Shown one piece after another: positions 1 through 64,000 of a stretch of 64,000 nucleotides of DNA. Made by a program: the position numbers and the translations under genes. Origin of the DNA: Corallococcus soli (GTDB lineage Bacteria > Myxococcota > Myxococcia > Myxococcales > Myxococcaceae); the NCBI RefSeq assembly GCF_014930455.1, contig NZ_JAAIYO010000002.1:1-64000 (forward strand), written 5' to 3'. Position 1 is the first letter of the stretch. Each line of letters opens with the position of its first letter. The notes below the pieces were generated by a model. The model saw only the letters and a list, made by a program, of their open reading frames with translations. It did not search any database and was not told where the DNA came from.

Positions 1-147
1 TCGAGCCTCGGAGAGGGAGGCGCCTGCCTCCTCGCGAGGCGTGACGACGACCCGTGCACCGTCGTCCGTCTGCAGGCGCACCACCCGCGTCGTCGCGCAG
101 CCCGACACGAGCAGTCCCAGCAGCAGCGCCCACCCCATCCGCGCCAT
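1..147 (-). CDS. Lipoprotein, N-terminal part (gene runs off the left edge)
   Basis: Only the first 49 codons lie in the window. They begin MARMGWALLLGLL and give a short signal peptide with a lipobox-like VSGC, so the mature protein should be lipid-anchored at Cys17. The residues that follow (ATTRVVRLQTDDG) resemble, from memory, the start of the lipoprotein toxins called SitA5 family in Myxococcus, which are moved between siblings by outer-membrane exchange. That family name rests on a short N-terminal resemblance only; the toxin end and any immunity gene would lie outside the window. It reads in the same direction as the S9 peptidase gene, 59 bp downstream of that gene's stop. A generic lipoprotein remains possible. 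Confidence 0.7.
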   Translation of the reverse strand, partial: MARMGWALLLGLLVSGCATTRVVRLQTDDGARVVVTPREEAGASLSEAR

Positions 148-206
148 GCTCGCCTCGCAGTCACGTCCGCCGCAGGCGTCACGGTAGCAGCAATCCCAAC
201 CACCCC

Positions 207-2441
207 TCAGCGAGGCACTCCCAATTCCCGGAGGAAGAACCGGCGCACGTCGTCCAGGTAGTAGCGGCCGGCGGGGCCGGTGGGGTTGTGTCCCTCTCCG
301 GGCATGATCAACAGGTCGAAGTGCTTGTTCGCGCGCACCAGCGCCTGGGCCATCCTCATCGTCGTGGACATCGTCGCGTTCACGTCGCTCGTGCCATGCA
401 TCATCTTGAGCGCGCCCTGGAGCCTCCCTGCCAGCGCTTCGTTGGCGCCCGCCGCGTAGCCCTCCGGGTTCTCCGACAGCAGGCCCATGTTCGGCTCGTT
501 GATGATGGCCTCCTCCGTCAGCGCCCCCGGGGCCCCCGCATAACCCGCCTTGAAGAACTCCGGCGCGGTCAGCATCCCCCGCAGCGCGAAGTACCCACCC
601 CAGGAATGCCCATGGATGCCCACCCGCTCCAGGTCCATGTAGGGACGGCTCGCGCCCGCCTGCTTCAGGGCCGTGACGTGGTCCGGAATTTCCGTCTGGC
701 CCACACGCCCGTAGTTCACGTCCTGGAAGGCCTTGCCCCGCCCCGGGGTGCCCCGGGCGTCCAACACCATGACGACGAACCCCATCTGCGCCAGGGAATG
801 GGCAATGAGGCCCTCGCCATTGCCCACGTACCCCCACGGCACCACCGAGATGAACGGCCCCGCGTAGATGACGTCGATGACCGGGTATCGCTTCTTCGGG
901 TCGAAGTCCCAGGGCTTGTACAGCACGCCATGCAGCGGCGTGGTGCCATCCGCCGCCTTCACCCGGAGGGGTTCCGGTGGCGCGTAGTGCAGCGCCGCCA
1001 ACGCGCTCACGTCCGCCTCCGCGCACCGGAACGCCTGCTTCCCGTCCGTGGACGCCACGTCCCAGGCCCTGGGGCGCTCCCGGCTGGAATGCGCATCCAC
1101 GAAGTACCGTGTGGAGGGAGACAGCCAGACCCGGTGCACGCCGGACTCTGGAGACAGGCGCTTCAGGTCCCCTCCTTTCAGCTCGGCCCGGTACAACAGC
1201 CGGTCGTAGGGTGCTTCCCGCTCGGCAGAGGCCATCACGAAGAGAGCATCCCCCCTGGGCGCGACCCCTACGACTTCGTGCACGGGAAACGACCCCCGGG
1301 TGACCTGTCGCACCCACTTGCCCGAATAGTCATACAAGTAGACGTGACGCCAGCCGTCCCGCTCCGACATCCAGAGGAAGTGCTGGGAGTCGGGCAGGGG
1401 CTTCACCTGTTGGGACCACCCCTCCAGCGCGAAGTCGAGCGCCCCCACGAAGCTCTCCGGCCGCTCCTCCCGCAGCACGCGGCGGCGCTTGCCCGTCGCC
1501 GGGTCCACGCCCACCAGGTCCAGGCGCTTGCCATTGCGTGAGAGGTGGAGCACCAGCGCCTCGCTCCCATCTGGACGCCAGCCCGCGAACCATTCGTAAC
1601 CTTCCGTCGCCTCGCGCGGCACGGCCGTCACCTGCCCCGTCTCCACCGTGACGAAGTGCAGCTCCTGGCGCATCAGCGGTGTGCCCGTCTTGGCATACGG
1701 CGCCCATGTCACCTTCTCCAGCGCGGTGCCGTAGTCGACCAGGGGAATGGGGTGCACGCCTCGCGTGTCCTCGCGCCACACCGCGACGAACCGGCCCTGG
1801 GGCGACCACGCGGCTTCGGGCACGCGCCAGGCATGGTCCTCCGTGCCGTCGCGCTCCACCCGCGTCCTTCCCCGGGCCTCCACCACCGCGAACCCCGCGT
1901 CCTTCTGGATTGCGATTGCCTTGCCATCCGGAGACAGGACATTGCCGGGAACGAGCGACAGTGCCTCCGGCGCCTCGGCGGCGAGCGCCACGACGCGACC
2001 CTCGGACAGTTCCAGCGAGAAGGCCTTCCCCTGCACGGAGAAGACGATCCCCCGGGCATCCGGTGTGAGCCGGAAGGGCATGAGGCCGGACAGCTTCACC
2101 GGCTTTCCCATCACCCGCGTCAGCTGGGTCCGCAGCGAGTGGGGAGACAGCAGCGGCCGCTGGGTCTTCTTCCGCGCATCGACCAGGACCCAGGTCTCCT
2201 GATGCGGGTCGCGCACGGACCAGTACACGAAGCGCTCCCCGTCCGGCAGCCACCGGGGGGGCGTCCGGGTCTCACGGATGCGAGCCGGCAGGTTGAACGA
2301 CGCATCGGAGAAGTCGAGCCGCTCCTGGAGTGGATCCAGGGCGTCCGCCGCCATCGCCCTCCAGGGGAGCAGCAGCCCCATGCCGAGCAGGAACAGCGAC
2401 CAGACGCGGAGCCGTGAGGCAATGGGACGGGACATGGGCAC
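207..2441 (-). CDS. Secreted S9 family peptidase (prolyl oligopeptidase / DPP IV type)
   Basis: A 744-residue serine peptidase expected to cut short peptides, often after proline, outside the cytoplasm. An N-terminal signal peptide (hydrophobic stretch at about residues 12-31, ending in AMA) is followed by a beta-propeller-like region (about 60-500) with repeated WSPQG/WRPDG-type blades. The C-terminal alpha/beta-hydrolase domain has the nucleophile elbow GHSWGG (Ser613), the acid in HGTSD (Asp686) and the base in GEGH (His718), so the triad is intact and the length is normal. An alternative start (MSRPIAS) lies two codons downstream. The gene is monocistronic or follows the decayed aminotransferase 28 bp upstream. 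Confidence 0.93.
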   Translation of the reverse strand: MPMSRPIASRLRVWSLFLLGMGLLLPWRAMAADALDPLQERLDFSDASFNLPARIRETRTPPRWLPDGERFVYWSVRDPHQETWVLVDARKKTQRPLLSPHSLRTQLTRVMGKPVKLSGLMPFRLTPDARGIVFSVQGKAFSLELSEGRVVALAAEAPEALSLVPGNVLSPDGKAIAIQKDAGFAVVEARGRTRVERDGTEDHAWRVPEAAWSPQGRFVAVWREDTRGVHPIPLVDYGTALEKVTWAPYAKTGTPLMRQELHFVTVETGQVTAVPREATEGYEWFAGWRPDGSEALVLHLSRNGKRLDLVGVDPATGKRRRVLREERPESFVGALDFALEGWSQQVKPLPDSQHFLWMSERDGWRHVYLYDYSGKWVRQVTRGSFPVHEVVGVAPRGDALFVMASAEREAPYDRLLYRAELKGGDLKRLSPESGVHRVWLSPSTRYFVDAHSSRERPRAWDVASTDGKQAFRCAEADVSALAALHYAPPEPLRVKAADGTTPLHGVLYKPWDFDPKKRYPVIDVIYAGPFISVVPWGYVGNGEGLIAHSLAQMGFVVMVLDARGTPGRGKAFQDVNYGRVGQTEIPDHVTALKQAGASRPYMDLERVGIHGHSWGGYFALRGMLTAPEFFKAGYAGAPGALTEEAIINEPNMGLLSENPEGYAAGANEALAGRLQGALKMMHGTSDVNATMSTTMRMAQALVRANKHFDLLIMPGEGHNPTGPAGRYYLDDVRRFFLRELGVPR

Positions 2442-2468
2442 CTGCCGGAGGACGGAAGGGAAGGGTGG

Positions 2469-3096
2469 TCAGCTCATGCGGCGCGGTGCCGGTGCCGTGA
2501 CATCCAGCAGCTCGGCCAGGGTCTTCAGGCCCCGCTCCAGCTCCGCTCGGGAGCTGGCCGCGCCCAGGGACACCCGGAGGGCATTGGGCGCATGGCCGGG
2601 CAGGGCCGCGAACAGGTGCGCGGGCCCCAGGAGCACGTCCCTCGCGGCGGCCTGCTCCACCAGCTCCGTGGCCCTCCGGTGCTCGGGGATGGGCATCCAC
2701 AGGAAGTACGCGGTGGCGTGCGCGAGGTACGGATGGCCCTTCAGCACCTTCGTCGCCAGGGCCTGACGGGCCGAGGCCTCCGCCCGGCGCGCATCGCGAA
2801 GAGCCACCGCCGTGCCGTCCGCCATCCACTGCGAGGCAAGCTCCTGCATCAGGGGAGACCCGGACCAGACCGTCGCCGCCGCGGCCTCCTCCAGGGCCCG
2901 GCGGGCCTCGGCGGGCGCCCGGATGTAGCCGATGCGCAACGCGGGCAGGGTCGCCTTGGACAGGCTTCCAATGTGATACGTCCGCGCGGGCTCCAGCGCC
3001 GCCAGGGGCGGAGGGGCCTTCGCGACGAGCGGCGCCAACGCCCCGTTCTCGATGATGGTGACGTCGTGCTCGCGGCAGACCTCGTACCATGACAAT
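2469..3096 (-). pseudogene. MocR/PdxR-type PLP aminotransferase, C-terminal remnant
   Basis: About 209 codons with clear fold-type I aminotransferase sequence. They start at SWYEVCREHDVTIIENG, include the PLP-lysine region (HIGSLSKATLPALRIGYI) and end in the usual small C-terminal domain. The N-terminal half of the aminotransferase domain, and any GntR winged helix, is missing. In this frame nothing upstream resembles the family and there is no credible start next to the break. The homology begins about 50 bp from the stop of the next gene (3149). I read this as a truncated pseudogene left by a deletion. A short functional protein is unlikely because the PLP-phosphate and substrate-binding N-terminal part is absent. 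Confidence 0.75.
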
Positions 3097-3148
3097 CCAC
3101 GGGACCCATCCGGGCCCCCTTGGGGACCCGGAGTGTTGGCTGGGAGGC

Positions 3149-4474
3149 TCAGTCCTCCGTGAGGAGGAGGCTCCAGAGCAGGACCTTCTTCTTGCCAGGA
3201 GGGCGGTGCAGGCAGCGGACCGGGCCGTCCTGGGAGGCGACGAACACGATGGCGCCGGAGTGCTGGTTGGCGAAGACGGCCGCGGCGCGGTGGCGTGAGC
3301 CGTGCTGGCTGATGGGGTAGTGCGGCCCGGGGCGCCCGTGGAGCGTGCGCGCCTCGAACACCTGGGGCGGTCCGCTGCGCGGGATGGCGATCTGATACCC
3401 CGCGCAGACCACCTCCAGTTCCGGCCCCAGCACCAGCGCGTTGTCCACCGCGGTGAGCTGCCCGATGCTCTCCACCAGCGCCTGGAAGTCGCTCTCCGTC
3501 GCCTTGTCGTCGTGTTCGGCGGCGGCCTTCTTCAGCTCCCGGTCCTCCGGCGGCTCCGCCTCCGACGCGCTCTTTCCGGACTCCGCGCGCCAGGCGCCGT
3601 TGATGAGCTCCGCCCGCGCCTGCACGAAGCGCTGCAAGCGCTCCCGCAGGAGCGAGCCCTGCTCCGATGGCAGGCTGTATTTGCCGCGCGTGCGGAAGCG
3701 GTCCAGGTCGTGCTGCTTGGGCAGGAAGGCAATCAGCCCGCCGTGGTGCAGCGCGGCCATCTTCCGGATGAGGCCGTGCACCGCGTTGGACACGTACCAC
3801 TCGCGGTTGCCGCCCATCAGCGGCTGCACCTTGGGCAGCGACTCCACCAGGGTGGCGCAGTGCTCCATCAGCGCCGAGCGCACCATGCTGTCCTCGTGGA
3901 AGAGCAGGTCGTGCAGGGCCACGCGCCGGCCCGGGGGCACCGGGGCGCCCTGCTCGTAGCGGAACACCTCGCGGCCCTGCGTGCTCACCACCAAGTGGCC
4001 CGGCTCCGGCGCGTGGAGGATGAAGACGTCCTCCTCTCCCTCCGCGTGGAACTCCGTGTACTCCACCCGCCGCGCCAGCCCCTGGATGCGCAGCTTGCCG
4101 TCGCGCGGCCCCACCACCACCGCCGTCCGGGGCAGGTGCGCCGCGGGCGCCAGCTTCACCAGCGCCTCCACGCTGAAGTCCGTGATGCTCGACTTGGGCT
4201 CCAGGGGCAGCGTCTCCCACGCCTTGCGGTGGCCCCTCACGCCGCCGATGAAGACCGTCTCCCGCACGGCCTGGAGGCCCGGCAGCCCCTGCGCGTGGTA
4301 GGCGATGCGCACGCGCGTGGCCTCGCCCTCCTCCCGGCCCAGGCTCGCGAAGAAGACCGTGTCCGCCAGGACGACCAGCAGGCGCAACGTCGGCTCGGCC
4401 ACGGGCGTCTTGGCGAACTGGCGCAGCCAGCTGCGCAGGGCTTCTCCGGGATATTGCAGGCCGGGTTCATCCAT
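3149..4474 (-). CDS. DACNV-type protein with C-terminal DisA_N-like (diadenylate cyclase fold) domain
   Basis: A 441-residue cytoplasmic protein with no signal or membrane span. The last 120 residues match the DisA_N/DAC fold: VDNALV (343-348) stands where c-di-AMP synthases have DGA, and GSRHRAA (392-398) followed by a Q-D-G strand stands for the family's GTRHRAA...SE. The DGA-to-DNA change and loss of the later SE suggest weak or no cyclase activity. A role in nucleotide sensing, as proposed for DACNV proteins, is an inference. The first 300 residues are not otherwise recognised. A charged, probably disordered stretch lies at about 300-330. The gene stands alone on the minus strand. Confidence 0.7.
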   Translation of the reverse strand: MDEPGLQYPGEALRSWLRQFAKTPVAEPTLRLLVVLADTVFFASLGREEGEATRVRIAYHAQGLPGLQAVRETVFIGGVRGHRKAWETLPLEPKSSITDFSVEALVKLAPAAHLPRTAVVVGPRDGKLRIQGLARRVEYTEFHAEGEEDVFILHAPEPGHLVVSTQGREVFRYEQGAPVPPGRRVALHDLLFHEDSMVRSALMEHCATLVESLPKVQPLMGGNREWYVSNAVHGLIRKMAALHHGGLIAFLPKQHDLDRFRTRGKYSLPSEQGSLLRERLQRFVQARAELINGAWRAESGKSASEAEPPEDRELKKAAAEHDDKATESDFQALVESIGQLTAVDNALVLGPELEVVCAGYQIAIPRSGPPQVFEARTLHGRPGPHYPISQHGSRHRAAAVFANQHSGAIVFVASQDGPVRCLHRPPGKKKVLLWSLLLTED

Positions 4475-4592
4475 CGGGCGCGCAGCATACCCACGCCTTC
4501 CAGCTTCCCAATGGAAGTCGCGTCACCGCCGCACCGCGCCGTCGGCTTTCCATCCTCGCCCGCGCGAACCCGACCTGTAGCACCGGGTGTCG

Positions 4593-4895
4593 CTACTCCT
4601 CGATGGATGGCTGGAGCGTGCCGAACCGCTCCACGCCCTGGTCCAGCGCCGAGCGCACCGCGTGCAACAGCGCGCCATCCGACATCCGCCGCACCAGGAC
4701 GAGGCGGGACGTCACGAAGGACGGCGCTCCGCCCAGCCGCGCCTCCAGTGCCTCCAGCGTCTGCACGGTGAGGACGAAGCTGCGCCCGTCGCGCAGCCGC
4801 ACCACCACGTCACGGGAGCCCTCGAAGGGCAGGCCCGCGTCGTCGGCCACGAGCAGGGTGGCGATCCGTTCGTCCTCGGTGTCGATGGACCGCAT
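4593..4895 (-). CDS. Small hypothetical protein
   Basis: About 100 residues starting MRSIDTEDER. The protein is acidic-amphipathic, with no signal, membrane span or recognised motif. The central DVVVRLRDGRSFVLTVQTLEALEARL suggests a small alpha/beta fold. The start at 4895 was preferred over upstream in-frame ATGs (4925, 4949) because a GGGAG-type ribosome site precedes it and the residues before it are low-complexity and Arg-rich. The divergent DedA-like gene begins 190 bp away. Function unknown. Confidence 0.55.
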   Translation of the reverse strand: MRSIDTEDERIATLLVADDAGLPFEGSRDVVVRLRDGRSFVLTVQTLEALEARLGGAPSFVTSRLVLVRRMSDGALLHAVRSALDQGVERFGTLQPSIEE

Positions 4896-5084
4896 GCCTG
4901 TCCGCTCCCGGGAAGGTCGTCGCATGCCCGGGAGAGTGGGGACCCCCACCCGCGCCTACAACCCGTCCCTCGCGCTGGCCCCCGGGGACGGACACGCCTT
5001 CACCCTGGAGGGCAGGGCGGCGGGCAGGGCCCGACACGGCGGACGAGACGCAGGGCCAGCGCGGGTGTATGGCCCGGACCAACC

Positions 5085-5564
5085 ATGCCCGTGCCCGCCG
5101 AGCCGACCACGCTGTCCACCTGGGGCCTGCCCGGGATGTTCTTCGTCGCCATGCTGGCGGGCTCCGTGGTGCCGGTGCCCTCCGAGGCGATGCTCGCCGC
5201 GCTCATCTACAATGGCACCCCACCCCTCACCGCCACCGTGGTGGCCACCGTGGGCAACGTGCTGGGCGCGGTGACGCTCTACATCCTGGGCCAGTGGGTG
5301 TCGCGCGGCGGCGGCGGGCCCGTGGGCCGCTGGTTCTCGCGCAGGCGTCAGAAGGAAGGCCCCCGCATGGAGCGCATCGAAGCGAACCTGCGCACCTGGG
5401 GCGCCCCCGCGCTCCTCATGTCGTGGCTGCCCATCCTGGGCGACGCGTTCGTCATCGCCGGCGGCTTCGTGGGCGTGCGCCCCGTGCCGTTCGTCTTCTT
5501 CGTCACCCTGGGCAAGGGCATCCGCTACACCTTCGTCGCGCTCTCCACCGCCGCCGCCATGTAA
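5085..5564 (+). CDS. DedA/YqaA family (SNARE-associated) membrane protein
   Basis: A 159-residue integral membrane protein of the small YqaA subgroup of the DedA/VTT superfamily. Visible marks are GSVVPVPSEAMLAALI near the N-terminus, the GNVLGAVTLYILGQW helix, a cytoplasmic basic loop (about residues 75-100) and the ALLMSWLPILGDAFVIAGGFVGV re-entrant/helix block followed by GKGIRYTF. Members are thought to act in lipid or proton-linked membrane transport; no substrate can be named here. The start ATG at 5085 fits the family N-terminus. The gene is transcribed away from the hypothetical at 4593 and ends 173 bp before the nuclease-like lipoprotein gene. Confidence 0.82.
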   Translation: MPVPAEPTTLSTWGLPGMFFVAMLAGSVVPVPSEAMLAALIYNGTPPLTATVVATVGNVLGAVTLYILGQWVSRGGGGPVGRWFSRRRQKEGPRMERIEANLRTWGAPALLMSWLPILGDAFVIAGGFVGVRPVPFVFFVTLGKGIRYTFVALSTAAAM

Positions 5565-5737
5565 CATTGTGTAATAATGCGGCGGGCTGTTGACAGCCGG
5601 TTCACGCAACGTTTCGGAGTTTGTGACGGAGATGCGCGCAACGCCTCGTGTACGCGGAATACTGCGTGCGCGGCGCTGCCGTGACGTCCCAGACCCCTAC
5701 GGCTCCTGGTTCTCTGCCGGGAGCAGGATGAAACATC

Positions 5738-7456
5738 GTGAGCCTGAAACAAGACCTCTTCCGGCGGCCTGCCGCCTCCTGGCGAACGTGGTCCTTGACG
5801 CTTCTGTGCGCGGCGCTGACCGCGTGCGGGGGGCCGGTGGAGTCGCAGGAGACCGCGCCCGAGCTGGCCACGCGTGAGGACGGGCTGGCCAACGTCCGCC
5901 TGCGGCTGATGGCGGCCAACATCACCAGCGGCAACGGCCAGGACTACGACCCGGGCCACGGCATCCGCATCTTCCAGGGCACCGACGCCGACGTCGTGAT
6001 GATCCAGGAATTCAATTACAAGACGGACTCGGCGGCGGACCTCCGCAGCTTCGTGGACACCGCCTTCGGCACCGGCTTCTCGTACTACCGGGAGGCGGGG
6101 GCGCAGATTCCCAACGGCATCATCAGCCGCTACCCCATCATCGCCGCGGGCGAGTGGGACGACACGCAGGTGTCCAACCGCGACTTCGCGTGGGCGCGCA
6201 TCAACATCCCGGGGCCCAAGGACCTGTGGGTGGTGAGCGTGCACCTGCTCACGAGCGGCTCTGGCGTGCGCAACACGGAGGCGTCCAACCTGGTGCGGTT
6301 CATCAACGCCAACGTGCCGGCGGGGGACTTCCTGGCCATTGGCGGCGACTTCAACACCGGCAGCCGCAACGAGGCCACCTTCAGCACCTTCTCCAGCGTG
6401 GTGTCCACGGCGTCGCCGTATCCGGCGGACCGCAACGGCAACACCAACACCAACGCGGGCCGCAACTCGCCGTATGACCACGTGCTGGTGGACAACGACC
6501 TGCGCGCCTACCAGACGTCGGTCATCATGGGCTCCAGCACCTTCGCCAATGGGCTCGTCCTGGACACGCGGGTGTATTCGCCCCTGTCGGACATCTCTCC
6601 CGCGCTGTCGGGGGACAGCGGCGCCTCCGGGATGCAGCACATGGGCGTCATCAAGGACTTCCTCATCCCGGGGGACGGCACGACCTCCAGCTCCGTGACG
6701 GTGCTGTCGCCCAACGGTGGCGAGAGCTGGACGGGGGGCTCCGCGCGCACCATCAGCTGGACGGCGTCCGGCATCTCCAACGTGAAGGTGGAGTATTCGC
6801 TCAACGGCTCCACCTGGACGACGGTGACGACGAGCACGAGCGCGGCCTCCGGCAGCGTGGCGTGGACGGTGCCCGGCACCGCCAGCACCAGCGCCTGGGT
6901 GCGGGTGAGCGACGCGAGCAACGCCGCCCTCAACGACCTGAGCAACGGCGCCTTCGCCATCACGACGGGCGGCGGCTCGGGCGGCACCGGGCAGGTGTTC
7001 ATCAACGAGGTGCTGCTGAACGAGGCGGGCTCGGACGTGAACGGCGAGTTCGTGGAGCTGGTGAACACCGGCACGGCGGCGGTGGACCTGAGCGGCTACA
7101 CGCTGTCGGACAGCGCGAGCGTGCGGCACACCTTCCCGAGCGGCACCACGGTGGCGGCGGGCAAGGCGGTGGTGGTGTTCGGCGGCGCGTCAGGCATTCC
7201 GTCCGGCACGGTGGGCGCGACGGCGGCGACCACGGGCACGCTGGGCCTGTCGAACAGCGGTGACACCGTGACGCTGAAGAGCGCGTCGGGCGCGACGGTG
7301 GATTCGGCCACCTTCGCTTCGGGGCTCGCGGGCACGGACGGCGTGTCCGCCAACCGCAGCCCGGACGTGACCGCCGGCGCGGGCTTCGCGCTGCACTCGG
7401 CGGTGTCGGGGACCAGCAACTCGCCCGGCAGGCGCGCCAACGGTTCGGCCTACTAG
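5738..7456 (+). CDS. Lipoprotein with endonuclease/exonuclease/phosphatase domain and lamin-tail domain
   Basis: A 572-residue exported protein starting at GTG, with a lipobox (ALTAC, Cys29). Residues about 50-300 form an EEP (DNase I-like) domain: RLMAANITSGN at the start, VMIQEFNY with the metal-binding Glu, GGDFNTG with the catalytic Asp/Asn, and a closing HMGV. A beta-sandwich linker of the Kre9/Ser-Thr-rich type follows (about 325-405; SPNGGESWTGG...ISW). The C-terminus is a lamin-tail domain (about 423-535; FINEVLLNE...EFVELVNTG). Surface-exposed phosphodiesterase or nuclease activity is the likely role, with the tail domain binding DNA or another ligand. It is followed by a strong terminator. 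Confidence 0.85.
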   Translation: MSLKQDLFRRPAASWRTWSLTLLCAALTACGGPVESQETAPELATREDGLANVRLRLMAANITSGNGQDYDPGHGIRIFQGTDADVVMIQEFNYKTDSAADLRSFVDTAFGTGFSYYREAGAQIPNGIISRYPIIAAGEWDDTQVSNRDFAWARINIPGPKDLWVVSVHLLTSGSGVRNTEASNLVRFINANVPAGDFLAIGGDFNTGSRNEATFSTFSSVVSTASPYPADRNGNTNTNAGRNSPYDHVLVDNDLRAYQTSVIMGSSTFANGLVLDTRVYSPLSDISPALSGDSGASGMQHMGVIKDFLIPGDGTTSSSVTVLSPNGGESWTGGSARTISWTASGISNVKVEYSLNGSTWTTVTTSTSAASGSVAWTVPGTASTSAWVRVSDASNAALNDLSNGAFAITTGGGSGGTGQVFINEVLLNEAGSDVNGEFVELVNTGTAAVDLSGYTLSDSASVRHTFPSGTTVAAGKAVVVFGGASGIPSGTVGATAATTGTLGLSNSGDTVTLKSASGATVDSATFASGLAGTDGVSANRSPDVTAGAGFALHSAVSGTSNSPGRRANGSAY

Positions 7457-7472
7457 AAGGACTCGGTGGCAG

Positions 7473-7528
7473 CCGGGCCCGGACGGGTCGCCTCCAGGGG
7501 CGGTCTTTCGGGCCCGGTTTTTATTTTT
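7473..7528 (+). terminator. Rho-independent terminator after the EEP/lamin-tail gene
   Basis: The arms CCGGGCCCG (7473-7481) and CGGGCCCGG (7509-7517) can pair. The second arm is followed at once by a T-rich run (TTTTTATTTTT, 7518-7528), rare in this GC-rich window. It lies 17 bp after the stop codon at 7456. Confidence 0.7.
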
Positions 7529-7612
7529 GGGGGCGGCCCCGGGGCGGTCCGTTGATGAACACCCGCGGCGAGGACCGCGACGGGGCAGGGGATGAACTGG
7601 GAGAGTGGTCCC

Positions 7613-8233
7613 ATGCTGAAGGTCCACCACCTCAACGAATCGCGCTCGCAGCGCATCCTCTGGCTCCTGGAGGAGCTGGGGCTGGATTACGAAATCGTCC
7701 GCTACCAGCGCGACCCGAAGACGCGGCTGGCCCCGCCGGAGCTCAAGGCCGTGCATCCCCTGGGCAAGTCGCCGGTGGTGGAGGACGACGGCCGCGTGCT
7801 GGCCGAGTCCGGGGCCATCATCGAGACGCTCATCCGCCGCCACGGGAAGGGACGGCTCGCGCCCGCGCCGGAGGACCAGGACGCGTACACGCACTGGCTG
7901 CACTTCGCGGAGGGCTCCGCGATGCTGCCCGTGATGCAGCTGCTCTACGTGAAGCGGCTGGGTGAGGCCGGAGCGCCCCTGATGCCGCGCATCGACTCCG
8001 AGCTGAAGAACCACCTGGGCTACATGGAGGGCGCGCTCCAGGGCCGCGAGTACCTGGTGGGCCAGGCGCTGAGCGGCGCGGACATCCAGAACAGCTTCGT
8101 GCTGGAGTCGGCGCGGGCATTCCGGTTGCTCGGGGAGTATCCGAACCTGACGGCCTATCTGGACCGCCTGCACGCACGCCCCGCGTACCAGCGCGCCGTG
8201 GAGAAGGGCGGCCCCTACGCGCTGGGCCGTTGA
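7613..8233 (+). CDS. Glutathione S-transferase family protein
   Basis: A 206-residue cytoplasmic GST. The N-terminal thioredoxin-like half (1-80) has LKVHHLNESRSQRILWLLEEL with the Ser that usually activates glutathione, the cis-Pro loop GKSPVVEDDG and the SGAI glutathione-binding turn. The all-helical C-terminal half has the GADIQNSFVLE N-capping box (Asp in GADI) and ends at PAYQRAVEK. The start at 7613 was chosen because GGGAGA lies 8 bp upstream; an in-frame ATG at 7592 would add seven non-homologous residues. The actual substrate cannot be told. Confidence 0.9.
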   Translation: MLKVHHLNESRSQRILWLLEELGLDYEIVRYQRDPKTRLAPPELKAVHPLGKSPVVEDDGRVLAESGAIIETLIRRHGKGRLAPAPEDQDAYTHWLHFAEGSAMLPVMQLLYVKRLGEAGAPLMPRIDSELKNHLGYMEGALQGREYLVGQALSGADIQNSFVLESARAFRLLGEYPNLTAYLDRLHARPAYQRAVEKGGPYALGR

Positions 8234-8374
8234 ACACGGTGGGCCCGGGGGCGTCTGCCCGGGCATGAAGGACCTCCCCGTCCGTACCTCCCCACGTGGG
8301 CACGACCGCGCGCGGCTTGAGTCCCCTGCGCGCGCGCGATAGCCACGTCCCCGTCACGTCCTACTGGAGCCTCC

Positions 8375-10522
8375 ATGAAGCCCCTGCTGCTGGCCGCCGT
8401 CCTCGCCGCCACGCCCTCCACCCCGCCGTCGTCTCCTCCGGCGCCCGCCCAGGTGGCGCAGCCCAGCCTCACCGTGCCCGGGGGGAAGTTCCTCCGCGCC
8501 CGCTCCGGCAACACCGCCGTCGCCCAGATGTTCGCGCCCGGGGTCGCGGAGCTGTCCGCCGCGGAGAAGCGCGTGGCGTGGTCCCTGACGCTCGCGGCGC
8601 ACGCGGGGGACGACATCGCGTATGACCAGCTCGGGTGGAAGCTGGTGCCCGCGAAGCGGCTGCTCGAAGGCGCCTGGCTCTTCGGCCGGGACGCGAAGAG
8701 CGCGGCCTCCGGCTTCGACGCGAAGCTGGCGGAGTACCTGCTGCGCTTCTACGGCCACGGCGGCAACCACGACAGCACCACCGGCCAGAAGTTCGTCCCG
8801 ACCTTCACCGCCGCGGAGCTGTCCGCCGCCGCCGCGCGCGCGCTCACGGCCGGTGCCCCCTACCCGGTGAAGGATGAGGCCGCGCTCAAGGCCTGGCTGG
8901 AGGACCTGGGGCCCACGCTCTTCGACGCCGCCTTCGAGCCGCAGCTCACCTCCAAGGCCCCGCCCCCGGGAGAGGACCTGCTCACCGCGTCCTCCAACAC
9001 CGCCTATGGCCCCGGCGTGACGTTGAAGGACCTGGCGGGCTTCCAGGAGAAGTACCCGCTCAACTCCCGCGTGGTGAAGGAGAACGGCAAGCTGGTGGAG
9101 CAGGTGTTCCGCGCCGGCACGCCGGACGGCAAGGTGAAGCCGGGGCTGTACGCGAAGGAGCTGTCGCGCGTCATCGCGCACCTCCAGGAGGCGATGAAGT
9201 CCGCGGAGCCCGCGCACAAGGCGGCGCTGGGCAAGCTGGTGCGCTACTTCCAGACGGGCAGCCCCAGGGACTGGGACGCGTACAACATCGCGTGGCTCAA
9301 GGTGGATCCGAAGGTGGACGCCAACCTGGGCTTCATCGAGACGTACGTCGACCCGCGCGGCCACAAGGGGCAGTGGGAGGGGCTCATCAACTACCGCGAC
9401 GCGAAGGAGAACCAGATCATGGAGCTCATGGGTCGCAAGGCCCAGTACTTCGAGGACCGGCTGCCCTGGCCGGAGAAGTACCGCCGCAAGAAGGTCGCGC
9501 CGCCGGTGGCCAAGGCCATCAACCTCATCACGGCCTATCCGCAGCCGCCCGCGGGCATCAACCTGCCCAACGAGCAGCACGTCCGCGAGAAGTACGGCAG
9601 CAAGAGCGTGATGGTGACCAACGTCATGGACGCCGCCGCGGCGGTGACGCGCCTGCCCCTGGCGCTGGAGTTCTCCCGCACGCCACAGGACCGCGAGCAG
9701 GCCCAGAAGCACTCCGTCACCGCGCGCAAGTGGCGGGTGGCCTTCCACGAGGTGCTGGGCCACGCCTCCGGGCAGGTGGACGCGAAGCTCAAGGGGAAGG
9801 CCCCGTCCTCGTTCCTGAAGGAGTACGACAACACGCTGGAGGAGGCCCGCGCGGACCTGGTGGCCCTGTGGCACGCCTTCGACCCGGCGCTCGCGGAGCT
9901 GTCGCCGGACCATGACGCCATCGCGAAGCAGATGTACCGGGACTTCCTGGTGGAGGGCCTCACCAACCTGCGCCGCGTGGAGACGGGCAACGCGTTCGAG
10001 GAGGACCACCAGCGCGGCCACCACATGACGGTGACGTTCCTGGAGGAGAAGGGCGTCGTGAAGCCGGTGGTGGAGGACGGCCGCACGTACCTGACCGTGC
10101 CGGACTACGCGAAGATGCGGGAGGCGGTGGGCGAGCTGCTCTCGCGCCTGATGGTCATCAAGGCCACCGGCGACTACGAGGGCATCCGCGCGCTGGTGCA
10201 GCAGAAGGGCATCCACTTCGACCCGAAGCTGCGCGACGAGGTCGCCCGCCGGGTGAAGGCCGTGGACGTGCCCACGGTGCTGCTGCTCAATTCGCCGCGC
10301 CTGGTGCCGGTGCTGGATGCGAAGGGGAACGTGGTGGACCTGAAGGAGGACGCCACCCAGGCCTTCGTGGATCAGCACCTGGAGCGCAGCCTGCTGGGGC
10401 GGTTGTCGCCTCTGGAGGCACGGGCCGCCGCCGTGAAGGTGGCGGCTTCACCGGACGCGCTGCGCGAGGCGTTCCGCGCGCTGGGGGCGGAGGCGGCTTC
10501 GCCGAAGAAGCCCACGCCCTGA
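8375..10522 (+). CDS. M49-family zinc peptidase (dipeptidyl-peptidase III-like)
   Basis: A 715-residue protein with an N-terminal signal peptide (MKPLLLAAVLAAT) and a Pro-rich start to the mature part. The M49 zinc signature HExxxH appears as HEVLGH (458-463), with the second motif EEARAD (489-494) supplying the third ligand; both match the family HELLGH/EECRAE pattern. Length is normal for M49. These enzymes release dipeptides from peptide N-termini. The export signal suggests action in the periplasm or outside. Relatives in databases are sometimes mislabelled dihydrofolate reductase. It stands alone and converges with the AI-2E permease gene. Confidence 0.88.
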   Translation: MKPLLLAAVLAATPSTPPSSPPAPAQVAQPSLTVPGGKFLRARSGNTAVAQMFAPGVAELSAAEKRVAWSLTLAAHAGDDIAYDQLGWKLVPAKRLLEGAWLFGRDAKSAASGFDAKLAEYLLRFYGHGGNHDSTTGQKFVPTFTAAELSAAAARALTAGAPYPVKDEAALKAWLEDLGPTLFDAAFEPQLTSKAPPPGEDLLTASSNTAYGPGVTLKDLAGFQEKYPLNSRVVKENGKLVEQVFRAGTPDGKVKPGLYAKELSRVIAHLQEAMKSAEPAHKAALGKLVRYFQTGSPRDWDAYNIAWLKVDPKVDANLGFIETYVDPRGHKGQWEGLINYRDAKENQIMELMGRKAQYFEDRLPWPEKYRRKKVAPPVAKAINLITAYPQPPAGINLPNEQHVREKYGSKSVMVTNVMDAAAAVTRLPLALEFSRTPQDREQAQKHSVTARKWRVAFHEVLGHASGQVDAKLKGKAPSSFLKEYDNTLEEARADLVALWHAFDPALAELSPDHDAIAKQMYRDFLVEGLTNLRRVETGNAFEEDHQRGHHMTVTFLEEKGVVKPVVEDGRTYLTVPDYAKMREAVGELLSRLMVIKATGDYEGIRALVQQKGIHFDPKLRDEVARRVKAVDVPTVLLLNSPRLVPVLDAKGNVVDLKEDATQAFVDQHLERSLLGRLSPLEARAAAVKVAASPDALREAFRALGAEAASPKKPTP

Positions 10523-10534
10523 CGCGGCGTCAGG
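10518..10534. terminator. Hairpin between two converging genes
   Basis: CCTGACG-CGG-CGTCAGG is a perfect 7-bp stem with a 3-nt loop that overlaps the M49 stop codon and lies 4 bp from the stop of the facing permease gene. No T-run follows on either side, so intrinsic termination is only a possibility. Confidence 0.35.
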
Positions 10535-10538
10535 GGCT

Positions 10539-11717
10539 TCAGTGCTTGGGCGGCGCGTCCACGTCGGAGAGGGGCTCCCCCGACTCCGACGTGAGCACGA
10601 CGCGCCGCTCGTCGGGGTCGACGGGGTGACCGCCCGGCGTGGCCGGGTCGCCCAGGCGGGGGTTGGGCCGGCCGTAGTCGCGCTCGAAGATGCGCACCAC
10701 GGAGAGGAAGAAGGCGACGATGAGGGGCCCCAGCAGCAGGCCCACCGCGCCGAAGGCCGCGAGTCCGCCCAGGAGCGCGAAGAAGATGATGGCGCCGTGC
10801 TGGTTCATGCCCTTCTTCGCGAGCAGCGGCTTGACGACGTTGTCCACCAGGCCCACCACCACCACGCCCCAGATGGTCAGGAAGAGCGCCGCCCAGGGGT
10901 GCCCGCTCAAGAACATCAGGCCCGCGGCGAGCAGCACCACCACCGCCGCGCCCACGGCGGGGATGAGGGCCAGGAAGAAGGTGAGGCCGGCGAAGAACAG
11001 CGGCGCCGGTACGCCCACGATGATGAAGCCCACCAGCGCGGCCACGGCCTGGACGCCCGCGGTGGCCACCGTCGAGACGAGCACCGACACGGACGTGCCC
11101 CGGAACTCGCGCAGCAGCTCCCGCGTCTGGCCCCGCCGTAGCGGTGAGACGCTCTCCACCCACTGCACCAGCCGTTCACCGTCGGTGAGGAAGAAGAAGA
11201 GCGCGATGAGCATCATCGTCGCCTGGAGCAGCAGGGTGCCCGTGGCGGCCACCGCGCCCGTCACCGCCCGGGCCGCCGTGCCGCCCTGGCTCGTGACCTG
11301 CTCCTGGAACTTCGAGTCCAGTTGCTCCTGCTCCAGCGGGAGCCGCTCGATGAGGTTGGTCACCGGCCCCTGGATGCCGCTGGGGAGCTTCTCCACCAGC
11401 CCGCTCATGCCGTCCTTCTGCACCGTCTGGGTCACGAAGCGCACGCCCTCGGACACCTCCGCGACGACGAAGGCGGTGAGGCCGCCCAGGGGCAGCAGGA
11501 GCGCCATCAGGATGCCCAGGACGATGACGCTGGCGGACACGCTGCCGTGGCCCCGCAGCCGCTTCTTGAGCCGGGTGTGCAAACCATGGAACGTCCCGGC
11601 CAGCACCGCCGCCAGGAACAGGGCCTCCGCGAAGGGCCGGATGACCAGGGCCAGCAGCAGGATGGACAGCAGGATGAGTCCAACGAAGACGCGGCGCGCT
11701 ACCTGATCAGAGGCCAT
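10539..11717 (-). CDS. AI-2E family transporter (PerM/YdiK-type permease)
   Basis: A 392-residue integral membrane protein of the AI-2E/PerM family. It opens with two close helices (FVGLILLSILLLALVIRPFAEALFLAAVLAG), has a long extramembrane central part (about 90-200) and a C-terminal cluster of helices including the conserved GLVDNVVKPLL and FFALLGGLAAFGAVGLLLGPLIVAFFLSVVRIF. Family members export autoinducer-2 or move sodium and other solutes, so the substrate is undetermined. The C-terminal tail is polar and charged (about 40 residues). No operon partner is seen. Confidence 0.88.
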   Translation of the reverse strand: MASDQVARRVFVGLILLSILLLALVIRPFAEALFLAAVLAGTFHGLHTRLKKRLRGHGSVSASVIVLGILMALLLPLGGLTAFVVAEVSEGVRFVTQTVQKDGMSGLVEKLPSGIQGPVTNLIERLPLEQEQLDSKFQEQVTSQGGTAARAVTGAVAATGTLLLQATMMLIALFFFLTDGERLVQWVESVSPLRRGQTRELLREFRGTSVSVLVSTVATAGVQAVAALVGFIIVGVPAPLFFAGLTFFLALIPAVGAAVVVLLAAGLMFLSGHPWAALFLTIWGVVVVGLVDNVVKPLLAKKGMNQHGAIIFFALLGGLAAFGAVGLLLGPLIVAFFLSVVRIFERDYGRPNPRLGDPATPGGHPVDPDERRVVLTSESGEPLSDVDAPPKH

Positions 11718-11866
11718 GGCCTCCCGAACTTAAGGAGCCTGCCCCTCCCCCGGGAGCCCGCCCGGTCGGAATGTTGCAAGAAGAATTCCGCGGGGGAGGC
11801 CCCTTCCGGCTGCCTGCCTGCTCACCGGACTTGGGGGCGGCCAGGACGACGCTAGAGTGCGGCGCC

Positions 11867-12283
11867 ATGCCGCCCTTCGACTCCGCCCGCTTCACCTTGT
11901 GGCTTCCCCAGCTGCTGTGCGCCGCCTTCCTGGCCATCCTCTTCCTGCAGTCCGGCCTGGACAAGGTCGTGGACTGGAAGGGCAACCTGGGATGGCTCAC
12001 CGGCCACTTCGCCAAGTCCCCCTTGAAGGGCGTGGTGACGCCGATGCTGGCGGTCATCACCCTGATGGAGCTGGCGGCGGGCGCGCTGAGCGCGGCGGGC
12101 GCGGTGGCGCTCGTGGCCTCGGGCAGCCCGTTCCTCGCGTACCTGGGGGCGGTGCTGTCGGCGGTGTCGCTGCTGGCGCTGTTCTTCGGCCAGCGCATGG
12201 CGAAGGAGTACGCGGGGGCGGCGGTGCTGGTGCCGTACTTCGTGGTGGCCCTGGCTGGCGTCTACCTGCTGCGGCTGACGTAG
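11867..12283 (+). CDS. DoxX family membrane protein
   Basis: A 138-residue four-helix membrane protein. The first helix is followed by LQSGLDKVVDWKGNLGWLTGHF, the usual DoxX pattern of a basic/aromatic loop after helix 1, and later helices are Ala/Val/Leu-rich. DoxX proteins are small quinone-linked or redox-associated membrane subunits of uncertain function. The ATG at 11867 matches the family N-terminus; 32 upstream in-frame codons are ignored because they read as untranslated leader. The end converges on the ThrE-type gene 29 bp away. Confidence 0.8.
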   Translation: MPPFDSARFTLWLPQLLCAAFLAILFLQSGLDKVVDWKGNLGWLTGHFAKSPLKGVVTPMLAVITLMELAAGALSAAGAVALVASGSPFLAYLGAVLSAVSLLALFFGQRMAKEYAGAAVLVPYFVVALAGVYLLRLT

Positions 12284-12312
12284 CGGGCTTCAAAGCCCCT
12301 GGGAGGAGCCGC

Positions 12313-13596
12313 TCAGAGCACCTTGCGCGGGGGCATGATGGCGTTGGCGGACAGCAGGCCCGCCGCCAGCGCCACCGCGACGAGCAGCATGGAGAAGGCG
12401 GTGTCCACGCCCGCCACCACGTCCCGCTCCAGCAGCGACGCCAGACTGCGGAAGCCCACGCTGCCGGGGACGAGCAACATCAGGCCCGGCACCACGGTGG
12501 TGACGGACGGACGGTTGCGAAGCCGCGCCAGCGCGTTGCTCCCGATGCCCAGCAGCAGCGCGCCGACGAAGGCCCCCAGCTGGGGCCCCAGGAGCAGCGT
12601 CCCCAGCCGGGCGCCTCCGAACGCGGCGGCGCCGGCCAGGGCAATCCAGCCCCAGTCGCGCGGCCGGGCGCGGAAGAGCACCGCGATGGCGAAGCCCGCC
12701 ACCACGAGCGCCGCGACGGCGGTGCCCGCGGGAATCACGGCGGGCAGGGGCCCGACGGGGACGGGTGGCAGCACCGTGGCCACCCGGCTGCCCAGCGCGG
12801 CGCCGAAGCCCAGTTGGAGGAACACCAGCGCGGCGTGCGTGAGCCGCGACGTGCCGGAGATGAGGTTGCGCGTGGCCACCTCGTTGACGGCGATGGTGAG
12901 CGTGAGCCCTGGCAAGAGGACGATGAGGCCCGCGAGCGTGGCCACTTCTCCATGCAGGGGGCCGAAGAAGTGCGCGGCGATGCCCGCGAACGCGGCGGAC
13001 AGCACGGCCGCCACGGGCTCCAGCACGCGCGCGGTGGTGGGCTGCTTGCGCGTCGCCAGGTCCACCAGGCCGATGCACAGGCTGCTGAAGCCCGCGACGC
13101 CCGACTCCTTCCAGCCGCCTCCGAACAGGATGGCGGCGGCGGCGCCAGCCAGCATCCAGCAGAGCAACTGGAGGGCGGGCCCGTAGCGCGGGGGGCGGGC
13201 GAGGATCTCCTCCACCCGCACGGCGCCCTGCGAAGGCGTGAGGCGCCCCTGGATGACGTCCTCCGCCAGCAGGTCCAGGAGGATGAGGCGCTCCAGGTCC
13301 ATGTCGCCGGGCTCCACGCGGATGAGGCTGGTGCGCAGGTCCTCGGCCGGGCCGAAGGAGGCGAAGATGGAGGTGGGGGTGGAGAAGAAGCGGGCCTCCA
13401 GGCCCAGCCGCTCGCTCACCCGCTGCATCAGCCCCTCCAGGCGGTGGGCCGGCGTCCCGTGGCGGTGCAGGGCATGGCCCAGGCGCAGCACGAAGGCCAC
13501 GGCGGCGCCGGGCGGCGGCGGGGCGAGCGCGGCGAGGAGCTCAGGCGGGGCGGCGGCGGACTCGGAGGGATGCGTGGACACGGCGGGCGGGCACAT
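12313..13596 (-). CDS. Threonine/serine exporter family protein (ThrE-type, fused halves)
   Basis: A 427-residue membrane protein fusing the two parts found separately in some bacteria: the ThrE N-part (DUF1212; GHALHRHGTPAHRLE... and the conserved PTSIFASFG) and the C-part (DUF3815; ...PGLMLLVPGSVGFRSL). About ten hydrophobic segments are visible from residue 150 on. Family members export threonine and serine; here the substrate is inferred from homology only. A Pro/Ala-rich cytoplasmic N-terminus precedes the fold. The gene diverges from the pseudouridine synthase gene, leaving about 140 bp for both promoters. Confidence 0.85.
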   Translation of the reverse strand: MCPPAVSTHPSESAAAPPELLAALAPPPPGAAVAFVLRLGHALHRHGTPAHRLEGLMQRVSERLGLEARFFSTPTSIFASFGPAEDLRTSLIRVEPGDMDLERLILLDLLAEDVIQGRLTPSQGAVRVEEILARPPRYGPALQLLCWMLAGAAAAILFGGGWKESGVAGFSSLCIGLVDLATRKQPTTARVLEPVAAVLSAAFAGIAAHFFGPLHGEVATLAGLIVLLPGLTLTIAVNEVATRNLISGTSRLTHAALVFLQLGFGAALGSRVATVLPPVPVGPLPAVIPAGTAVAALVVAGFAIAVLFRARPRDWGWIALAGAAAFGGARLGTLLLGPQLGAFVGALLLGIGSNALARLRNRPSVTTVVPGLMLLVPGSVGFRSLASLLERDVVAGVDTAFSMLLVAVALAAGLLSANAIMPPRKVL

Positions 13597-13734
13597 GCGC
13601 AGAGCCGCCCGAGCGAGTCAAACGGCGCGGGGGCACGCCGCAAGCCCTCCTGCTCGCCGCCATGCGCCCGCCAGGCTTGGACCCCCTTGTCGTCACGAAA
13701 CTGATACAGCGGGCGGGAACCGCGAGGAGGGTGC

Positions 13735-14541
13735 ATGGCGCGCAAGCAACGGACACCGCGATGGTTGGAGGCCGCGAGGCGGCGGGGGCCGGGCGTACCA
13801 GAGGGCGCGCGCACGGACTGGCTGACCCGGGCCCTGGGCCGGGCCGGCGTCCTGCCGCGCGCGGAGGCCGAGCAGGCCATCCGCGAGGGCCGGGTGGAGG
13901 TGGACGGGCGCGTGGAGACGGACCTCTTCGCGCCCGTGCGGCCGGAGTCCCGCGTGCGCCTGGACGGCGTGGAGCGCGAGCTGACGGCGCGGGTGTGGGC
14001 GCTGATGTTCCACAAGCCCGCGGGGCCGGTGGTGCACGGCTCCGACCCCGAAGGCGTGGGCACCGTCTTCGAGCGGCTGCGCGCGGTGCTGCCCCCGGAG
14101 CTGGCGGGCTTTGAATGGTACGCCGTGGGCCGGTTGGACCGGGACACCACGGGCCTGCTGCTCTTCAGCAATGACGAACAGCTGGTGAGACACGCGACGG
14201 CGCCTGAAACACACCTGCCCAAGCGCTACGTGGCGCGCGTGGAGGGCGCGCCCACGGAGGAGGTGCTGGGGCGGCTGCGCATGGGCCTGGAGCTGGAGGA
14301 CGGCCCCACGCGGCTGGCGGGGGCGGCGCTGCGGGAGCCGGACGTCGTCGTGCTCACGCTCACCGAGGGGCGGCACCACCAGGTGAAGCGGATGCTCGAA
14401 GCGGTGGGGCACCCGGTGCTCACGCTGCACCGCGAGGCGGTGGGGCAGGTGGTGCTGGACGTCCCGGAAGGCGCCTTCCGTCCGCTCACGGACGAGGAGG
14501 TATCGGAGGGCCTGGGCTTCTCAGGCGCTGGCTGGGATTGA
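13735..14541 (+). CDS. RsuA/RluB-family pseudouridine synthase
   Basis: A 268-residue RNA-modifying enzyme. The S4 RNA-binding domain (about 22-80; WLTRALGRAGVLPRAEAEQAIREGRVEVDG) precedes the catalytic domain (about 85-255). Its core is GRLDRDTTGLLLFSNDEQLV, with the essential Asp in LDRDT, then KRYVARVEG and the LTEGRHHQVKRMLEAVGHPV block typical of the RsuA/RluB/RluE/RluF branch. It converts a uridine in rRNA to pseudouridine; which position cannot be read from sequence. The N-terminus (MARKQRTPRWLEAARRRG) is basic. A GC-rich hairpin follows the stop. Confidence 0.88.
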   Translation: MARKQRTPRWLEAARRRGPGVPEGARTDWLTRALGRAGVLPRAEAEQAIREGRVEVDGRVETDLFAPVRPESRVRLDGVERELTARVWALMFHKPAGPVVHGSDPEGVGTVFERLRAVLPPELAGFEWYAVGRLDRDTTGLLLFSNDEQLVRHATAPETHLPKRYVARVEGAPTEEVLGRLRMGLELEDGPTRLAGAALREPDVVVLTLTEGRHHQVKRMLEAVGHPVLTLHREAVGQVVLDVPEGAFRPLTDEEVSEGLGFSGAGWD

Positions 14542-14563
14542 CCGGGGCAGGGAGCGCCCCGGT
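14541..14563 (+). terminator. GC hairpin after the pseudouridine synthase gene
   Basis: ACCGGGGC (14541-14548) pairs perfectly with GCCCCGGT (14556-14563) across a 7-nt loop, starting at the last base of the stop codon. There is no T-run after it, so it may terminate weakly or protect the 3' end. Confidence 0.4.
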
Positions 14564-14613
14564 CCTCCCACGGTGACGGGGTGACCCTTGCCGCCATCAC
14601 CGGAAGCAGCGGC

Positions 14614-14823
14614 TCACAGCAGTTCGCAGATGTTGCGCACGCAGCAGTTCCAACAGACGGCGTGGGTTCCACCGTTGCTCTGACATTCGTAGACGCACCG
14701 GGCCATCTCCTGGGTGATGCCAGGCACGGTGGCCTCCGGGGAGGGGCTGGAGGCGATGGCGGATGTGCCGCCGAGTGCCAGACCGAACATGAACACGGTC
14801 GCGGTGAGCAGCTTCCTCTTCAT
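14614..14823 (-). CDS. Small secreted cysteine-rich peptide
   Basis: A 69-residue exported peptide. The signal sequence MKRKLLTATVFMFGLALGGTSAIA is followed by a short linker and a C-terminal core with six cysteines (CVYEC, CWNCC and a final C four residues before the end), which could form disulfides or bind metal. The start at 14823 is set by AAAGGA 8 bp upstream. A nearby ATG at 14832 is too close to that site, and longer in-frame starts would bury the signal peptide. It lies 132 bp downstream of the first kinase gene, same strand. No family is recognised; a bacteriocin-like or structural peptide is possible. Confidence 0.65.
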   Translation of the reverse strand: MKRKLLTATVFMFGLALGGTSAIASSPSPEATVPGITQEMARCVYECQSNGGTHAVCWNCCVRNICELL

Positions 14824-14955
14824 CTTGGGCATCCTTTGGAAGTGCGCCCTGGGGGTGGGCACATCCGCCATGGTAAGCCGGTCTGTCTTTCTTCCCAGGC
14901 CGGCTCCCCGCATCCATGGGAAACTCAACAGTAGGCTGCTCCCAGGGAGGAGCGC

Positions 14956-16887
14956 CTACTCCAGCCCACTGCCAGTGGCAGGCGCTTTTCGGGAGTCGCT
15001 GAGGATGTCGGCGACGCGCTGTCTCCTGGGGTGATCCGCAGGGGCGAGCGCCAGGAACCGTTCGTAGTGTTGTCTGCTCATATCCAAGGCCTGGACCTTG
15101 GCATAGAGGACGCCAAGCATGAGATGGCATTCCGGGGTGGCGGGAGCCGTGTCCACGCAGGCCTGGGCAACTTTGAGCGCCTCCTGGGGTCTTCCTTGCA
15201 TGTTGAGCGCTGCGACTTGAGTTTGTATTTCGGTGATCCAACTGGCGGGCCCCGGGGCTCTCTTGGGAGCTGGCCGGCTTTCGACCCGTCTCCGGGGAGG
15301 TCCCTGGATGAGCTCGTGCTCGCGCTGCCGTGCCTCTCTCGAAGTGGCAGATCTGGACAGGGCGAATTGCAACAGCTCACGGCATTCTGGGTTGTTGGGG
15401 TACTTCTCCTTGCAAAGATTTGCCATGTCGACGGCGGCTTCGATCTGATCATCCTTGGCCCCGTAGACGTATTTCACCATCCCGCTGACATCTTCCGCTT
15501 CCTTGCCCAGGACAGTGGTGGCTGCCGGGGGGGCGCTGGCCGTGGGCGCGGCCTGCGGGCTCTCTTTCTCGACCGCCTCGACCTTCACCTCGGGCGGTTT
15601 GGGAACCTGCCTGGCGTTGGGCATCGCAGGGCGGAAGGGAATGGGTCGCGGAGCCGTGGCCATGTGCTGGGACGAAGGCGGCTCCATCAAGAGCCAGAGG
15701 CAGGCTCCCACGGTCAGCAGGCCGCCCGCGGCCAACCCCAGCATGACCCTGGGCGAGAGGGCCGGTGATGCTTCGATCGCAGTGCGCTCAGCCGGTTTCG
15801 CGACAGGGGCTTTCGCGGCGGGGATGGGCCGGGTTGGAGGCGGCTCCAAGGGGCGCGGGGCAGGGGGCTTGTTCGCCACCGGGGATTCACGCCAGGACTT
15901 CATCTCCTCCAGGAAGGAGCCCGGCACCGAGAGTTCGCGGCCCTCCTGGGCCAGGTCGCCCCGGAAGAGCACGCGCAGCAGGTTCGCGATGGTCATCGCG
16001 GAGAAGCGCGGGTAGTTCGAATACAGAAACCCCGCCAGCGCATCCTCGAAGGCATGGCTGGATTCAAAGCGGTGCTCCCGGTTCGGGGTCAGCGCCTTCA
16101 TCACGATGTCGTTCAGCTCCTTGGGCAGGTCCGACCGGAGCACGCTGGGGGCAGGGATCTCCCCCCGCCCCACCCGCATCATCACCACGTGCGGAGGGCC
16201 TTCCACCGGCAGCTTGCCGCACAGCAATTCATACAGAACGACGCCGGTGGCCCAGACGTCTGTGCGCGCATCCACGTCCTCCCCGCGCGCCTGCTCCGGC
16301 GAGAAGTAGAGGTACTTGCCCTTCACCACGCCGGGTGCGGTCTTGAAGCCCCGCAGGAGCTGTGCCTTGGCGATGCCGAAGTCGACGATCTTGACCTGGC
16401 CCTCGTAGCCCAGCAGCACGTTGTCCGGAGAGATGTCGCGGTGGACGATGCCCAGGGGCTTGCCGCTGCCGTCCGTGCGCGAGTGCGCGTAGTGCAGCCC
16501 CCGGCACATCTCCATTACGACGAAGACCGCGATGGGGATGGGCAGGGCGGCCATGCCGCTCTTGATGGCGCGCTTGAGGACACGGTGGAGGGGCTGGCCG
16601 TCCACGAACTCCATGGCGAGGAAGTACTCACCGTCCACCCGGCCGAAGTCGAAGACCTGGGCGACGTTGCCGTGGGAGAGCGTGGCGGAGATGCGCGCCT
16701 CGCTGATGAACATGGAGATGAAGGCCTCATCGTCCGCGTACTCGGGGAGGACCTTCTTGATGAGGACGGGCTTGGTGACACCCGCGTCTCCCACCAACTG
16801 CGCGCGCCACGTCTCCGCCATGCCGCCCCGGCCCAGCCAGGACACCAACTCGTACCGCCCGAAGACGTCGCCTGCTTGCAGTGCCAT
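14956..16887 (-). CDS. Transmembrane Ser/Thr protein kinase with C-terminal TPR (kinase 1)
   Basis: A 643-residue Hanks-type kinase. The catalytic domain (about 12-290) has the Gly loop GRGGMAET, the ATP Lys in LIKKV (44/45), HRDISPDN (149-156), DFG (169-171) and the SPEQARGE activation segment. A Pro-rich juxtamembrane stretch leads to one membrane span (about 381-400). The outer part has two segments carrying C-x9-C in a TPR-like context (NLCKEKYPNNPEC and ACVDTAPATPEC). The N-terminal 330 residues are almost the same as in the two kinases upstream, while the rest differs. Its output or substrate is unknown. A promoter-like box lies 9 bp before the ATG, with no ribosome site. Confidence 0.93.
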   Translation of the reverse strand: MALQAGDVFGRYELVSWLGRGGMAETWRAQLVGDAGVTKPVLIKKVLPEYADDEAFISMFISEARISATLSHGNVAQVFDFGRVDGEYFLAMEFVDGQPLHRVLKRAIKSGMAALPIPIAVFVVMEMCRGLHYAHSRTDGSGKPLGIVHRDISPDNVLLGYEGQVKIVDFGIAKAQLLRGFKTAPGVVKGKYLYFSPEQARGEDVDARTDVWATGVVLYELLCGKLPVEGPPHVVMMRVGRGEIPAPSVLRSDLPKELNDIVMKALTPNREHRFESSHAFEDALAGFLYSNYPRFSAMTIANLLRVLFRGDLAQEGRELSVPGSFLEEMKSWRESPVANKPPAPRPLEPPPTRPIPAAKAPVAKPAERTAIEASPALSPRVMLGLAAGGLLTVGACLWLLMEPPSSQHMATAPRPIPFRPAMPNARQVPKPPEVKVEAVEKESPQAAPTASAPPAATTVLGKEAEDVSGMVKYVYGAKDDQIEAAVDMANLCKEKYPNNPECRELLQFALSRSATSREARQREHELIQGPPRRRVESRPAPKRAPGPASWITEIQTQVAALNMQGRPQEALKVAQACVDTAPATPECHLMLGVLYAKVQALDMSRQHYERFLALAPADHPRRQRVADILSDSRKAPATGSGLE

Positions 16888-16896
16888 CAGGTGGGT

Positions 16897-16914
16897 ATCT
16901 TAGGCCCAGATTCC
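16897..16914 (-). promoter_or_regulatory. Putative promoter box of kinase 1, leaderless arrangement
   Basis: On the minus strand this reads GGAATCTGGGCCTAAGAT. It ends in a TAAGAT that could be a -10 element exactly 9 bp before the start codon. The same block and spacing recur before the other two kinases. Confidence 0.5.
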
Positions 16915-17112
16915 GTGAGGGGCCGAACGAACAATGGACTTCTGCGCGACTGTTCCGCAAGACGGCCAATGCATGGGTCGTTCGCGGTCGGCCCAGGAGG
17001 CGGCTTCCGAAAAGTGGGCCGACTGGCTCGCAACACGGGGCTACGCCAGGCGCTTGCTTTCTCCGCTTGAAATCGACGTGGACGCTTCCTCGCCGTATCG
17101 CGTCCCGTAGGC

Positions 17113-18807
17113 TCAGGGCTCGGATTTCTTGAAATTCATTATGTGGATGACGCGAGCTCTCTGCAGGTGATCCTGAGGCGCTAGCTTCAAGAAATTCACA
17201 TAGTGCTGCTCGCTTTTTTCGAAGTCACTCACCTTTGCGTGGATGTAGCCCAGAAGGAGCTGACAGTCCGGATTCTGTGAGTCGTTTTTCTCGCAGCGTT
17301 TGGCAACCCTTAGTGCCTCTTCGTATCTTCTCAATTTGACCAGATAATAGGCTTCGGTATGTATATCTTTGAATCGACGATCATTGTCGTCGGATGCTGT
17401 GGTCGATTGCTTGACGCCAGTTTCTGGCGGTGATGTGGCTGGTTCTTCAATGCGCTCAGCCGGGGGAGTTGCCACCGCGACCTTCTCCTCGCTTGGCTTC
17501 GGCGAGGCGGGCGCAGGCGCAGGAGTGGGCCCCTTGTCAGTCACCGGAGGGCGGAAGGGAATGGGCGGTGGCGCTGCGACGACATGTGGAGCTGAACGCG
17601 GATCCAGCAGAATCCAGAGACATGCGCCCACAGTCAGCAGCCCTCCCGCGGTCAGGCTTTGCATTGCCCGTCGTGACAAGCCGGGCGTTGCTGCGTACTC
17701 GTGTGGCTCGGTCGTCTGCGTGACCGGCGGTTTGACGGCTCGGACCCGTCGCGTTTCACGGTGCTCCACTGGAATCGGTGCGGTGGCTTCCCTTGGCGCC
17801 GTCGGTTCACGCCAGGACTTCATCTCCTCCAGGAAGGAGCCCGGCACCGAGAGTTCGCGGCCCTCCTGGGCCAAGTCGCCCCGGAAGAGCACGCGCAACA
17901 GGTTCGCGATGGTCATCGCGGAGAAGCGCGGGTAGTTCGAATACAGAAACCCCGCCAGCGCGTCCCCGAAGGCATGGCTGGATTCAAAGCGCTGCTCCCG
18001 GTCCGGGGTCAGTGCCTTCATCACGATTCCGTTCAGCTCGCTGGGCAGGTCCGGCCGGAGCACGCTGGGGGCAGGGATTTCCCCCCGCCCCACCCGCATC
18101 ATCACTACGTGCGGAGGACCTTCCACCGGCAGCTTGCCGCACAGCAATTCATACAGAACGACGCCGGTGGCCCAGACGTCTGTGCGCGCATCCACGTCCT
18201 CCCCGCGCGCCTGCTCCGGCGAGAAGAAGAGGTACTTGCCCTTCACCACGCCGGGCGCGGTCTTGAAGCCCCGCAGCAGCTGCGCCTTGGCGATGCCGAA
18301 GTCGACGATCTTGACCTGGCCCTCGTAGCCCAGCAGCACATTGTCCGGAGAGATGTCGCGGTGGACTATGCCCAGGGCCTTGCCGCTGCCATCCGTGCGC
18401 GAGTGCGCGTAGTGCAGCCCCCGGCACATCTCCATCGCGATGAAGACCGCCACCGGGGCAGGAAGGGCGGCCATGCCGCTCTTGATGGCGCGCTTGAGGA
18501 CGCGGTGGAGGGGCTGACCGTCCACGAACTCCATGGCGAGGAAGTACTCACCGTCCACCCGGCCGAAGTCGAAGACCTGGGCGACGTTGCCATGGGAGAG
18601 CGTGGCGGAGATGCGCGCCTCGCTGATGAACATGGAGATGAAGGCCTCGTCGTTGGCGTACTCCGGGAGGACCTTCTTGATGAGGACGGGCTTGGTGACG
18701 CCTGCGTCCCCCACCAGTTGCGCGCGCCACGTCTCCGCCATGCCGCCCCGGCCCAGCCAGGACACCAGCTCATACCTTCCGAAGACGTCGCCTGTTTGCA
18801 GTGCCAT
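17113..18807 (-). CDS. Transmembrane Ser/Thr protein kinase with C-terminal TPR (kinase 2)
   Basis: A 564-residue paralog of kinase 1. The catalytic domain (about 12-290) keeps the Gly loop, LIKKV, HRDISPDN and DFG, and is nearly identical to kinase 1 up to EMKSW (about 332). The membrane span is at about 384-401 (TAGGLLTVGACLWILL). The outer C-terminus has one TPR-like repeat (YEEALRVAKRCEKND...DCQLLLGYIHAKV) with the shared C-x9-C. The DNA coding for the last 100 residues (17113-17420) is visibly richer in A and T than its surroundings, so this tail may have a separate origin. It sits between two paralogs, with 225 bp to kinase 1 and 113 bp to kinase 3. Confidence 0.93.
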   Translation of the reverse strand: MALQTGDVFGRYELVSWLGRGGMAETWRAQLVGDAGVTKPVLIKKVLPEYANDEAFISMFISEARISATLSHGNVAQVFDFGRVDGEYFLAMEFVDGQPLHRVLKRAIKSGMAALPAPVAVFIAMEMCRGLHYAHSRTDGSGKALGIVHRDISPDNVLLGYEGQVKIVDFGIAKAQLLRGFKTAPGVVKGKYLFFSPEQARGEDVDARTDVWATGVVLYELLCGKLPVEGPPHVVMMRVGRGEIPAPSVLRPDLPSELNGIVMKALTPDREQRFESSHAFGDALAGFLYSNYPRFSAMTIANLLRVLFRGDLAQEGRELSVPGSFLEEMKSWREPTAPREATAPIPVEHRETRRVRAVKPPVTQTTEPHEYAATPGLSRRAMQSLTAGGLLTVGACLWILLDPRSAPHVVAAPPPIPFRPPVTDKGPTPAPAPASPKPSEEKVAVATPPAERIEEPATSPPETGVKQSTTASDDNDRRFKDIHTEAYYLVKLRRYEEALRVAKRCEKNDSQNPDCQLLLGYIHAKVSDFEKSEQHYVNFLKLAPQDHLQRARVIHIMNFKKSEP

Positions 18808-18816
18808 GGGTTGTCC

Positions 18817-18834
18817 ATCTTAGACCCGGATTCC
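18817..18834 (-). promoter_or_regulatory. Putative promoter box of kinase 2, leaderless arrangement
   Basis: Minus strand GGAATCCGGGTCTAAGAT, with the TAAGAT element 9 bp before the ATG, as for kinase 1; 16 of 18 positions are shared. There is no recognisable ribosome site between it and the start. Confidence 0.5.
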
Positions 18835-18920
18835 ATCCTGGGTTGAATGGATGGCTTTCTTCTCCTGCCCGGTCGCTCAGCGTGTCAGCGAGTGGAAAGA
18901 GACTGGGTGGGTGGGATGGA

Positions 18921-20876
<1,956 letters not shown>

Positions 20877-20885
20877 GTGGCGGTC

Positions 20886-20904
20886 ATCTTTACCCCAGAA
20901 ATCC
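20886..20904 (-). promoter_or_regulatory. Putative promoter box of kinase 3 (diverged copy)
   Basis: Minus strand GGATTTCTGGGGTAAAGAT, aligned with the boxes of kinases 1 and 2 and again ending 9 bp before the ATG. It differs by a one-base insertion and a few substitutions. Confidence 0.4.
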
Positions 20905-21016
20905 AGGAGTGCGGAGTAGGCCGCTCCACGTCTGTCTTGGCCTGGGAGCTGGCCCCCTTCGCTGCTTGGAGGGCAGGCCGCCTGGCGGTCATGTGGGAGG
21001 CGGGCTCACCCCGTGT

Positions 21017-21913
21017 TCAGGGGGCCTGCGTCGAGGTGCCGGCGGGCAGCGTGACGTAGAGGCGGCCCAGCTCGGTCAGCTCTCCGGAGCGTCCCAGCAG
21101 GTTGATGGAGGGGATCTCGTCGTTGCGCCCGGAGAACCAGGAGTAGCGCTCGACGCTGGGCTCCGCCTCCAGCCAGGTGATGGCGTCCACCATGTACTTC
21201 TTCTGCACATCGACGGTGATCTCCGAATGGGGACGGTCGCCGCAGGCGAACTCCGTCAGCCAGAGGGGCTTGTCGTACTTCTTGAACCGGTCCACGTACC
21301 ACTTGAGCGCGCCCAGGTCGCACGCGTACCAGTGGATGGCGATGGCATCCACCTGGCAGCCCTGGCACGCCTTGAAGAAGGCATCCAGGTAGACCACCGG
21401 GTCGGTGAACTTGACGCCGTCCTCCGTGACGCAGTCTCCGCAGTAGTTCACCGCCGGGGACACCAGCTTGAGCTGCTTGCGCCGCGCCACCTCCTCCAGC
21501 ACGGGCCAGAGCGCCGCGGCCTGGCGGGGCGTCTTGTTCGCCTGGCTCAGGAAGTTGGGCTCGTTGAAGCCCAGCAGGTACTTCGCGCCCGCTGGGATTT
21601 CGGACGCGAGCTGATCCGCGTTGGGGGTGCCGCCCCAGGCCATGGGCACGAAGGAGACGGACTCGGAGGTGTAGACGCTCGCGGCGCCGGCCTCGGGGCG
21701 GGGGGACCAGTTGTACCACCAGCTCATGCCCGGGGAGAGCGCCTTCAGGTCGTCGGCCGAGTGGTAGCCATAGGCGATGCCGCGCTTCGCGCTCTTCGTG
21801 GCGACAGGGGCCGGATCCTCTGTCTGGGATTGCCCACCCGCGGGGTCGCACGCGAGGAGGGGCGACAGCAGGAAGGCCAGGGACAGCGTCGGGACGAACC
21901 GGGGGCGGCGCAT
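21017..21913 (-). CDS. Secreted glycoside hydrolase, GH128/Asl1-like
   Basis: A 298-residue exported protein; the signal peptide ends at LLAC (Cys22), so it may be a lipoprotein. The fold is a TIM barrel of the glyco_hydro_128 (Asl1-like) family: KRGIAYGYHS at strand 1, SWWYNWSP, the acid/base Glu in GFNEPN, AIHWYACD, and the nucleophile Glu in WLTEFACGD. A late WFSGRND strand closes the barrel. Family enzymes cut beta-1,3-glucans, so fungal or yeast wall glucan, a natural prey polymer for myxobacteria, is a reasonable substrate. It precedes the three kinase genes in the same direction. Confidence 0.85.
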   Translation of the reverse strand: MRRPRFVPTLSLAFLLSPLLACDPAGGQSQTEDPAPVATKSAKRGIAYGYHSADDLKALSPGMSWWYNWSPRPEAGAASVYTSESVSFVPMAWGGTPNADQLASEIPAGAKYLLGFNEPNFLSQANKTPRQAAALWPVLEEVARRKQLKLVSPAVNYCGDCVTEDGVKFTDPVVYLDAFFKACQGCQVDAIAIHWYACDLGALKWYVDRFKKYDKPLWLTEFACGDRPHSEITVDVQKKYMVDAITWLEAEPSVERYSWFSGRNDEIPSINLLGRSGELTELGRLYVTLPAGTSTQAP

Positions 21914-21970
21914 GGCGGGGACTCTACGCCTGGACGTCAGGTGGGCGTCGAGTCCTCGCGGCGTCAGGCT

Positions 21971-23041
21971 TTACGGCGCCGGCTGCGGCACGAGCCGGCG
22001 CTCGCCCACGTCGCGCCACCACGGCGTCACGCCCTCCACGCGCGAGGGCTCCAGGCCCCTGCCCAGGCCCGGCGTGAACAGGCGCACCTGCTGCTCCGTG
22101 GCCAGCCGCACCAGCGTCTCCGCGGGTTCGTCCCACGCGTGCAGCGCCAGGTTGAAGGTGCCCCAGTGCACCGGCATCAGCGTGCCGCCGCCCAGCATCG
22201 CGTGCGCCTTGAGCGCGTTCTCCGGGCCCAGGTGGATGCCGCCCCAGCTCGGGTGGAAGGCGCCCACCTCCAGCATCACCAGGTCGAAGGGGCCATGCCT
22301 GCGGCCGATCTCCTCGAACTCCGTGGTGAGGCCGGTGTCGCCGCTGAAGAACAGCCGGTGCTTGTCGGTGGTGAGCACCCACGACGCCCACAGCGTCTTG
22401 TTGCGGTCCCCCAGGCCCCGGCCGGAGAAGTGCTGCGAGGGCGCGGCGGTGAAGCCCACCGGCCCGACGCGGTGGTGCTCCCACCAGTCCAGTTCGGTGA
22501 TGAGCTCCGGCGCGACGCCGAAGGCCTCCAGGTGCTGTCCCACGCCCAGCGCGGTGATGAACGGCACCCGCCGCTTCGCCAGCGCCTGGATGGTGCTCCG
22601 GCACAGGTGGTCGTAGTGGTCGTGCGACACCAGCACCGCGTCCAGGTCCGGCAGCGCCTCCAGGGGCACGGGCGGGGCGTGGAAGCGCCGGGGGCCCGCG
22701 AAGGCCACGGGCGAGGCCCGGTCGCCGAAGACGGGGTCGGTGAGCACGCGCGCGCCGTCCACCTCCAGCAGCATCGTGCTGTGCCCCAGCCAGGTGACGC
22801 GCAGGCCGGTGTCCGGCGCGCGGGCCCAGGTGCCGCGCGGGTCGTCCACCGGGAGCGGGCCGGGCGGCGTGCGCTGCGTCGCGCCGAAGAAGTACTCCCC
22901 CAGCAGCGGCAGCGGGTTGCCCTGGAGCCCGGGCCCCACGGGGGCGGTGTTGCGGAAGCCCTGGCCTCCGAACTGGCGGGAGGCCCGGCTGCGTTCAAGG
23001 CGTTGTCCCGCGAGGCGTGCGCTGGCGCTGACGGTCGGCAT
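21971..23041 (-). CDS. MBL-fold metallo-hydrolase (NAPE-PLD/UlaG-like)
   Basis: A 356-residue metallo-beta-lactamase-fold enzyme. The metal motif is SHDHYDH, with further ligands in PSQHFSGRG, FSGDTG and the late PVHWGTF. TWLGHSTMLLEVDG before it is typical of the N-acyl-phosphatidylethanolamine phospholipase D-like branch. The N-terminal 70 residues (about SASARLAGQ to GEYFFG) match the membrane-associated leader seen in that branch. Hydrolysis of a phosphodiester or lactone is likely; the substrate is not known. The start at 23041 was chosen over 23083 because the extra 14 residues look like leader. Confidence 0.85.
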   Translation of the reverse strand: MPTVSASARLAGQRLERSRASRQFGGQGFRNTAPVGPGLQGNPLPLLGEYFFGATQRTPPGPLPVDDPRGTWARAPDTGLRVTWLGHSTMLLEVDGARVLTDPVFGDRASPVAFAGPRRFHAPPVPLEALPDLDAVLVSHDHYDHLCRSTIQALAKRRVPFITALGVGQHLEAFGVAPELITELDWWEHHRVGPVGFTAAPSQHFSGRGLGDRNKTLWASWVLTTDKHRLFFSGDTGLTTEFEEIGRRHGPFDLVMLEVGAFHPSWGGIHLGPENALKAHAMLGGGTLMPVHWGTFNLALHAWDEPAETLVRLATEQQVRLFTPGLGRGLEPSRVEGVTPWWRDVGERRLVPQPAP

Positions 23042-23149
23042 GCGCCGGTCTCTAACACCGTCGTCCCCGCCCGGCACGGTCACCCGCCAGGAGCCCAGGC
23101 GGGCGGGGGCCGCCCACTGGCGGGAGCGGGGCGCCTGTCGCCTTCCGGG

Positions 23150-24703
23150 CTACAGGGCCTCCTCCGGCGCCACGCAGGTGTTGCTCAGCGCGGAGGACCA
23201 GAGCTGGCCGGCCTCCGTCTCGTCGAAGGCGCTGAAGTAGACGCGGTCGCCCACGCGGAGGAAGTCACGCGGGTAGGACGTCCCCCCGACGGTGGGCGGG
23301 GCGATGTCCTTGAGCCGGCGCGTCCCCGCCGCCGTTCCGTTGCTCACCCAGGGCTCGATGTTGTCCCCGTCCGAGTCCGGGGCGCTGAAGTACACGAGGT
23401 TGTCCGCCACCGCGTACACCGGCGAGCCGTACTCGTCCGACAGGCTGAGCGGACGGCGCAGCAGCGTCGTGCCCGCGGCGGTGCCGTTCGTCACCCAGAG
23501 CTGGGTGTCCCGGGGCGCCGGGCCGTCGCTGCCGATGTTGACGGCGAAGTAGATCCGCCTGCCCCCCGGGGCGCTGCTCACCGCGCCGATGCTGGGGAAC
23601 GCCGCGCCCTGCGCCGCGAAGTCATTGGGCAGGGTGACGACGGGCGTCGGGTTCCCGCCCGCGAGCGGGACGCGGTAGATGACCATGTACTGGGTGCTGA
23701 ACGACGTGGTCGTCACGTACGCGGACGTGCCCAGCGCGCCCAGGATGCGCACCGCGCGCGAGGCGCCGAAGGACGCCAGCCGCACCGTGCCGCCCGCCGT
23801 GCCGTCCGACTTCCACAGCTCCGTCAGGCCCGAGCTCTCCTGCAGCGAGAACAGGGCGAGCGTCCCGGAGGCGCGCAGGTCGATGGGATAGGTGTCCGGG
23901 CCCGCGTCCAGCCGCCTCAGCTGCACGGTGCCGGAGGCGGTGCCGTTCGTGCGCCAGAGGCTGGTGGCGCCCGCCTGCTCGCGCACGAAGAAGAGCAGCG
24001 CCCCGCCGACGCGGGCATCCAGGAAGCTCACGTCCACGGTCGTCCCGAAGTCGCGCAGGCGCACCGTGCCCGCGTCCGTGCCGTCCGACCGCCACAGCTC
24101 GAAGCGCGTGGCGGAGGCGACCTCGTCGAAGACCTCCCGGAAGAAGACGACGTCGTTGCCCACCGCCGTCAGGTGCGTCAGGAACGAACCCTCCACGCCC
24201 GGCGTCAGGTCCTTGACGAGCCGGGTGCCGGCGGTCGTGCCGTTGCTCACCCACAGCTCCTGGCCGCGCGTCGCGTCCGGGGCCTGGAAGAAGAGCTGGG
24301 AGGGCGTGGCCGTGAGGCTGTTCACCGTGGCGCCGAAGCCGCCGGTGGTGACGGGGAAGCTCCTCACCTCCGTGGTGCCCGCGTCGGTGCCGGTGCTCCT
24401 CCAGAGGGCGCGGCGGCCGTCCTCGTAGTTCACCGCGAAGTGGAGCACGCCCTGGAAGTCCTCGAAGTTGTTCGGCGCCGCCGCGAAGCGGGGGATGCCC
24501 AGCTCCGAGGGCGGGAGGATCGTCTTCACCCGCTGGGTGGCCGCCGCCGTGGGAGGGCAGAAGGCCTCCTGCGTCACGGGCGACTCCGGCGCCAGGGTGG
24601 GCTCCTGTGCGAGTCCCGTCGGCGCCCCTTCGTCCGGAAGGTCCCCGCCGCAGCCCACCCCCACCACCAGCAAAGAGACCACCCACCCGCCGCGCCAACC
24701 CAT
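23150..24703 (-). CDS. ELWxxDGTxxGT-repeat lipoprotein
   Basis: A 517-residue lipoprotein (MGWRGGWVVSLLVVGVGCGGD; lipid Cys at about 18) made of beta-propeller-like repeats with the motif ELWxxDGTxxGT. At least six variants are visible: ELWVSNGTTAGT, ELWRSDGTDAGT, LWRTNGTASGT, ELWKSDGTAGGT, LWVTNGTAAGT and PWVSNGTAAGT. Such proteins are common on myxobacterial surfaces and have no known activity; ligand binding or adhesion is a guess. The start at 24703 has AAGGGG 7 bp upstream and gives a clean signal peptide, while a longer in-frame start would bury it. It diverges from the TAXI gene across 151 bp. Confidence 0.85.
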   Translation of the reverse strand: MGWRGGWVVSLLVVGVGCGGDLPDEGAPTGLAQEPTLAPESPVTQEAFCPPTAAATQRVKTILPPSELGIPRFAAAPNNFEDFQGVLHFAVNYEDGRRALWRSTGTDAGTTEVRSFPVTTGGFGATVNSLTATPSQLFFQAPDATRGQELWVSNGTTAGTRLVKDLTPGVEGSFLTHLTAVGNDVVFFREVFDEVASATRFELWRSDGTDAGTVRLRDFGTTVDVSFLDARVGGALLFFVREQAGATSLWRTNGTASGTVQLRRLDAGPDTYPIDLRASGTLALFSLQESSGLTELWKSDGTAGGTVRLASFGASRAVRILGALGTSAYVTTTSFSTQYMVIYRVPLAGGNPTPVVTLPNDFAAQGAAFPSIGAVSSAPGGRRIYFAVNIGSDGPAPRDTQLWVTNGTAAGTTLLRRPLSLSDEYGSPVYAVADNLVYFSAPDSDGDNIEPWVSNGTAAGTRRLKDIAPPTVGGTSYPRDFLRVGDRVYFSAFDETEAGQLWSSALSNTCVAPEEAL

Positions 24704-24854
24704 GCCACACCCCTTGCAGAAAGGCCTGGGAGGGAGGGTGTGTCGCGCCAGTGGCTGCGCCAAGTGCCCCCGGGTCGGGCGGTGCTTGCCTGCCTGGACC
24801 CACGCAACGTGCGGCGGGGCCTCGCACGGGCCGGTCGGTATAGTGCGCATCCCC

Positions 24855-26234
24855 ATGAAGACGGATTCGTTGAAAGCGCAGCTCAAGCGCACTTTGCGGC
24901 GCGACCTGTGGATCGCCATCGTCCCCGCGGTGCTCGTCATCGCGGTCGCGTTCGCGGTGACGTTCTATTTCGTCAAACCCGCGCCGCCCAAGACGCTGGT
25001 GATGGCGCTGGCGCCGGACGAAGGCGGCTTCGGCTACATGGCGAAGCGCTACCAGAAGTTCCTCGCGCAGCACGGGGTGACGCTGGAGCTGCGCCCCACG
25101 AAGGGCTCCGTCAGCAGTGTGGGCCTGCTGGACGTGGAAGACAGCGGTGTGGACATCGCCTTCGCCCAGAGCGGCACGACGGGCGGCAAGGGCCAGGAGG
25201 TGTCCGAGCACGTGGTGTCGCTGGGCAGCCTCTCCTACGTGCCACTCTGGGTCTTCTACCGGGGCGAGCGCCTGGAGGACGTGCGCGACCTCGCCGGCAA
25301 GCGCATCGCGGTGGGGCCGGAGGAGAGCGGCACGCGGTCGCTGGCGATGACGCTGTTGAAGGCGAACCGCGCGGACGCGGCGCCCACGCAGCTGCTGCCG
25401 CTGGACCGGGACGCGGCCATCGACGCGCTGAAGAATGGCACCGTGGACGCGGTGTTCCTGGTGTCCCCGGCGGAGTCCCCGCGCATCCAGAAGCTGGCGG
25501 CGGTGAAGGACGTGCGCCTCTTGAGCTTCACGCGCGCGGAGGCGTACACGCGCCGCTACCCGTACCTGTCACGCCATGTGCTGCCCCGCGGCGTGTTCGA
25601 CTTCGCGACGGACGTGCCGGACCATGACGTGCAACTGCTCGCGCCCAACGCGCTGCTCGTGGCGCGTGACTCGCTGCACCCGGCGCTCGCCTATCTCCTG
25701 ATGCGCGCGGCCAGCGAGGTCTCCGGCACGGCGGGCATCCTGGACAAGACGGGGGAGTTCCCCGCGCCGCTCGCCGCGGGCTTCCCGCTGAGCAGCGAGG
25801 CGAAGCGCTACTACGCGTCCGGCGTGCCGCTCCTGCAGCGCTACCTGCCGTTCTGGGCGGCGAACCTGGTGGACCGGCTGTGGGTGATGCTGGTGCCCAT
25901 CATCGCGGTGGTGGTGCCGCTGATGCGCGCGGTGCCGGCGGTGTTCCTCTGGCGGGTGCGCTCGCGCATCTTCCGCTGGTACGCACGCCTGAAGGAGATT
26001 GAGATCCAGCTGGAGGAGGACCCGGATCAGGAGATGCTCCAGGGCATGCTCAAGCGGCTGGAGGAGGCGGAGCGCGAGGTGAACCGCATCGCGGTGCCGC
26101 TCGCCTACCAGGAGAACCTGTACTTCTTCCGCGAACACCTGGACATCGTGCGCCGCCGCCTCACCCGCAGGCTCGCCGACGCGCACGGGCACGAGCACGA
26201 GCACAAGGACCCGCCGCTCCAGATGCCCGCCTGA
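24855..26234 (+). CDS. TAXI-family solute-binding protein, membrane-tethered
   Basis: A 459-residue protein with an N-terminal anchor (WIAIVPAVLVIAVAFAVTFYFV) followed by a TAXI/TRAP-type periplasmic binding domain (about 45-320; ALAPDEGGFGYMAKRY, DIAFAQSGTTGG, GKRIAVGPEESGTRSLA). Unlike a free binding protein it has a further hydrophobic segment at about 340-375 (LWVMLVPIIAVVVPLMRAVPAVFL) and a charged cytoplasmic helical tail, probably coiled coil, to the end. No TRAP permease gene is nearby, so it may sense rather than transport a small acid. The tail ends in a His/Glu-rich stretch (HGHEHEHKD). Confidence 0.82.
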   Translation: MKTDSLKAQLKRTLRRDLWIAIVPAVLVIAVAFAVTFYFVKPAPPKTLVMALAPDEGGFGYMAKRYQKFLAQHGVTLELRPTKGSVSSVGLLDVEDSGVDIAFAQSGTTGGKGQEVSEHVVSLGSLSYVPLWVFYRGERLEDVRDLAGKRIAVGPEESGTRSLAMTLLKANRADAAPTQLLPLDRDAAIDALKNGTVDAVFLVSPAESPRIQKLAAVKDVRLLSFTRAEAYTRRYPYLSRHVLPRGVFDFATDVPDHDVQLLAPNALLVARDSLHPALAYLLMRAASEVSGTAGILDKTGEFPAPLAAGFPLSSEAKRYYASGVPLLQRYLPFWAANLVDRLWVMLVPIIAVVVPLMRAVPAVFLWRVRSRIFRWYARLKEIEIQLEEDPDQEMLQGMLKRLEEAEREVNRIAVPLAYQENLYFFREHLDIVRRRLTRRLADAHGHEHEHKDPPLQMPA

Positions 26235-26243
26235 GGGCGGGCG
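26226..26243 (+). terminator. Hairpin across the stop codon of the TAXI gene
   Basis: GCCCGCC and GGGCGGGC can pair around the stop codon (loop TGA or CTGAG), giving a strong GC stem without a T-run. It is a weak terminator candidate between this gene and the TerB-like gene, which reads toward it. Confidence 0.3.
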
Positions 26244-26268
26244 CGGCGGTTCGCGGCGGCGCGGGCCT

Positions 26269-26607
26269 TCAGGGGGAGATGCCGAGCAGCTCCCGAATCT
26301 GACGGACCATCTCGATTTCGGACGCGTGGACCTGTCCGTCCCCGGCGACCAGGTCGTGCACGGCCTGGAGGACGGCCTTCGGGTCCTCGCGCAGCACGCC
26401 CAGGTTCGGGGGCGGCAGCGGCCTTCCCTCCTGGAGGCAGCGGGTGAGGATGCTGAGCTCCGTCAGGGGGACGCTGAAGCCGCGCGCGGTGTCGATGATT
26501 TGATCGATCTCCTCGCGGGTGACGCGTTCGTCGCTGGTCGCCACCTGGAGCAGCAGCTTGATGACCTCGATGTGGAAGCGGGAGTCAGGGGGCGTCAGGG
26601 TGCTCAT
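26269..26607 (-). CDS. TerB-like domain protein
   Basis: A 112-residue helical protein (start MSTLTPPDSRFHIEVIKLLLQVATSDERVTREE). Its two acidic helix-turn segments (ATSDERVTREEID and AGDGQVHASEIEMV) match the tandem D-G/D-E pattern of TerB-like (tellurite-resistance/DUF533-type) domains, which often bind metal. No membrane span is present. The role in the cell is unknown. The start at 26607 avoids a long in-frame extension that reads through the LuxR upstream region. Confidence 0.7.
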   Translation of the reverse strand: MSTLTPPDSRFHIEVIKLLLQVATSDERVTREEIDQIIDTARGFSVPLTELSILTRCLQEGRPLPPPNLGVLREDPKAVLQAVHDLVAGDGQVHASEIEMVRQIRELLGISP

Positions 26608-26794
26608 GCGGGTTGGGGTCTCCAGTGTGGTCCAGGCTGACCTGCCTGGGCGGACGCGTCCAGGGGGATTCAAGGGGCGGGGGGCCTGCGGCCGGGCGGG
26701 GGTGTCATGGGTGACATACCTTCTGGGAGGGATGGGCAGGGTCATCCGGAATGTCATGCTCGGGAGGTATTGCAACACCGGGGAGATACCCACC

Positions 26795-27859
26795 ATGGGC
26801 AGAGCAATGAAGTTCCTGGCGCGTGAGCAGGCATTGATTCTGGAGCTGAAGGACAGGCTCCATGGTGCCCGGACCCTGGAGGCCATCTACGAGGCCATCG
26901 CGACGACGCTGGCCCGGCTCTGCGAGGCGGACCACATCGCCATTGGCTGCGTCAATCCGGATGGCTCCGCGGGGTTGCAGTGGAGGACGGACACCGTGCA
27001 GCCGCTGCTGAGGGACTACAGCGACTGGGCCCAGGACGACTTCGTGTTTCACGCCACCGTGGTCCAGCCGAACGTCGTGCTCAATGACACCCAGATGCTC
27101 CAGGGCCGGTCGCTGGAGGAGACGGAGACCTTCCGGCGCAGCCAGGAGGCGGGACTGAACCTGCGGCGCGTGATGGCGTCCCTGCTCTTCGAGGCGCAGG
27201 GGTTGAAGGGGAGCATCGCGATGTACCGCGAGGCCTCCCGGGCCTTCTCGCTCCGGGCGCAGTGGCTCCTCCAGCAGTTGGTTCCCTACATCGCCAAGGC
27301 GATGGCCACGGTCCAGGAGCTCTACGCCTACCGCTTCGAGAACGACCTGCTGAAGGTCATCTCCATGGAGCCCAACCCCTCCCTGGTCCTGAACGTCCTG
27401 GGACGCAAGGTCGTGGAGTCGGGCACCGCCATCCCCCTGCTGGCGAAGTGGTTCTCGTCCCATGAGCTCCACGACGGCGTGCCCCAGGAGTGGACGCGGC
27501 GGGTGCGGGAGCTGTCGCGCTTCGATGAGGGGACGGACTTCTCCCTGCAGGCCCTGGTGATGGAGCGCAACGGGGAGCGGCTGGAGGTGTCGTTCACGCC
27601 GTCCACGCTCCTGTGGGCCGGGCGCATGCTGTGGCAGGTGCGCATGAAGGAGCACTCCCATTGGCTGCGGCCGGAGTGGCTTCGGCTGCTCACCGAGCGG
27701 GAGCTGGAGGTGGCGGATGGGCTGCACAAGGGCGCGTCCAACAAGGAGATCGCCGGGAAGGGCTCCGTGGAGACGGTGAAGGTCCATGTGAAGTCGATCT
27801 TCGCGAAGACCGGCACCCATTCCCGCGCGGAGTTCGTCGCCCGGGGCCGCCGCTCATAG
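26795..27859 (+). CDS. LuxR-family transcriptional regulator (copy 1 of a tandem pair)
   Basis: A 354-residue regulator. The first 200 residues look like a GAF/PAS-type sensor region (TLEAIYEAIATTLARLCEADHIAIGCV at the start), and the last 55 are a LuxR-type helix-turn-helix (LTERELEVADGLHKGASNKEIAGK...VKVHVKSIFAKTG). There is no receiver domain, so a bound ligand or partner is the likely signal. GGGGAG lies 9 bp before the start at 26795. An in-frame ATG at 26756 would add 13 residues that are largely conserved in the second copy, so it cannot be ruled out. A diverged paralog follows 108 bp later. Confidence 0.82.
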   Translation: MGRAMKFLAREQALILELKDRLHGARTLEAIYEAIATTLARLCEADHIAIGCVNPDGSAGLQWRTDTVQPLLRDYSDWAQDDFVFHATVVQPNVVLNDTQMLQGRSLEETETFRRSQEAGLNLRRVMASLLFEAQGLKGSIAMYREASRAFSLRAQWLLQQLVPYIAKAMATVQELYAYRFENDLLKVISMEPNPSLVLNVLGRKVVESGTAIPLLAKWFSSHELHDGVPQEWTRRVRELSRFDEGTDFSLQALVMERNGERLEVSFTPSTLLWAGRMLWQVRMKEHSHWLRPEWLRLLTERELEVADGLHKGASNKEIAGKGSVETVKVHVKSIFAKTGTHSRAEFVARGRRS

Positions 27860-27860
27860 C

Positions 27861-27879
27861 GCGGTCGAAGAACTCGCGC
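27861..27879. repeat. 19-bp remnant of the hydrolase gene 3' end, left copy
   Basis: GCGGTCGAAGAACTCGCGC directly after the stop of regulator copy 1. It is identical to 29048-29066, which is the coding end of the alpha/beta hydrolase gene on the minus strand. It marks the junction of the tandem arrangement. Confidence 0.85.
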
Positions 27880-27886
27880 CGCTTTG

Positions 27887-27908
27887 CAATCCCCCCTTGG
27901 GGGGATTG
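27887..27908. promoter_or_regulatory. Inverted repeat upstream of LuxR copy 2
   Basis: The arms CAATCCCCCC and GGGGGGATTG flank a 2-nt centre (TT), about 60 bp before the start of copy 2. The shape suits a dimeric DNA-binding protein site; no similar repeat was found before copy 1. Confidence 0.45.
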
Positions 27909-27967
27909 GCCCGGGTCGCGCTCGTGCCATGCTTGGGAGGTATTGCAAACACGGGGAGGTACCCACC

Positions 27968-29044
27968 ATGGCGAGGGCTTTGAAATTCACTGCGCGAGAG
28001 GACGCCGCTCGCTTGGAGCTGCTGACGGACCTGATCAATGTCAGGTCCTACGCCGACATCTACACCGTTGCCGAAAGCAAGGTGCTCCAACTCTGTGGGG
28101 CGGATCACTTCGCGCTTGGGTGCGCCAACCTGGATGCGTCAGGCGGACTTCAGTGGACGACCCGTACCGTGAGGGCCCTTCTCGACGGGTATCCCCAATG
28201 GTTCAAGCGGTGTTTCGTTTTCAAAGCCACCTGGTTCCAACCCAACTGCGTGCTGAACGATGTGCAGATGAACCGGGGACAAGCGTTGGAACGCACGGAA
28301 ACCCGCCAACGTAGCATCGCCGCAGGACTGGACCTGCGGCACGTCCTGGCGGCATTGCTGGTCGACAAGTCTCGGCGCATCAAGGCGGGGCTCGCCGTAT
28401 ACAGCGAGGGGGAAAAGCCCTTCGCGCTCCGAAATCAGTGGAAGCTTCAAGAGCTGACGCCTGCGTTCAGTGGGGCGGTTTCCTCCGTGCAGTACCTGCA
28501 CTCCGTCCGGTTTGAACGGGACCTCTTGAAAGCCGTTTCGACAGCGCCGGGCGCCACGATGGTGGTGAATGCTGCTGGACGCGAGCGGGTGCGGACGGAT
28601 GCGGCCACCCCGCTGCTGACAAAGTGGTTCCCTCGTAACGAACAGGCCTCCGACGGCGTACCCAAGGTCTGGGTAGAGCGGGTGACGGCCCTGGCCAATC
28701 GAGATGGCGTGCCCCAGCCTGGGTCCATCGACATGCCGCCGAACGCGAATGGCGAGACGCTGCATGTGACCTTCACGCCGTCCACGGTGATTGAGCCTGG
28801 GCTTCTGACGTGGCAGGTCCGCATCCTGGAGCGGAGCCACGGACTGCGGGAGGACTGGTTGCAGATGCTCACCCGAAAGGAGCGCGAGGTGGCCAAATAT
28901 ATGCTTCGTGGAGACACCGACAGAAGCATCGGCCTCACGCTCAGAATCGACAAAGAAACGGTGAAGAGGCACGGGCGCCACATCCGTAGGAAGACTGGGG
29001 CCCTCAACCGGAAGGACTTCATCGCCCGGGGTCGCCGCTCATAG
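27968..29044 (+). CDS. LuxR-family transcriptional regulator (copy 2 of a tandem pair)
   Basis: A 358-residue paralog of the preceding gene, alike along its whole length (sensor part ADIYTVAESKVLQLCGADHFALGC...; HTH LTRKEREVAKYMLRGDTDRSIGLTLRIDKETVKRHGRHIRRKTG) and with the same C-terminal FIARGRRS. It is strongly diverged in the middle, and its DNA is slightly poorer in GC than copy 1. GGGGAGG lies 8 bp before the start at 27968, within a 40-bp block shared with copy 1. The last 6 bp overlap the converging hydrolase gene. No target can be named. Confidence 0.8.
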   Translation: MARALKFTAREDAARLELLTDLINVRSYADIYTVAESKVLQLCGADHFALGCANLDASGGLQWTTRTVRALLDGYPQWFKRCFVFKATWFQPNCVLNDVQMNRGQALERTETRQRSIAAGLDLRHVLAALLVDKSRRIKAGLAVYSEGEKPFALRNQWKLQELTPAFSGAVSSVQYLHSVRFERDLLKAVSTAPGATMVVNAAGRERVRTDAATPLLTKWFPRNEQASDGVPKVWVERVTALANRDGVPQPGSIDMPPNANGETLHVTFTPSTVIEPGLLTWQVRILERSHGLREDWLQMLTRKEREVAKYMLRGDTDRSIGLTLRIDKETVKRHGRHIRRKTGALNRKDFIARGRRS

Positions 29045-29920
29045 CGCGCGGTCGAAGAACTCGCGCAGGCGCCGCGCGTAGCCCTGGGGGGCCTTCTGGG
29101 CGTACTCCCCGTGGGCCGCGTCCGGCACCTCCCACAGCTGCCGGGGCTCACAGGCCGCGCGGTAGAGACTGGCCCCCAGCTTCCGGGGCCCATCCGGGTC
29201 GCTGCCTCCGTTGATGAGCAGCAGCGGCCGTCCCTCCAGCCGGCACATCCCGTCCACGGGCCGCACCGCGTCCACGTCGATGCCCGCCCGGCGCAGCCCC
29301 CACAGCACGGCCCAGGTGCTCGCGCCGTAGTGCGAGCCCATGTCCCCCGCGAGGTCCGGGAACGCGCCCGCCGCCGCCACCGCCTTCACGCGCGGATCCT
29401 CCTGCGCCACCAGCAGGGCCGTCGTCCCTCCCAGGGAGAAGCCGAACAGGCCCACCCGTCCCGCTGTCACCTCCGGCCGGGCGCGCACGAAGGCCAGCGC
29501 CGCCCGCACGTCCTCGCGCTCGCTGTCACCCCAGCCAATCGCGTCGCCGTCGCTCTCCCCCTGGCCGTGCAGGTCGAACAGCAGCACGCCGTGCCCGGAC
29601 GCCGCCAGCGCCCGCGCCTCGAAGAGGAACTGCGTGCGGTTCGCCGCGAAGCCGTGCACCAGCACCACCGCCGTGCCGTCCCGCGAAGGCAGATACCACC
29701 CGCGCAGCATCTGCCCGGCGGACTGGAAGGACACGTCCTCCCAGCCCGTCAGTGCTTCCGTCCCGGAAGGACGCACCACCGGGATGCGTGCCGGATGCAC
29801 CAGCGAGGCCGCCGTGCGCAGGCCCCGCACCGCCGTGAGCGCTCCGAACCCCACCGCGCCCAGGACCCCCAGCAGCGCGAGGACGCGGGCCCACCGGACG
29901 CCTGACTTCTCCCTGGACAC
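29039..29920 (-). CDS. Membrane-anchored alpha/beta hydrolase
   Basis: A 293-residue hydrolase with an N-terminal membrane anchor (VLALLGVLGAVGFGALTAV) and a typical fold. The oxyanion segment VLVHGFAANRTQF and DLHGQGESDG lead to the nucleophile elbow GFSLGG, with a late acid (INGGSDPDG) and His (DAAHGEYAQ). It resembles the YqkD/FrsA-like group of exported or membrane-bound esterases and acyl hydrolases; the substrate is unknown. Three bases separate it from the upstream epimerase gene, so the two are probably co-transcribed. Its 3' end overlaps the facing LuxR gene. Confidence 0.85.
   Translation of the reverse strand: MSREKSGVRWARVLALLGVLGAVGFGALTAVRGLRTAASLVHPARIPVVRPSGTEALTGWEDVSFQSAGQMLRGWYLPSRDGTAVVLVHGFAANRTQFLFEARALAASGHGVLLFDLHGQGESDGDAIGWGDSEREDVRAALAFVRARPEVTAGRVGLFGFSLGGTTALLVAQEDPRVKAVAAAGAFPDLAGDMGSHYGASTWAVLWGLRRAGIDVDAVRPVDGMCRLEGRPLLLINGGSDPDGPRKLGASLYRAACEPRQLWEVPDAAHGEYAQKAPQGYARRLREFFDRAL
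29048..29066. repeat. 19-bp segment duplicated after LuxR copy 1, right copy
   Basis: GCGGTCGAAGAACTCGCGC inside the coding end of the alpha/beta hydrolase gene (REFFDRA), identical to 27861-27879. Here it is functional coding sequence, which makes this the parental position. Confidence 0.85.
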
Positions 29921-29923
29921 GGC

Positions 29924-30883
29924 TCAGCCCCGGACCGGCTCGGCGTTGCGCCAGCGCTCCATCAGGTCCTGCACGGCGGCCCCCCATTCGGGGTGGTCGA
30001 AGGTGAAGCCCGCGTCCAACAGGCGGCCGGGCACCACGCGGCGGCTCTTCAGGAGCAGCTCCGTGTCCGAGCGCATGAAGAACGCGCCCACCTCCAGCAT
30101 CCACTTCATCGCCGGCAGCCCCACGCCCACGTGCGCCGCCTCGCGCAGCTTCGCCATCAGCTCCCGCTGGGGAAGGGGATTCGGGGCCGCGAGGTTCACG
30201 GGGCCCTCCAGGTCCTCGCGCTCCAGCAGCAGTTGCACGGCGCGCACGAAGTCCTGGTCGTGGATCCACGACACGAACTGCTGGCCGCTGCCCGCCGTGC
30301 CGCCCAGGCCCCGGCGCGTCAGCCCCAACAGCACGTCGAAGATGCCCTCGCGGTCCGGGCTCATCACCATCGCGCTGCGCAGCGCCACCTTGCGCGTGCG
30401 CGGCGTGTCCGCCTCCGCCAGCGTGCGCTCCCACGCCAGGGCGATGTCGATGCTGCGCTTCCAGTAGGCGGGCACGTCCGGCTCGCTCCCACCGATGATG
30501 CCCGTGGCCTCGTCGTTGGGCGCGTCCAGCCGGTGCGCGTAGAGCGTCGCGGTGCTCATCTGCAGCCACACGCGCGGCGGCTTCGCGGCCTGCGCGATGG
30601 CCTGTCCCACCACCCGCGTGGAGTCCACCCGCGAGTCCATCATCTGGCGCAGGTTCTCCGCTGAATAGCGGCAGTTCACGTTGCGCCCGGCCAGGTTGAT
30701 GACCGCGTCGGCGCCGTCCACCTCCTGCGCCCAGTCACCCAGTGTGCGCCCGTCCCAGGACACCGTTCGCGCCACGCCCCGGCCACCCCGGCTGACCAGC
30801 ACCACGTCGTCCCCCCGCGCCAGGAAGGCCCTCGTCAGCAGTGCGCCCACCTGCCCCGTGCCGCCCGGAATCACGATCTTCAC
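29924..30883 (-). CDS. TIGR01777-family NAD(P)-dependent epimerase (SDR)
   Basis: A 319-residue extended short-chain dehydrogenase. MKIVIPGGTGQVGALLTRAFLARGDDV is the nucleotide-binding GxxGxxG, INLAGRNVN and the MSTATLYAH segment follow, and a C-terminal DUF1731-like part ends FDHPEWGAAVQDLM. This is the TIGR01777 (YfcH/SULA-like) layout. The start is GTG at 30883, with GGGAGG 6 bp upstream; a longer frame to 31288 has no homology. The enzyme's substrate is unknown. It overlaps no gene but is 3 bp from the hydrolase, an operon-like pair. Confidence 0.88.
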   Translation of the reverse strand: MKIVIPGGTGQVGALLTRAFLARGDDVVLVSRGGRGVARTVSWDGRTLGDWAQEVDGADAVINLAGRNVNCRYSAENLRQMMDSRVDSTRVVGQAIAQAAKPPRVWLQMSTATLYAHRLDAPNDEATGIIGGSEPDVPAYWKRSIDIALAWERTLAEADTPRTRKVALRSAMVMSPDREGIFDVLLGLTRRGLGGTAGSGQQFVSWIHDQDFVRAVQLLLEREDLEGPVNLAAPNPLPQRELMAKLREAAHVGVGLPAMKWMLEVGAFFMRSDTELLLKSRRVVPGRLLDAGFTFDHPEWGAAVQDLMERWRNAEPVRG

Positions 30884-31172
30884 AGTGGACCTCCCGCCGG
30901 CCCCGTTCCCGGTGCCCGTGCGTCCTTCCAGGCATAGCGCGTCCGCCTTGGAGCCGCCGGGGACCGCCCCCCCAGCCTCCGGGTGTCCCTGGTCCCGACG
31001 ATGAGTCCTGCTTTCGGGGCGGAAGGAGCGCCCCGGCCAGCCCATTTCCGGGGATGTCACGGGTTGGGACGAAAAAACCAACCGGAGCGGAGGGAAAATG
31101 CGGGGGGCCACGCAACCGGGGCGGCGTCCTGGCGAGAATGGGTCATCCCCCACCTCGAATCCGAGGGCCGTC
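30884..31172. other. 289-bp intergenic region between diverging genes
   Basis: Divergent control region for the epimerase (left) and endonuclease (right). A GGTTGG...CCAACC stem (31062-31083) enclosing six A residues is the only structure seen. No credible reading frame or RNA gene was found. Confidence 0.5.
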
Positions 31173-31922
31173 ATGATCATCTCGTCCCGCCCGCTCACCG
31201 CGCCCCGCACCACGTCGGCCTCCAGCTTCGAGACCAGCGCCCCGAAGAAGGCTCCCTTCAAGCCCGCGGCGCCGGTGGACGACTTCACGCCGGCCGGTCC
31301 TGACCCGCGCTACGACGGGCTGAAGGACAAGGTCCTCATCAAGGCGCTGCACGACGCGGTCTCGAAGCACAAGGACCTGGGCTACAACGGCGCGCGCAAG
31401 GTCATCTTCACCACGCTCGACAACCACGCCGGCTTCGTCAAGTGCGTCTACACGGGCAAGGAACTGAAGACGAACAAGATTCCCAACAGCAACGTGATGA
31501 ACACCGAGCACACCTGGCCCCAGTCCAAGGGCGCCACGGGCGCGGCGAAGTCGGACCTGCACCACCTGTTCCCCACCGACAGCAAGGCCAACTCCATCCG
31601 GGGCAACTACCCGTTTGGCACGGTGAAGAACGTGAAGTGGACGGAGAACGGCGCCAAGTTCGGCACGGATGAGAAGGGCCGCACCGTCTTCGAGCCGCCC
31701 GATGCGCACAAGGGCAACGTCGCTCGCGCGCTGTTCTACTTCTCCACCGTGTACAACAAGCCCATTCCGCAGGACGAGGAGTCCGTCCTCAAGGAATGGA
31801 ACACGCTGGACAAGGTCGACGCCGCGGAAGTGAAGCGCAACGACGTCATCGAGACCCACCAGCAGAACCGCAACCCCTTCGTGGACGACCCGACGTTGTC
31901 GGAGCGCATCGCGGACTTCTAG
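31173..31922 (+). CDS. Endonuclease I family protein
   Basis: A 249-residue non-specific nuclease of the EndA/NucM (endonuclease I) family. The signature block is present: MNTEHTWPQS with the catalytic His, then KSDLHHLFPTDSKANSIRGNYPFG with metal-binding Asn. The N-terminal 45 residues are Ser/Thr/Pro-rich and carry no normal signal peptide, so export, if any, would need another route. The start at 31173 has GAGGG 6 bp upstream. It cuts DNA or RNA; in myxobacteria such enzymes fit feeding on lysed prey. The next gene starts 10 bp after its stop. Confidence 0.85.
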   Translation: MIISSRPLTAPRTTSASSFETSAPKKAPFKPAAPVDDFTPAGPDPRYDGLKDKVLIKALHDAVSKHKDLGYNGARKVIFTTLDNHAGFVKCVYTGKELKTNKIPNSNVMNTEHTWPQSKGATGAAKSDLHHLFPTDSKANSIRGNYPFGTVKNVKWTENGAKFGTDEKGRTVFEPPDAHKGNVARALFYFSTVYNKPIPQDEESVLKEWNTLDKVDAAEVKRNDVIETHQQNRNPFVDDPTLSERIADF

Positions 31923-31932
31923 AGTCCGCCGC

Positions 31933-32583
31933 ATGCCCCGTTCTCTCGCGCCCTTGTGGGCGCTCGTTCCCCAGCGTCCAGGCGTACCCCTCCTGAAGGT
32001 GGGAGGCGCGCCCCAGGCGGCTGGTCCCCTGGACTGGCCCGCCTGTGAGATGTGCGGCAAGCCGCTGCGCTTCCTCTTCCAGTTGCCGCACGTCGAAGGC
32101 CGGCTGGACCTGGCGCCGTACGCGTCGGTCCACGTCTTCCAGTGCGAGAACCCCGACTCCGTCTGCTTCCGCTGGGACCCCGAGGAGGGCGCCAACGCCG
32201 TGGTGCCGGTGACGGCCGGCGCGCCCTCCGGGGTGGAGCCCCCGGAAGGCGTGAAGCCCTACGCCGAGTGGACGCTCGGCTTCGAGCCCGCCACGGAGGA
32301 CACCGCCGCCCTGTCGGTGGACGTCAACGAGGCCAGCGACGAAGAGCTGGCCGCGCTGGACCGCGCGCAGGCGGAGGCCCCGGAGAGCAAGGTGGGCGGC
32401 GTGCCCGGCTGGCTCAACGGCGAGGCGATGCCCGAGTGCTGTGACGAGCCCATGCACTTCGTCGCGCAGCTCGCCGCGATGCCGTATGGCCTGGAGTTCG
32501 GCGACAACGGCCGGGGCTACGTCTTCCGGTGCCAGCGCCAGGACTGCGCGCGGCCCTTCCGCTTCCTCACCCAGGGCGCCTGA
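31933..32583 (+). CDS. DUF1963 (YwqG)-like protein with Cys pairs
   Basis: A 216-residue cytoplasmic protein. The GGAPQAAGPLDWPACEMCGKPLRFLFQL opening matches the DUF1963/YwqG layout (GGxP...W P.C..C..P..F..QL). Cysteines at CEMC, CEN...SVC, ECCDEP and RCQRQDC suggest up to two zinc sites, as in PDCD2-like proteins. An acidic linker (about 120-150) separates the halves, and the second half repeats the C-x-EP-HFVAQL-A pattern. The role is unknown. It follows the endonuclease gene by 10 bp without a clear ribosome site, so coupled expression is likely. Confidence 0.65.
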   Translation: MPRSLAPLWALVPQRPGVPLLKVGGAPQAAGPLDWPACEMCGKPLRFLFQLPHVEGRLDLAPYASVHVFQCENPDSVCFRWDPEEGANAVVPVTAGAPSGVEPPEGVKPYAEWTLGFEPATEDTAALSVDVNEASDEELAALDRAQAEAPESKVGGVPGWLNGEAMPECCDEPMHFVAQLAAMPYGLEFGDNGRGYVFRCQRQDCARPFRFLTQGA

Positions 32584-32592
32584 GCGTTCAGC

Positions 32593-33333
32593 CTACGGGC
32601 TGGACGGGGGCGGCAGCCTGCTGCCCGGGAAGACGGACACCTCCGAGCCGGTGGCGACGAAGGCGGAGTGGGGTGTCGCCTGGAGGCACTCGGCGAAGGC
32701 GGGGCCGTAGAAGCGGGCCACGTCGCAGTCGAAGGCGGTCTCCTGGGCGCGCCAGACGGTCCAGCGCGGGTGCTCCACGCGGTACTCCGCGCAGCCGCCG
32801 TCGCGCTGGGCGGTGTAGCCCCAGTAGTGCTCGGTGATGAACTCCTCCTGTGAGCCGGGCGTGCTCTCCGCCGGGCTCCCGAGCGTCCGCGCCGACAGCT
32901 GGTGCCAGCGGCCGTGGGACTTCCAGGCGTAGGCGACGTGTCCGGGCGTGCCCCTGTCGGCGCCGTCCATGTCCACGGTGTGGCGCATGGGGTGCGCGGC
33001 GTAGGGCTCGTTGTAGAGGACGCGCGCCACGGTGGCGATGGCGAGCTTGGGGACGATCTCCCGCACGAACACCACGCCCCGCCGCCAGCCCTCGGGGCCC
33101 TGACGGCGCACGTAGAAGCGCAGGTTCACCTCGTCGAAGTCGCGGTGGAACGGCACCGCGAGGCCGCGCACGCGCGTGTCGAGGAAGCGGAAGCCGACCA
33201 TGCTCGCGAACGTGTGGCCCTGCCACGCGTCGAGTTCGGTTCCCCGGGGGACGAGGGGCCGCAGCACCGCCGGGTCCACCTCGTAGTTGAGCATCAGGAG
33301 GTACCGCCACGTCGCCGTCAGGAAGGGGCGCAT
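32593..33333 (-). CDS. DUF2071 (YqjF) family protein
   Basis: A 246-residue soluble protein of the DUF2071 family. The start TATWRYLLMLNYEVDPAVLRPLVPRGTELDAWQG, the FASMVGFRFLDTRVRGL block, FDEVNLRFYVRR and a late FYGPAFAECL are typical; the fold is related to acetoacetate decarboxylase-like proteins. No catalytic role has been settled for the family. It follows the acyltransferase gene at a distance of 90 bp, on the same strand, with a hairpin in between, so it may be separately transcribed. Confidence 0.85.
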   Translation of the reverse strand: MRPFLTATWRYLLMLNYEVDPAVLRPLVPRGTELDAWQGHTFASMVGFRFLDTRVRGLAVPFHRDFDEVNLRFYVRRQGPEGWRRGVVFVREIVPKLAIATVARVLYNEPYAAHPMRHTVDMDGADRGTPGHVAYAWKSHGRWHQLSARTLGSPAESTPGSQEEFITEHYWGYTAQRDGGCAEYRVEHPRWTVWRAQETAFDCDVARFYGPAFAECLQATPHSAFVATGSEVSVFPGSRLPPPSSP

Positions 33334-33397
33334 GGCGAAGGTGTAGCGCGCACGGGGAGCGCGGGGCTCGCGCGGGCCCGGGCATCCCCCCGGGCGT

Positions 33398-33418
33398 GGC
33401 TTCTGTCAGGCAGAAGCC
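33398..33418 (-). terminator. Stem-loop after the acyltransferase gene
   Basis: A perfect 8-bp stem, GGCTTCTG with CAGAAGCC and a 5-nt loop, lies 6 bp after the acyltransferase stop (minus strand). A second GC-rich stem (GCCCGGG...) follows. There is no T-run, so the call is tentative. Confidence 0.45.
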
Positions 33419-33423
33419 CGGCC

Positions 33424-34641
33424 CTAAAGCAGCGCGGGACCCTCCCGCCGCTCCCTGTCCGCGAGCCGCCGCTCCAGGCGCTCGCGCCAGCGCAGGGCAG
33501 GGCGCTCCACGGCGTGGTGCAGGAGGAGTGACGCGAGCAGCACCGCCACGGCCCCGCCGACCAGCGTGACGACGTGGAACGTCCCCATGCCGTGGGGCTC
33601 CAGGGTGACGCGCACCAGGTGCTGCATGGACTTGTGCGTGAGGTAGACGGTGAAGCTCAGCACCGCGAAGGTCCGCACTCCCGGGATGCGGGCACAGACG
33701 CGCGAGGCGGCGGGCCCGGCCATGGACACCAGCAGCGCCGCGTAGCCGAGCGACACCAGCGGGAAGGCCAGCACGGCGAAGGAGAGCTCCCGGTTGTATT
33801 GCTGGTTCACGTACGCCGCGCCTCCCAGGCACAGCAGGCCGAACGCCGGCAACAGCACGCCGGGCCTGTGCGTCCAGCGCTGCCACAGGGCGGGCCGGAA
33901 GACGCGCACGGTCGCGAGCAGCACACCGCACAGCAGCCCGTCGAGCCGTGCGTACGTCGGGTAGTAGAGATAGGTGTCGTATTCGCGCCAGGCCATGTCG
34001 TCGGGGCCCAGTTTTCCGAAGAGGTGCAGCCACAGCCCGCCGCGCAGGAGCATGCCGGCCACCATCACGGCCACCGCGCCCGCGAGGACATACGGCGCCC
34101 GGGCGCGTCCGCGCAGCGCGAGCAGGGTGAGCGGCAGCGCCAGGTAGAAGTGCTCCTCCACGCACAGCGACCACGCACGGGAGAAGCCGTTCCGGTGCAG
34201 GCCGAAGTTCTGCGTGAAGGTGAGGAAGCGCCACGCAGGCGTCACGACGGGCCGCTCACTCCAGGCGGGCACGAGGAGGTACAGGCCCAGCACGACGAGG
34301 AAGGGCGGCAGGATGCGCAGCGCGCGGCGCAGGTAGAAGCGCGGCAGCGACGGTGTCTCGCCCTTCGCCATGGGTTCCAGGAACTGCGCGCCGATGAGGA
34401 AGCCGCTCAGCACGAAGAACAGCTCCACGCCCGTCCAACCGAAGTTGGCGACCATCCGGTAGGTGTCGTGACCGGGGGGACGCGGGTAGTGGAAGAGGAC
34501 GACGAGGATGATGGCCAGGCCCCGGAGCAGGTCCAGGCCAGCGAGGTGACGCGATTCAGACGTGTTCAGGGGAGCGGCTTTCGGCGCGGGGCAGGGGCCC
34601 GATGCTAGAGCAAGACCCCGTGGGAATGCAGCCCGCCCCAC
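33424..34641 (-). CDS. Acyltransferase family 3 (OafA/YrhL-like) membrane protein
   Basis: A 405-residue polytopic protein. HLAGLDLLRGLAIILVVLFHY with the conserved R and H, then ELFFVLSGFLIG and FYLRRALRILPPFL, mark the acyltransferase-3 fold, and about ten membrane spans follow. Such enzymes O-acylate sugars, peptidoglycan or natural products with acetyl or longer acyl groups. It lies just downstream (85 bp) of the giant synthetase gene, same strand, so acylation of that product is conceivable but unsupported by anything else. The true start could be later than 34641 because the first 25 residues show no homology. Confidence 0.85.
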   Translation of the reverse strand: MGRAAFPRGLALASGPCPAPKAAPLNTSESRHLAGLDLLRGLAIILVVLFHYPRPPGHDTYRMVANFGWTGVELFFVLSGFLIGAQFLEPMAKGETPSLPRFYLRRALRILPPFLVVLGLYLLVPAWSERPVVTPAWRFLTFTQNFGLHRNGFSRAWSLCVEEHFYLALPLTLLALRGRARAPYVLAGAVAVMVAGMLLRGGLWLHLFGKLGPDDMAWREYDTYLYYPTYARLDGLLCGVLLATVRVFRPALWQRWTHRPGVLLPAFGLLCLGGAAYVNQQYNRELSFAVLAFPLVSLGYAALLVSMAGPAASRVCARIPGVRTFAVLSFTVYLTHKSMQHLVRVTLEPHGMGTFHVVTLVGGAVAVLLASLLLHHAVERPALRWRERLERRLADRERREGPALL

Positions 34642-34726
34642 GCACCGCGTGCCACCCGGGAGTGGCGCGGGCGCCCTGTGCTCCAGGGCGCCCGGCTCGG
34701 CGGTGGCGGGCGGCGTCCCGTCGTGG

Positions 34727-37700
34727 CTAGTCGTCGCTTCCGTCCGGCTTTGGCGGCGCGGCGAGCAGCGTCCGCAGGCGCTCGGCCAGTGCGTCCACGT
34801 GGGGCGGCCGGACGAGCGTGTAGTGGTCTCCCGTCACGGTGTGCACCGTCACCCCGCCGCGCGCGAGCGCACTCCAGCCGAGGTCCGCCGGTGCCTCCGG
34901 GCCCTGCTCGGCCCGGAGCAGGACCAGGGCCCCGTCATACGGCCCGGGGACGTAGGTGCTCGATGCGCCCTGGTTCACCTTGAAGCGGCGCCACAGCTCG
35001 CGCAGCTCCTCGCGGGCCGCTTCCTCCAGGCCCCCGCTCGTGCCCGCGTCGGGCGCTCCTTCCAGCACCTGGCGCAGCTCCACCGGATCCACCAGGCCCA
35101 GCACCTCCGCGGCGCGCGGATGCACGTCCGCCAGCCGTGACAGGTGCACCGCGAACTCCAGCACCTGCTGGCCCAGGGCCTCGTCCGGCGTGAGGGGCTG
35201 CGCGGAGGCGGGCGCGTCGCCCATCGCGTCGATGACGACGAGCACCTCCACCGCCTCACCCAGGGCGTGGAGCTGACGCGCCATCTCGTAGGCGATGTGG
35301 CCCCCCATGGACCAGCCGCCCAGGCGGTAGGGCCCCACCGGCTGCACGCCGCGCATGGACCCCAGGTAGCGCGTGGCCATGGCCTCCACCGTCGTGCCCG
35401 CGCCGTCCCTTGGCACCTGGAGGCCGTAGAAGGGCTGCTCCGGCTCCATGCGCCGCGCGAGCTCCAGGTAGCCCAGCACGCTGCCTCCCACCGGGTGCAC
35501 GCAGAAGAAGGGCGTGCGCCCGCCTCCCTTGCGCAGCATCACCAGCGGCGAATCAGAGGACGTCCCCGCGTCGATGCGCGCGGCCAGTCCCTCCAGCGTC
35601 GGCGCTTCGAAGAGGGCCTGGAGGGGCAGCTCCACCTGGAAGGCCGCGCGGATGCGTGACAACAACTGGGTCGCGAGCAGCGAGTGTCCCCCACGCGCGA
35701 AGAAGTCGTCCGTCGCGCCCACGTCGTCCTGCTTGAGCACGTCCCGCCAGAGCGCGGCGAGGCGGACCTCCGTGTCGGTGCGTGGCGCGACGACGGCCAG
35801 GTCGGCGCGTTGGAGATCGGGCGCGGGGAGGGCGCGTCGATCCAGCTTGCCGCTGGTGGTGCGGGGGAGGGCCGCCAGCGCGACGAAGGCCGAGGGCACC
35901 AGGGCCTCCGGCAGGGTGCGCCGCAGGAAGGCGCGCAGGGCTTCGGCCTCCACGGGGGGCGGGGGGCGGGAGACGACGTAGGCCACCAACACCGGGCCGT
36001 GGGCCGCCCCGTCGTGGACCACGACCGCGGCCTCGCGCACGCCGGGGTGCAGGACGAGCGCGGCCTCGACTTCGCCGGGCTCGACGCGCAGGCCGCGCAG
36101 CTTCACCTGATGGTCGAGCCGGCCGAGGAACTGGAGGCGTCCGTCGGACAGCCAGCGAGCCCGGTCTCCGGAGCGGTACAGCCGCGCGCCGGGCTCGGTG
36201 GCGAAGGGGTGGGGGATGAAGCGCTCGGCGGTGAGGGCGGGCCGGCCCAGGTAGCCGTGCGCCAGGGGCACGCCGCCCAGGTGCAGCTCTCCCGGAATGC
36301 CCACGGGCACCGGCCGCAGCGCGGCGTCCAGCACGTAGGCCTCCGCGTTGGCCACCGGCCGACCGATGGGCACCGTCATGCCGGACTCCTCCCCGGTGAC
36401 GGCGGACCACGTGGCGTCGATGGTCGCCTCGGTGGGGCCGTAGGCGTTGACCAGTCGCACCGCCGGCGACACCGAGCGCAGCCGCGCGGCCAGGTCTGGC
36501 GTCAGCGCCTCGCCGCCGCAGAAGAGCAGGCGCAGGTGCGTGGCCTTCGCGAAGGCCGGCTCCACCGCGAGGAAGCGCAGCACGGAGGGCACGGCCTGGA
36601 GGACGGTGATGCGCTGCCTGGACAGCGTGTCGGCCAGGAGCGCGCTGTCGCGCTGTGCGTCGGGCGGCGCGAGCACGAGCGTGGCGCCGGACAGCAGCGT
36701 GGAGAAGACCTCCGCGGCCGAGGCGTCGAAGCCCGGGGCCGCGAGCTGGAGCTGCCGGTCCCCGGCTCCCAGCGCGAACGTGGTGCCCAGCCACGTCGCG
36801 TGGTTCACCAGCGCGCGGTGGGAGATCAGCACGCCCTTGGGCTGCCCCGTGCTGCCGGACGTGTAGAGCACGTATGCGGGCAGCTCCGGGGGCACGTCGG
36901 GCAGCGGGGCCCCTTCCGGCGTGGACTCCAGGTCAGCGCCGACGTCGATAACGCGACCCGTGAAGGCGGGCCGCCGGTCGCGCAGCTGGGGCTCGGTGAG
37001 GAGCGCCGTGACGCCCGCGTCCTCCAACTGGAAGGCCAGTCGCTCCGGCGGCGCGGAGGCGTCCAGCGGCACGTAGGTCGCGCCCGCCTTGAGGGCGCCC
37101 AGCAGGGCCACGGGCAGCGCGTGCGAGCGCTCCAGGAGCAGGGCCACCCGCGCTCCGGTGGGGATGCCAATCGCCCGCAGCCGCCGCGCGAGGCCGGCGG
37201 CGCGCGCGTCCAGCTCCCGGTAGGTGACGGCGCGGCCGTCATGCTCCACGGCCACCGCGTCAGGCGTCTTCCGGGCCTGGGCTTCGAACAGCGCGTGGAC
37301 GGACGAGTCGCGCGGGAGGTCGGCGCGCGCCCGGGTCCACCCGTCGAGCACCTGCTCCCGCTCCGCCTCCGTGAGGAGGGACAGCTCGGACAGGCGTCGC
37401 TGCGGATGGGCCACCGCGTCCTCCAGGAACACGCGCAGGTGTCCCATGAGGCGCTCGATGGTGTCCCGGTCGTAGAGGTCGGTGCGGTACTCCACCGTGC
37501 CCTCCAGCGCCTCGGGCTTCTCCGTGAGCGTGAGGGAGAGGTCGAACATCGCGGTGCCCGCGTCCACCGGGAGCGGTTCGATGCGCATGCCGTTCAGCGA
37601 CAGCTCCACCGCGGGCGTGTTGAGCATCACCAGCGACACCTGGAAGAACGGTGTGCCTTCGACCTGCCGCTTCGGCTGGAGCACCTCCACCAGCTTCTCG

Positions 37701-38699
37701 AACGGCACGTCCTGATGGTCGTAGGCGTTCAGCGTGACGCGCTTCACCCGGCCCAGCAGCTCGCGGAAGGTGGGGTCTCCGCCCAGCCGCGTGCGCAGCA
37801 CCAGCGTGTTGACGAAGAAGCCGATGAGCCCTTCGGTCTCCCTGCGCGTGCGGCCGGCGATGGGCGCGCCCACGCTGACGTCGTCCTGCTCCGCCCAGCG
37901 TGAGAGCACGGCCTGGAAGCCCGCGAGCAGACCCATGAACAGCGTGGCGCCTTCCTGCTGGCACAGCGCCGTCAGGTCCTGCGCCAGCTTCCTGGGGAAG
38001 CGCAGCTGGAAGCTCGAGCCCGGCTGCCGTGAGCCCGGGGACCGGGGCCGGTCCGTGGGCAGCGCCAGCGACGCCGGGGCCCCCGCGAGCTGGTTCCGCC
38101 AGTAGTCGAGCTGCGCCTCCAGCACGTCCCCCTGGAGCCAGTCGCGCTGCCAGACCGCGTAGTCCGCGTACTGCACGGGCAACGGCGACAGCGCCAGCGG
38201 CTGGCCGGAGAGGGTGGCCGCGTAGCGGGAGATCATCTCCCGGACGAACAGGGCCATGGACCAGCCGTCGGAGACGATGTGGTGCATCGTCACGAGCAGC
38301 ACGTGCTCGGACTGCGTCAGCCGCAGCAGCCGTGCCCGCAGCAGCGGACCCCGGGCGAGGTCGAAGGGCCGCCGCGCTTCCTCCTCCGCGAGGCGCCGGG
38401 CGGCCACCTCCCGCTCCTTCGCGGGCAGCGTGCCCAGCTCCTCCACGGGCAGCGGGAACGCGCTCGCCGGGGCGATGACCTGCACGGGCGTGCCCGCGTG
38501 GGTCGTGAAGGTGGTGCGCAGCGCTTCGTGGCGGCGCACCAGCTCCGTGAAGGCGCGCTCCAGGGCCGTCACGTCCAGCGCGCCGTGCAGTCGCATCGCG
38601 GCCGGGATGTTGTAGATGGGGAGGCCCGGCTGGTACTGGTCCAGGAACCACAGCCGCTGCTGCGCGAACGACAGCGGCAGGTTCCCGTGTCGCGGCATG
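34727..38699 (-). other. Synthetase module 5 and release: C-A5-PCP-TE
   Basis: HHIVSDG, YTSGSTGQPKGV, NAYGPTE and TSGKLDR are intact. The manual code is D-A-A-Q-F-G-A-I-D-K; the Asp at position 9 hints at a basic or polar side chain, but no sure match is known to me. The type I thioesterase (FFCVHPVGG, GWSMGG, GDHYTLV) releases the product by hydrolysis or ring closure. Confidence 0.8.
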
Positions 38700-41600
38700 G
38701 GACGCAGCGGGGGCGCCTGGAGCTGGACGGCGCGGGCGAGGGTGGCGTCCAGCATGGCCGCCTGCGCCTCCAGCGTGCGCGCCTCGAAGAGATCCTGGAG
38801 CCGGGGCTCCACCGCGAACGTGGCGCGGATGCGCGACAGCAGCTGCGTCGCGAGCAGGGAGTGCCCGCCCCGGTCGAAGAAGTCGTCCTCCGCCCCCGTG
38901 TCCTTCGTCCCGAGCAGCTCGTTCCACAGCGTGGCGAGCCGGGCCTCCGTGTCCGTGCGCGGCTGGACGAAGCCGTCCTCCGCGCCCTGGACCTCCGGCG
39001 CCGGCAGCGCGCGGCGGTCCACCTTGCCGTTGCGGGTGACGGGCAGCGATGCCCGCAGGACGATGGCTGACGGCACCATGTACCCGGGCAGCCGCTCCCG
39101 CAGCCAGCCGCGCAAGGCCGTGACGTCCAGCAACGCCGGTGCTCCAGTCCGCGCGGGAGCCGTCGTCGCGCGCGGCACCACGTAGGCCACCAGCGCCCTT
39201 CCTCCGGGCATGTCGTCGCGCGCGAGCACCACGGCTTCACGCACCGACGCATGGCCCAGGAGCACCGCCTCGATTTCGCCCGGCTCCACGCGGAAGCCGC
39301 GCAGCTTCACCTGCGCGTCGCGGCGGCCGAGGAACTGGAGCGTGCCGTCCGCCCTCCAGCGGGCCCGGTCTCCAGCGCGGTACATCCGCGCGCCCGGCGC
39401 GTCGCTGAACGCATCCGGAAGGAACCGCTCCGCGGTGAGCGCGGGCCGCTGGAGGTAGCCCCACGCGAGGCCGTCTCCGGCCACGTACAGCTCCCCCGGC
39501 ACGCCCGGTGGCACGGGTCTCAGGTGTTCGTCGAGCACGTACACCCGCGTGTTCGCGATGGGCCGGCCAATGGACACCGGCGTCTCCACCGCGTCCGCGT
39601 CGGTCATGACGTGGCAGGTGGTGAAGGTGGTGCCCTCCGTGGGGCCGTAGCCGTTCACCAGCCGGCCTGCCCGGGCCACGTGCTCCCGCACGCGCACGGG
39701 GTTCAACACGTCGCCCCCGGCGAGCACCTGGCGCACGCGGGCCAGGGCCTCCGGCTCCGTGGCCGCAAGCTGTTCGAACAGCGCGGATGTCAGCCACAGC
39801 GTGGTGACGTGGTGCGCGTCCAGCGTGCGGCCCAGCTCCTCCAGGGACGTGGCCTTCGGCTCCGCCAGCACCAGCCGGCCGCCGTGCAGCAGGCAGCCCC
39901 ACAGCTCGAAGGTCGAGGCGTCGAAGGCGAGCGGGGCCAGTTGCAGGAAGACCTCGTCCGGACCGAACCGGGCGAAGTCCGTGCCCACCACCAGCCGGAC
40001 GATGGCCCGGTGCGGGACGCAGACGCCCTTGGGCCGGCCCGTGGTGCCGGACGTGTAGAGGACGTACGCGAGCGCGTCTGCTCCCAGCGGGGACTCCAGC
40101 GCGGTGTCCGGCTCCGCGTCGAGCAGGGCCGCATCCGCGTCGAGCAGCAGCCGCCGGGGCGCGGTGGCGGGCAGGTGCTGCTTCATCGCCTCCGACGTGA
40201 GGACCCACGCCGCCCCGGTGTCCTCCAGGAAGAAGGCCTGCCGCTCCAGGGGGGCCTCGGGGTCGAGCGGGACGTAGGCCGCGCCCGCCTTGAGGATGCC
40301 GAGCACCGCCACCGGCAGCTCCAGCGAACGCTCCAGGCACAGCGCCACGCGCGCGCCCGGCGCAAGCCCACCCTTGCGCAGGTGCCACGCGAGCTGGTTC
40401 GCCCGGCGGTCCAGGGCCGCGTAGGTGAGTGTCCGGCCCTGGAACTCCACGGCGACCGCCTCCGGCGTGCGCGCGGCCTGGGCTTCGAACAGCGCGTGCA
40501 CGGCCGTGTCACGCGGGTACGGCGCGGCGGTCGCGTTCCACTCCACGAGCACGCGGTGCCGTTCGTCGTCGGAGAGCAGCGACAGCGTGGAGAGGCGCTG
40601 CTCGGGATGGGCCACCGCGTCCTTCAGGAGCGCGTGCAGGTGCGCCACCATCCGCTCGGCCGTGGCCGCTTCGTACAGGTCGGTGCGGTACTCCAGCGCG
40701 CCCACGATGCCCTCGGGCGACTCCCGCAGCGTGAAGGTGAAGTCGAACTTCGCGGTGCCGCTGTCCAGCTCCAGGTGTTGTATCTGGACGCCCGGCACGG
40801 TGAGCTCCAGCGAGGGCGTGTTGAGCATCACCAGCGCCACCTGGAAGAACGGCGTGCGCCCTGGCATGCGCGGAGGCTGGAGGGCCTCCACCAGCTTCTC
40901 GAAGGGCACGTCCTGGTGCGCATACGCGCCCAGCGTCACGTCCTTCACCCGGCCGAGCAGCTCGCGGAAGGTGGGGTCTCCGTCCAGCTTCGTGCGCAGC
41001 ACCAGGGTGCTGGTGAAGAAGCCGAGCAATCCCTCCAGCTCCGCCTGCGTGCGGCCCGCGACGGGCGCGCCCACGCAGATGTCGTCCTGGCCCGAGTAGC
41101 GCGCCAGGAGCGTCTGGAGGCCCGCGAGCAGGCCCATGTAGAGCGTGGCCCCTTCCTGCTGGCAGAGGGCGCGCAGGGACTGCATCAGCTCCAGCGGCAG
41201 CTCCACCCCCAGCCACGTGCCCGGGTTCCGGGTGTCCGGCGTGCGCGGGTGGTCCGTGGTCAGCTCCAGCGCGGGAGGCGCGTCCTCCAACTGCTTGCGC
41301 CAGTAGCCGACCTGGGCCTCCAGCGCGTCTCCCCGCAGCCACTCGCGCTGCCAGACCGCGTAGTCCGCGTACTGGATGGGCAGCTCCGGCAGCGGCGAGG
41401 GATTGTCAGCGAGCCGCGCCGCGTACAGCGTGACCAGCTCGCGGACGAGCACCGCGATGGACCAGCCGTCAGAGATGATGTGGTGCTGCGTGACGAGCAG
41501 CAGGTGTTCGCGCTCCGCGAGCCGCAAGAGGCGCGTGCGCAACAGCGGCCCCCGCGCCAGGTCGAAGGGGTGACGGGCCTCCTCCTGCGCCAGGCGTCCC

Positions 41601-44600
41601 GCTTCGTCCTCGCGCTCGGAGGGGGACAGGTGCTCCAGCGATTCGACCGACAGCCTCCACGGCGCGGGGGGCGCGAAGACCTGGGCGGCGGTGCCGTCCA
41701 GCACCTGGAACGTGGTGCGCAGCACCTGGTGCCGGCGCACCAGCTCCGTGAAGGCCCAGGTGAGCGCGGAGACGTTCAGCGCGCCTTCCAGGCTCAGCGC
41801 GGCGGGCATGTTGTAGAGCGCGCTGCCCGGCGCGTATTGGTCCAGGAACCACAGCCGCTGCTGCGCGAAGGACAGCTCGGCGGAGGTCACTCCGGGGCGC
41901 GCGGTGATGGCGGGCGCGCGGGGGGCGCGGGCCGCTTCGGGCACGCGGTCCTCGATTTGACGGGCGAGCGCCTCCACCGTGGGGTTGTCGAACATCTCAC
42001 GCAGCCGCACGTCCACGCCCAGGCTGGTGCGCAGGCGCGAGGCGACTTGCGTCGCCAGCAGCGAGTGGCCTCCCAGGTCGAAGAAGCTCTCGGTGATGCC
42101 GACCTCCTCCAGGCCCAGCACCTGCGCGAAGAGGTCCGCCAGCATCTGCTCCAGCGGCGTCGGGGGCCTGCTGGCGGACCCTGTCTCCCCAGGTCCCTCC
42201 ACGTCTGGCGCGGGCAGCAGCCCGCGCTCCAGCGTCCCGCCAGGCGTGAGCGGCAGCGCGTCCAGGTGCACCAGCGCGGTGGGCAGCAGGTACTCCGGCA
42301 GGCGGAGCGCCAGGGCCCGTCGCAGGGCCTCCGCATCCCAGGCGGTGTCCGGCTGGAGCACCACGTAGCCCACGAGCCGCTTGTCGCCGGGCACGTCCTC
42401 GCGCACCAGCGCCGCCGCCGCACGCACGCCCGGAGCCTCACGCAGGGCCGCTTCCACCTGATCCGCCGCGATGAGGAAGCCGCGCACCCGCTCCTGCCGG
42501 TCGAGCCGGCCGAAGAGTTCAAGGGCGCCGTCCGCGCGCCAGCGGGCCCGGTCGCCGGTGCGGAACAGCCGCGCGCCGGGTTGCCCGGAGAGGTCGTCCG
42601 GGACGAAGCGCTCCGCGGTGAGTCCGGGACGCGCGTGGTAGCCGAGCGCCACCTGGGGACCGCCGACCATCACCTCGCCAGGGACGCCGGTGGGGCAGGG
42701 CCGTCCGATGGGATCCACGACGTACAGCCGCGTGCCAGGACCGGGCATGCCCGCCGGGGGCAGCCGCTCCCACGAGTCCGGCGGGCCGCGCAGGCGGTAG
42801 GCGCTGACGACCTGCGCTTCGCTGGGGCCGTACTGGTGCTCCAGCGTGCCGCGCGGCAGCCGCTTGAAGAGGGCCACGAGCGCGGGCGTCACCTGGAGCG
42901 GCTCCCCGTCCGTCACCACCTCCACCAGCCGCCTGGGCACGGTCGCGCCGTGGGCCACCAGCTCCGCCATCGTCTGCAACGCCATGAACGGTAGGAACAG
43001 CCGCTCCACGCCGTGACGGGCCATGAGGGCCAGCAGGGCGGGCAGGTCCTGGCGCGCTTCCAGCGGGGGCACCACCACGGAGGCGCCCGCGGACCAGGCC
43101 GTGAACAGCTCCTGCCAGGCGGTGTCGGAGTCGAGCGATGCGAACTGCAACGTGACGGCGTCGAGCTTGGACGAGCGCTGGCGCGTCCACGCCACCACCG
43201 AGGACAGCGTGCGGTGCGCCACCACGATGCCCGGGGTGCCGGGCGCATGGCGCAGATAGCAGGGCGAGTCCGGCAAGGTGGCGGACGGTGGGGCATGGGA
43301 CGGCAGCCTGGCGAAGGTCCCGGCCTCCGTGTCCACGCACACGCTGAGGGCTTGCGTCGCGGGGATCCTGGGGAGCAGCCGTGATTGGGTGAGCACCCCT
43401 CGCGCGCCCGAGTCCTCCAGCACGAAGGACAGGTGCTCCGACGGCGCGTCTGGATCCACGGGGACGACGGCCGCACCCGACTTGAGGACGGCGAGCACGC
43501 TCACCAGCAGCTCCAGTGAGGGCTCCAGGCACAGCGCGACCCGGTCTCCCGGACGCACGCCGCTGTCGAGCAGGTGCCACGCGAGCTGGTTCGCGCGGCG
43601 CTCCAGCTCCGCGTACGTGAGGGCCTCACGCTCGAAGAGGGCCGCCACGGCGTCTGGCGTGCGGCGGGCCTGGGCCTCGAAGGATTCGTGCACCGGCGGT
43701 TCGCTGGGGCCCTGGGACGGCGGGGCGCTCCAGTCCATGAGCACGCGTTGGCGCTCGGTGTCGGACAGGAGGTTGAGCTCGGACAGGCGGTGCTCGGGGT
43801 GCGCGACCGCGTCCTCCAGGAGCAGGCGCAGGTGCTCCATGATCCGCGCGGCGGTGGCCGCCTCGAAGAGGTCGCTGCGGTATTCGAAGGCGACCTGGAG
43901 CCCGCGCGGCGTTTCGGTGAAGACGAGGGTGAAGTCGAACTTGGACGCGCCGCTGTCCACGTCCAGGGTGCGGAAGGTGAGGCCCGGGCCGGTGAGCTCC
44001 GCCACGGGCGTGTTGAGCAGCACCAGCGTCACCTGGAAGAAGGGCGTGTGGCCCGCCATCCGGGGCGGTTGCAGCGCCTCCACCAGCTTCTCGAACGGCA
44101 CGTCCTGGTGCGCGTACGCGCCCAGCGTCACGGCCTTCACCCGGCGCAGCAGCTCCACGAAGGACGGGTCGCCGTCCAACTGCGTGCGCAGCACCAGCGT
44201 GTTGACGAAGAAGCCGATGAGCCCCTCCGTCTGCGGGTGGTTGCGGCCGGCGATGGGCGCGCCGATGCTGACGTCGTCCTGCCCCGTGTAGCGGGACAGC
44301 AGCGCCTGGAGCCCCGCGAGCAGGCCCATGAAGAGCGTGCCCTTCTCGCGGCGGCACAGCGCCCGCAGGCCCTGCATCAGCGCGTGCGGGAACACCTCCC
44401 GGTGCGTGGCGCCGGGATTGCGCGTGTCGCCCGTGCGCGGATGGTCGGTGAGCAGCTCCAGCGCGGGCGGAGCGCCCTCCAACTGCTTGCGCCAGTACGC
44501 GAGCTGCTTGTCCAGCAGCGCGCCCTGGAGCCAGTCGCGCTGCCAGACGGTGAAGTCGGCGTACTGGATGGGCAGCGCGGGCAGCGGCGAGGGCCGGCCG

Positions 44601-47600
44601 GAGGTGAAGGCTTCATAGAGCGTGACGGCTTCACGGATGAGCACGCCAATGGACCAGCCGTCGGAGACGATGTGGTGGATCGTCACGAGCAGCAGGTGCT
44701 CACGCTCCGAGAGGCGCAGCAGGCGGGTCCGCAGGAGGGGGCCCCGCGACAGGTCGAACGGGGCGCTGGCCTCTTCGCGGGCGCGGCGCATGGCCTCGGC
44801 TTCGCGCTCGGCGGGGGGCCGGTCGCTCAGGTCTTCGACCTCCAGCGCGGAGTCCACGGTGGGCGAGATGACCTGGATGGGGTCGCCGTTCCGGACCTGG
44901 AAGGTGGTGTGCAGGGCTTCGTGGCGGAGCATCACCTCCGCGAAGGCGCGACGCATCGCGGACACGTCCACCGTGCCCTCCAGGCGCATCGCGGAGGGGA
45001 TGTTGTAGAGCGCGCTGCCGGGTTCGTACTGGTCCAGGAACCACAGCCGCTGCTGCGCGAACGACAGGGGCAGGTCCCCCGCGCGGGACACGCGCTGGAT
45101 GGACTGCGTCTCGGGAGCAGGAGCGGGGGCCCGGGCTGGGGCGGTCGGCGGAGTAGCGCGGGCCGTTGCACCTTGCGGCGAGGGCGTGCGCGCGGAGGGG
45201 CCCGGCGGGGGCGTCAATGGGGCCCGGGCGGCTGGCCGCGTGGGGGCAGGGGCACCTGTCAGCGGCGCGGATTTCGGGACAGTGGGCTCGGGCGTCGTCG
45301 CCGGCCGGGCGTTCATGCCCGGAGTCGGAGCCGATGACGGAAGCGGTGCGCGGCGGGTGGGCGTGAGCAGCTCCACTTCGCCGTCCGCGCGGTAGCGCGC
45401 CTGCGTCCCCGTGCCATACAGCCGCGCGCCCGTGCCGTCCGGTGATGCCGGCAGGCGCTCATGGGTCAACGCCGGTGCCTTCCAGAAGCCAAGCGGCACG
45501 GCGTCTCCGCCCAGGAACAGCTCACCCACCACGCCCACCGGGGCACGCCGGCCGGCGGCATCCAGCACGAAGCGCGGCCCCGGGGCCGTGGCCTCGCCCG
45601 CACCGGGCAACAGTGACACGGGCGAGACGATCCGCGCGGAGGTGGCGCGCTGGAGCGCATGCGCGAGGTCCGGCGACAGGCCCTCCGCGTCGTCCAACAC
45701 CAGCGTGCGCACCGGACCCAACACGCTCCGCGCATCCGGCAGCTCCGCGAGCGTGCGCGCGAGCTCGAACGAGCCGCGCAGGTGGGCGGACGGGCTCGTG
45801 CGCAGCAGTCGCGCGAGCATCCCGGCACCATCCCCGTCGACGTGCGGGGTGGCCGCCGCGGGCGCTGCGTCTCCCTGGCTCTGTCGGCGCAGCACGTCCA
45901 GGTGTCGTAGCCCCTCCAGGGTGATTTCAGGGGCGATGCCGAAGTCGATGAGGCAGGCCACCTCGTCCACGTCCGCCTGTCGCAGTTGCTCCACGCGGGC
46001 CGTGAGCGAATCCGGCGTGCCGAACAGGCCGCCCGACTCCAGGTAGCGCGACACGCCCTGCTCCAGGAGCACGTCCAGGTCCTGCGGCGTGAGCGAGCGC
46101 ACGTCGAAGCCCGGACCCTGGCTGGCCACCAGTCCGTTCACCAGCTCCACGGAGCTGCGGAAGTAGCGCAGCAGGGGCTCTCGCGCCTGGCGCTTCACGT
46201 CCTCGCGGCTGGCGGTGACGAAGGTGTGGAGCATCAGCACGACGTGGCCACGGCCGGGGTGGCCCGCCTTGCGCCGAGCCTCGCGGTAGATGGCGACCTT
46301 GCGCTCCAGCTCCACGAAGTCCTGGCCCAGGCCCAGCACGTTGGTGAGCAGGCCCGTGCCCAGCTCACCCGCCATCCGGAAGGTCTCCGGGTTGAAGGCG
46401 GCGGTGATCCACACGGGCAGCTCCGCCTGCACCGGGCGGGGACGGATGGCCACGTCCACCTCCACGCCCGCGCCGTTGGTGCGGCGCACCGTGCCGCCCT
46501 TCCACAGCGCGCGCACCTCCTCCACGCCCCGACGCACGGCCTCCGGACGCTGGTGGAAGTTCTGGGGGGCGAAGACGAAGTCGTTCGCGTTCCAGCCCGT
46601 GGCGAAGGACACGCCCGCGCGGCCGTTGGAGAGGTTGTCGATGACGGACCACTCCTCCGCGACGCGCAGCGGATCATGCAGCGGCAACACGACGCTGCCC
46701 GCGCGGATGGACACCCGCTCGGTGACCATGGCCAGCGCTGCGCTGGTGGCGGTGGGACTGGGGTAGGGCCCGCCGAAGTCGTGGAAGTGGCGCTCCGGCG
46801 TCCAGATGGCGCTGAACCCGTGCGCGTCCGCGAACTTCGCGCCGTCGATGAGCAGTTGGTACTTCTTCCGCCCCGACGCCTCCCCGTCATTGGCGAAGTA
46901 GAAGAGGCTGAAGTCCAGGGCCCGCTTCGCGGCCGTGCCACCCCGACGCGGCGCATCCCGGAGCGCGACCCGCGACGGCAGCACCACGGAGAGCCCCCGG
47001 GACAGGGCCCACAGCAGCTCCAGGTCCGCCGGATCCGCTGCGGCATCCGAGGTGCTCAGCCACAGCTCACCCGGCCGGGCCTCCACGCGCGCATCCATCG
47101 CGGCGAGCCGGTGGACGAGGTTGCGGTGGCTCAACATCACACGGGGACGCGTCGTGTCCGCGCCTTCCCGAGCAAGGCAGGCCAGGGCGTCCACGTCCAC
47201 GCCCGCACCCTGTGCCTGGGCTCCACCACCGCTCAGGGCCTCCTCGATGCGGAGCACGTCCGCGTCGACCCCGGGCGGAAGGATGAACCCGGCGTCGGTC
47301 ACGACGAGGGGCGGCGTGCCCTCACGCCCGAGCGAAGCCAGCTCCCCGAGCCCCTCTGGCGAAACCAGCGCGTACGCGCCCCCGGAGGCAAGCACCGCCC
47401 ACAGCGCGACGGCGCGCTCGGTGGACGGCTCCAGGCACACGGCCACCGGAACACCGGAACCCACGCCCCGCGCGCGCAACCGCTCCGCGAGGGCCCAGGC
47501 CTTCTCCCGCAGGGCTCGCCACGTCAGGACCGCTTCGTCCTGCCGCACGGCCACGACCTCCGGCGTCCGCTCCGCGCGATTCGCCAGCAGGACCGGCAGC

Positions 47601-50600
47601 GCGCCACCCTCCGCGACGGGAGCTTCGGTGGGCCGCGCACGCACGGGCATCACGTCCAGCGACAGCCGGGACAGCGGCTTCGTGGGCGAGGCGACGGCGT
47701 CGGAGAGCAGCGCCTGCAACTGGGACAACAGCCGCGCGATGGTGTCCGCGTCGAACAGGTCGACGGCGTACTCCAGCGTCCCGGAGAAGCCCCGGGCGTC
47801 CTCCCGCATCAACATCGTGAGGTCCGCGAGCGACGTGCCGTACTGCGCGGGCAGCTCGGTGACGTCGTAGTAGACCAGCCGCAGGCCGGGGAAGTCCTCG
47901 ATGGGCGCGGACACGTTCTCCGCGTGCAGCAGGAAGATGGCGTCGAACAGCCGACCCAGCCGGCCCTCCTCTCCGGGCTCCAGCTCCTCCAGCAGCTGCT
48001 CGTAGGGCACGTCCGGGTTCGCGAACGCGCTCAGCGTCGTGTCGCGCACGCGCAGCGCGAGCGTGCGGAAGTCCGGGTCCCCGGCCGCGCTCGTGCGCAG
48101 CGCCAGCGCGTGCGCCACGTAGCCGATTTGCGGCTCCAGCTCCGGCCGCGTCCGGTTGCCGATGGACGTGCCCACGACGATGTCCTCCTGGCCCGAGCAC
48201 CGGGCCAGGAGCGCCGTGAAGCCGGCGAGCAGCGTCATGTACCCCGTGAGCCCTTCACGCTGGCTGAACGCGTTCAGCGCGACGCTCAGCTCCTCCGTGA
48301 AGGTGAACGCGTGCCGCGCCCCGCGCCGCCGCGCCCCCGGGACGCGCGGGCGGTCCAGCGGCAGGGAGAGCGCCCCCGGGCGCCCCGCGAGCTGGCGCCG
48401 CCAGTAGGCCTGCTGATCCGCGAGCGTGCCGTCCGCGAGCACCTGACGCTGCCAGAGCGTGAAGTCGATGTACTGGATGGACAGCTCCGGCAGGGGCACG
48501 GGCACGCCGTGCACGAAGCCGGTGTAGAGCGCCAGCGCCTCGCGGATGAGGTTCACCAGCGACAGCGTGTCCGCGACGATGTGGTGGATGGTCACCAGCA
48601 GCACGTGCTCGGTGTCCGCCATCCGCAGCAGGCTCACGCGCACGAGCGGGCCGCGGTCCAGCTCGAACGGCGCCGCCGGCTCCAGCCGCGCGCGCCGCAG
48701 GGCCTCCGCCTCCAGGTCCCCGGCGAAGCCCCGCAGGTCCACCACGGGCAGGGAGATGCGCACCTCGGGCAGCAGGCGCGGCACGCCCCGGCCATTCACG
48801 TCGACGAAGACGGTGCGCAGCGACTCGTGGCGGCGGATGACCTCGTTGACGCCGCGCTCCAGGAGGTCCGGGCGCAGCGCACCGGAGACGCGGACGGCGA
48901 GGGGCTCGTTGAACAGCGAGCTGCCCGGCTCCCGCGCCCCCATCTCCCAGACGCGCTCCTGCACGTACGACAGCGGCAGCGTGCCCGTGCGCGGCCACGG
49001 CTGGATGGCCGCCGCCGCCTCGGGCGCTTCCCCTTCCTCCGCGCCGAGCAGCCCCTCCGCCTGGAGTCGTGCTTCGATGCGCTCGGCGAGCCCCGCGACG
49101 GTGGGCGCTTCGAACAGGTCACTCAGGGGCACCTGGGTGCGGAACGTCTCCCGCAGCCGCGTGAGCAGCTGCGCCGCCATGAGCGAGTTGCCGCCCAGGT
49201 CGAGGAAGTTGTCATCCAGGCCGATGTCCGTGATGCCCAGCCGCTCGCGCCACAGCTCCATCAGCCGCTGCTCGATGTCGCTCATGCCGGACGGCGCGGG
49301 CACGACGGCCACCGGGGCCACGGCCTCCGCCGGGGGCGCGGCCACGGCCACGGACACGGGGGCGACTTCCGGCAGGGGCAGCACGGCCCGGCCGTCCACC
49401 GCGATGCGAACGGTCTCGAACGGGTAGCCCGGCAGCGAGATGCGGCGGCGGGGACCGTGCGCGTGCAGGGCCTCCCAGTCCACGCTCGCTCCCAGGCGCC
49501 ACAGCGTGCCCACGGCCTCCAGCAGCGTCTGGGCATCGGACGTGGACGTGCCCGCGCGGCGCAGCGACGGCACGGCGACGGTGTCCTGCTCCGTGCGCAG
49601 GCGCAGCCGTGCGAGCGCGGTGAGCCCCTGGTCCGGGCCCGCCTCGATGAACAGCCCATGGCCGGAGTGCAGCAGGGTGTCCAGGCCGGCGGCGAAGCGC
49701 ACCGGCTCGCGCATCTGCCGCGCCCAGTAGCTGGGAGAGGTGGCCTCCTCCGGACGGATCCACGCGCCGGTGAGGCTGGACACGTAGGGCAGGGCCGGGG
49801 CCTTCAGCGACAGGCCCGCGACGGCCCGCTCCAGCTCGGGCATCAGCGGCTCCACGGCGCGCGAGTGGAAGGCGTGCGATGCGGGCAGGCGCACCACGCC
49901 CACGCGCCGTCCCGCGAGCGTGCGCTCCAGCGCGGCCAGCGGCTCCAGCGGCCCGGACACCGTGCAGCGGTCGGCGCCATTGACGGCGGCCACCTCCAGC
50001 GTGTCGGAGAGCAGCGGGCGGACGTCCTCCGCGGACATCCCCACCGCGAGCATCCCGCCCGAGGGCAGCCGGGACATCAGCTCGCCCCGCACCACCGCCA
50101 GCCGCAGCGCGTCCTCCAACGACAGCACGCCCGCGACGCAGGCCGCCGCGTACTCACCGAAGCTGTGCCCCAGGAGCGCGGTGGGCTTGAGCCCCAACCC
50201 CATCCACCACCGGGCGAGTGAGACCTCCACGGCCAGCAGCGCGGGCAGCGCGAAGCGGGGCTCGGCGAGGGCCGCCTCCGCCCCGGCCTCCCCGCCCGGC
50301 GGCGGGAACAGCACGGGCCGCAGGTCCTGCTTCAGCCCCACGGACGGCAGCAGGGCCAGGCACGACTCCAGCGCCTCCTGGAAGCGGGGCTCGGTGTCGA
50401 ACAGCTCGCGGGCCATGCCCACGGACTGGGCGCCCTGGCCCGGGAAGAGGAAGGCCACGCGCCGCGAGGGCGGAGCGTCCAGGTCCCGCACCGTGGACGT
50501 CGTGCCGGGCTTCCGCAGCGCCTCCACGAGTCCGGTGACGTCCTCCGCGACCACCGTGCGGCGCACCTCGAAGCCCTTGCGGCCCACGTTGCGCGTGAAG

Positions 50601-53600
50601 GCCACGTCCGCGAGGTCCACGTCCGCGCGCGCCTCCACCGCGTCGGCCAGGGAGCGCGTCACCGCCTCCAGCGCGGCGGGCGTGCGGGCGGACAGCGTGA
50701 CGAGCTGCCTTGAGCGGCGGGGCCCCTGCTCTCTGGAGGCAGGCTCGCGCGGGGGCGCTTCCTCCAACACGACGTGCGCGTTGGTGCCACCGATGCCGAA
50801 CGAGCTGACGGCGGCGCGGCGCGGGCCGTGGGTGCGCTCCCACGGACGCAGCGTTGTGTTCACGAAGAAGGGGCTGCGCGCGAAGTCGATCTCCGGGTTG
50901 GGCTGCTCGAAGTGGAGGCTGGGGGGCACCTCCGCGTGGTGCAGCGCGAGCGCGGCCTTGATGAGGCCGGCGATGCCCGCCGCCGTGTCCAGGTGCCCGA
51001 TGTTCGTCTTCACGGACCCCAGCGCGCAGTAGCCCGTGCGCTGCGTGTGCGCGCGGTAGGCCCGCGTGAGGGCCGCCACCTCGATGGGGTCGCCCAGCGA
51101 GGTGCCGGTGCCGTGCGCCTCCACGTACTCCACGCTGTCCGCGTCCACGCCCGCCGCCGCGAGCGCCCGGGCCACCACCTGCGTCTGTCCCTGGACGCTG
51201 GGCGCGGTGTAGCTGACCTTGGCCGCCGCGTCGTTGTTGAGCGCGGAGCCCTTGATGACCGCGTACACGCGGTCCCCGTCCCGCACGGCGTCCGCGAGCC
51301 GCTTGAGCACCACCACGCCCAAGCCGCTGCCCAGCACGGTGCCCCGGGCCTTCGCGTCGAACGCGCGGCAGTGGCCGTCCGGTGAGAGGATCATCCCCTC
51401 CTGGAAGAGGTAGCCCGTGCGCTGGGGCAGGGACACCTTCACCGCGCCCGCCAGCGCCAGGTCCGACTGCCGGGCGCGCAGGCTCTGGCAGGCCAGGTGC
51501 ACCGTGACGAGGCCGGTGGAGCACGCGGTGTAGACGTTGAGGCTCTCACCGCCGAGCTTCAGCTTGTAGGCCGTCTTGGTGGCCACGTTCTCGCCGCCCG
51601 TGGTCCCCAGCGCCTCGAACAGGGAGGCGGGGTCCTTGCGCGTCTGTCCCAGCAGCGACAGCAGGTGCACGCTGGAGCTGCCCGCGCCCGCGTACAGCGA
51701 GACGGGCTCGGTGATGCGCTCCGCGTCGTAGCCCGCGTCCTCCAGGGCGTTCCACGCGCACTGGAGGAACAGGCGCTGCTGCGGATCCATCCACTGCGCC
51801 TCGCGCGGGGACAGGCCGAAGAAGGCCGCGTCGAAGCCGTCCGCCTCCTCCAGCACGCCGCCGGCCGGCACGAAGTCGGGATGCTCCCGCAGGGTGTCCG
51901 GGAGCAGCGGCGACGACTCCAGCTCCTCCTTCGTGAAGCGCGTGATGGACTCCACGCCCTCGCGCAGGTTGCGCCAGAACGCGTGCACGTCCGGCGCGCC
52001 GGGGAAGCGGCCCGCCATGCCGATGAGGGCGATGTCGCCGGAGTCCTGCGCGGAGGCCTCGCGCAGGGCCGCCGGGCGGGGCGCGGGGGCGGTGGCGGTG
52101 GCGGTGGCCTCGCGCTCCAGCCTCGCGGCCAACTGGACCACCGTCGGGTGTTCGAAGAAGTAGGTGACGGGGATGTCCCGGCCCAGGGCCTCGCGCAGCT
52201 GCGTGCTGGCCTTCACCACGAGGAGCGAGCTGCCGCCCAGGTCCTCGAAGAAGTGCGCGTGCAGGCCCACGCGCGGCACGTCGAGCACGCGCGCCCAGAC
52301 CTCGGCGATGCGCTGCTCCGTCTCAGTGACGGGCGCGGCGAAGGGTGTGTCCGTCGTGGCGGCGGGCACTCCGGGGGCGGGCAGGGCCGCGCGGTCCAGC
52401 TTGCCTCCCGGGGTGAGGGGCAGCGCGTCCATCCGCACGAAGGAGGACGGCACGAAGGCGTCGGGCAGGCGCTCCTTGAGGAAGCGGCGCACGGCCGGAA
52501 GCTCCAGGGACTCCTCCGCGACGACCCAGGCGCACAGCCGCGTCTCGCCCGCGACCTCGCGCGGCAGCACCACCGCCTGACGCACGCCCGGAACCTGGGC
52601 CAACACCGCTTCCACTTCACCCGTCTCCACGCGGATGCCGTGCACCTTCACCTGGGCATCGCGGCGGCCCAGGAACTCCAGGCGGCCGTTGGACAGCGTG
52701 CGCACCATGTCGCCGGTGCGGTACAGCCGGGCGCCGGGCTCGGCGGAGAACGGGTCGGGCACGAAGCGCTCGGCGGTGAGCGAGGGGCGCTCCAGGTAGC
52801 CCCGCGCCACGCCCACGCCTCCCACGTACAGCTCTCCCGGCACGCCCACGGGCACGGGCTCGCCGCGCCCGTCGAGCACGAACATGCGCACGCCCGGGAT
52901 GGCGCGACCGATGGACGGACGTCCGGTGTCCACGTCCGGCTCCACGGTCGCGCAGATGGTGACCTCGGTGGGACCGTAGGCATTGATGAAGTGACGGCCC
53001 GGGCTCCAGCGCGAGGCCAGCTCCGGCGTGCACGCCTCGCCCACCGACGCCACGACCTCCAGCAGGGGCAGCGCGGACGGCTCCAGGGGCGCCAGCGACG
53101 TGGGTGTGACGGTGAGGGTGGTGATGCGCTCGGAGACGAGCACCTGCTGCAACGGAGGCCCCGGCAACAGGGACTCCGGGGGGGCGAACACCAGCGTCGC
53201 GCCGGACAGGAGGGTGGAGAACAGCTCGCACACCGAGGCGTCGAAGCCGATGGACGCCAGTTGCAGGAGCCGGCGGCCCGGACGCAGCGCGAGGGCGGAG
53301 CGCAGGGCGATGGCCGTGTTGCACAGGCCGTGGTGTGGCAGCAGCGCGCCCTTGGGCGTGCCGGTGGAGCCGGAGGTGAAGATGGCGTAGGCGAGGTGCG
53401 CGGGCGTGACGGCCGGCGCGGGCTCAGGCGGCAGGGCTGGCAGCGCGTCCAGTGAAGCCCGCGCTTCGTCCAGCACCACCAGCAGCTCACCCTGGGACGC
53501 CAGGCGATCCGCCAGGGCCTCCTGGCTCAGCAACACCGACACCCGGGCTTCGCGCAGCATCGCCTCCAGCCGTGCCGCGGGCTGCCCCGGATCCAACATC

Positions 53601-56600
53601 AGGAACGCGCCGCCCGCCTTGAGCACGCCGAACAGCGCCACCGCCAGGTCCGGGGTGCGCTCCAGGTGCACGCCGACGAGCTGCTCCGGCCGGACCCCCA
53701 TCGCGATGAGGTGCCGCGCGAGCTGGTTGGCCCGGGCATCGAGCTGCGCGTACGTGAGCGTCGCTTCGCCCAGCGCGACGGCGACGGCCTCCGGCGTGGC
53801 GCGGGCCTGCGCCTCGAAGAGGCGGTGCGCGAGGTCGGGCGCCACGGCGGGGCCGGTGGGACGCCACGCCTCCATCACCTGGCGGCGGTCCTCCGGCGTC
53901 AGCAGGGGCAGCGCGGTGATGGCCTGCCCGGGGTGCGCCGTCGCGCCGGCCAGCAGCGTGTCCAACTGTCCGAGCATCCGCGCGATGGTGTCCGCGTCGA
54001 AGAGGTCGGTGGCGTACTCGCACATCAGCTCCAGCCCGTCCCCGGAGTCGGTGACGGAGAGCGTGAGGTCCAGCTTGGTGGCGCCCGTGTCCCCCAGGGC
54101 GCTGCCAAGCGTGAGGCCGGGCAGGTGCACCGGGTGGGACGCGGCGTCCTGGAGGACGAGCTTCACCTGGAAGAGGGGCGCGTGCGCGAGGCTGCGCTCC
54201 GGGTTGAGGCCGCGCACCATCGCGTCGAAGGGCAGGTCCTGGTGCGCCCACGCCTCCAGGGTCGCGCGGTGGCTCCGGTGCAGCAGCTCCTGGAAGGACG
54301 GCGCGCCGGAGAGGTCTCCGCGCAGCGGGAGCTGGTTGACGAACAGCCCGACGATGCCCGCCGTCTCCGGCCGGACGCGGTGCGCGGTGTCCACGCCCAC
54401 CACCACGTCCTCCTGCCCGGTGTAGCGGTGCAGCAGCACCTGGAAGCCCGCGAGCAGCGCCACGAAGGGCGTGGTGCCTTCACGCGACGCGAGCGCCTTC
54501 ACCCGCTCCCAGGCGGCCTTCTCCAGCCGGTGGGTCCGCTGCGCGCCCCGGTAGGACTGCACGCGGGGACGGCGACGGTCGCCGGGAAACTCCAGCACGG
54601 GCGGTGCTCCGGCCAGCTTCCGACGCCACCAGCCGAGCAGGTCTTCCTGGCGCTCACCGCGCAGCCACGAGCGCTGCCACGCCGCGTGGTCGGCGTACTG
54701 GAGCGGCAGCTCCGGCAGGGTGGGGACGCGCCCGGTGGACAGCGCCGCGTAGGCCTCCGCCAGCTCGCGCAGCAGCACGCGCAGGGACCAGCCGTCCGCG
54801 ACCAGGTGGTGCACCGTGAGCAGCAGCCAGTGCCGCGCGGGCTCCAGGCGCAGCAGCGTCACCCGGAGCAGGGGGCCCCGGACGAGGTCGAAGGGCCGTC
54901 GTGCCTCTTCGTCCGCGAGCCGCCGTGCCTCGGTTTCGCGCGCTTCGGCGGGTGTTGACGCGAGGTCCACCACGGGCAGTGACAGCGTGAGGTCCGGGAG
55001 GATGCGCTGGCCGGGTTCACCGCGCGTCTCCACGAACACCGTGCGCAGGGCTTCATGGCGCCGCACGAGGAACTGGAGGCCCTGCTCCAGCGCCGCCACG
55101 TCGAGCGTCCCGTCCAGCCGGGACACGATGGGGACGTTGTAGAAGGCGCTGCCCGGCTCCAGGCGGTCCAGGAACCACAGGCGCTCCTGCGCGAAGGACA
55201 GCGGCATGGACTCGGTGCGCGGCACGCGGACCGGCGCGGAGCGGGGAGCAGGCATGGAAGCCGTGGCCTCGCGCACCAGCTCCGCGACGCTCGCGCCGCG
55301 CAGCAGCGCCTCCATGGGGACGGGCGCGCCCAGGGTCTGCTCCAGCGCGTGCGCCAGCTCCACCGCCGCCAGCGAGTCCAGCCCGTAGCGCGTCAGCGGC
55401 GCATGGACATCCAGGTCCTCGGCGCGGGCGCCCACCCGCGCCGCCACCCGCGCGAGCACGCGGGACTCCAGCTCCGAAGCGGGTGCCCCGGTCCTCTCCT
55501 CCTGCGCTTCCCGTCGCGAGGCCTCGACGCGCGGCTCCGAAGCCCTCACGTCGGAGGCCCGTTCCGGCGCAGGTGCGTGCGGCTCCGCGGGGGCCGTCTC
55601 GGGAGCACGCCACGCATGCAGCTCGCGCAGGCCGCCCGCGAGGAACGCCGTGCGCGTGGCCCGCCGCTGCACCTTGCCGCTGGACGTCTTCGGCAGGCTC
55701 CCTGGCTCGATGAGCACCACCGCGTGGGGCATCACCTCGTGCGCCTCCGCCAGCCGCTGCCGGATGGCGCCCAGCAAGCCCGCTGGCTCGCCATCCCACT
55801 TGCGCGGATCCACCTCCTGCACCACGACGAGCCGCTCCTCGCCGTCCACCTGGACGCCGAACGCCACGCCGCAGCCGGGCCGCAGCGCGGGGTGGCTCTC
55901 CTCCACCACGGCTTCCAGGTCCTGCGGATACAGGTTGCGGCCTCGCAGGATGATGAGGTCCTTGGCGCGGCCCGTGACGTACAGCTCCCCCGCGTCCAGG
56001 AACCCCAGGTCCCCGGTGCGCAGGAACGGCCCCTCTCCCGTGGCGATGCGCGCGCCGAAGACCCGCGCGGACTCCTCCGGCTGACGCCAGTAGCCCTGGG
56101 CCACGCTGGGCCCCTTCACCCAGACCTCCCCCACCTCGCCCGGCTCCATCACCCGGCCGGAGTCCGGCTCCACCACGAGCAGCTTCTGCGCCGCCACCGT
56201 CGTGCCGCAGCCCACCAGCGTCCGGGCCTGCCGTGACGGCTCCCGCGCGTGGCCTGCCTCCAGCGCGGAGGCGTCCACGTCGCGCAGGATGGGCGCGGCC
56301 TCCTTCGCGCCGCCGGAGACGATGAGCGTCGCCTCCGCCAGCCCGTAGCAGGGATAGAACGCCTCGCGACGGAACCCCTGCGGCGCGAAGGCCTCCGCGA
56401 AGCGCGCCAGCGTGTCCGGGCGGATGGGCTCCGCGCCGCAGAACGCCACCTCCCAGCGGCTCAGGTCCAGGCCCTGCCGCTCCGCGGGGGGGATGCGACG
56501 CACGCACAGCTCGAACGCGAAGTTGGGGCCGCCGCTGATGGTGCCGCCAAAGCGCGTCAGCGCCTCCAGCCAGGCGCGCGGGCGCTTGAGGAACGACAGC

Positions 56601-57304
56601 GGTGACATCAGCGCCGTGTGGAAGCCCTGGGCCAGCGGCACCAGCACGCCGCCGATGAGCCCCATGTCGTGGTAGGGCGGCAGCCAGATGACGCCCACGC
56701 TGTCGTCACGCGTCTGGAAGGAACGGCGGATGGCGTCCAGGTTGTGCAGCAGGTTGCCGTGGCTGAGCATCACGCCCCGGGGCGTGCCGGTGCTGCCCGA
56801 CGTGTATTGCAGGAAGGCCAGCGTGTCGGCCGTCACGTCCGGGCGCTTCCACGCGGCCTCTGCGCCCGCCTCCAGCGCGTCCGTCGCCACCCACTTCAGC
56901 GCGCGCAGCTCCGGCGCGTCCGTGAAGAGGAACTCCGCCATCGACAGGATGACGGAGTTGGTGAGCACCACCGTGGCCCCCGAGTCCGCGATGAGCGCGC
57001 GCAGGCGGGGCAGGGTGCGCTCCAGCCGGGACGGATCCGGCGGATACGCCGGCACCGCCACCAACCCTGAACACACGCAGCCGAAGAAGCCCGCGAGGTA
57101 GTCCGCACCCGGCGGGTAGAGCAGGACCGCGCGCGCGCCCTGGGGGGCGAGTGACTGGAGCGCAGCGGCGATGCGGTGGGCTCGCGAGGCCAGGTCGCCC
57201 CGCGTGAGGGGCACCTCCGCGTCGTCCTCCAGGAAGGTGTAGAGGCGCTGGTCCGGACGACGCGTGCTTCGCTCTTCGAGGAGATCGATCAGGGTCACGG
57301 GCAT
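34727..57304 (-). CDS. Hybrid NRPS-PKS megasynthase with FAAL loading and terminal thioesterase
   Basis: A single protein of about 7525 residues building a lipopeptide-polyketide in the cytoplasm. Approximate order with key residues: FAAL 1-570; ACP Ser644; C (HHxxxDG at 832); A1; PCP Ser~1692; KS (Cys1928); AT (GHSFGE Ser2381, HAFH ~2477, so malonyl); ACP Ser2707; C (HHIVADT at 2907); broken A2 with luciferase-like monooxygenase 3461-3808, no PCP; Pro/Ala linker; C (4210); A3 degenerate; PCP Ser5081; C (5274); A4; PCP Ser6149; C (6341); A5; PCP Ser7208; TE (GWSMGG Ser7332). There are no KR, epimerase or methyltransferase domains. The start at 57304 matches FAAL N-termini; a GTG at 57343 is the alternative. 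No clear ribosome site precedes either. An IS4 element lies 109 bp upstream. Confidence 0.95.
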   Translation of the reverse strand: MPVTLIDLLEERSTRRPDQRLYTFLEDDAEVPLTRGDLASRAHRIAAALQSLAPQGARAVLLYPPGADYLAGFFGCVCSGLVAVPAYPPDPSRLERTLPRLRALIADSGATVVLTNSVILSMAEFLFTDAPELRALKWVATDALEAGAEAAWKRPDVTADTLAFLQYTSGSTGTPRGVMLSHGNLLHNLDAIRRSFQTRDDSVGVIWLPPYHDMGLIGGVLVPLAQGFHTALMSPLSFLKRPRAWLEALTRFGGTISGGPNFAFELCVRRIPPAERQGLDLSRWEVAFCGAEPIRPDTLARFAEAFAPQGFRREAFYPCYGLAEATLIVSGGAKEAAPILRDVDASALEAGHAREPSRQARTLVGCGTTVAAQKLLVVEPDSGRVMEPGEVGEVWVKGPSVAQGYWRQPEESARVFGARIATGEGPFLRTGDLGFLDAGELYVTGRAKDLIILRGRNLYPQDLEAVVEESHPALRPGCGVAFGVQVDGEERLVVVQEVDPRKWDGEPAGLLGAIRQRLAEAHEVMPHAVVLIEPGSLPKTSSGKVQRRATRTAFLAGGLRELHAWRAPETAPAEPHAPAPERASDVRASEPRVEASRREAQEERTGAPASELESRVLARVAARVGARAEDLDVHAPLTRYGLDSLAAVELAHALEQTLGAPVPMEALLRGASVAELVREATASMPAPRSAPVRVPRTESMPLSFAQERLWFLDRLEPGSAFYNVPIVSRLDGTLDVAALEQGLQFLVRRHEALRTVFVETRGEPGQRILPDLTLSLPVVDLASTPAEARETEARRLADEEARRPFDLVRGPLLRVTLLRLEPARHWLLLTVHHLVADGWSLRVLLRELAEAYAALSTGRVPTLPELPLQYADHAAWQRSWLRGERQEDLLGWWRRKLAGAPPVLEFPGDRRRPRVQSYRGAQRTHRLEKAAWERVKALASREGTTPFVALLAGFQVLLHRYTGQEDVVVGVDTAHRVRPETAGIVGLFVNQLPLRGDLSGAPSFQELLHRSHRATLEAWAHQDLPFDAMVRGLNPERSLAHAPLFQVKLVLQDAASHPVHLPGLTLGSALGDTGATKLDLTLSVTDSGDGLELMCEYATDLFDADTIARMLGQLDTLLAGATAHPGQAITALPLLTPEDRRQVMEAWRPTGPAVAPDLAHRLFEAQARATPEAVAVALGEATLTYAQLDARANQLARHLIAMGVRPEQLVGVHLERTPDLAVALFGVLKAGGAFLMLDPGQPAARLEAMLREARVSVLLSQEALADRLASQGELLVVLDEARASLDALPALPPEPAPAVTPAHLAYAIFTSGSTGTPKGALLPHHGLCNTAIALRSALALRPGRRLLQLASIGFDASVCELFSTLLSGATLVFAPPESLLPGPPLQQVLVSERITTLTVTPTSLAPLEPSALPLLEVVASVGEACTPELASRWSPGRHFINAYGPTEVTICATVEPDVDTGRPSIGRAIPGVRMFVLDGRGEPVPVGVPGELYVGGVGVARGYLERPSLTAERFVPDPFSAEPGARLYRTGDMVRTLSNGRLEFLGRRDAQVKVHGIRVETGEVEAVLAQVPGVRQAVVLPREVAGETRLCAWVVAEESLELPAVRRFLKERLPDAFVPSSFVRMDALPLTPGGKLDRAALPAPGVPAATTDTPFAAPVTETEQRIAEVWARVLDVPRVGLHAHFFEDLGGSSLLVVKASTQLREALGRDIPVTYFFEHPTVVQLAARLEREATATATAPAPRPAALREASAQDSGDIALIGMAGRFPGAPDVHAFWRNLREGVESITRFTKEELESSPLLPDTLREHPDFVPAGGVLEEADGFDAAFFGLSPREAQWMDPQQRLFLQCAWNALEDAGYDAERITEPVSLYAGAGSSSVHLLSLLGQTRKDPASLFEALGTTGGENVATKTAYKLKLGGESLNVYTACSTGLVTVHLACQSLRARQSDLALAGAVKVSLPQRTGYLFQEGMILSPDGHCRAFDAKARGTVLGSGLGVVVLKRLADAVRDGDRVYAVIKGSALNNDAAAKVSYTAPSVQGQTQVVARALAAAGVDADSVEYVEAHGTGTSLGDPIEVAALTRAYRAHTQRTGYCALGSVKTNIGHLDTAAGIAGLIKAALALHHAEVPPSLHFEQPNPEIDFARSPFFVNTTLRPWERTHGPRRAAVSSFGIGGTNAHVVLEEAPPREPASREQGPRRSRQLVTLSARTPAALEAVTRSLADAVEARADVDLADVAFTRNVGRKGFEVRRTVVAEDVTGLVEALRKPGTTSTVRDLDAPPSRRVAFLFPGQGAQSVGMARELFDTEPRFQEALESCLALLPSVGLKQDLRPVLFPPPGGEAGAEAALAEPRFALPALLAVEVSLARWWMGLGLKPTALLGHSFGEYAAACVAGVLSLEDALRLAVVRGELMSRLPSGGMLAVGMSAEDVRPLLSDTLEVAAVNGADRCTVSGPLEPLAALERTLAGRRVGVVRLPASHAFHSRAVEPLMPELERAVAGLSLKAPALPYVSSLTGAWIRPEEATSPSYWARQMREPVRFAAGLDTLLHSGHGLFIEAGPDQGLTALARLRLRTEQDTVAVPSLRRAGTSTSDAQTLLEAVGTLWRLGASVDWEALHAHGPRRRISLPGYPFETVRIAVDGRAVLPLPEVAPVSVAVAAPPAEAVAPVAVVPAPSGMSDIEQRLMELWRERLGITDIGLDDNFLDLGGNSLMAAQLLTRLRETFRTQVPLSDLFEAPTVAGLAERIEARLQAEGLLGAEEGEAPEAAAAIQPWPRTGTLPLSYVQERVWEMGAREPGSSLFNEPLAVRVSGALRPDLLERGVNEVIRRHESLRTVFVDVNGRGVPRLLPEVRISLPVVDLRGFAGDLEAEALRRARLEPAAPFELDRGPLVRVSLLRMADTEHVLLVTIHHIVADTLSLVNLIREALALYTGFVHGVPVPLPELSIQYIDFTLWQRQVLADGTLADQQAYWRRQLAGRPGALSLPLDRPRVPGARRRGARHAFTFTEELSVALNAFSQREGLTGYMTLLAGFTALLARCSGQEDIVVGTSIGNRTRPELEPQIGYVAHALALRTSAAGDPDFRTLALRVRDTTLSAFANPDVPYEQLLEELEPGEEGRLGRLFDAIFLLHAENVSAPIEDFPGLRLVYYDVTELPAQYGTSLADLTMLMREDARGFSGTLEYAVDLFDADTIARLLSQLQALLSDAVASPTKPLSRLSLDVMPVRARPTEAPVAEGGALPVLLANRAERTPEVVAVRQDEAVLTWRALREKAWALAERLRARGVGSGVPVAVCLEPSTERAVALWAVLASGGAYALVSPEGLGELASLGREGTPPLVVTDAGFILPPGVDADVLRIEEALSGGGAQAQGAGVDVDALACLAREGADTTRPRVMLSHRNLVHRLAAMDARVEARPGELWLSTSDAAADPADLELLWALSRGLSVVLPSRVALRDAPRRGGTAAKRALDFSLFYFANDGEASGRKKYQLLIDGAKFADAHGFSAIWTPERHFHDFGGPYPSPTATSAALAMVTERVSIRAGSVVLPLHDPLRVAEEWSVIDNLSNGRAGVSFATGWNANDFVFAPQNFHQRPEAVRRGVEEVRALWKGGTVRRTNGAGVEVDVAIRPRPVQAELPVWITAAFNPETFRMAGELGTGLLTNVLGLGQDFVELERKVAIYREARRKAGHPGRGHVVLMLHTFVTASREDVKRQAREPLLRYFRSSVELVNGLVASQGPGFDVRSLTPQDLDVLLEQGVSRYLESGGLFGTPDSLTARVEQLRQADVDEVACLIDFGIAPEITLEGLRHLDVLRRQSQGDAAPAAATPHVDGDGAGMLARLLRTSPSAHLRGSFELARTLAELPDARSVLGPVRTLVLDDAEGLSPDLAHALQRATSARIVSPVSLLPGAGEATAPGPRFVLDAAGRRAPVGVVGELFLGGDAVPLGFWKAPALTHERLPASPDGTGARLYGTGTQARYRADGEVELLTPTRRAPLPSSAPTPGMNARPATTPEPTVPKSAPLTGAPAPTRPAARAPLTPPPGPSARTPSPQGATARATPPTAPARAPAPAPETQSIQRVSRAGDLPLSFAQQRLWFLDQYEPGSALYNIPSAMRLEGTVDVSAMRRAFAEVMLRHEALHTTFQVRNGDPIQVISPTVDSALEVEDLSDRPPAEREAEAMRRAREEASAPFDLSRGPLLRTRLLRLSEREHLLLVTIHHIVSDGWSIGVLIREAVTLYEAFTSGRPSPLPALPIQYADFTVWQRDWLQGALLDKQLAYWRKQLEGAPPALELLTDHPRTGDTRNPGATHREVFPHALMQGLRALCRREKGTLFMGLLAGLQALLSRYTGQDDVSIGAPIAGRNHPQTEGLIGFFVNTLVLRTQLDGDPSFVELLRRVKAVTLGAYAHQDVPFEKLVEALQPPRMAGHTPFFQVTLVLLNTPVAELTGPGLTFRTLDVDSGASKFDFTLVFTETPRGLQVAFEYRSDLFEAATAARIMEHLRLLLEDAVAHPEHRLSELNLLSDTERQRVLMDWSAPPSQGPSEPPVHESFEAQARRTPDAVAALFEREALTYAELERRANQLAWHLLDSGVRPGDRVALCLEPSLELLVSVLAVLKSGAAVVPVDPDAPSEHLSFVLEDSGARGVLTQSRLLPRIPATQALSVCVDTEAGTFARLPSHAPPSATLPDSPCYLRHAPGTPGIVVAHRTLSSVVAWTRQRSSKLDAVTLQFASLDSDTAWQELFTAWSAGASVVVPPLEARQDLPALLALMARHGVERLFLPFMALQTMAELVAHGATVPRRLVEVVTDGEPLQVTPALVALFKRLPRGTLEHQYGPSEAQVVSAYRLRGPPDSWERLPPAGMPGPGTRLYVVDPIGRPCPTGVPGEVMVGGPQVALGYHARPGLTAERFVPDDLSGQPGARLFRTGDRARWRADGALELFGRLDRQERVRGFLIAADQVEAALREAPGVRAAAALVREDVPGDKRLVGYVVLQPDTAWDAEALRRALALRLPEYLLPTALVHLDALPLTPGGTLERGLLPAPDVEGPGETGSASRPPTPLEQMLADLFAQVLGLEEVGITESFFDLGGHSLLATQVASRLRTSLGVDVRLREMFDNPTVEALARQIEDRVPEAARAPRAPAITARPGVTSAELSFAQQRLWFLDQYAPGSALYNMPAALSLEGALNVSALTWAFTELVRRHQVLRTTFQVLDGTAAQVFAPPAPWRLSVESLEHLSPSEREDEAGRLAQEEARHPFDLARGPLLRTRLLRLAEREHLLLVTQHHIISDGWSIAVLVRELVTLYAARLADNPSPLPELPIQYADYAVWQREWLRGDALEAQVGYWRKQLEDAPPALELTTDHPRTPDTRNPGTWLGVELPLELMQSLRALCQQEGATLYMGLLAGLQTLLARYSGQDDICVGAPVAGRTQAELEGLLGFFTSTLVLRTKLDGDPTFRELLGRVKDVTLGAYAHQDVPFEKLVEALQPPRMPGRTPFFQVALVMLNTPSLELTVPGVQIQHLELDSGTAKFDFTFTLRESPEGIVGALEYRTDLYEAATAERMVAHLHALLKDAVAHPEQRLSTLSLLSDDERHRVLVEWNATAAPYPRDTAVHALFEAQAARTPEAVAVEFQGRTLTYAALDRRANQLAWHLRKGGLAPGARVALCLERSLELPVAVLGILKAGAAYVPLDPEAPLERQAFFLEDTGAAWVLTSEAMKQHLPATAPRRLLLDADAALLDAEPDTALESPLGADALAYVLYTSGTTGRPKGVCVPHRAIVRLVVGTDFARFGPDEVFLQLAPLAFDASTFELWGCLLHGGRLVLAEPKATSLEELGRTLDAHHVTTLWLTSALFEQLAATEPEALARVRQVLAGGDVLNPVRVREHVARAGRLVNGYGPTEGTTFTTCHVMTDADAVETPVSIGRPIANTRVYVLDEHLRPVPPGVPGELYVAGDGLAWGYLQRPALTAERFLPDAFSDAPGARMYRAGDRARWRADGTLQFLGRRDAQVKLRGFRVEPGEIEAVLLGHASVREAVVLARDDMPGGRALVAYVVPRATTAPARTGAPALLDVTALRGWLRERLPGYMVPSAIVLRASLPVTRNGKVDRRALPAPEVQGAEDGFVQPRTDTEARLATLWNELLGTKDTGAEDDFFDRGGHSLLATQLLSRIRATFAVEPRLQDLFEARTLEAQAAMLDATLARAVQLQAPPLRPMPRHGNLPLSFAQQRLWFLDQYQPGLPIYNIPAAMRLHGALDVTALERAFTELVRRHEALRTTFTTHAGTPVQVIAPASAFPLPVEELGTLPAKEREVAARRLAEEEARRPFDLARGPLLRARLLRLTQSEHVLLVTMHHIVSDGWSMALFVREMISRYAATLSGQPLALSPLPVQYADYAVWQRDWLQGDVLEAQLDYWRNQLAGAPASLALPTDRPRSPGSRQPGSSFQLRFPRKLAQDLTALCQQEGATLFMGLLAGFQAVLSRWAEQDDVSVGAPIAGRTRRETEGLIGFFVNTLVLRTRLGGDPTFRELLGRVKRVTLNAYDHQDVPFEKLVEVLQPKRQVEGTPFFQVSLVMLNTPAVELSLNGMRIEPLPVDAGTAMFDLSLTLTEKPEALEGTVEYRTDLYDRDTIERLMGHLRVFLEDAVAHPQRRLSELSLLTEAEREQVLDGWTRARADLPRDSSVHALFEAQARKTPDAVAVEHDGRAVTYRELDARAAGLARRLRAIGIPTGARVALLLERSHALPVALLGALKAGATYVPLDASAPPERLAFQLEDAGVTALLTEPQLRDRRPAFTGRVIDVGADLESTPEGAPLPDVPPELPAYVLYTSGSTGQPKGVLISHRALVNHATWLGTTFALGAGDRQLQLAAPGFDASAAEVFSTLLSGATLVLAPPDAQRDSALLADTLSRQRITVLQAVPSVLRFLAVEPAFAKATHLRLLFCGGEALTPDLAARLRSVSPAVRLVNAYGPTEATIDATWSAVTGEESGMTVPIGRPVANAEAYVLDAALRPVPVGIPGELHLGGVPLAHGYLGRPALTAERFIPHPFATEPGARLYRSGDRARWLSDGRLQFLGRLDHQVKLRGLRVEPGEVEAALVLHPGVREAAVVVHDGAAHGPVLVAYVVSRPPPPVEAEALRAFLRRTLPEALVPSAFVALAALPRTTSGKLDRRALPAPDLQRADLAVVAPRTDTEVRLAALWRDVLKQDDVGATDDFFARGGHSLLATQLLSRIRAAFQVELPLQALFEAPTLEGLAARIDAGTSSDSPLVMLRKGGGRTPFFCVHPVGGSVLGYLELARRMEPEQPFYGLQVPRDGAGTTVEAMATRYLGSMRGVQPVGPYRLGGWSMGGHIAYEMARQLHALGEAVEVLVVIDAMGDAPASAQPLTPDEALGQQVLEFAVHLSRLADVHPRAAEVLGLVDPVELRQVLEGAPDAGTSGGLEEAAREELRELWRRFKVNQGASSTYVPGPYDGALVLLRAEQGPEAPADLGWSALARGGVTVHTVTGDHYTLVRPPHVDALAERLRTLLAAPPKPDGSDD
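38700..41929 (-). other. Synthetase module 4: C-A4-PCP, valine predicted
   Basis: HHIISDG, YTSGTTGRPKGV, NGYGPTE and RNGKVDR are intact. The manual specificity code is D-A-F-W-L-G-G-T-F-K, one conservative change from the classic Val code DAFWIGGTFK. Val, or possibly a close branched residue, is predicted. Confidence 0.85.
41930..45079 (-). other. Synthetase module 3: C-A3(degenerate)-PCP
   Basis: The C domain has HHIVSDG and the PCP has LGGHSLL. A3 has lost the P-loop (RHAPGTPGIVVAHR instead of TSGSTG), has an altered A4 region (DSDTAWQE) and carries Thr5024 where the catalytic Lys belongs (TPGGTLER). Adenylation by A3 is unlikely. Confidence 0.85.
45080..49029 (-). other. Synthetase module 2: C and broken A2 carrying a monooxygenase, no PCP
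   Basis: The C domain reads HHIVADT (the usual Gly is Thr). The A2 domain keeps an N-terminal half and weak A6-A8 remnants (VGVVGELFLGG, LYGTGTQAR), but the P-loop SGSTG is replaced by GADTTRPRV, and there is no NGK lysine segment and no carrier protein. A Pro/Ala-rich linker of about 90 residues closes the unit. Confidence 0.85.
45880..46922 (-). other. Luciferase-like monooxygenase domain inside A2 (MupA/Atu3671 type)
   Basis: About 348 residues from ALDFSLFYFAND to LDVLRRQSQ with flavin luciferase-like features: GFSAIWTPERHFHDFGG, RAGSVVLPLHDP, VAEEWSVIDNLSNGR, SFATGWN. It matches the natural-product luciferase-like monooxygenase family (TIGR04020) known from synthetase lines, and would oxidise a carrier-bound intermediate using FMNH2 and oxygen. 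Confidence 0.88.
49030..52089 (-). other. Synthetase PKS module: KS-AT-ACP
   Basis: The ketosynthase has the Cys/His/His set (TACSTG, EAHGTGT, NIGHLD). The acyltransferase has GHSFGE and HAFH, the malonyl type. With no ketoreductase in the module, the extension should leave a beta-keto group unless it is changed in trans. Confidence 0.88.
52090..55249 (-). other. Synthetase module 1: C-A1-PCP
   Basis: The condensation domain has an intact HHLVADG and would acylate the first amino acid with the fatty acid. A1 has normal core motifs (FTSGSTGTPKGA, NAYGPTE, GGKLDR). My manual ten-residue specificity reading is D-A-C-T-A-V-A-I-C-K, nearest in layout to the Phe-type GrsA code, so an aromatic or hydrophobic residue is a tentative guess. 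Confidence 0.8.
55250..57304 (-). other. Synthetase loading unit: FAAL and ACP
   Basis: A fatty-acyl-AMP ligase (LQYTSGSTGTPRGVMLSHGN, WLPPYHDMGLIGG, GLAEATL, LYPQDLE) activates a free fatty acid without CoA and hands it to the following carrier (YGLDSLAAVEL). The HDMGLIGG motif with the FAAL-type insertion favours transfer to an ACP. Chain length cannot be read from sequence. Confidence 0.9.
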
Positions 57305-57400
57305 GGGAGCGGAGATGCGGGCGCATCGGGGGGGAGCCCGCACCTGCTCGGACGATACCTCAAGACCTCCGGGCCTCCGCGAACCCGGCCGCGGTCGTCA

Positions 57401-57413
57401 GGCCCTCAGTAGC
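57401..57413. repeat. Target-site duplication, left of IS4 element
   Basis: GGCCCTCAGTAGC, identical to 58961-58973, directly outside the left inverted repeat. A length of 13 bp fits the 10-13 bp duplications made by IS4-type transposases. Confidence 0.88.
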
Positions 57414-58960
57414 ACCCCTTTAAACATCTTCGGCATCGGCTCCCTGCGGGGAGGAAGGCGTGCTGGCTGGCAAGCAGGTGTGCGCTGCAAGGGGCTGCTC
57501 CATCGGCACGCCCTGCCCCCTGTGCGGACGGTAGCCCCTTGGCCACTCTTGGACTGGAGGTTCTACCGTCATGTTCGATGCCATCGTGGAGCGCTTCCTT
57601 GCCCAGAGTCCACTCACCGTCATGGCCCGGGTGGTACTGGAGCGTGCCTGTGACGCGGCGTGGGTGGATGCGGCGTTCCATGAGCACCGGAGCCGGCAGT
57701 ATGAGCGCGAGTTGCTTTTCTCCGACATCGTCGACCGAATGAGCCTGGTCGTGCTGGGCTTGCGCCCCTCGCTGCATGCGGCGGCGCAGCGGCATCGACT
57801 GCCCGTCTCGGTGCAAGCGCTTTACAAGAAGGTGAACCGGACCGAGCCGGCGGTCCTCAGGGCGCTGGTGCGTGGCGCGTACGCGCGGCTGGCTCCGGTG
57901 CGCTGCGCGATGGGCCAGGGGGAAGCGGTTTGCGAAGGGATGGCCGTGCGCATCGTGGACGGCAACGACTTGCCGGCGAGTGACAAGCGCCTTTCTGCGT
58001 TGCGTGGCTTCCGGGGCGCCGCGATGCCGGGCCAGTCCCTCGTGCTCTATGACCCGGACCTGGACCTGGTGGCCGACGTGCTCCCCTGGGAGGACGCGCA
58101 TGACCATGAGCGCTCGCTGCTCCAGCATCTGCTGCCGCAAGTCGAGCCAGGACACCTCTGGGTGGCGGACCGGGGTTTCAGCACGCGTTCGATTCTCCAG
58201 ACATTCGCCGCCCACGACGCTTTCCTGCTGGTTCGTGAGCATGCACGCAATCCCTCACCGACCGAGGAGCGCCCGCGAAGGAAGGTGGGGCGCATCGAGA
58301 CCGGCACGGTATTCGAGCAGCCGGTGTCCATTCCAGACGGAGCCAGCGGCCTGCTGCGACTGCGGCGCATCGAGATTGAACTCGACGCGCCGACCGAGGA
58401 CGGCGAAACCGTCATCCGGCTGCTGACAAACGTCCCAGCGGACCGCAAGGCGGCCACCACCCTCGCCCAGCTGTACCGCACGCGCTGGCGCATTGAATGC
58501 CTTTTTGGCCGCCTGGAATCCGTCCTCGAAAGCGAGGTACGAAGCCTTGGCTCTCCCCGGGGCGCCCTACTTGGATTCTGCGTCGCACTGGTGGCCTACG
58601 ACGTGTTGGCCCTTTTGCAGGCGGCGGTGCAGACCGCCCATCCGGTGTGCGAGGAGAAACCCATCTCCCCCTTTCTACATCGCGGCCGAACTGCGCGAGT
58701 ACTACGGCGGAATGAAGGCCGCCCTCCCGGAGGAAGTCTGGGTGCCATACGAAAGCCAGACATCGAAGCGGCTGGCCCGGACGCTGGTGGAAATGGCAAG
58801 GCACGTAGACCCCGTGATGCTCCTCAAGCATCCTCGCGGGCCGAAGCCAGGGAAGAGGAAAGGCTACGCACCAAGCAGTGAGGTGCGCCGGCAGGTCGCG
58901 ACGTCACGCGTCCTCACTGCCGGCACCGTCGACTACGTCAAGCAAGATGTTTAGAGGGAT
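57414..58960 (+). mobile_element. IS4-family insertion sequence, 1547 bp
   Basis: A complete element with 17-bp ends: left ACCCCTTTAAACATCTT (57414-57430) and, read inward from the right (58944-58960), ATCCCTCTAAACATCTT; 15 of 17 positions agree. It is bounded by a 13-bp direct repeat and holds one transposase gene with a frameshift. It inserted across the stop codon of the outer-membrane protein gene, and the duplication rebuilt that stop, so the protein is intact. The empty site would place that gene's stop only about 0.1 kb upstream of the synthetase start. Confidence 0.92.
57571..58954 (+). pseudogene. IS4-family transposase, frameshifted
   Basis: The DDE transposase is recognisable from MFDAIVERFL onward. 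The first Asp is in RIVDGNDLP, the second in WVADRGFST and the Glu in the YRTRWRIECLF (Y-(2)-R-(3)-E) signature of IS4. After EEKPISPF (about 58668) the homologous frame continues one base later as FYIAAELREYYGGMKA... and ends at 58954 (...TVDYVKQDV) inside the right inverted repeat. The first frame instead runs on to 58881 with unrelated sequence. One extra base in the CCCCCTTT run explains this. The shift is +1, not the -1 used by programmed IS frameshifts, so inactivation or a sequencing error is likely. Confidence 0.85.
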
Positions 58961-58973
58961 GGCCCTCAGTAGC
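58961..58973. repeat. Target-site duplication, right of IS4 element
   Basis: GGCCCTCAGTAGC, the right copy. It contains the TGA stop (minus strand, 58966-58968) of the outer-membrane protein gene. Confidence 0.88.
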
Positions 58974-59583
58974 TGCCTCCAATGTGCAGCGTTCCCTGGT
59001 AGCGGCCGTCTCCGGCGCCCAGGTCCTGCGCCCTCGCGAAGTCCTGCCCGAAGAGGAAGCTGTAGCTGCCGCGCAGCTCCGCCGTGAGCCGGGGGCTGAG
59101 CTGGTAGCGCAGGCCCCCGCCTACAGGCGCGTAGCCGCCCGTGTCGTCGAAGAACTGGAAGAAGTTTCCCATGCGCACGGAGTAGCGCTCCACGCCAATG
59201 CCCGCGAGCACGAAGGGCTGGAGCCGCGTGGAGGTGAACCCCAACGTGAGGGCCGCCTGCGCGCCGTTGCGCACGATGTCCGGGTTGCCGATGGACGGAC
59301 TCTCGGAGACGGTGAGGCTGCTGGCGCCGCCGCTGTAGCCCACCTCCACGCCCAGGAAGTCGTTGGGGCGGTAGCCCAGGGTGACGCCGTAGGCCGGCCC
59401 CGGCTCCAGGTTGGGCGCGAGCTTCCCCGTGTAGCCCTCCACGCCCAGACCCAGCAGGAAGTAGGGGCCCTTCCACTCCACCTGCCGCGACCGCAGCGGC
59501 GCGTCATCAGGAGGTGCCTGGGCCGCTGCGGCCCCACCCGTCAACCCCACCAGGCAGAGCGCCAGTCCAATGCCTCGCCTCAT
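58966..59583 (-). CDS. Outer-membrane beta-barrel protein (OmpA-like 8-strand type)
   Basis: A 205-residue exported protein. The signal peptide MRRGIGLALCLVGLTGGAAAAQA is followed by alternating hydrophobic-aromatic strands (PYFLLGLGVEGYTG, YGVTLGYRPNDFLGVEVGYSGG, LQPFVLAGIGVERYSV, GGGLRYQLSPRLTAELRGSYSFLFG) and a C-terminal aromatic (GGSY). This layout fits a small outer-membrane barrel of the OmpA/OmpW-like type. The start at 59583 has GGGAG upstream; longer in-frame starts bury the signal. It reads toward the synthetase gene, from which an IS4 element now separates it. The function is unknown. Confidence 0.82.
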   Translation of the reverse strand: MRRGIGLALCLVGLTGGAAAAQAPPDDAPLRSRQVEWKGPYFLLGLGVEGYTGKLAPNLEPGPAYGVTLGYRPNDFLGVEVGYSGGASSLTVSESPSIGNPDIVRNGAQAALTLGFTSTRLQPFVLAGIGVERYSVRMGNFFQFFDDTGGYAPVGGGLRYQLSPRLTAELRGSYSFLFGQDFARAQDLGAGDGRYQGTLHIGGSY

Positions 59584-59824
59584 GTCCGCTCCCTTCGTTG
59601 TTGTCCACGCGTCTCCAAGGTGGCCCTCCAGGGATGGACGGACAACGAACGGACAGGCGGTACCCTGAAGGCCCACGGTGCCCCCTGGGGCCGGGCGTGC
59701 GTCCTGCTCCCGCGAGCCCTCGCCCGCCTCCCTGCCTGGCGCCTGTGTGGCGCCTCCGGAACTTCCACCTTGAGGGTTGGCCGGCGCCATTCCCCCACGT
59801 CTTCCCGGCCACGGAGCGCAAGCC

Positions 59825-61171
59825 ATGGACGACACCGCCATCTCCCCATCTTCCGGACACGAAGCCTGGAGCGAGCACCCGTCACCCGACCTGAAGGCCC
59901 GTGCCCGCCACGTCCTCCAACACCTGGACGCGGTGCTGCCGGACGTGGACGCGCTCTACGGAGACCTGCATGAGCACCCGAAGCTGTCCGGCGACGAAGC
60001 CCGCACGGCGGACGAGGTGGCGCGGCGGCTGGAGGCCATGGGCTACGAGGTGAGCCGGGGCGTCGGAGGCCACGGCGTGGTGGGGCTGCTGCGCAACGGG
60101 GACGGGCCCACGGTGCTGCTGCGCGGGGACATGGACGCGCTGCCCGTGGAGGAGAAGACGGGGCTGCCGTACGCGAGCCGCGTCAGGACGGAGGACGGGC
60201 GGCCGGTGATGCACGCGTGCGGCCACGACGTCCACACCGCGTGCCTCGTGGGCACGGCGGCGCTGCTGGCCCGCTCGCGCGATGCCTGGCGCGGCACGGT
60301 GCTGGTGGTGGGACAGCCGGCGGAGGAGGCGTTGAGCGGTGCCCGCGCGATGCTGGAGGACGGGCTGTATGCGCGCTTCGGCACGCCGGACGCCGTGCTG
60401 GGCCAGCACACCGCCCCGCTGCCGGTGGGCACGTTCATGCACCGCGAGGGCGTGGCGATGATGGGGGCGGCGAGCGTGCGCATCCGCCTCTTCGGCAAGG
60501 GGGCCCACGGGGCGCAGCCCGAGCTGTCAGTGGATCCGGTGGTGCTGGGGGCCAGCGTGGTGATGCGGCTGCAGACCATCGTGTCGCGCGAGCTGTCGCC
60601 CCTGGAGGCGGCGGTGGTCACGGTGGGACACTTCCAGGCCGGCTCGCGCAGCAACGTGATTTCGGACGAAGCGCTGCTGGAGGTGACGGTGCGCACGGAG
60701 GACGACGCGGCGAAGGCCCGCGTCCTCGCCGCCATCGAGCGCATCGCGAAGGGCGAGTCCCTGGCCTCGGGCTCGCCGAAGCCGCCCCAGGTGGAGGTGG
60801 TGGCGAGCACGCCGGTGAACCGCAACGACCCGGCCCTGCTGCGGCGCATCCGGGCCGCGCACGCGGAGTGGTTCGGACCGGATGCGCTGTTGCCCGGCGT
60901 GCTCGGCACCGCGAGCGAGGACTTCCCCTACTTCGCGCAGGGGCCGGAGCACCCGGTGCCCACGGCGTACTGGTTCGTGGGCGTCACGCCGCTGGAGACC
61001 TGGGCGCGGGCTCCCGGCACGACGCCGCTGGAGAAGGTGACGCACGTGCCGGGGCCGCACTCGGGATACTACGCGCCGGACCGGCAGGGCTCGCTGCGCA
61101 AGGGGTGCGAGTCGCTGACCGTGGCGGCCCTGGCCTGCCTGCACGGGGGCACGACCTCCACCGACCATTGA
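59825..61171 (+). CDS. M20 family amidohydrolase/peptidase
   Basis: A 448-residue cytoplasmic metallo-hydrolase of the M20D (amidohydrolase, HipO/AmhX-like) group. DLHEHPKLSGDEARTADEV, LLRGDMDALPVEEKTGLPY, MHACGHDVHTACLVG and GQPAEEALSGARAMLEDG carry the metal ligands and catalytic Glu. The lid domain lies at about 215-330 (GKGAHGAQPELSVDPV, with the lid His), and a late TASEDFPYF has the final metal Glu. Family members remove N-acyl groups from amino acids (hippurate, acetyl- or indole-amides). The start at 59825 has GGAG 8 bp upstream. It diverges from the outer-membrane gene. Confidence 0.92.
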   Translation: MDDTAISPSSGHEAWSEHPSPDLKARARHVLQHLDAVLPDVDALYGDLHEHPKLSGDEARTADEVARRLEAMGYEVSRGVGGHGVVGLLRNGDGPTVLLRGDMDALPVEEKTGLPYASRVRTEDGRPVMHACGHDVHTACLVGTAALLARSRDAWRGTVLVVGQPAEEALSGARAMLEDGLYARFGTPDAVLGQHTAPLPVGTFMHREGVAMMGAASVRIRLFGKGAHGAQPELSVDPVVLGASVVMRLQTIVSRELSPLEAAVVTVGHFQAGSRSNVISDEALLEVTVRTEDDAAKARVLAAIERIAKGESLASGSPKPPQVEVVASTPVNRNDPALLRRIRAAHAEWFGPDALLPGVLGTASEDFPYFAQGPEHPVPTAYWFVGVTPLETWARAPGTTPLEKVTHVPGPHSGYYAPDRQGSLRKGCESLTVAALACLHGGTTSTDH

Positions 61172-61200
61172 CCCGTGGGCGCAGGGGCACGTCCTGGAGC

Positions 61201-61220
61201 GGGGCCGCTGGCCCGGCCCC
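61201..61220 (+). terminator. GC hairpin after the M20 gene
   Basis: GGGGCCG and CGGCCCC form a 7-bp stem with a 6-nt loop 30 bp after the stop; TTCCTGT follows. This is a modest terminator candidate. Confidence 0.4.
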
Positions 61221-61291
61221 TTCCTGTCGCTTGCCCCCGACGCAAGGGCCTCCACCTTGAGAGGCGGACGACACTTCTGGAGGAACCCCCG

Positions 61292-61819
61292 ATGAAGCTT
61301 CCGCTCATGGCCACGCTGACCGCCCTCCTGATTGGAGGCTGTGCGCACGAGGGCGCCTCTCGCGCAGCGGAGGACGCCGGTGGCACCGGAGGGTCTGGTT
61401 CGCAGGCGCAGCGCACGGAGCCTCCAGTGGGGGCCAGTGACGAGCTGTCCTGGGACGCGGAGGCCTCCCCGCGCACGCAGGCGATGCTCCGCGACCACGG
61501 GATGAACTTCTATGGGGACACCGCCCCCGACAGCGCCACGGGAGGCTCTGGCGCGCCGGGGCAGTCGCAGGCGTCCCCCCCGGACGAGTACGAGTGCGTG
61601 GACATCGAACAGTCTGGCACGGGCGGCTCGGGTGAGGCCGCCACGGACGCGGTGCGCGCGACGCCGCTCATCCCGCTCGTCCCCTCGCAGAACCCCGGGG
61701 CGCGGTTGGACATCACCCCGGACGCCTGGAAGAAGAACAAGGGCATCGGTTCGAGCCCCGCCGCGCCCTCGACGGGCACGCCCCCGGTGGAGGGCAGCGG
61801 CGGCGCGAGCGGCCGGTAG
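61292..61819 (+). CDS. Gly/Ser-rich lipoprotein, unknown
   Basis: A 175-residue lipoprotein (MKLPLMATLTALLIGGCAHEG; lipid Cys17). The mature part is low in hydrophobic residues and rich in Gly, Ser, Pro and Thr, with repeated GTGGSG/ATGGSG-like turns; it is probably extended or disordered. One short block (DEYECVDIEQSGTGGSGE) holds its only other Cys. A strong ribosome site (GGAGG) precedes the ATG at 61292. No family is recognised. It stands alone between the M20 gene and the YaiI-type gene, which faces it. Confidence 0.75.
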   Translation: MKLPLMATLTALLIGGCAHEGASRAAEDAGGTGGSGSQAQRTEPPVGASDELSWDAEASPRTQAMLRDHGMNFYGDTAPDSATGGSGAPGQSQASPPDEYECVDIEQSGTGGSGEAATDAVRATPLIPLVPSQNPGARLDITPDAWKKNKGIGSSPAAPSTGTPPVEGSGGASGR

Positions 61820-61828
61820 CGTCTCGCT

Positions 61829-62287
61829 TCAGCCCTGCTGCTTCACCAGCCGGCTGAGCTCCCGGTCCAGCGTGGCGGCGAACTGCTGGCGGTCCTGCTG
61901 CGAGAAGCTGCTGGGGCCGCCGGTGGTGACGCCGCTGTCGCGCAGGTCCTGCATGAAGTTGCGCACCGACAGCCGCTCGTCGATGTTCTCCGGCGTGAAG
62001 AGCTCTCCGCGTGGGTCCATCACCACCACGCCCTTGGGCACGAGCAGCGCCGCCAGCGGGATGTCCTGCGTGACGGCCAGGTCGCCCGGTTGCGCGGAGG
62101 TGGCGATGTGCCGGTCCGCCACGTCCAGCCCCGCGCCCACCTGCACCGTGGAGACATAGGCCAGGCGGGGCAGGGTCAGCGGCTTGTTCGCCACGAAGAC
62201 GATGGGGACCTTCAGGCGCTGCACGGCGCGCAGCAGGATGTCCCGCACGGGACCGGGGCAGGCATCGGCGTCGACCCAGATTTGCAT
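61829..62287 (-). CDS. YaiI/YqxD family protein (DUF188)
   Basis: A 152-residue protein of the YaiI/YqxD (DUF188) family, a PIN/NYN-like fold. [19 protein letters not shown] with paired Asp, [34 protein letters not shown] and the late [18 protein letters not shown] are family hallmarks. The acidic residues suggest a metal-dependent nuclease-like activity that has not been shown. The start at 62287 has GAGG 9 bp upstream; an ATG at 62296 is the alternative. The gene is divergent from the nucleotidyltransferase gene. Confidence 0.88.
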
Positions 62288-62540
62288 GGGGCCCATCCTC
62301 GTTGATTCCAAGGCCAGGGGAAGGCGGATGTGCTTCACGGCCCCGCCAGCGCCCGGACGCCCCCGAAGCCGCAGGCGGCCTTCGCCCTGCGAGGACCGGG
62401 GTGCATGCGCCAGGGGAGTCGGGGCGGAGGGGTTGTTTGCTGCTTTCCGGTCGGGCGGCGGGCTTGCGGGACAGGGAGTGTCGGACGCCTCGGGGGCGAC
62501 CCTGTCCCCGGGGACAATGTGGTTTGATTCCGGGCACCCC

Positions 62541-63692
62541 ATGTTCCCGCGCGTGACGACCCAGACCCCGGAAGTGGATGGAGAACTCGACGACCCCCGG
62601 CTCGCCCGCGACGGCTTCGACGCGGCCAGCTTCCGGGCGCTGCTCGCGCGCTACCAGCGCGGGGAGCTGACGGAGTCCCGGTCGCTCACGGGCTCCCTTG
62701 AACCGCCGCGCCCCGGGGACGTCCAGCCCCTGCCCCACGAGGGCACGCCTGCCTACGAGGCCTGCCGGGCCCTGGGTGAGCAGGCGTTCCGCGACGGCGC
62801 GGTGGCCGCCCTGGTGGTGGCCGGTGGGGCGGGGACGCGCTTTGGCGGGGGCGTGAAGGGGCTGGTCCCCGTCCTGGGCGAGCACACCTTCCTGGACCTC
62901 AAGCTCGCCGAGGCGCGCCGCCTGGGCGAACGGCTGGGCCGCCCGGTGCCGGTGGCGGTGATGACGTCCTTCCTCACGCACGAGGCCATCGCCGCGCACC
63001 TGGAGGCGCGGGGGACGGGCCAGGACGTGTTCCTCTTCCGGCAGCAGATGCTCCCCCGGCTCACGCCGGACGGCGCCCTGTTCCGGGAGGCGGACGGGAA
63101 GCCGTCCTTCGCCCCGTCCGGCCACGGGGACGTGTTCCGGGCCCTGCGCGAGAGCGGGGTGGGGCAGACGCTGCGCCAGCGCGGCGTGCGCTGCGTGTAC
63201 TTCTCCAACGTGGACAACCTGGCGGCGACGCTCGACCCGGTCGTCATCGGGATGCACCTGCAACGGGGCTGCGCGATGACGGTGGAGGTGACGCCCCGGG
63301 CCAATCCCAGTGGAGCGCTGGACGCGGGCGCCGCGCCGGTGCGCCTGGACGGCCAGCTCCAGCTCGTGGAGAAGGTGGACCCCACGCGGCATGCCCTCAT
63401 ATCCACCAACAACATCACCTTCTCGCTGGAGGCGATGCTGGACGGGGCGCTCCCCATTCCCTACCGGGTGGTCCCCAAGAAGGTGGAGGGCGCGCCCGTA
63501 CTCCAGTTCGAGCAGGTGACGGCGGAGGCCAGCAGCCTCACCCGGCCGGATGGCCAGCCGCTCCTGTCGGTCGCCTTCATCGAGGTGGGCCGCACGGACC
63601 CCGCGACGAGCCGCTTCGAGCCGGTGAAGGCCCCGGACGACCTCCCCCGGGTGGCGGAGCGCCTGAGGCCGCGGCTGGAGGCATTGCGTTAG
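62541..63692 (+). CDS. UTP--sugar-1-phosphate uridylyltransferase (UDPGP family)
   Basis: A 383-residue nucleotidyltransferase of the eukaryotic-type UDPGP family. [22 protein letters not shown] is the nucleotide-binding loop with the activating Lys. The middle has [26 protein letters not shown], the metal-binding [15 protein letters not shown] and later [15 protein letters not shown]. Such enzymes make UDP-glucose or UDP-GlcNAc from the sugar phosphate and UTP. The first 80 residues form a helical lead-in. The start at 62541 gives the family N-terminus; earlier in-frame codons read through a regulatory gap. The next gene starts 45 bp on. Confidence 0.85.
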
Positions 63693-63737
63693 GTTCTGCC
63701 CGCGCATCCACCGCGGGGATCCGCTAGAAGCGGCTCC

Positions 63738-64000
63738 GTGCAGACATCCTCTCATCCGTCCCACCGTGACTTCGCTGCCTCCCGGCTCGCGCTCTGGCTG
63801 ACGTGTCTGGCCTTGTTCGCCGTCTACTCCGGCAGCAAGGTGAAGATGCAGACGGACTCGCTGTGGTCCATTCCGTCCGCGGCCAGCATCCTCCATGAAG
63901 GCAACACCGACCTGGACGAGTTCAAACCCACGTTCGCGTCGGCGACGGACTACGCGCGCAACGAGGTCGGGGGGCGCACGTATTATGTCTATCCGCCGGG
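63738..64000 (+). CDS. Membrane protein, N-terminal part (runs off the right edge)
   Basis: The first 87 codons of a gene starting at GTG (63738). After a polar N-terminus comes a membrane span (LALWLTCLALFAVYSG), then SLWSIPSAASILHEGNTDLDEF and RTYYVYPPG, in a layout seen at the start of polytopic glycosyltransferase-like or DUF-type membrane proteins. It could use sugar from the adjacent nucleotidyltransferase, but too little is present to say. Confidence 0.65.
   Translation, partial: MQTSSHPSHRDFAASRLALWLTCLALFAVYSGSKVKMQTDSLWSIPSAASILHEGNTDLDEFKPTFASATDYARNEVGGRTYYVYPP

Follow-up and report, generated by a model that had tools for sequence, protein, structure and literature searches.

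Genes at the locus

The window, by which we mean the whole stretch of 64,000 nucleotides of Corallococcus soli that was analysed, contains a hybrid NRPS/PKS synthetase gene (34727..57304, minus strand) with a fatty acyl-AMP ligase as its first domain and a thioesterase as its last. Upstream of it on the same strand lies the gene for an outer-membrane beta-barrel protein (58966..59583, minus strand; 205 amino acids, PF13505), and upstream of the barrel gene is a divergent M20 amidohydrolase gene (59825..61171, plus strand). The barrel and synthetase genes are separated by an IS4-like insertion sequence of 1549 bp (57413..58961, plus strand), whose transposase is oriented opposite to both of its neighbours. 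Both flanking frames are intact: the barrel frame and its stop codon (58966-58968, minus strand) are unbroken after the insertion, and the synthetase frame runs from its ATG (57304-57302, minus strand) through 7525 amino acids without an internal stop. A GTG at 57343 was considered as the main start of the synthetase and rejected, since the relatives conserve the ATG at 57304 and have indels that break the GTG frame. The synthetase of G009 (loci L061/L062) is longer than that of the window, at 9704 versus 7525 amino acids, and in the window protein the GGHSL carrier motif and the condensation motif each have two fewer matches.

Two further conserved sequences are located 5' of the barrel gene. 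The sequence CTTCCACCTTGAG (59762-59774), between the barrel and M20 genes, is invariant in 15 aligned genomes (the window and 14 relatives). A near copy is found at 61249-61261, ahead of the gene at about 61.3 kb, and the genome has 42 matches with at most one mismatch versus 23 for the reversed control. The second, TGTCCGTTCGTTGTCCG (59639-59655, minus strand), is strongly though not perfectly conserved in the aligned relatives, and is perhaps the barrel promoter or an operator.

Boundaries and target site of the element

The boundaries of the element are established directly. Alignment with the two other full-length copies (in G007 and G008, about 90% identical) places its ends at C57413 and G58961, and its 18-nt terminal inverted repeats (57413..57430, plus strand, and 58944..58961, minus strand) are 89% complementary. 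The element is flanked by a perfect 11-bp target duplication, GCCCTCAGTAG with the core CTCAG, at 57402..57412 on the synthetase side and at 58962..58972 on the barrel side, where it includes the barrel stop codon. The earlier note had reported a 13-bp repeat here; the 13-bp direct repeat is real, but the target duplication accounts for 11 bp of it and a chance match on each side for the rest. The perfect duplication, the inverted ends, the transposase, and the empty sites described below together exclude a chance origin and bear out the earlier statement that an IS4-type element separates the two genes. The whole genome (G000; 9.44 Mb in 68 contigs) contains a single match to the element, so repeats do not make the junctions ambiguous, and both of them lie within a 1.08-Mb contig.

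The element is rare, and three full-length copies were found altogether, in the window, G007, and G008. All three are flanked by 11-bp duplications (GCCCTCAGTAG, GGCCTGAGAGG, and ACTCTAAGTCG), in agreement with the roughly 10 bp by which the IS4 family is recognized. The sequence CTNAG occupies positions 4-8, the centre of the duplication, in each of the three (L075, L076, and the window). It is also present at four of ten further single element ends, most of them degraded, a count that excludes the poor one-ended match L095 and in which L100 and L105, being one site, were counted once (11 rows becoming 10). In the window the CTNAG core consists of the last coding base of the barrel gene, its stop codon, and the following G (C-TGA-G on the minus strand). 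Targets of the CTNAG type can thus coincide with C-TGA-G stop codons.

The transposase frame (57571..58881, plus strand; 436 amino acids) matches the NCBIfam model NF033592, 'IS4 family transposase', scoring 131.7 bits where the cut-off is 115. After about residue 366 it is out of register, and the displaced C-terminus is found in a second reading frame (58493..58954, plus strand). The frameshift falls at a run of five Cs near 58667. Both full-length relatives have a single uninterrupted transposase frame, and programmed frameshifting was rejected for this reason. The window element is probably immobile now, unless the C run is a sequencing error. The Y, R, and E of the YREK motif, in which E and K have a spacing of 6, are present in the intact G007 copy (YRTRWRIECLFGRLE), and the position of the K is taken by an E. 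The motif being incomplete, we call the element IS4-like, in the sense of NCBIfam.

Empty sites and gene pairing

In all 15 other genomes of the genus that were examined, the barrel gene is followed by the first domain of the synthetase and the element is absent, so that the comparison of empty sites proposed in the earlier note gave a uniform result. One of these, G015, has a barrel gene truncated by a contig end and therefore entered neither the fourfold-site count nor the barrel tree. Nine relatives carry the ligase fused into a long frame of up to 9,765 amino acids, with those of G003 and G015 reaching the contig end. In the nine relatives with a full synthetase, the gap from the barrel stop to the synthetase ATG is 99-104 bp. 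With the element removed, the window gap is 101 bp between 58966 and 57304, both genes being on the minus strand, which agrees with the previous estimate of about 0.1 kb. The corollary that the insertion leaves a mere 100 bp or so for a synthetase promoter is misleading, because these relatives have no more than 99-104 bp there and the promoter-like block described below is intact within it.

Same-strand adjacency of the two genes, which we took as one criterion for an operon, holds in 15 of 15 other genomes of the genus and was not found outside it. A search of 96 genomes of the family (E 1e-150) recovered the first domain of the synthetase in 12 genomes from four other genera, and no barrel homologue was found within 1.5 kb upstream in any of the 12. 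Conversely, two other genera provide seven genomes with barrel homologues of 58-64% identity, and no such synthetase was found near them in the 20-kb regions searched (0 of 7). In five of these seven (G051, G052, G073, G083, and G088) both genes are present at separate loci. Barrel gene and synthetase are therefore not an ancient unit, because they lie apart in genomes outside the genus.

Shortly after the barrel stop, the loci L061, L063, and L064, from three close relatives, have a perfect stem of 6-8 bp with an 8-nt loop. Its counterpart in the window consists of 5 bp and now lies between the element and the synthetase.

A conserved promoter-like block

We identified a conserved block, GTCTTGAGGTATCGT (57352..57366, minus strand), between the element and the synthetase gene. 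Its core, TGAGGTATCGT (57352-57362), begins with a TG at -58 relative to the ATG and ends in the -10-like hexamer TATCGT (57352-57357); sequences of the form TAnnnT resemble the bacterial -10 box. The pattern TG(A/G)(C/G)GTAnnnT is found 55 to 60 nucleotides before the ATG at all ten loci of the genus with a full synthetase, the window among them, and 59 to 73 nucleotides before it in 10 of the 12 genomes of other genera, while it is absent before the synthetase in the remaining two, G051 and G052, which belong to one genus. Both the pattern, including its TAnnnT end, and the limits of the block were set after the alignments had been viewed, so that the hits have the TAnnnT form in part because the pattern demands it, and genomes within one genus are related rather than independent samples. 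When the 12 outside upstream regions were dinucleotide-shuffled 1000 times, a mean of 0.018 regions and at most one per set matched the pattern. Conservation of the block in four genera is a direct observation.

The 64-kb window contains one occurrence of the pattern, that before the synthetase. A narrower form, TGRSGTATYNT, occurs seven times in the 9.4-Mb genome versus four times in the reversed control. Four of the seven occurrences precede a plausible gene start, at 58 nucleotides for the window site and at 19, 43, and 155 for the others. The 15-mer block is not enriched across the genome (36 matches with at most three mismatches versus 50 in the reversed control), and the idea of a regulon-wide motif was dropped. 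Among nine genomes, 23 of 30 columns of the block are invariant, compared with 9 of 31 just upstream and, at fourfold-degenerate positions in the flanking genes, 176 of 360 (Fisher p 0.0027 for block versus fourfold sites, with G015 left out and the limits chosen post hoc). A scan for sigma-70-like promoters found none on either strand of 57200-59900, a scan that is weak in a GC-rich genome.

Because the block accompanies the synthetase and not the barrel gene, it is most simply interpreted as the core of the synthetase's own promoter. It is intact in the window and retains 46 bp of native sequence (57367-57412) up to the element. Downstream of the block, the ATG is preceded by a possible leader hairpin (57316..57342, minus strand; arms 57336-57342 and 57316-57322). 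The gap folds no more stably than shuffled sequences do (z 0.18), and in an RNAalifold consensus of the gap, 2 of 21 pairs are changed on both sides.

An orphan ligase in six genomes

Six genomes of the genus (G004, G006, G008, G010, G011, and G014) have lost the synthetase and retain a fatty acyl-AMP ligase alone, of 601-612 amino acids, directly after the barrel gene (loci L065, L067, L070, L071, L072, and L073). This orphan ligase breaks off within the carrier domain, short of the serine motif, and GLDS is absent from all six. In five of the genomes the orphan ligase is followed by the two genes that come next downstream of the synthetase in the window; in G004, where the ligase is near a contig end, they were not found in the region examined. 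The ligase ATG is 7 bp past the barrel stop in four genomes. In G004 one ATG overlaps the barrel stop and another is located 11 bp on, and in G014 the nearest in-frame start seen is a TTG that overlaps the barrel stop.

In a ligase tree with the outside genome G022, the six form one clade nested among the other genomes (support 100/98), and the same clade appears in the barrel tree, in which G015 and G022 were not included (support 84/79). Because they form a single clade inside the others, the synthetase was most simply lost once, with the ligase kept, and the tight barrel-ligase pair is likely a derived operon. Pairwise dN/dS ranges from 0.20 to 0.40 for the orphan ligase (15 pairs) and from 0.15 to 0.25 for the fused form (seven chosen pairs), which suggests a protein that is constrained and perhaps slightly relaxed. 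As a speculation that we consider rather unlikely, the ligase may have survived in this clade under purifying selection, coupled to the barrel gene and possibly re-used with the barrel protein for lipid chemistry of the envelope. If this were true, selection would maintain the link between barrel and ligase rather than the peptide product, and the insertion in the window would break that link.

Consequences of the insertion

We consider it likely that the insertion was nearly harmless, having struck a stop-codon target and left the synthetase its own promoter. A single IS4-like element would have inserted at the CTNAG formed by the barrel stop codon, duplicating 11 bp and leaving both proteins intact, and the synthetase would be transcribed from a promoter with the core TGAGGTATCGT, 58 bp before the ATG and between the insertion and the gene. 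The effect would be mild: at most, the synthetase would have lost transcription reading through from the barrel gene, which is possible, or a regulator site in the 3' end of that gene. The sequence displaced by the element is barrel coding sequence, in which a regulatory site is indistinguishable from coding constraint, and the conservation of the block was measured on retained, not displaced, sequence. Silencing of the synthetase, as had been proposed for the pathway, appears unlikely, because the promoter-like block is intact between the element and the synthetase. The uninterrupted frame of 7525 amino acids does not support it either. The block may well be sufficient for expression and the pathway may still be working.

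The evidence also has to be weighed against a polar effect, in which synthetase RNA formerly came mostly from read-through of the barrel gene and is now cut off by the 1.5-kb antisense element, leaving the pathway reduced or silent. The short distance between these same-strand neighbours (99-104 bp in nine relatives) and their linkage in all 15 argue for such an effect, as do the tight barrel-ligase pair of the six-genome clade and the failure to find a terminator-like site in 57200-59900. We nevertheless regard it as unlikely, since the block persists between the element and the synthetase and is present also where the barrel gene is missing upstream, and since the seven outside genomes with barrel homologues have no such synthetase within the 20-kb regions searched, five of them encoding it elsewhere. 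The same comparison bears on the suggestion in the earlier note that the two genes may have been one transcript: their linkage is genus-wide, but it is doubtful that they shared a transcript, given a promoter-like block at 10 of 12 outside loci that have no barrel gene within 1.5 kb upstream.

Outward promoters and hybrid promoters formed at an insertion site are known for other insertion sequences, and the left end of the element faces the synthetase, so that the element itself could drive the gene, either from an outward promoter or from a hybrid one formed at that end. The transposase frame points away from the synthetase, and no sigma-70-like site was found in the element or its surroundings, although this is a weak test in a GC-rich genome; such dependence, which had also been suggested, is very improbable. 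We give still less credence to assembly errors as the source of the frameshift or the junctions. Runs of a single base are a common site of sequencing error and the frameshift sits in one, but the perfect target duplication, the single match in the genome, and the position of both junctions inside a 1.08-Mb contig place the insertion itself beyond this doubt, which is limited to the frameshift. On the reading that we prefer, that of a nearly harmless insertion, the earlier note was accurate on position and over-read the consequence.

An intergenic insertion sequence is nothing unusual by itself. The block is of wider interest as a candidate promoter core for a family of lipid-initiated synthetases that spans four myxobacterial genera, and it could help to switch such clusters on. 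In addition, a single genus provides a natural series: an intact pair, a pair split by an insertion sequence, and a lost synthetase with its ligase beside the barrel gene.

Relation to known systems

Among the matches listed, and in the portions of the sources that were accessible, the locus is undescribed in the literature on Corallococcus FAALs and insertion sequences, myxoprincomide (PMC11619377, PMC12766979), IS4 targets, lipopeptides, and myxobacterial clusters. Myxoprincomide is reportedly conserved in Myxococcus and Pyxidicoccus, and Corallococcus is not among the genera named in the accessible part of that report (PMC12766979).

According to the accessible part of the survey of De Palmenaer et al. 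(2008; PMC2266710), duplications in the IS4 family measure 7-13 bp across the subgroups and 4-6 bp in the emerging families. The 11 bp in the window fall within the 10-13 bp of the IS4 subgroup and the 10-12 bp of IS231. The window element also resembles the family as described there in its CA-type ends and terminal inverted repeats (CACCCCTTTAAACATCTT / CATCCCTCTAAACATCTT), and one end of the G007 copy starts with TA. In contrast, the strict definition given in the same part of that survey (PMC2266710), which includes a complete YREK, does not fully apply to this element, owing to the replacement of K by E. The accessible part of a study of IS10 (PMC10294622) gives the target preference NGCTNAGCN, whose symmetric CTNAG core is likewise central in the duplications of our element (3 of 3). 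It differs from IS10 as described there in its 11-bp rather than 9-bp duplication and in that we saw no requirement for flanking G/C.

The synthetase itself is similar to the FAAL-initiated NRPS/PKS lines described in the accessible part of a review (PMC11837247), in that a starter fatty acyl-AMP ligase is likewise combined with carrier, condensation, adenylation, KS-AT, luciferase-like monooxygenase, and thioesterase domains.
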